From: a virus
Length of the DNA: 20,391 nucleotides
IMG/VR virus record: IMGVR_UViG_3300020470_002585
Location: 1 to 20,391 of that record
Reading direction: 5' to 3' (one strand)
Made by a program: the position numbers and the translations under genes. Each line of letters starts with the position of its first letter. Within the stretch, counting starts at the first letter, position 1. This document shows, in pieces, positions 1 through 20,391 of the stretch. Below the pieces are notes generated by a model. The model was not told the origin of the DNA. It saw only the letters and a program-made list of their open reading frames with translations, and did no database searches.

Positions 1-776
1 GTTTTAATTCTAAATCTGTGACCACCTGGAGCAGAATAGTTCGATGTGCCAGCTGCGTTGTCATTAAGAGACGGATCGTCTTCTGGAGTAACAATTGACT
101 CTGAAACTTCAAGTCCAACCCTGTAAGAGGGGTTGTTAGTATATTGGTCAAGTATGAGATATGATGACGGTACATCTACAAAGTGTCCTCTAATGAAGTA
201 TACACCTGCATTAATATATGCAGTAGAAGCAACTGCTGTTGCATCTGTTGGAAGTAACTGAGCGAAGGGAGATCCAACCTCAATCAATGTAGTTCCGAAA
301 GTTATTTCATTTTCGGCCAATAACTGCTCGTTGGGTTGAAATGTCTTGATACCAGTGCCACTTACGGTATCACCTGACTCAACATACTTAACGTACAGTG
401 TTACATACCCCTTAGATGATTCTGTAGAGGGGATAGAATATAATACTTTTGCTTTAATACCTGTTGTAATACCCTCGATAATTTGTCCTGTTATCTGGGT
501 ACGATATGTCTCAACGTCTACTCCTAAGAAAGACTGTTGAATGACGACTGCTTGAACCTGTAGGTCATAACCAACCTGACCAGGAATAACCATAGCACCT
601 TCTCTAAAGAAGTGCTGTCCAATCGACTCCATCTGATTCTGGAGAATCGACTGCATAGTCGTGAGTTCTCTTGCCTGAATCGGATATCCTGGTCGGAATA
701 GGACTCTGTAAAAGTTTTTATCCTTATCGAAATCGTCAAAATAAGGACTAATATTTAGATTAGTATTCTGTGGCAT
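1..776 (-). CDS. DUF4815-type virion structural protein (3' end outside window)
   Basis: The frame is open from the ATG at 776 to the left edge without a stop, so 258 codons are visible and the C-terminus is missing. The start is chosen because the ATG lies 4 bases after the stop of the gp8-like gene. The N-terminus reads NLNISPYFDDFDKDKNFYRV (residues 6-25), followed by GYPIQARELTTMQSILQNQ (30-48) and GQHFFREGAMVIPG (53-66). These are hallmark stretches of the DUF4815 proteins of T4-like cyanophages, as is SNYSAPGGHRFRI near the left edge. Family members are large structural proteins encoded beside baseplate genes. A role in the baseplate or proximal tail-fibre attachment is inferred from position. 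The 4-base gap implies co-transcription and possibly translational coupling with gp8. There is only a weak Shine-Dalgarno candidate (GAG about 15 bases upstream). Family assignment is from recalled motifs, not a search. Confidence 0.85.
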   Translation of the reverse strand, partial: MPQNTNLNISPYFDDFDKDKNFYRVLFRPGYPIQARELTTMQSILQNQMESIGQHFFREGAMVIPGQVGYDLQVQAVVIQQSFLGVDVETYRTQITGQIIEGITTGIKAKVLYSIPSTESSKGYVTLYVKYVESGDTVSGTGIKTFQPNEQLLAENEITFGTTLIEVGSPFAQLLPTDATAVASTAYINAGVYFIRGHFVDVPSSYLILDQYTNNPSYRVGLEVSESIVTPEDDPSLNDNAAGTSNYSAPGGHRFRIK

Positions 777-780
777 TGAA

Positions 781-2316
781 TTAGAACTCGATTACGATTT
801 TGATATCCTCTATCTGGTCACCAGCACGAGTGATAGCTCCTCTGTTATCTATGTAAATAACATCACCAGAGTTAGGATCAACTTCTGCTTTTGCATAACC
901 ATTAGTGAAAGCCATACCTAGATCGTATTCTGCATTGTTAATAACCCTTGTAGAGGATCCTGAAACAATTGGGAAGTTGATGTCTGGGTCAGCAGATGCA
1001 CCTGATGTAGCACCCACAATTGGGTTACCACCTTCAAACTCGATTAGGTTACCAGTAAATTCAGGGAAGATACCGTCAACTCTATTCTGATAATATTTCA
1101 GCACCTTAGTAGTGCTGTTCCATGATATAACACGTCCTCTCGCTGTTACCTGTTGTCCACCAACAGTACGAGATTGTGTGATAATCTCATCTGTCTGGAA
1201 GTTACCAGTAAACGTCGGTGCAAAGATAGACGCTTTTGTTGCACTCAATGTTAAATCTGAGGTTAACTCTTGAGTACCAAACTTGTTAGGATTAATTACC
1301 AAACCAATACGACGATAGTCGTTGTCAGTTGGGAAGTCACCAGATCCTTCATCATAGGTGAACTTAGTGTTAATCATGACACGGAAACCACCCAACTCAG
1401 TTGCTGGTGCAGCACCATGTCCCATCGATGGAGGTATTACAACTTCAACGCTACCACCAGTACCTGTTCCAGCACCAATACCGTTGACTTCATCGATGAT
1501 TACTTTACCAAAGGTGTATCCACTACCACCAGATGTCACAGTAGCAGAGGCAATTCTACCACCATCAACTACAAGTGATACCCTACCACCTACACCGTCT
1601 CCTTTAATAGGGACGTTTTCATATGTACCATTGTTATAACCACTACCAGATGAACCGATAATGATAGTATCAATTTCTCCACCAATAGCATCTGCTACCA
1701 CTGCGGTATCAGATAGCACAGGCATATACTCGTTAGAGAAGAATTTTAAGACTTGACCAACAGGGATCGTGTACATATACTTCCAACGGTAGCCATCAGC
1801 AGTTGTGATAATCGAAGTGGAGGTTCCTGTGGGCTCAACAGTACTAGGTTTACCATTAGGATCAGAAGGACTTGTCCCGTTGTAGATGCATTTGTACGTT
1901 TGATAAGACGAATTAACGACGTAAAAGTCTGAGTCGTATAATTTCGTAGCACCTGACGATGCCGTTTTAGTCGAGGAGTAATCATGGCGGTACATATCAT
2001 AAACATAACCCAATCCACCAGTTGTTTGCTCTGGGGGAATCCAGTCGGTACGCCTGACTACCTGAATAGTGTCATTTGCTAACACCCTCTTCAGGGAGAT
2101 CATATCCGAATAGTCATCCGCAAATTCTTGGAATGAATCTACTGGGTCTGGAGGTGCATTCTCATTATCCCACGGTTGTGGTCTGCCTATGAACACATAA
2201 AGACGATCTCTAGCACTACCTGCCAACAGGTCAGACTGCGTAGGATCTGGTCCTTCAAGTGCCTTCCTAAACCTTTCGGCAGTAAAGATTCTAAATTGGT
2301 CGGTAAGTAACGCCAT
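781..2316 (-). CDS. 8: Baseplate wedge subunit, T4 gp8-like
   Basis: This 511-residue protein aligns by eye with T4 gp8. YVFIGRPQPWDNENAPPDP (40-58) matches the T4 FGRSEPW...PPYPTDS stretch. The segment with RRTDW (88-92) matches RRDW. YKCIYNG (141-147), then DGYRWKYMYTIP (174-185) and SNEYMPV (194-200), matches YRCLDV, DGYVWEYLFEIP and TNEYIVV. The C-terminus DVIYIDNRGAITRAGDQIED matches the T4 ending MIYMENRPPI...DQTEEI. T4 gp8 is 334 residues; this one is longer because of a Gly-rich insert (about 211-300) and an extra segment (about 360-460). In T4, gp8 is a structural subunit of the baseplate wedge. The start ATG has an AGAAGG site 12 bases upstream and a late-promoter-like octamer 21 bases upstream. 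The next gene begins 4 bases after the stop. Confidence 0.88.
   Translation of the reverse strand: MALLTDQFRIFTAERFRKALEGPDPTQSDLLAGSARDRLYVFIGRPQPWDNENAPPDPVDSFQEFADDYSDMISLKRVLANDTIQVVRRTDWIPPEQTTGGLGYVYDMYRHDYSSTKTASSGATKLYDSDFYVVNSSYQTYKCIYNGTSPSDPNGKPSTVEPTGTSTSIITTADGYRWKYMYTIPVGQVLKFFSNEYMPVLSDTAVVADAIGGEIDTIIIGSSGSGYNNGTYENVPIKGDGVGGRVSLVVDGGRIASATVTSGGSGYTFGKVIIDEVNGIGAGTGTGGSVEVVIPPSMGHGAAPATELGGFRVMINTKFTYDEGSGDFPTDNDYRRIGLVINPNKFGTQELTSDLTLSATKASIFAPTFTGNFQTDEIITQSRTVGGQQVTARGRVISWNSTTKVLKYYQNRVDGIFPEFTGNLIEFEGGNPIVGATSGASADPDINFPIVSGSSTRVINNAEYDLGMAFTNGYAKAEVDPNSGDVIYIDNRGAITRAGDQIEDIKIVIEF
1432..1686 (-). repeat. Two GSGY-type repeats inserted in gp8-like protein
   Basis: Residues about 211-295 carry two copies of a beta-rich unit: IGGEIDTIIIGSSGSGYNNG and then GGRIASATVTSGGSGYTFG, each followed by a hydrophobic strand and a Gly-rich turn. 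The segment is absent from T4 gp8 as I recall it. It resembles the repeats that fill the N-terminal half of the gene upstream at 2350-4230. The level is protein similarity; no long exact DNA repeat is visible. Confidence 0.7.
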
Positions 2317-2328
2317 TGTAAACGATTG

Positions 2329-2334
2329 CCTTCT
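2329..2334 (-). promoter_or_regulatory. Ribosome binding site of gp8-like gene
   Basis: The minus strand reads AGAAGG, 12 bases before the ATG at 2316. It is the clearest Shine-Dalgarno match in the window, although the spacing is longer than usual. The other genes have only weak purine tracts. Confidence 0.55.
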
Positions 2335-2337
2335 TTT

Positions 2338-2345
2338 TATTTATG
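2338..2345 (-). promoter_or_regulatory. Late-promoter-like octamer CATAAATA before gp8
   Basis: The minus strand reads CATAAATAAAAAG in the 33-base gap between the GxGY protein and gp8. It differs at one position from the T4 late consensus TATAAATA, which is recognised by the phage sigma gp55. The motif starts 4 bases after the upstream stop and ends 21 bases before the gp8 ATG, so it could drive the gp8-DUF4815 pair. It is a sequence match only. Confidence 0.55.
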
Positions 2346-2349
2346 TGGG

Positions 2350-4230
2350 TTATTCATCCTCATTTCGCACGGCTGCTGTATATTCAACAGAGAATATCTT
2401 AGCAGTCGCACCAGAGGTGTTTCCTTGTAATGTTTCACCCACAGTCCAAAGGTAAGTTGTACCGTTTGGAGAAACAATATCTTTGATAGTTAATGTATGC
2501 AAGTCCTCATTCGTGCCTATCGTAGGACCTGGTGTAATACCAGTAGAATGGGCAGTCATACTTGATGTCTGTCCTTGTACTTGCTCAGTAGATGTGAATG
2601 TATTAGAATTAATATATTCAACAATTAAGGTAGCAGTAGATGTATGAGTATCACCATCACCTAAAGCACCAGCAGACTGAATAGTTGCAACTAGAGATTG
2701 AGGATTACCATCGTATATCTGATCACCTGCTTGGAATAATGTAGTGTTTTGTCCACCAAGTGTCTCCTCTATACCATATTTAGACTCAGCAATACCACCA
2801 TCTAAGTTAATCTGGTCTTCAAACTCAGTACCAGTATTAATTAGATCGATAATACCATCACCAGCACCGTCTAATTCATCATCATCTTCAAACTTTCTAT
2901 TAAGAATAAGACTTAGTGGATCAGTGAATGCAACAATATCACTACCTTCAAACTCTACTAATGTATGAGGAGCAACACCAGTACCAGATGCTCCAGCAGT
3001 ACCAGCAACAAATGCTATAATCTTAGACTTCTCATTAGACCTACCACCATCGATGAATGCCAATTCATCAACTTCAAAGGTCAAATATAATGCTCTTTGG
3101 GTAGGATCCCAGTCATATACTATAGCAACTCGGTTATTAGATGATTCAACAACCCTTCTAACCTTGTCAGTTACTTGGAAACTATATGCAGTTAACCCTG
3201 TATTTGGATCATCCTGTAGGTTATCTAATATAACTTTCTGGTCAAAACGGAAGTTAACACCTCTGTCAACACCAGTAAATGAGTCATAATCATCACCATT
3301 TGATACAGCAGTTTTACCTGTATATCTTACAATCTCTCTACCTATCAATAACTTACCTGAGCCTGGATAAGGATCAGTAGTCTGCACAGTTATTGTACCA
3401 GTACTAGAGCTAACATTAGATGTTAGTCCAGTTATATCATATACAGTAGAGTTAAGAGACTGCCTATTCCTTGCTTCTCTAATAAGGTTGGTATCTCTAG
3501 TAAAGATAATCTCTGGAGGAGTGGTATATCCACCTCCACCTGTCAATAGATCTATACTGGTAATCTTACCAAGGTTTATGAATGCCTCAGCAGTAGCACC
3601 AGATCCACCACCTTTAATAATCTGTATAAGAGGAGGTGTCTCAAAGAATTCACCTTCATTGGTTAGAGTAATCTTTGAAACTTGACCAAATTGGTTAACG
3701 TTAGCAACACCAGTTGCACCTTGGCCACCACCACCGCTGATGATGACATTTACGTCTTCCTCTGTATAGTTTCTACCTTGCTCTTGAATAGCAAGACTGG
3801 TTAACAAACCTGTTACTGGTACTAACTCAGATCCAGATCCACCACCACCTTCTATCACAGCAGTAGCATCAAAATATTGATCACCAGGTGTGGTCATCTG
3901 AATGAAATCTATACCACCATCATCTTTAAGGAAGATCTTACCAGCAGCAGATCCATCAGAACCATCATCTTCTATCTTAAGACGTAATGGATCGTATCCT
4001 TCACCTGGGTCTAATACTTCTACAGCAGTTAATTCACCTAAGTCACCTTCAATAACTGCTCTTAATACTGCATCTCTAATAGGTGTACCACAATTCTCTA
4101 CTCGTAGTCTTGGTGGATCATTAGGATCATATCCACTTCCTTTAGCTTGTACATAAACATCCCTAACCCCAAATATACTATTAAATATTGGGATAATCTG
4201 AGCACCGCTACCTGGGACTGTTCTTGTCAT
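2350..4230 (-). CDS. Virion structural protein with GxGYxxPP repeats
   Basis: This 626-residue protein has two parts. Residues about 25-245 are six units of roughly 40 residues, each with a GxGY-like turn (GSGY at 31, GEGY at 76, GDQY at 116, GRNY at 152, GEFF at 193, GGGY at 232), often followed by PP and a hydrophobic strand and then a Gly-rich loop. The rest holds GSGKLLIGREIVRYTGK (290-306) with TGVDRGVNFRFDQKVILD (319-336), a stretch I recognise from large virion proteins of marine T4-like phages. The C-terminus repeats a GETLQGNTSGATAKIF-type element. No catalytic motif, signal peptide or membrane segment is seen. The ATG lies 1 base after the TAG of the preceding gene, implying coupled translation. 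A baseplate or fibre-associated role is inferred from the gp8 neighbour; no T4 gene equivalent is recognised. Confidence 0.75.
   Translation of the reverse strand: MTRTVPGSGAQIIPIFNSIFGVRDVYVQAKGSGYDPNDPPRLRVENCGTPIRDAVLRAVIEGDLGELTAVEVLDPGEGYDPLRLKIEDDGSDGSAAGKIFLKDDGGIDFIQMTTPGDQYFDATAVIEGGGGSGSELVPVTGLLTSLAIQEQGRNYTEEDVNVIISGGGGQGATGVANVNQFGQVSKITLTNEGEFFETPPLIQIIKGGGSGATAEAFINLGKITSIDLLTGGGGYTTPPEIIFTRDTNLIREARNRQSLNSTVYDITGLTSNVSSSTGTITVQTTDPYPGSGKLLIGREIVRYTGKTAVSNGDDYDSFTGVDRGVNFRFDQKVILDNLQDDPNTGLTAYSFQVTDKVRRVVESSNNRVAIVYDWDPTQRALYLTFEVDELAFIDGGRSNEKSKIIAFVAGTAGASGTGVAPHTLVEFEGSDIVAFTDPLSLILNRKFEDDDELDGAGDGIIDLINTGTEFEDQINLDGGIAESKYGIEETLGGQNTTLFQAGDQIYDGNPQSLVATIQSAGALGDGDTHTSTATLIVEYINSNTFTSTEQVQGQTSSMTAHSTGITPGPTIGTNEDLHTLTIKDIVSPNGTTYLWTVGETLQGNTSGATAKIFSVEYTAAVRNEDE
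3496..4158 (-). repeat. Six ~40-residue GxGYxxPP protein repeats
   Basis: Turn motifs occur at residues 31, 76, 116, 152, 193 and 232 of the protein, giving spacings of 45, 40, 36, 41 and 39. A typical unit is I-T-S-I-D-L-L-T-G-G-G-G-Y-T-T-P-P-E followed by I-I-F. Later units also carry GGGSGA loops. The pattern suggests a regular stack of short beta strands. The units are diverged at DNA level. Confidence 0.75.
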
Positions 4231-4231
4231 A

Positions 4232-5713
4232 CTAGACTACCGTTAAGTTTCCTACCATTGCTGCATGCATTGTGCACTGGTAAACATAAGTCGTACCAGC
4301 TGCTAAATCCATTGGGACTGTCCAATACTGGACTCCTTCTTGGTCACCTGTTACTCCTTCAGTTACTGCTGTGCCACCCGCTGTCTGTCTTAAAGCAAGA
4401 GGATGTGCTGCACCTGTTGTATTATTAAATCTATATGTAAATCCTCTATAGACAAATATTGTTGGGTTGTCTGTAGAAGGATCGACACCACCACCTGCTG
4501 CTCTGTAAGCACTACTACTAGGTCCAGTGAAATTAAATCCTATTGTAGGTGATACTGTAGGATCCCAACTGGTACCATTGAATATAATATTATTATTTGC
4601 AGAAGCAAGATTAGAAAGATAGAAATCAGAATTAAGCGTTACTGTGTTTGAAGTTACAGCAGATGTTATACCCTGGCCACCTGTCACTGCGAGGGAAGAA
4701 GTTGCAAGAGCAGCAGTTGTAGTACCACTATCTCCTGTGACTGTCCTATATGTAACTTGCTCTACGTTAGGAGCGTCGTTTGTAATTGTAAGGTTATCTC
4801 CATTAACAGCAGTACTAATGCCAGTCCCACCAATGAGATTGATAGTAGCAGTTGTACTACCTGCGGTTTTGTTTCCTGCATCACTTCCTATTACGCCATA
4901 GGCATTTTGGTTTAGGTCACCAAGGGTGCCTGTCATGTTTATGGTGAGGGTGTCTCCTGCGATTGAAGTCGAGATCTCAGTGCCTCCCGCAACTGTAAGG
5001 ACATCAGTAGGAGCACTAGCAGTAGTACTGCCAGTGTCAGCAGCGATTCCTTCAAATAAATTTTGAGTGGTTCCACCACCACCGCCACCTGATGAATCAT
5101 CGTTTGCAGGCTCCCATGCAGAGTTGCCAGCATTCCATTTAATAACTTGTCCATCACTAGGTCCACCTCCAACGGTCATATCTACATCACCAAGATCACC
5201 AAGACTGTGATCTTCACCTATAATCTTCTTCCAACCAGCAGAAGTTGCAACTCTTGCTGTAGTATCAGCAGCTACATATGCAAACATACCATGATGAGTT
5301 ACAGCATCAGGAAGATCACCAACTGTAGCAAAATGATTAGTATATTTTAGTTTACCGTCAGCACCATCAATATATGTTAGAGCAGATCCTGTGCCACCAG
5401 CCCAGAGTTGAATATCTCCAGTGCCATTTGCTTGGATTGCTATATCTCCATTGTTTGATGATATAATTTTATGACCACCGATGTCTACATCTTCTGTAAA
5501 CTTATTAAATGACCCCTCAGCAAACTGAGCACCATTCCACTTAAGTAGTTGATCCTGAGCTGGAGTGCCAACGTTGATTTGTAAATTGGTATCGTTACCG
5601 AGATTAGTATACAATTCATCAATGACGCTATTCAATTTGATAGCACCATCTCTCAGACTGTCACCAGTCCCGTCATTCGCTGACGATCCAATATTGAGGG
5701 TTTGCTTTGCCAT
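4232..5713 (-). CDS. Fibre-like virion protein with C-terminal cupredoxin-like domain
   Basis: The 493-residue protein begins MAKQTLNIGSSANDGTGDSL, a start seen in many structural and fibre proteins of marine T4-like phages. Residues 50-60 and 186-203 contain LLKWNGAQF-type and QVIKWNAGNSAWEP elements typical of phage fibres. A GGGGGG hinge (209-214) follows, then three 45-50-residue repeats of the form TxGGTGISTAVNGDNLTI (about 222-362). The last 100 residues contain TIFVYRGFTYRF (418-429), His437, Cys480, His483 and Met486, a complete cupredoxin-type ligand set with amicyanin-like C-x2-H-x2-M spacing. No signal peptide or membrane segment is seen. A CTAAATA octamer precedes the start and the next gene follows after 1 base. 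A tail-fibre or decoration role is likely; copper binding is unproven. Confidence 0.75.
   Translation of the reverse strand: MAKQTLNIGSSANDGTGDSLRDGAIKLNSVIDELYTNLGNDTNLQINVGTPAQDQLLKWNGAQFAEGSFNKFTEDVDIGGHKIISSNNGDIAIQANGTGDIQLWAGGTGSALTYIDGADGKLKYTNHFATVGDLPDAVTHHGMFAYVAADTTARVATSAGWKKIIGEDHSLGDLGDVDMTVGGGPSDGQVIKWNAGNSAWEPANDDSSGGGGGGTTQNLFEGIAADTGSTTASAPTDVLTVAGGTEISTSIAGDTLTINMTGTLGDLNQNAYGVIGSDAGNKTAGSTTATINLIGGTGISTAVNGDNLTITNDAPNVEQVTYRTVTGDSGTTTAALATSSLAVTGGQGITSAVTSNTVTLNSDFYLSNLASANNNIIFNGTSWDPTVSPTIGFNFTGPSSSAYRAAGGGVDPSTDNPTIFVYRGFTYRFNNTTGAAHPLALRQTAGGTAVTEGVTGDQEGVQYWTVPMDLAAGTTYVYQCTMHAAMVGNLTVV
4235..4540 (-). other. Cupredoxin-like C-terminal domain
   Basis: Residues about 392-493 contain RGFTYRF, then AAHPLALR with His437, and end YVYQCTMHAAMVGNLTVV with Cys480, His483 and Met486. 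The 43-residue distance between the first His and Cys is in the range of small type-1 copper proteins, and the Cys is at the end of a predicted strand, as in that fold. This is fold recognition by motif only. Confidence 0.55.
4628..5050 (-). repeat. Three fibre-type repeats (GGTGIST...GDNLTI)
   Basis: Three related segments cover residues about 222-362 of the fibre-like protein. The best aligned cores are VAGGTEISTSIAGDTLTIN, LIGGTGISTAVNGDNLTIT and VTGGQGITSAVTSNTVTLN. Each is preceded by a GS/GTTTA(S)A-type stretch. Such units are common in phage fibre shafts and are likely beta-structured. Confidence 0.75.
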
Positions 5714-5733
5714 GATAGTAGTCTTTACAGTGT

Positions 5734-5741
5734 TATTTAGG
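5734..5741 (-). promoter_or_regulatory. Late-promoter-like octamer CCTAAATA overlapping a stop codon
   Basis: The minus strand reads CACCTAAATAACACTG. The TAA inside CTAAATA (5739-5737) is the stop codon of the YHYH gene. The motif ends 20 bases before the ATG of the fibre-like gene at 5713. It is related to the T4 late consensus TATAAATA. No strong Shine-Dalgarno sequence follows. Confidence 0.5.
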
Positions 5742-7329
5742 TGCCATCATAAGTTTGTAATGTAGAATCCATAGTAGATGATGTACTATCGAATCTATTA
5801 TCGGTGCTGCCACCATCTCCAGCACCAGCAACTGTCAATGTTACTGCGTTAGAATCTAGTGGTGAGTTAGTTGCTGCTTGTGGTGCTCCTATAGGACCAG
5901 CGATCCTACAGCGATACTTGTATCCAGTCATATAGGACAGTGCAGTAACTGAATATGTGTTAGTTGTTGCACCAGTTACAGCAGCAAATGCGAATCCACC
6001 ATCAGTAGATCTATACCACTGATATGCCACAGGTCCGTCTTCTGGTAAGACAAGACTGGTAACAGTAAATGTGGCAGTCTGACCAGCATTAACTGTTGCA
6101 TTCTGTGGTTGTAGACTGAATGTTAGGGTTGGTACCACACCACCGCCACCATCTCCACCGCCACCACCAGCAGGTGCTTCAACAGTGAACGTTGTGTCAA
6201 TGGTTTCTCTAGTGGTTAGTCCAACAATGAATGGAAATTTAGTAAGATTTACGTTAGTTTCATCTACTGTCAGGAAATATGCATAGGTGCCGTCCTGATA
6301 TTCAGGTGTAATAGCAAATCTTCCATTATGACTGTCTAAATCACCTGTCCCTTCAACAAATTCATAGTCCTCCATGAGAGTACCAGCAGGAGGATTGTCA
6401 CTTGTATTACCATAATCAGGTCTTCCAGGTGCTTCTGTGTCTCTTACAGCATAACCAGTCCTCATTGTCCTAGTACCACTCAAATTATCGAATGGTACAT
6501 CATATCCATAAGGTCCATAGATAGGAAATCCGTCAAATGCTATGCCAACTATCTTAGAATGACCGTCTGGATGACGAATATTGTCTCCATTATACTGAGT
6601 TGACCCATAATAATCATTATATGATGCCATAGATGACCCTGATTTCCAACAATCTAGGAAATGTGGGTCATGATAGTGGTAAATTCCAGTCTGTTCTGGG
6701 TGTCCACCACAATTATCCTCTCCAGAGTTAACAAAAGTTAGATCACCAGCAGCAACCCAACTAAAACCTGATGGAGGATTGAGTCCAGCACCAGCAGAAG
6801 GGTTAAAAATGGCAACTCCGTTACCTGAAATACCAATTTGTCCTAAAGGGGTCTCAATTCTTCCATTTCTTTGGTCAAAATACTCCATTGTGCCACTAAC
6901 AGGAGTGGATGCTTGAGTATCTACGATGAAATCTAATGTAGTATCAGTAGATAACCAACATTCTCCAGCAATAGAGGTGAATGTTGTGCTTCTAAAAATG
7001 AATTTTTGCTTTAATCCGTCACTAAAACTTACTAATATATGATCATCAACAGCAATATCAGGATTTGGTCCAGTAAAAAGAGTTAAGTCGTTGACCGAGA
7101 TGGTCGCTCTCCGAATATATCCGTCATGCGTATATCCATTATTATCAAATGTGCGAGCAATTCCAAATGTTCCTCCACGGTATAAGAAGTCATGATCCCA
7201 ATCTTTCTCCTGAATAGTGTTAGGGTTATTATCGTTAGGGAACGTACCAGGAATCACAGGAGCAGGGAGGGCATCCGATGCTACTGTGATTACTTTAGTT
7301 GCGTTATTAAAGGAAGCTGTTGCTGCCAT
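5737..7329 (-). CDS. YHYH-domain virion-associated protein with Ig-like C-terminus
   Basis: The 530-residue protein carries the YHYH family signature: GIYHYHDP (residues 215-222) preceded by CGGHP (207-211), then HPDGHSKIVGIAFDGFPIYG (253-272), continuing as PYGYD. The N-terminus (about 1-150) contains DNNPNTIQEKDW (33-44) and beta-rich sequence. A Gly-rich hinge (388-397) leads to an Ig-like domain (about 400-500) with the core PVAYQWYR (433-440) and a YKYRCR strand (470-475). A short Ser/Asp/Thr tail ends the protein. YHYH proteins occur in bacteria and phages and their biochemical role is, to my knowledge, unresolved; the His-rich core suggests metal binding. No signal peptide is evident, so packaging in the virion is the likely fate. 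The ATG follows the giant gene by 15 bases, and there is a CTAAATA octamer at the junction. Confidence 0.78.
   Translation of the reverse strand: MAATASFNNATKVITVASDALPAPVIPGTFPNDNNPNTIQEKDWDHDFLYRGGTFGIARTFDNNGYTHDGYIRRATISVNDLTLFTGPNPDIAVDDHILVSFSDGLKQKFIFRSTTFTSIAGECWLSTDTTLDFIVDTQASTPVSGTMEYFDQRNGRIETPLGQIGISGNGVAIFNPSAGAGLNPPSGFSWVAAGDLTFVNSGEDNCGGHPEQTGIYHYHDPHFLDCWKSGSSMASYNDYYGSTQYNGDNIRHPDGHSKIVGIAFDGFPIYGPYGYDVPFDNLSGTRTMRTGYAVRDTEAPGRPDYGNTSDNPPAGTLMEDYEFVEGTGDLDSHNGRFAITPEYQDGTYAYFLTVDETNVNLTKFPFIVGLTTRETIDTTFTVEAPAGGGGGDGGGGVVPTLTFSLQPQNATVNAGQTATFTVTSLVLPEDGPVAYQWYRSTDGGFAFAAVTGATTNTYSVTALSYMTGYKYRCRIAGPIGAPQAATNSPLDSNAVTLTVAGAGDGGSTDNRFDSTSSTMDSTLQTYDGT
5830..6132 (-). other. 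Ig-like domain of YHYH protein
   Basis: The domain begins after GGGGGDGGGG with LTFSLQPQNATVNAGQTATF, has the Trp-containing strand AYQWYR, and ends with YKYRCR and NAVTLTV strands. The pattern (V-x-x-G-x-x-x-x-F, then Q-W, then Y-x-C) is that of bacterial and phage Ig-like surface domains. A paralogous copy ends the gene upstream (7390-7690). Confidence 0.75.
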
Positions 7330-7341
7330 TGTTTTTACTTT

Positions 7342-7349
7342 TATTTAGA
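7342..7349 (-). promoter_or_regulatory. Late-promoter-like octamer TCTAAATA overlapping a stop codon
   Basis: The minus strand reads CATCTAAATAAAAGT. The TAA within CTAAATA (7347-7345) is the stop codon of the giant gene. The motif ends 12 bases before the YHYH gene ATG at 7329. If transcription started at T4-like spacing, the leader would be very short. It is a sequence match only. Confidence 0.5.
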
Positions 7350-10300
7350 TGTCATCAAAGATGAGATTAGGTGTAAAGTCTGTGATTACAGTAGCACCTG
7401 TCTGGACGCTTAGGACTGCTGATAATGAGTAGACTGGGGTTGCTCCAGCAGCAGTAATTGCGACTCTGTATTCATCACCATCGTCTGCTTGTTGAGCAGC
7501 GTTTGTGTTATATGTTGATTGGTTAGCACCAATGATGTTGCTCCAAGTCTGTGTGCCATACTCCTTCTTCTGCCACTGATAATTCATTGTCTGATCATTA
7601 GTTACAGTAGAGACAACTGTGAATGCAGCAGTCTGACCTTGGTTAACAGTTACGTTAACTGGGTCTGTAGTGATTGCAATTGTGCCAGGAGTAATTCCTC
7701 CACCACCACCTGCTTCTCCGCCTGGGCCTTCACCTGCGAGTACGTCAAATCCACCGTTAATTGGACCACCTTCAGGAGGTGTAAAGTCATCTGGGACTAC
7801 GTTATCAACAGCGACGATAGGTGAAGTATAACCAACACCAGGTGTCTTAACATCAATACGTGTGATACCCATTAATGCTTTCAACTTACCGTCGAATCCA
7901 GAGGATGAAATAACATCCACGTTAGGACGGTCAGTATAACCATCGCCAGGATTGGTTAGGACTGCGTTAACAATTTGACCAGAGGTAATTTCTGAAATAG
8001 CATCAGCATTTCTACCCTTAACTGATCCAGTATATTCAAATGTGATTAGTGAGTTAGAAGACTCAATTAGAGCAACTTCTCTGGAGAATTCCTCACCCTC
8101 GATGTCTAGTTTATCACCAGCTTCGATTGGTGGGACAACAGTTGCTGCGATAACGTCTGCGTCAGATCCAATGTATGAGAAACCAACGAAGGTTGATCCC
8201 GCACGTGGGACTTCAGCGAAGATGATACGTGAACCAACGATCTCGTATGCGACTCCAGGTTCCTGAATAATACCGTTAAGTGAAACGATAATGTTATTCT
8301 CAGGACGGATAGTGTTAGAAGAAACACCTTCAGTTAGTGTCAAGGAGTAGAATAGTCCACCACGCTTGAGGTTGAATGAAGATCTCAATGAGTCAAACTC
8401 GAAGGAGATATCATCTAACTGACGTAATTTACCAACGTAGTATCCGATAAATTCAGATCCAATGTCAGGTGCCTCAGCAAACTGTATCTTGTCAGAGAAT
8501 GCAACATAAGAAGCATTACCACCAGGAGGTTGTAGGATACCATTAACGAATGCGAGTAAGTGACCAGCAGGATCTGGGAAGTATGCTTCACCGTTAGAAA
8601 CAGTTAAGTCAAATGTTGTCTGAGTTCCATCAAATCCTCTGAAGTAACGATCAACTCTACCTTCTAGTGTGCGAGCAGAAGAAATACCAGCACCCCATCC
8701 GAAGTCAGACTTGAGTGACATATTATCAAGGAATTGACCACTAGCAGATTGTACCCAGATAGTAGCAGTAATACCTGCTTGCTCTATAGCAACTACCTGT
8801 GCGTAAGATTGATAATCAGTAGCAGTGTAACTAGCAACACCAGCATATATGGTTGGGAAGTTAGATCCTAATTCTATCTTACCGATATTGTTACCAGCTT
8901 GTGTTAGATCAGTTAGAGGAGAACCAACACCTACAGGGTTGATATTAGCAATCCATAGTTTGTGTGGTACTGGTGGATTAGCAGTTGCATCTTCTTCCTG
9001 ATACTTAGTAACAACAGCAGTGAATCCAGGATTCTTCTGGACTGTACCTTGTAGGAGTGAAACCTCATCACCAACATTGAATGTATCAGAGAGACCAGTA
9101 TCAATGATTGCTACACCTAGATCTAATTCTAGAGTCTGTATACCATGTATCCACTGATTAAGTTGAAGTTGTGTGCCAGTAATACCCTTAATATCTAAGA
9201 TGTAATCAGTAACACTACCGTAAATAATATCACCTGGAATCCATGGTTCTTCAATTGTTTCTACATCAATTGCAATTCTACCACCTTCATTGCTTATCAA
9301 AGATCCAGACTTACTTGTGTAGTTGTCCATGTATGCTTCGATAGCACCAACCTTACTGAAGAACCAATCACCTGTAGCGAATGCTCCTTTCTTAACGTTG
9401 ATTAAGAATCTATCGGTAGGAGTGCCAACTGTATGAACTGCACCACTATCAGCACCTTCTAATATATCACCACTGCTAATAGTACCAGCGACGGTATGTA
9501 GTTTCAAGAATGATGTGCCAGTCTCAGTATCAGGTTTCAACATCTGTAAAACCTTACCGTTATTAGCGGTTGCGTTCTGGACTTGTGCTGTCTCTCCGTT
9601 TACAAATGTATCATATGTGCCTGGAGTTGTTTGTGCAGCAACTGTTGGATAATGAGTAAAGAGTTTGTAGATAATACCTTCGTTTGCATTGATAGTGCCG
9701 ATCTCAGCGTTAGCATTTGAGGTGCTACCAAAGACAACATCAGCAGCGTTAAATCCACCTTGTATTGGGCATTCTGAAGTATCAACTGGGAATGTAGCCT
9801 CAGTCCTAGGTACTCCATCTCTTCTTTCAACAGCAAATATCTGAGATCCAGAATTAGACTTATCAACTTGTAGAAGTCTAAATCGGCCATCATGGATATA
9901 CGAGGCTCCAATTTCAAACCACTCAGCAGTACCTGTTAGGACATAGAAGTATGGTTGATTAGCAAGACCTGTCAATGAATTCTCAGATGCAGGAATGTAT
10001 GTTAATACATCACCACGACGGAAGTTATTAGGACGCTCAATTCTGATTCTATACTCAGCACGATCATAACCTACATCAACTTCTGGAGTTAGACTTACTA
10101 GATCAGGATCAGTATTATAGTCAATACCCATCTCATACTTAGTAACTCTGTTTGTGCAATCTGTAGATGCTACGAATGTTACTCTTGCTTCAGTTGGATA
10201 TTGTGACATCTCTAAAGCATACTCAATTGGATTGAGTGAAGAGTCAATCATAAACTCAGCGGCTTCTTTATTCCACTCAAGTTTCTGTGGTGTTTCAATT

Positions 10301-13300
10301 GAATAAACATCATATGGATCCCATCCACTTTCCTCAAAATCAAACAATACACTCTTAGCATATTCACGAACTCTTGCAAGACAGAATAGAAGATGAGTCC
10401 TAGTTACGTTAGTAAATGCTATGAAGTTACCTTCACCATCAAACCAGTCTTGTGTCATTCTGAATGATCCAGCATTACCTTCGGTAACTAAGTCATATCT
10501 TATTGCAGCAACACAATCATTAGCGAAGTCAATCGTTAAGTTAGTAGTTGGATAATTTGTCTGAGTTTCAGCGAATGCTCTACCAGCAATTGCTTGCTTA
10601 TTGAAGAGAATCATATCAGAAATTCTCTTACTGTTATTTGTCCCACTACCAAGTGCATCAGTAAAGAGATCCATCAAAGTATCAATTGCTGATGTTACGT
10701 TATAGCAAGTACCTGTCTGGAAGTCTGCGTTACTATTGTATGGGAATGTCTTGGTTATAGTAGACAGATGATTAGTCTGGACATTTGCTGCCTTATCAAT
10801 TGTCTCGATAAAGATATCAGCTAATGTGTTAATAGCAGATGCAGTTTCTTGACATGTCTGATTCCATGTGCCGTTAGCATCTGATCCACCATTTTGACTA
10901 TCATAGGTAACAGTCTTATCTCTGATAACAACATCAGGTGTATACTTAACGGGCCAAACAATTGGCATTGTGTAAGATCTACCAGCAACATTATTAGGTT
11001 GACTAATAGCATCTGTTACCAATTGCATTAGGTTACCAATCTCAGTTTCTACACCAGATCCTTCAGTACCAGTATATTCATCGTTAACTCTACGTGCACG
11101 ATAGTAATCTAAGTCTGACCTAAGTGGATATGCATAAGACAATACTGATTGGACAGGTATTATCTTACCATCAACGTGATCTGTAACACGAGGATATGTG
11201 TGCTGAGTAGCATTACTATCCTGACTACATGTGAATGTTAATGAGTTAGTATCAATCGTAATAGCATCATCTGTGCGTAGACTATGACCAGCAACAGTCA
11301 ATGTTAACTGACCTGTAGTAGGCTCATAGTATGCATCTGTAGGTGTAAGTTGAGTGCCATCATTAACAACGTTAATTGCACCAGCAGCAGCAGTTACAAA
11401 GTTATGCTTATAGTTACCACCCTGTATTATACATCCAGAGTTTGCACTCACAAATGTATGCTGGAATGTCTTACCAGCAGGTGATACACCTACGTTAATT
11501 CTTATCTTACCATCCTGTATTCTAATACCCTTCTCAATACAAGATACAAATGTATGCTTACCCATGAAGTTGGTAGGAAGTGTATCTAACACTTGGACAT
11601 CAAATGTGTCAGTGGTTATGTTATGTACTGCCAACCATTCATTACTTGCATGATCTGTAGGTCTTGGATACAAGTGTGTCGTACGATGATTATCTAGATC
11701 ACATGTAAATCCTAAAGCATGATCTTGTATGTAAATGTAATCATTCGCTTTCCATATACCATTAGTCTTAGCAGATACAAATGCGTGTTGATAGCTACCA
11801 CCACCAATAACAGCACCAGGTATTGCACTAACGAATGTATGATCGAATAGATTAGTTGTTTCTTGAGCGATATTTACATCAACTGTAATCCAACCACTCT
11901 GTCTATGTAATGTGTTATTTCTAAATCTCTCGAATGTATGAGTGTGGTTACCACCAGCAGTGATAGCATTAGATGCAGCAGAAGCAAATCTGTGTGTATG
12001 GTCACCAGCAACAGTGGATCCTACATTAACAGTAATTGTAGAATTCTTCTTCTCTAATCCATCAGCAACAGCACTTACATATGTGTGTGCATATTCACCA
12101 TTACCTCTGATTGTTCCTCTGATAACTGCACCAGTTTCAACTCTCTCAATTGTGTGAGTTGTAGTATTAGAAGAAACACCAACGTTAACTGTATATGTGT
12201 TTGCATCTACAACAGTAAGAGTTAACCAGTCACCAGCAGCAGGGTCTTGTGCTCTAGGATAAGCATGCTCAGTTGCAAAACTATCTTCCTGACACTTGAA
12301 TACAAAACTCTCATTCATTAACTGAATCTTATCACCATTTGCAAATGGGTGAGTATTATGAGTAATTGTTAATATACCTGTTGCTGGAGCATAAGAAGCA
12401 GTTGATGGAGTGAATGCATTTTCAGATCTTACAAATTGGTGAATTGAAGTATTACTTGATTTACCAACATGTACTGTAATTGTCTTCTCAGTAGCAGAAA
12501 GAATAGGTACTGAAGTATCATAGAATGGGTCAGTAGATCTTGGATACTTATGCTCACTACCGAAGCTGTCAGCATTACACTTGAATACTAATGACTCTTC
12601 CTCAATGTATACTGCCTCATGTGCATAAGCAAGACCGTTAGTAACAGCAGACACAAATGTGTGTGGTGAAGTAACAGACTGAGGAGCAGATGCTAACACC
12701 ATTACATCAAATGTATCAGTAGTGATGTTACTTACTTCTAACCACTTATCACTTGGATAGTCAGTAGCACGTGGATATGTATGATTGTCAGTAGGATTAT
12801 CAGCATTAGCGATACCAACTTGGACTGTAATTGTTGTAGCAGTTGGGCTGGTTACTGCAAGTGCTGTGCCAGATGCAGGGTCAGTAGCACGTGGATATGC
12901 GTGGTTAGATCCATGATTATCAGCATCACAAGTGAAGGTTACACCACCGTTAACGATAGTAACTGTATCAGAAGTTGTCAAACTATGTGACCCGATTTCT
13001 AAGACTAAGAGTCCAGTATTAGGATCATATGTTGTACCAGCAGCAGCTGTGTATGTAGTAGTGCCATCATTAATAGCATTGTTAACACCACTTACAAATG
13101 TATGAGTTCCAGTAGATGCAGCACAGTTGAATGTGATGGAGTTATCGTCAAACTTAACTCTGTCTCCAATCTTCATTCCGTGTCCAGCAACAGTAGCTGT
13201 TAATACACCAGTTGTAGGATTGTAAGCAGCATCAGTAATTGTAGTTCTACCACCACCCTTAAAGTTGTGATCACCAATGGTAAGCACCATATCACCTGTA

Positions 13301-16300
13301 GTAGGTTCAAATGTTGCAGCAGAAACTAGGTAGTTAGCACGAGGTGTCTTACCAACGTTAACATCAAAGTTATTACCAGAAACATTAGAAATTTCTAACC
13401 ACTTCTCTGAAGCATAATCTGTCTCTCTTGGATAAGAATGATTAGTTGCATTATTATCCATGTCACAGGTCATTACTAGAGAATGATCAGCGATTCTTAC
13501 ATGGTCACCATTAGCAAATGGGTTGTTAGCAACTGTTAGTGTTAATACACCAGTTGTAGGATTGTATGCAGCACCAGATGCAGAATACTTAGCATGACCT
13601 ACTGCCTTGATCTCAAGAGCATGATCATGTGCTCTATCTCTCTTAGCTTTAAGTCCATTAGCAGCGAATGATTGGAAACTGTGTGTGAATGATCCACCAG
13701 CTCTAATTGATCCTCTCTTAACAGCACCAACTTTTGCTCTCTTAAATGTATGAGCAGAGGTGTTTAGAGAAGGTATGTTATCACCTAATACTTGTACTTG
13801 GAATGTATCGTTAGTTACATTCTGAAGTGTTAACCACTTATGACTTGCAGGATCACCATGTCTAGGATAAGAGTGCTCAGTAGCATGGTCATCTTTAGCA
13901 CATGTGAAGATTAATGAGTTATCTTCAAACATGATCTGCTCACCATTTGTCATACCATGAGCAGTAATAGTTACTGTCATTAATCCTGTGGTAGGACTGT
14001 ATACAACTGCGGTTGGTGTCTTACCTACAGCAGGTTTAAAGATGTGAGCATGATTAGATGCACCACTAGGTGATGAGTTAACATTAACTGTTATAGTGCT
14101 ATCAGATACAGCAGTTACAGCAATAGCATCTTGATATGCAGGGTCATCAGCAGTAGCACCACCAGTACCATTAGGACGTGGATATGCGTGATCAGTTTGA
14201 TGACTATCCTGAGCACAAGTGAATGTCATTGACAGTGGGTTAATGTAAACACTATGTGCAGTTGTAATACCGTGGTCAGGACCAACAGTAATTACCATGT
14301 TACCGTTAGAAGCGTTATACTCTACATTCTGAGGATCGAAACTCTTAAACTCAGACTTACCAACGAAGATCTTGAATTGATTAGCATCGATATACTCGAT
14401 AGGCTTCCACTTACCACTGATAGGATCAGAAGATCTAGGATAAGTCTTGTCATTGGTACTTCCGTCCATTGTGCAACGCAGTGTTATTGCATTGTCATCA
14501 ATCTTAACAAGAGATCCTTCATCTAAACCATGACCATTAGAAGTGATTGTTAAATAACCTGTTGCTCCATCATAGTCAGCACCTGTTGGAGTGAAGTTAT
14601 CAATTGTATTTCTTGGATATGCATGAGTAGTCTGATAGTTATCCTGACTACATTCCATTGTGATACCACCATCAGCAATCTCAATACTCTGTCCAACCTT
14701 AAGTGGATGAGTACCAATCTCAATTTCTAAATGACCTGTTGTTGGTGTGTAAGATGCATCTACAGGAGTATACTGGACAGCAGCAGTTGTGCCTACTTCA
14801 ATATCAAAACCATCTGTAGATACGTTAGAAATTTGTACCCACTTACCACTGATAGGATCTGTGCCTCTAGGATATGCATGGTCGCTAGATCCATCATCCA
14901 TTGCACAGGACATATCAAAAGCATAATCTTCAATCTTAATGTAGTCTCCATTTGAGAATCCATGCTTGGATACTGTTAGTGCCAATACACCTGTAGATGG
15001 TGTGTAGGTAGCAGCAGTTGGAGTATGTCTTGTTACACCGTCATCAATAATCCTAAGTGAATTATTATATGCAGGGTCAGTTGTCCTTGGATATGAATGA
15101 TTTGAAGATCCACCATCCATTGAGCAGGTGAATGTCAAAGCATCAGCAGGAAGTTTGATGCTGTCATTACCCTTCATTAGGGTAGCAACAGTTATACTTT
15201 CAGGTCTAGCAGATACGAATGTATGAGTTGTAGTATTGCTAGAAGGAATATTGAATAGGACTTGGACATCGAATGTATCCTTAGTTACATTCTTAACTAT
15301 CATCCACTCATCACTGAATGGGTCAGATGCCCTAGGATAAGCATGATTGGATTGATCACTATCCTGATCACATGTAAATGTTACAAATCCATCCTCTACC
15401 TTAATTCTGCTACCATTCTTAAGACCGTGGTTAGCAACAGTAAGTGTCATTACACCTGTTGTTGGGTTGTAACCAGCATTAGTTGGTGTAAGTTGTGCAG
15501 GAGCAACAAACTTATGAGTATAGTCACCACCAGATGCAATTGTTGCTCTAACAACAGCACCAGTAAGAGCACTTACAAATGTGTGAAGAGTTTCATTGGT
15601 TGATGGGACATTATCAAGGACATGGACATCAAATGTGTCATCAGTTACATTGTGAATAGTTAACCACTTGTTGTTTACTGGGTCACCAGATCTAGGATAT
15701 GCATGATTAGTTTGGTTAACATCCTGTAAGCATGTGAATACTAATGAGTTAGTACCAATCTTGATATTCTCTCCTTCGAGGAATCCATGATTAGGAATTG
15801 TTAGAGTCAACCAACCTGTTGTTGGATTGTAGTTAGCATCAGTTGGTGTATATGCTTCAGTTGATGGAACGAATGTATGGTTATATGCACCACCTACCTT
15901 CAGACTATTAGCTGATGCACTTATAAAGTTATGAGAAGTTGGGTGACTAATCTGACCATTACCAATATCAAGTATTATCTGACCAGTTTGTCTATGTAAT
16001 GAGAGATTCTCCCAAGAAACAAATGTATGCTCATAAACATCGTTAATACCAGACTTGCCTATATGGACAGTGAAACTACTGTTACTTACATTAGAGATAG
16101 GTAACCACTTACCAAATGTAGGATCTGTCCTTCTAGGATAAGAGTGGTTAGTAGCGTTGTTATCCTTAGTGCATTGGAATGTAACTGCATTCTCATCAAG
16201 CATTACAAAGTCATTTGCTTTCCAAACGGCATCGGTACCGATGGATATAAGTTGATGGACTGTATTGTTTGAAATAGCACCTTCACCGAAGAAGTTACCT

Positions 16301-19300
16301 ACGTTAACATCGAATGAATTACTACCAACATTAAATGCTTTCAACCACTTACCACTAGCAGGGTCAGATGGTCTTGGATATGCATGGTTACTTCCATTAC
16401 TATCTTGCTCACACTGGAAGGTAAAGTGTCCATCCTGAAGGAGTAACATATCACCATTCTTAACGTTATGACCATTAAGATCAATTCTCATGGTACCTGT
16501 AGCAGGATAGAATGTAGCACCAGTTGGTGTCATTGTGCTATGATTACCAAAGCTATTGCTCATGGTAATTGTCATAGTACCCTTAGTAGGATTATACTGA
16601 GCGTTAGTAGGACTATGATCTGTCTTACTTACTTCGTAGATAGGAATATTTGTATCGAAGAAATGATCCTTCTTGTGAGTAATGCAGTTTGCATTAGCAG
16701 ATACAAAGTTATGGATTGTAGTATTTGTAGAAGGTACTACATCTAACACTTCTACGTTAAATGTGTTAGCAGTAACATCCTGAATCATCATCCACTTACC
16801 ACTTACAGGGTCAGAAGGACGAGGATATGTATGATTACTTGCATTACCATCCTTAGCACATGTAAATGTTAAGGAGTTGTCAGCAATCTTAACGTAAGAG
16901 TATGGAAGGAATCCATGATCATCAACAGTAAATGTAAGATGTCCTAAGTTAGGATCATATGTTACATCTGTTGGTGTATGAGTTGTACCAGGTCTAGGAT
17001 ATGAATGATTAGATCCATGACTATCAGCATCACATGTCATTGTGATTGCAGCTTCATCTAACCTTACACTGTCTCCAGCATGACGTAGACAATCAACAAC
17101 AGAAGTTGAGTAAGTATGATCGTAAATACCACCACTTACAATCTGTGCTCTAGTAATACAATTACCAACAGCACTAGAGAATAGATGAGTTGTTGTATTG
17201 CTTTGAGGTATGACTGTGTTAACTGTAACATCGAATGTGTCCTCAGTTACACCATGTACCTTCAACCATGATCCAGAAGCAGGGTCACCAGGACGAGGAT
17301 AAGCATGAGTAGTCTGATGATCATCCATAGCACATGTTAATACTATGCCATAATCATCTATCTTAATCATGTCACCATTCTCTAGTTTATGACCAACGAT
17401 TGTTATTGTCATAACACCTGTAGTAGGATTATGATTAACATTTGTTGGAGTCATCCCTGTGTTAGGGACATAGGTATGGACACTCTGATCTGAGATAGCA
17501 CCGTTACCAACATTAAGAGTTATAGTTCCATCTCTCTTAGTAATTCCATTTGAAACAGCAGACTGGAATACATGTGTTGTTGTGTTAGTAGAAGGAGCAT
17601 ATGATAATACTTGTACGTCAAATGTATTAGCAGTTAAGTTACTACCTAATACACGTTGCCATCTATTTGCATATGGGTCTGATGCTCTTGGATAGGAGTG
17701 ATCAGATGATTGACCATCTTCATCACAACGGAATACTAATGAATTAAGGACAAACTTAACATCATCACCTTCTTGTAATCCATGAGGATTAGCAGTAGTG
17801 ATGGTCATTATACCTGTAGTAGGATTATATGATGTACCACCAGTAGCAGTTAAAGGAGTACCATCATATAGCACTTCTATTGCTGTGTTATAGAATGGGT
17901 CATTACCATTAGGACGTGGATAGTAGTGATTACTATTATTAGCATCTAAGAAACATGTGAAGTTAATAGATTCTGTTGCTAGTCTTACACTCTGTCCTCT
18001 TCTTAAACCATGATCACCAATAGTAGCAACTAACTGACCGTTAGAAGGAGTGAAAGTAGCAGCAGAAATTGTAAATGGTATAGCAGGTGTCCTACCTACA
18101 AATACATCGAATGAATCCTTAGAAGAATTTCTAACATCCATCCACTTACCACTCATCTGATCTGTTGCTCTAGGATAAGCATGAACTGTTGCATGGTTGT
18201 CCATTGAGCAGGTGAAACTTACTCCACCATCAGCAATCTTAACGTAGTCACCATTAGAGAAACCGTGATCAGCAACAGTCAATCTCATTAAACCAGTTTG
18301 ACCGTTATACTCACCACCAGTAATACTATGAATACTAGACTGACGTAATGTATGCTTTCTATCTGGGGTTATTACTAATTGACCATTACCAGGAGTAAAT
18401 GTTGCATTGGTTGGTGTGTATTCTACTTGTGGTGTTGTACCTACATTAACAGTAATAGAATCTGAAGTAACACCAGTGATTGCTATAGGCTCGTTATGTA
18501 CTGGATCTTTAGCTCTTGGATATGAGTGCTTAGTAGCATGGTCATCCATATCACAAGTGAATGTCAAGCTTTCTTGTGACAGTTTGATGTGTGTTCCAAC
18601 TGCTAAACTGTGTGATCCAATTGTTAATGTAAGAGCACCAGTAGTAGAGTTAAATGTAGCAGCAGTAGGTGTCCAACCTTTAACTGGAGATGGACCTACG
18701 TTAACAGTAAATGTACCACCTTCCTGATCAGACTCAATAACTTCTAACCACTTACGTGTGCAAGGATCAGTAGATCTTGGATATACATGATTAGTATAAT
18801 GATCATCCATTGAGCAAGTGAATGTCATGGAGTTTTCCATGATCTGTATCTGCTCACCTACTGTAATCTTATGTCCAGCTACTGTTAGTTTTAACTTACC
18901 AGTATATGCCTCATACTCAGCATGAGATGCTACATGAGTGGTAGCACCAACGAAACGATGCTGACCAATATTCATTTCTAAATGACCAGTATTCTGATCA
19001 TAGGTAGCATCAGAAACATCATACTCAACTTTAGGAGTCTGACCTACGTTAACTGTAAAGAGATCTTTGCTTATAACAGACTCAACTAATAACCACTGAT
19101 CACCAGCAGGATCTTTCTGTCTAGGATATCCATGCTTAGAAGAATGATTATCTTGAGCACAAGTGAATATTAGAGATCCATTTTCAATTCTTACCTGATC
19201 ACCAGTCTTAAATCCATGCTCTTCAACCTTAACTGTTAATACTCCACTATCAGGATCATATGATGAATCAGTTGCAGTATGGACTGAATGGTTTGTCATT

Positions 19301-20391
19301 CCATGTCCAGGTACTGTCAAGGTCATAATACCTGTATCTGGTGTATAAGATCCAGCAGTTGCCTTCTTATCTTCACCGTATGTTTCTAATACTTCAATAG
19401 TAGTATTGCCAGCAGGGTCGCCAGAACGAGGATAAGAATGAGTAGTAGCGTTTCCATCTTGGTCACAAGTGAAGTTAATGGAGTTGGTTGTCAATCTGAG
19501 GAATGTACCCTCTGTATGATTGTGTGATCCAACATTCATTATCAAATCACCAGTGCTGGAATCATATGCAGCATGGGTGCAATCATACTTGATAGTAGGA
19601 GCAGGACCGACATTAACAGTAAATGTGTTAATAGGTGAAGACTCACTACCAACGTTTGATGAGTTACCAACTCCATATCCAGCATAATTTGAATCTGCAA
19701 ATATTCCAGATCCACCAGTTAAACCAGTATATCCACCACCTTGAGTTTCAGCATTTCCAACAGATACACCGTCAATCCACAATTCTACTCTACCCTTACC
19801 AGCAGATAAGTTACCTCCAATATTGATTTGCCATACTAATTCATGATCACCATTATCAAAGTATGTTGATAGATTACTAATTTGTAGGTCAAGCATTGCA
19901 AGACCATTCTCAGAATGACCAGCACCACCAGCGTAACTATTAGATCCATCACCAGCACGAAGTCTTAAATATGTGCCACTATCTCTAACACCAAACCATA
20001 CACCAGCAGTTGGTCCACCAGCTTCAAAGATTACTCCATCTATAGGACTAGATGCTAACTTAGCAACACAACGGAATACAGCATCTTCAGTAGGTACTAT
20101 ACCACTGCCACTATCAGTTGTGGATATCTTGTCTTCACCAGCCTTAAAGGATCTAGTGATAATATTATTAGTTTCACCTTCTATTTGTCCATCTTCATCA
20201 GAGTTTAATAGTGAAGTTGTAGGTCTTGGGACAGCATCATAGAATCTCTGATCTACAGTCCAACCAGCATCATTACTGATTACCTGAGACTTCATTGCAC
20301 GGATTGCAAGCTCTTTTGCTTTGTTAATAATCCAAAGAGACTCAGTAGGAGCGTTAGTAACATGATCTAAGTTACCATTATAATTGGTATA
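7345..20391 (-). CDS. Giant repetitive virion structural protein (5' end outside window)
   Basis: The frame is open to the right edge: 32 sense codons, ending IINKAKELAIRA, precede the first in-window ATG at 20295. The true start is therefore outside and at least 4,348 residues are encoded. Order of parts: an edge segment; a LamG-like domain (about 20150-19640) with WFGVRDSGTYLRLRAG and RVELWIDGVSVGNA; a repeat array (about 19625-11150) with 27 YPR motifs; two related helical segments (SAINTLADIFIETI, SAIDTLMDLFTDAL; about 10840-10640); tandem NGILQPPG and NGIIQEPG modules (about 8640-8180); two GxGY turns (about 7970-7810); a Gly-rich linker; and an Ig-like domain (7390-7690). No stop or frameshift interrupts it. 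The 3' third resembles large virion proteins of marine T4-like phages. A long fibre or baseplate-attached adhesin is inferred; no enzyme motif is seen. Confidence 0.85.
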   Translation of the reverse strand, partial: YTNYNGNLDHVTNAPTESLWIINKAKELAIRAMKSQVISNDAGWTVDQRFYDAVPRPTTSLLNSDEDGQIEGETNNIITRSFKAGEDKISTTDSGSGIVPTEDAVFRCVAKLASSPIDGVIFEAGGPTAGVWFGVRDSGTYLRLRAGDGSNSYAGGAGHSENGLAMLDLQISNLSTYFDNGDHELVWQINIGGNLSAGKGRVELWIDGVSVGNAETQGGGYTGLTGGSGIFADSNYAGYGVGNSSNVGSESSPINTFTVNVGPAPTIKYDCTHAAYDSSTGDLIMNVGSHNHTEGTFLRLTTNSINFTCDQDGNATTHSYPRSGDPAGNTTIEVLETYGEDKKATAGSYTPDTGIMTLTVPGHGMTNHSVHTATDSSYDPDSGVLTVKVEEHGFKTGDQVRIENGSLIFTCAQDNHSSKHGYPRQKDPAGDQWLLVESVISKDLFTVNVGQTPKVEYDVSDATYDQNTGHLEMNIGQHRFVGATTHVASHAEYEAYTGKLKLTVAGHKITVGEQIQIMENSMTFTCSMDDHYTNHVYPRSTDPCTRKWLEVIESDQEGGTFTVNVGPSPVKGWTPTAATFNSTTGALTLTIGSHSLAVGTHIKLSQESLTFTCDMDDHATKHSYPRAKDPVHNEPIAITGVTSDSITVNVGTTPQVEYTPTNATFTPGNGQLVITPDRKHTLRQSSIHSITGGEYNGQTGLMRLTVADHGFSNGDYVKIADGGVSFTCSMDNHATVHAYPRATDQMSGKWMDVRNSSKDSFDVFVGRTPAIPFTISAATFTPSNGQLVATIGDHGLRRGQSVRLATESINFTCFLDANNSNHYYPRPNGNDPFYNTAIEVLYDGTPLTATGGTSYNPTTGIMTITTANPHGLQEGDDVKFVLNSLVFRCDEDGQSSDHSYPRASDPYANRWQRVLGSNLTANTFDVQVLSYAPSTNTTTHVFQSAVSNGITKRDGTITLNVGNGAISDQSVHTYVPNTGMTPTNVNHNPTTGVMTITIVGHKLENGDMIKIDDYGIVLTCAMDDHQTTHAYPRPGDPASGSWLKVHGVTEDTFDVTVNTVIPQSNTTTHLFSSAVGNCITRAQIVSGGIYDHTYSTSVVDCLRHAGDSVRLDEAAITMTCDADSHGSNHSYPRPGTTHTPTDVTYDPNLGHLTFTVDDHGFLPYSYVKIADNSLTFTCAKDGNASNHTYPRPSDPVSGKWMMIQDVTANTFNVEVLDVVPSTNTTIHNFVSANANCITHKKDHFFDTNIPIYEVSKTDHSPTNAQYNPTKGTMTITMSNSFGNHSTMTPTGATFYPATGTMRIDLNGHNVKNGDMLLLQDGHFTFQCEQDSNGSNHAYPRPSDPASGKWLKAFNVGSNSFDVNVGNFFGEGAISNNTVHQLISIGTDAVWKANDFVMLDENAVTFQCTKDNNATNHSYPRRTDPTFGKWLPISNVSNSSFTVHIGKSGINDVYEHTFVSWENLSLHRQTGQIILDIGNGQISHPTSHNFISASANSLKVGGAYNHTFVPSTEAYTPTDANYNPTTGWLTLTIPNHGFLEGENIKIGTNSLVFTCLQDVNQTNHAYPRSGDPVNNKWLTIHNVTDDTFDVHVLDNVPSTNETLHTFVSALTGAVVRATIASGGDYTHKFVAPAQLTPTNAGYNPTTGVMTLTVANHGLKNGSRIKVEDGFVTFTCDQDSDQSNHAYPRASDPFSDEWMIVKNVTKDTFDVQVLFNIPSSNTTTHTFVSARPESITVATLMKGNDSIKLPADALTFTCSMDGGSSNHSYPRTTDPAYNNSLRIIDDGVTRHTPTAATYTPSTGVLALTVSKHGFSNGDYIKIEDYAFDMSCAMDDGSSDHAYPRGTDPISGKWVQISNVSTDGFDIEVGTTAAVQYTPVDASYTPTTGHLEIEIGTHPLKVGQSIEIADGGITMECSQDNYQTTHAYPRNTIDNFTPTGADYDGATGYLTITSNGHGLDEGSLVKIDDNAITLRCTMDGSTNDKTYPRSSDPISGKWKPIEYIDANQFKIFVGKSEFKSFDPQNVEYNASNGNMVITVGPDHGITTAHSVYINPLSMTFTCAQDSHQTDHAYPRPNGTGGATADDPAYQDAIAVTAVSDSTITVNVNSSPSGASNHAHIFKPAVGKTPTAVVYSPTTGLMTVTITAHGMTNGEQIMFEDNSLIFTCAKDDHATEHSYPRHGDPASHKWLTLQNVTNDTFQVQVLGDNIPSLNTSAHTFKRAKVGAVKRGSIRAGGSFTHSFQSFAANGLKAKRDRAHDHALEIKAVGHAKYSASGAAYNPTTGVLTLTVANNPFANGDHVRIADHSLVMTCDMDNNATNHSYPRETDYASEKWLEISNVSGNNFDVNVGKTPRANYLVSAATFEPTTGDMVLTIGDHNFKGGGRTTITDAAYNPTTGVLTATVAGHGMKIGDRVKFDDNSITFNCAASTGTHTFVSGVNNAINDGTTTYTAAAGTTYDPNTGLLVLEIGSHSLTTSDTVTIVNGGVTFTCDADNHGSNHAYPRATDPASGTALAVTSPTATTITVQVGIANADNPTDNHTYPRATDYPSDKWLEVSNITTDTFDVMVLASAPQSVTSPHTFVSAVTNGLAYAHEAVYIEEESLVFKCNADSFGSEHKYPRSTDPFYDTSVPILSATEKTITVHVGKSSNTSIHQFVRSENAFTPSTASYAPATGILTITHNTHPFANGDKIQLMNESFVFKCQEDSFATEHAYPRAQDPAAGDWLTLTVVDANTYTVNVGVSSNTTTHTIERVETGAVIRGTIRGNGEYAHTYVSAVADGLEKKNSTITVNVGSTVAGDHTHRFASAASNAITAGGNHTHTFERFRNNTLHRQSGWITVDVNIAQETTNLFDHTFVSAIPGAVIGGGSYQHAFVSAKTNGIWKANDYIYIQDHALGFTCDLDNHRTTHLYPRPTDHASNEWLAVHNITTDTFDVQVLDTLPTNFMGKHTFVSCIEKGIRIQDGKIRINVGVSPAGKTFQHTFVSANSGCIIQGGNYKHNFVTAAAGAINVVNDGTQLTPTDAYYEPTTGQLTLTVAGHSLRTDDAITIDTNSLTFTCSQDSNATQHTYPRVTDHVDGKIIPVQSVLSYAYPLRSDLDYYRARRVNDEYTGTEGSGVETEIGNLMQLVTDAISQPNNVAGRSYTMPIVWPVKYTPDVVIRDKTVTYDSQNGGSDANGTWNQTCQETASAINTLADIFIETIDKAANVQTNHLSTITKTFPYNSNADFQTGTCYNVTSAIDTLMDLFTDALGSGTNNSKRISDMILFNKQAIAGRAFAETQTNYPTTNLTIDFANDCVAAIRYDLVTEGNAGSFRMTQDWFDGEGNFIAFTNVTRTHLLFCLARVREYAKSVLFDFEESGWDPYDVYSIETPQKLEWNKEAAEFMIDSSLNPIEYALEMSQYPTEARVTFVASTDCTNRVTKYEMGIDYNTDPDLVSLTPEVDVGYDRAEYRIRIERPNNFRRGDVLTYIPASENSLTGLANQPYFYVLTGTAEWFEIGASYIHDGRFRLLQVDKSNSGSQIFAVERRDGVPRTEATFPVDTSECPIQGGFNAADVVFGSTSNANAEIGTINANEGIIYKLFTHYPTVAAQTTPGTYDTFVNGETAQVQNATANNGKVLQMLKPDTETGTSFLKLHTVAGTISSGDILEGADSGAVHTVGTPTDRFLINVKKGAFATGDWFFSKVGAIEAYMDNYTSKSGSLISNEGGRIAIDVETIEEPWIPGDIIYGSVTDYILDIKGITGTQLQLNQWIHGIQTLELDLGVAIIDTGLSDTFNVGDEVSLLQGTVQKNPGFTAVVTKYQEEDATANPPVPHKLWIANINPVGVGSPLTDLTQAGNNIGKIELGSNFPTIYAGVASYTATDYQSYAQVVAIEQAGITATIWVQSASGQFLDNMSLKSDFGWGAGISSARTLEGRVDRYFRGFDGTQTTFDLTVSNGEAYFPDPAGHLLAFVNGILQPPGGNASYVAFSDKIQFAEAPDIGSEFIGYYVGKLRQLDDISFEFDSLRSSFNLKRGGLFYSLTLTEGVSSNTIRPENNIIVSLNGIIQEPGVAYEIVGSRIIFAEVPRAGSTFVGFSYIGSDADVIAATVVPPIEAGDKLDIEGEEFSREVALIESSNSLITFEYTGSVKGRNADAISEITSGQIVNAVLTNPGDGYTDRPNVDVISSSGFDGKLKALMGITRIDVKTPGVGYTSPIVAVDNVVPDDFTPPEGGPINGGFDVLAGEGPGGEAGGGGGITPGTIAITTDPVNVTVNQGQTAAFTVVSTVTNDQTMNYQWQKKEYGTQTWSNIIGANQSTYNTNAAQQADDGDEYRVAITAAGATPVYSLSAVLSVQTGATVITDFTPNLIFDDI
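7390..7690 (-). other. Ig-like domain ending the giant protein
   Basis: After a GGEAGGGGG linker (7690-7745) the sequence runs IAITTDPVNVTVNQGQTAAF, then NYQWQKK and DEYRVAITAAG strands, with the same V-x-x-G-Q-T-A-x-F and Y-Q-W landmarks as the Ig-like domain of the next gene. The Cys of the Y-x-C strand is replaced here (EYRVAI). The last residues, TDFTPNLIFDDI, lie outside the domain. Confidence 0.72.
11150..19625 (-). repeat. Tandem C-x2-D-x5-H-x-YPR protein repeats (27 YPR copies)
   Basis: A typical unit is YNPTTGVMTLTVANHG, then NGDxIKIxD, then SLTFTCxxDxxxxNHAYPR, then DPxSGKWLxIxNVTxDTFDVxV. YPR codons begin, on the plus strand, at 19426, 19120, 18775, 18514, 18169, 17914, 17686, 17293, 16993, 16819, 16372, 16132, 15691, 15331, 15085, 14866, 14611, 14434, 14176, 13861, 13426, 12889, 12769, 12538, 12253, 11662 and 11188. 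A further copy near 13080-13160 keeps ITFNC but has lost YPR. Spacing varies from 40 to 197 residues. The shortest full unit is 58-59 residues; longer ones hold HTFVSA-type inserts. Units are diverged at DNA level. The pattern suggests a chain of beta-rich modules. Confidence 0.9.
11370..12150 (-). repeat. Cluster of HTFVSA-type spacer repeats
   Basis: This stretch holds the densest run of a second motif: HTYVSAVADGL, HRFASAASNAI, HTFERFRNNTL, HTFVSAIPGAV, HAFVSAKTNGI, HTFVSCIEKGI, HTFVSANSGCI and HNFVTAAAGAI. They are usually separated by I-x-GGxYxH or ITVNVG-like strands, with one complete YPR unit among them (YPR codons at 11662). Related copies occur between YPR units throughout the array, from about 17590 leftward. 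Confidence 0.75.
19640..20150 (-). other. LamG/concanavalin-A-like domain
   Basis: The segment between the edge-proximal part and the first YPR repeat has the pattern of a laminin-G-like jelly roll: AVFRCVAKLAS, GVIFEAGG, VWFGVRDSGTYLRLRAG, HELVWQINIGG and GRVELWIDGVSVGNA. Such domains often bind glycans; this is suggested here, not shown. Specific ligand residues cannot be assigned by eye. Confidence 0.65.

Follow-up and report, generated by a model that had tools for sequence, protein, structure and literature searches.

A module array of about 95-residue units in a giant gp7-position baseplate protein of T4-like marine cyanophages

The window we have analyzed is a virus record of 20,391 bases (IMGVR_UViG_3300020470_002585), and all the features described here lie on its minus strand. 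A single unbroken frame occupies positions 7345–20391, with 4348 codons present. Its 5' end lies beyond the contig edge and the frame stays open as far as that edge, so the ATG at 20295 may not be where translation begins. It is followed by a YHYH-domain virion protein (5737–7329), assigned by PHROG and Pfam profile matches and by synteny, a T4 gp9/gp10-like baseplate connector (4232–5713), a baseplate-associated protein which matches PHROG 22827/708 (2350–4230), a T4 gp8-like baseplate wedge protein (781–2316) and the start of a DUF4815 structural protein (3–776), which is cut by the contig end. The gene order gp25-gp6-giant-YHYH-gp9/10-hypothetical-gp8 is found in the phages P-TIM40, P-RSM6, S-SZBM1 and S-WAM1. 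The window shows the downstream part of this order (YHYH, gp9/10, gp8); the upstream gp25-gp6 part is known from the relatives, as the contig ends there. The YHYH domain (PF14240), a separate gene in the window, is also found within the relatives' giants, at about aa 1340–1560 in P-TIM40, P-RSM6, S-SZBM1 and P-SSM4.

The giant matches PHROG profiles 701, 18802, 5342, 1276 and 2885, whose annotations include virion structural protein, tail fiber protein, unknown and baseplate wedge subunit. The match to PHROG 701 has E 0 and 1683 bits, over 25 stretches. The C-terminal scaffold (7345–11118) is conserved: Over the last 1250 aa, identity is 51–55% to the corresponding proteins of P-TIM40, P-RSM6, S-SZBM1 and S-WAM1. 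In these relatives, a short stretch of the N-terminal core, a region outside the window, matches T4 gp7 (31 residues, 45% identity, hhalign E 1.6e-5). The Pfam Baseplate_wedge family matches the same stretch, and the PDB chain 9f4a, "Baseplate wedge protein gp7", matches at the same place with E 0.08. Synteny, the C-terminal identity and this short gp7 match in the relatives together identify the window giant, by homology, as the gp7-position "baseplate wedge initiator" of T4-like cyanophages (Kyanoviridae), whose gp7-like core itself lies outside the contig. It shares its gene slot and conserved scaffold with the other cyanophage gp7-position giants (PHROG 701/18802; T4-GC 397/643/969), many of which have the same modules. 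The gene order gp6-gp7 is common to the cyanophage giants and T4, but T4 gp7 has 1,032 aa, while the complete cyanophage giants examined have 6,180–8,573 aa and contain YHYH, lectin and repeat cassettes as insertions.

Between the conserved flanks of the giant there is an inserted cassette of about 3,040 amino acids (11119–20238, boundaries approximate to a few codons), formed by a lead domain and the module array. This cassette is absent at the site in S-WAM1 and S-SZBM1: Their scaffold runs uninterrupted across it, where the window lineage has about 3,040 extra residues. The same empty-site alignment, in which contig L024 (77% identical) provided the upstream flank, defines the conserved scaffold upstream of the cassette (20239–20391). 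In P-TIM40, the downstream modules are found at a nearby but different point. The lead domain (19588–20223) is present in 11 related contigs and is possibly lectin(LamG)-like, a weak likeness (E 0.006, 23 columns).

The frame of the giant contains 27 YPR motifs and 25 strict C-x2-D-x5-H-x-YPR motifs, the same counts as those given by the sequence-only reading which called our attention to this region. Shuffling the protein 200 times gives a mean of 0.29 YPR (maximum 3) and no full motif at all. Two copies are imperfect: One has Lys in place of His (aa 1952) and the other is a half-module lacking the Cys part (aa 2507). We have built a profile of the unit from the 25 strict copies, which detects 28 modules above a threshold of 15 bits. 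They span 11068–19587, and the limits initially proposed for the array (11150–19625) were right to within about 100 bases.

Following the direction of translation, the profile matches are module 1 (19303–19587), module 2 (18991–19281), module 3 (18664–18936), modules 4 to 7, which form our four-module structural model (18388–18675, 18055–18330, 17836–18075 and 17557–17853), module 8 (17170–17454), module 9, whose C-terminal part is short (16981–17145), module 10 (16696–16980), used as a query in our tblastn searches, module 11 (16285–16533) and module 12 (16012–16293). Modules 13 (15568–15852) and 14 (15208–15492) form the two-module model. They are followed by module 15, which is short (15022–15201), module 16 (14761–15027), module 17, whose C-terminal half is missing (14596–14772), module 18, in which, as the motif count also shows, His is replaced by Lys (14326–14595), module 19 (14029–14340), module 20 (13735–14022), module 21 (13306–13587), module 22, a short variant which keeps the Cys and lacks the YPR segment (13099–13245), and module 23 (12790–13050). 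Module 24 (12646–12813), also seen in the motif count, is a second half only, with YPR and without the Cys; it comes straight after a complete module, as if left by unequal recombination. The array ends with modules 25 (12424–12693), 26 (12139–12414), 27 (11539–11811) and 28 (11068–11349), and the end of the last one runs into the scaffold according to the empty-site alignment.

Each module has about 95 amino acids, with the consensus TPTxAxYxPTTGxLTLTVxxHGLxxGDxIKIxDNSLTFTCxxDxxxTxHxYPRxTDPxSxKWLxIxNVTxxTFxVxVG. In a set of 515 modules with pairwise identities below 70%, the Cys, Tyr, Pro and Arg hardly ever change (about 100%), a conservation which exceeds that of most hydrophobic core positions. 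Asp57 is present in 97% of them and Asp44 in 92% (it is replaced by Gly in 5%), while position 50 is His in 76% and Lys in 19%. The suggestion that all copies keep Cys, Asp, His, Tyr, Pro and Arg is thus only partly true of the wider family as regards the His. The copies have diverged in DNA, as had been noticed: The 41-nt motif copies have 61–78% DNA identity to a reference copy, while the motif residues are 99–100% identical to those of the orthologues, with codons only 61–91% identical.

A profile which contains the motif could bias its own results, and we have used the N-terminal half alone as a query. Among 985 distinct matches, Cys and YPR are both present in 965, Cys without YPR in 19, and neither in one. 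Nearly all of the 19 have a shorter joint, such as C-x-Y-G, replacing the segment. Therefore, the Cys is tied to the strand that it ends and the YPR segment can be lost as a block. Such short variants, in which a direct joint (for example, SCTYGNVPHTFITG) replaces the D...H.YPR segment and the Cys is kept, are found at 13099–13245 in the window and also in L045, L054, L063, L066, L090, L061 and other related sequences. There is one conserved Cys per module, and only 8 other Cys in the whole 2,840-aa array.

The AlphaFold predictions for two modules (mean pLDDT 86.6, from a 50-sequence alignment) and for four modules (mean pLDDT 86.9, 38 sequences) agree on a repeated beta-fold. A structure prediction lacking any such repetition, which the sequence-only reading had named as evidence against itself, was thus not obtained. 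The secondary-structure pattern is identical in both copies of the first model, and the strand order repeats in the copies of the second one. In the modelled module, the Cys ends one strand, C-x2-D forms a short turn helix and HxY starts the next strand. The pTM values are 0.51–0.52, therefore the placement of modules relative to each other carries no confidence, and an extended rod is something we infer.

The sequence-only reading could name no catalogued domain for the module, and this still holds: Searches of Pfam, NCBIfam and PDB with the module give no family above threshold, and a Foldseek search against PDB gives nothing below E 1e-3 (best E 2e-3). A few likenesses below significance deserve a comment. 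The E1 FCCH domain (PF16190) scores 21.2 bits on the window protein, below the Pfam gathering cut-off of 29.5. It is above the cut-off in none of the 10 cyanophage genomes tested, and gives sub-threshold sequence matches in 8 of 50 members (best E 2.8e-4). Foldseek matches to E1 chains have a probability of 0.5–0.9 and E 0.1–0.3, and the Uba1 chains among the fold matches have a probability of 0.6–0.9. This domain shares the HG[LF]-x2-GD-x-[VI] hairpin with the module; no counterpart has been identified for the C...YPR segment. The other likeness is to endosialidases. The phi92 endosialidase 4hiz matches with a Foldseek probability of 0.95 over 119 columns (E 0.13, low TM-score), and the endosialidase beta-barrel PF12195 gives weak sequence matches below its gathering cut-off in 7 of 50 members (best E 0.024; in L066, 11.3 bits against a cut-off of 35). 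It is a weak likeness of both fold and sequence, and the FCCH and endosialidase fold matches have E values of about 0.02–0.3; no enzyme domain is found in the window protein. No immunoglobulin-like or FnIII family of Pfam matches the window protein, and FnIII chains appear only among the weak Foldseek matches with a low TM-score. We read the module, from its sequence and its predicted fold, as a small barrel of the FCCH/endosialidase beta-barrel general type, which would not be a member of either family.

All 21 window modules tested match both PHROG 1276 (unknown function) and PHROG 5342 (tail fiber protein). These profiles describe whole proteins and not the domain, so that the fold or function of the unit is absent there. 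The relatives' giants have a conserved HGLLV[GE]D-x-VT-x-YG...NGTF-x-V stretch in their gp7-like core, at aa 950–1015, which resembles a simple element of the FCCH type lacking the YPR insertion and is a possible ancestor of the modules. The module profile matches this stretch over 15 columns only (E 0.0023).

The number of modules is very different among gp7-position giants. In the eight other reference giants, it ranges from 0 to 18, compared with 28 in the truncated gene of the window: There are none in S-WAM1 and S-SZBM1, 1 in S-RIM8 (a partial gene), 2 in S-SM1, 5 in P-TIM40, 11 in P-SSM4, 12 in P-SSM7 and 18 in P-RSM6. Only uncultured contigs match or exceed the 28 modules of the window, with up to 32. 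Nevertheless, the nearest relative of every window module is the one which occupies the same position in related contigs, and never a sister copy: Identity is 72–97% for the same position in the closest contig and 33–60% (median 48%) for the best sister copy, so we have rejected a recent tandem expansion. Contig L024 keeps 28 colinear modules, and its alignment with the window, of 3,873 columns, has 17 gap positions. The dN/dS ratio is 0.24–0.36 over the array and about 0.02 at the residues of the motif. Positional orthology and low dN/dS therefore indicate that the copies are individually maintained, as the idea of selection on each module supposed, and that array length changes between genera and not by recent slippage. 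Judging by these alignments, the array is ancient and has changed little in the group to which the window belongs.

In order to find other genomes with this module, we have used module 10 as a tblastn query. It has a match in 293 of 50,697 phage records, all of them Synechococcus/Prochlorococcus T4-like phages or marine single-virus records, and at least 589 matching stretches have been confirmed in IMG/VR. Modules are also found in a "tail protein" of S-WAM2, which adjoins a short tail fibre gene, and in a "short tail fiber protein" of ACG-2014i. ORF_101 of S-TIM4, a phage with published data on host adaptation (PMC6224464), is module-bearing as well. A scan of a bacterial and archaeal genome collection gave 5 loci with the module. 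They look like phage contigs, which has been demonstrated for one, and we have rejected a bacterial origin of the module. L100 (NZ_RMVE01000006.1), which is 188 kb long and deposited as Nonlabens xiamenensis, is 98.8% identical to P-TIM40 over the 16 kb tested, and on this identity we consider it a cyanophage contamination of the bacterial assembly. Another locus is a phage-sized Prochlorococcus single-cell contig. The other three, L097, L098 and L101, come from MAGs assigned to Euryarchaeota or Planctomycetaceae; they have the same modules as the cyanophages and are probably mis-binned virus. As far as these searches reach, the modules are confined to marine cyanophages.

Orthologues of the giant are components of the virion. 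The full-length orthologue S-SZBM1_208 (6,619 aa) is represented by 71 peptides in purified particles (PMC9146016), and T4-GC 969, which corresponds to S-SM1_102, has been detected in S-SM1 virions (PMC3037559). The proposal of a multi-module virion protein therefore stands, but it is not an anonymous rod: It belongs to the known gp7-position baseplate wedge family. TEM shows no long tail fibres on S-SZBM1, and for S-WAM1, P-RSM6 and P-TIM40 either these fibres or the genes for them are reported to be missing (PMC9146016). A LamG lectin domain is found in the same polypeptide as the modules in P-SSM4 (E 4.6e-27), and lectin (LamG) domains are also present in the giants of the close relatives L024 and L022. 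These lectin domains and the reported lack of long fibres in four phages make a host-contact role of the giants plausible. On the other hand, S-SZBM1 and S-WAM1 have neither long fibres nor modules, therefore the array is accessory and not the sole or required replacement of the fibres.

Some other observations touch on the same subject. Residues 2666–2718 of the P-TIM40 giant (L006) match the domain with which the tailspike of a short-tailed cyanophage binds its receptor (PDB 7eea, E 6e-8), and this stretch appears, by sequence, to be a receptor-binding piece common to short-tailed and contractile-tailed cyanophages. In L024, aa 1495–1544, upstream of the array, give an above-cut-off match to the Pfam Phycobilisome protein family (PF00502, E 1.8e-5). 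This would be odd in a cyanophage, and we have taken it as a likely chance match of a short helical repeat stretch. Coevolution experiments with S-PM2 reportedly found mutations in very large hypothetical proteins (PMC9910659).

On balance, we think it fairly probable that the array is an accessory baseplate arm of a T4-like marine cyanophage, a domain rod for reach and presentation in host contact. T4 gp7 anchors in the baseplate wedge, and both homology and synteny suggest that the gp7-type scaffold of the giant would do the same. The cassette, with its lead domain and 28 small beta-domains in about 3,040 residues, occupies one site between the conserved flanks, and each module of about 95 residues may fold independently as a small beta-barrel or sandwich. 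Within it, the C-x2-D-x5-H-x-YPR-x2-D-P stretch is predicted to run from the end of one strand through a short turn helix into the next strand, and may act mainly as a structural lock of the extra hairpin. The chain of modules would project from the baseplate as a long arm, whose length we estimate to be of the order of 100 nm, assuming 3.5–4 nm for each of the 28 domains. There would be one arm per wedge if the gp7 stoichiometry holds, and the arm might set the reach and presentation of host-contact domains on the same protein. Our analyses themselves show what the protein is, the exact insertion, a repeated fold (as a prediction), selection acting on every module and the distribution of the modules; we infer the extended shape of the arm, its outward projection, its host-contact role and its stoichiometry.

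The main alternative is that the array is not a spacer but a multivalent adhesin, in which each module binds a host-surface glycan through a pocket formed by C, D, H or K, Y and R. The invariance of C, Y, P and R in the 515 modules, above most hydrophobic core positions, would fit such a pocket, as would the agreement of weak sequence (PF12195, 7 of 50 members) and fold (4hiz, probability 0.95) likenesses to a sugar-binding enzyme barrel and the lectin domain in the same polypeptide of relatives. However, all these fold matches are below significance, His is Lys in 19% of modules, the short variant persists despite losing Y, P and R, and the array, with its dN/dS of 0.24–0.36, has no sign of positive selection. 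We consider this possibility rather unlikely. The same judgment applies to the wider proposal that the module represents a new family of small-barrel domains which bind carbohydrates and belong to marine T4-like cyanophages alone, with the array as a multivalent adhesive baseplate arm. If this were true, the length and module set would determine which Prochlorococcus/Synechococcus surfaces are reached.

Other readings concern the motif itself or deny it any function. The invariant Cys might form disulphides between neighbouring modules or between virion arms, cross-linking the appendage. There is exactly one conserved Cys per module, kept in 984 of 985 N-terminal halves even when YPR is missing, with hardly any others in the array (8 in 2,840 aa), and a disulphide network has been reported in the tail of another phage, Milano (PMC10811340). 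Nevertheless, the modelled Cys ends a strand and may be buried; we give this reading little credit. We have rejected a disulphide within the module, which has a single conserved Cys. A metal site which stiffens each module seems even more doubtful: The close spacing of Cys, Asp and His, kept in 25 of the 27 window copies, resembles a ligand set, but in the 515 non-redundant modules His becomes Lys in 19% and Asp44 becomes Gly in 5%, the module has no second conserved Cys, and the short variants keep the Cys while dropping D and YPR. Zinc or any other metal is thus disfavoured. Finally, the variation in copy number from 0 to 32 between genera might suggest recently amplified, selectively neutral repeats without a function for each copy. 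This is the least credible of these proposals, as best sister copies are only 33–60% identical, compared with 72–97% for the same-position module in the closest contig, dN/dS is well below 1 with a frozen motif, and L024 holds the 28 modules in colinear order (17 gap positions in 3,873 columns).

Part of this was already known: The protein family had been recognized, its members are annotated as virion proteins, and the domain lies inside PHROG profiles without a description. We have found no paper which names the module in the full texts searched. As far as the literature searched is concerned, the delimitation of the unit, the fold predicted for it, the frozen motif, the precise presence or absence of the cassette and the positional orthology are new.

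In summary, cyanomyoviruses are among the most abundant viruses in the ocean, and the accessory baseplate arm that we propose would belong to them. A domain definition, absent from both Pfam and NCBIfam, would annotate hundreds of genomes. The discrete, swappable array of 3,000 residues, missing at the same site in some phages, offers a defined test target for the giant "hypothetical" baseplate proteins.
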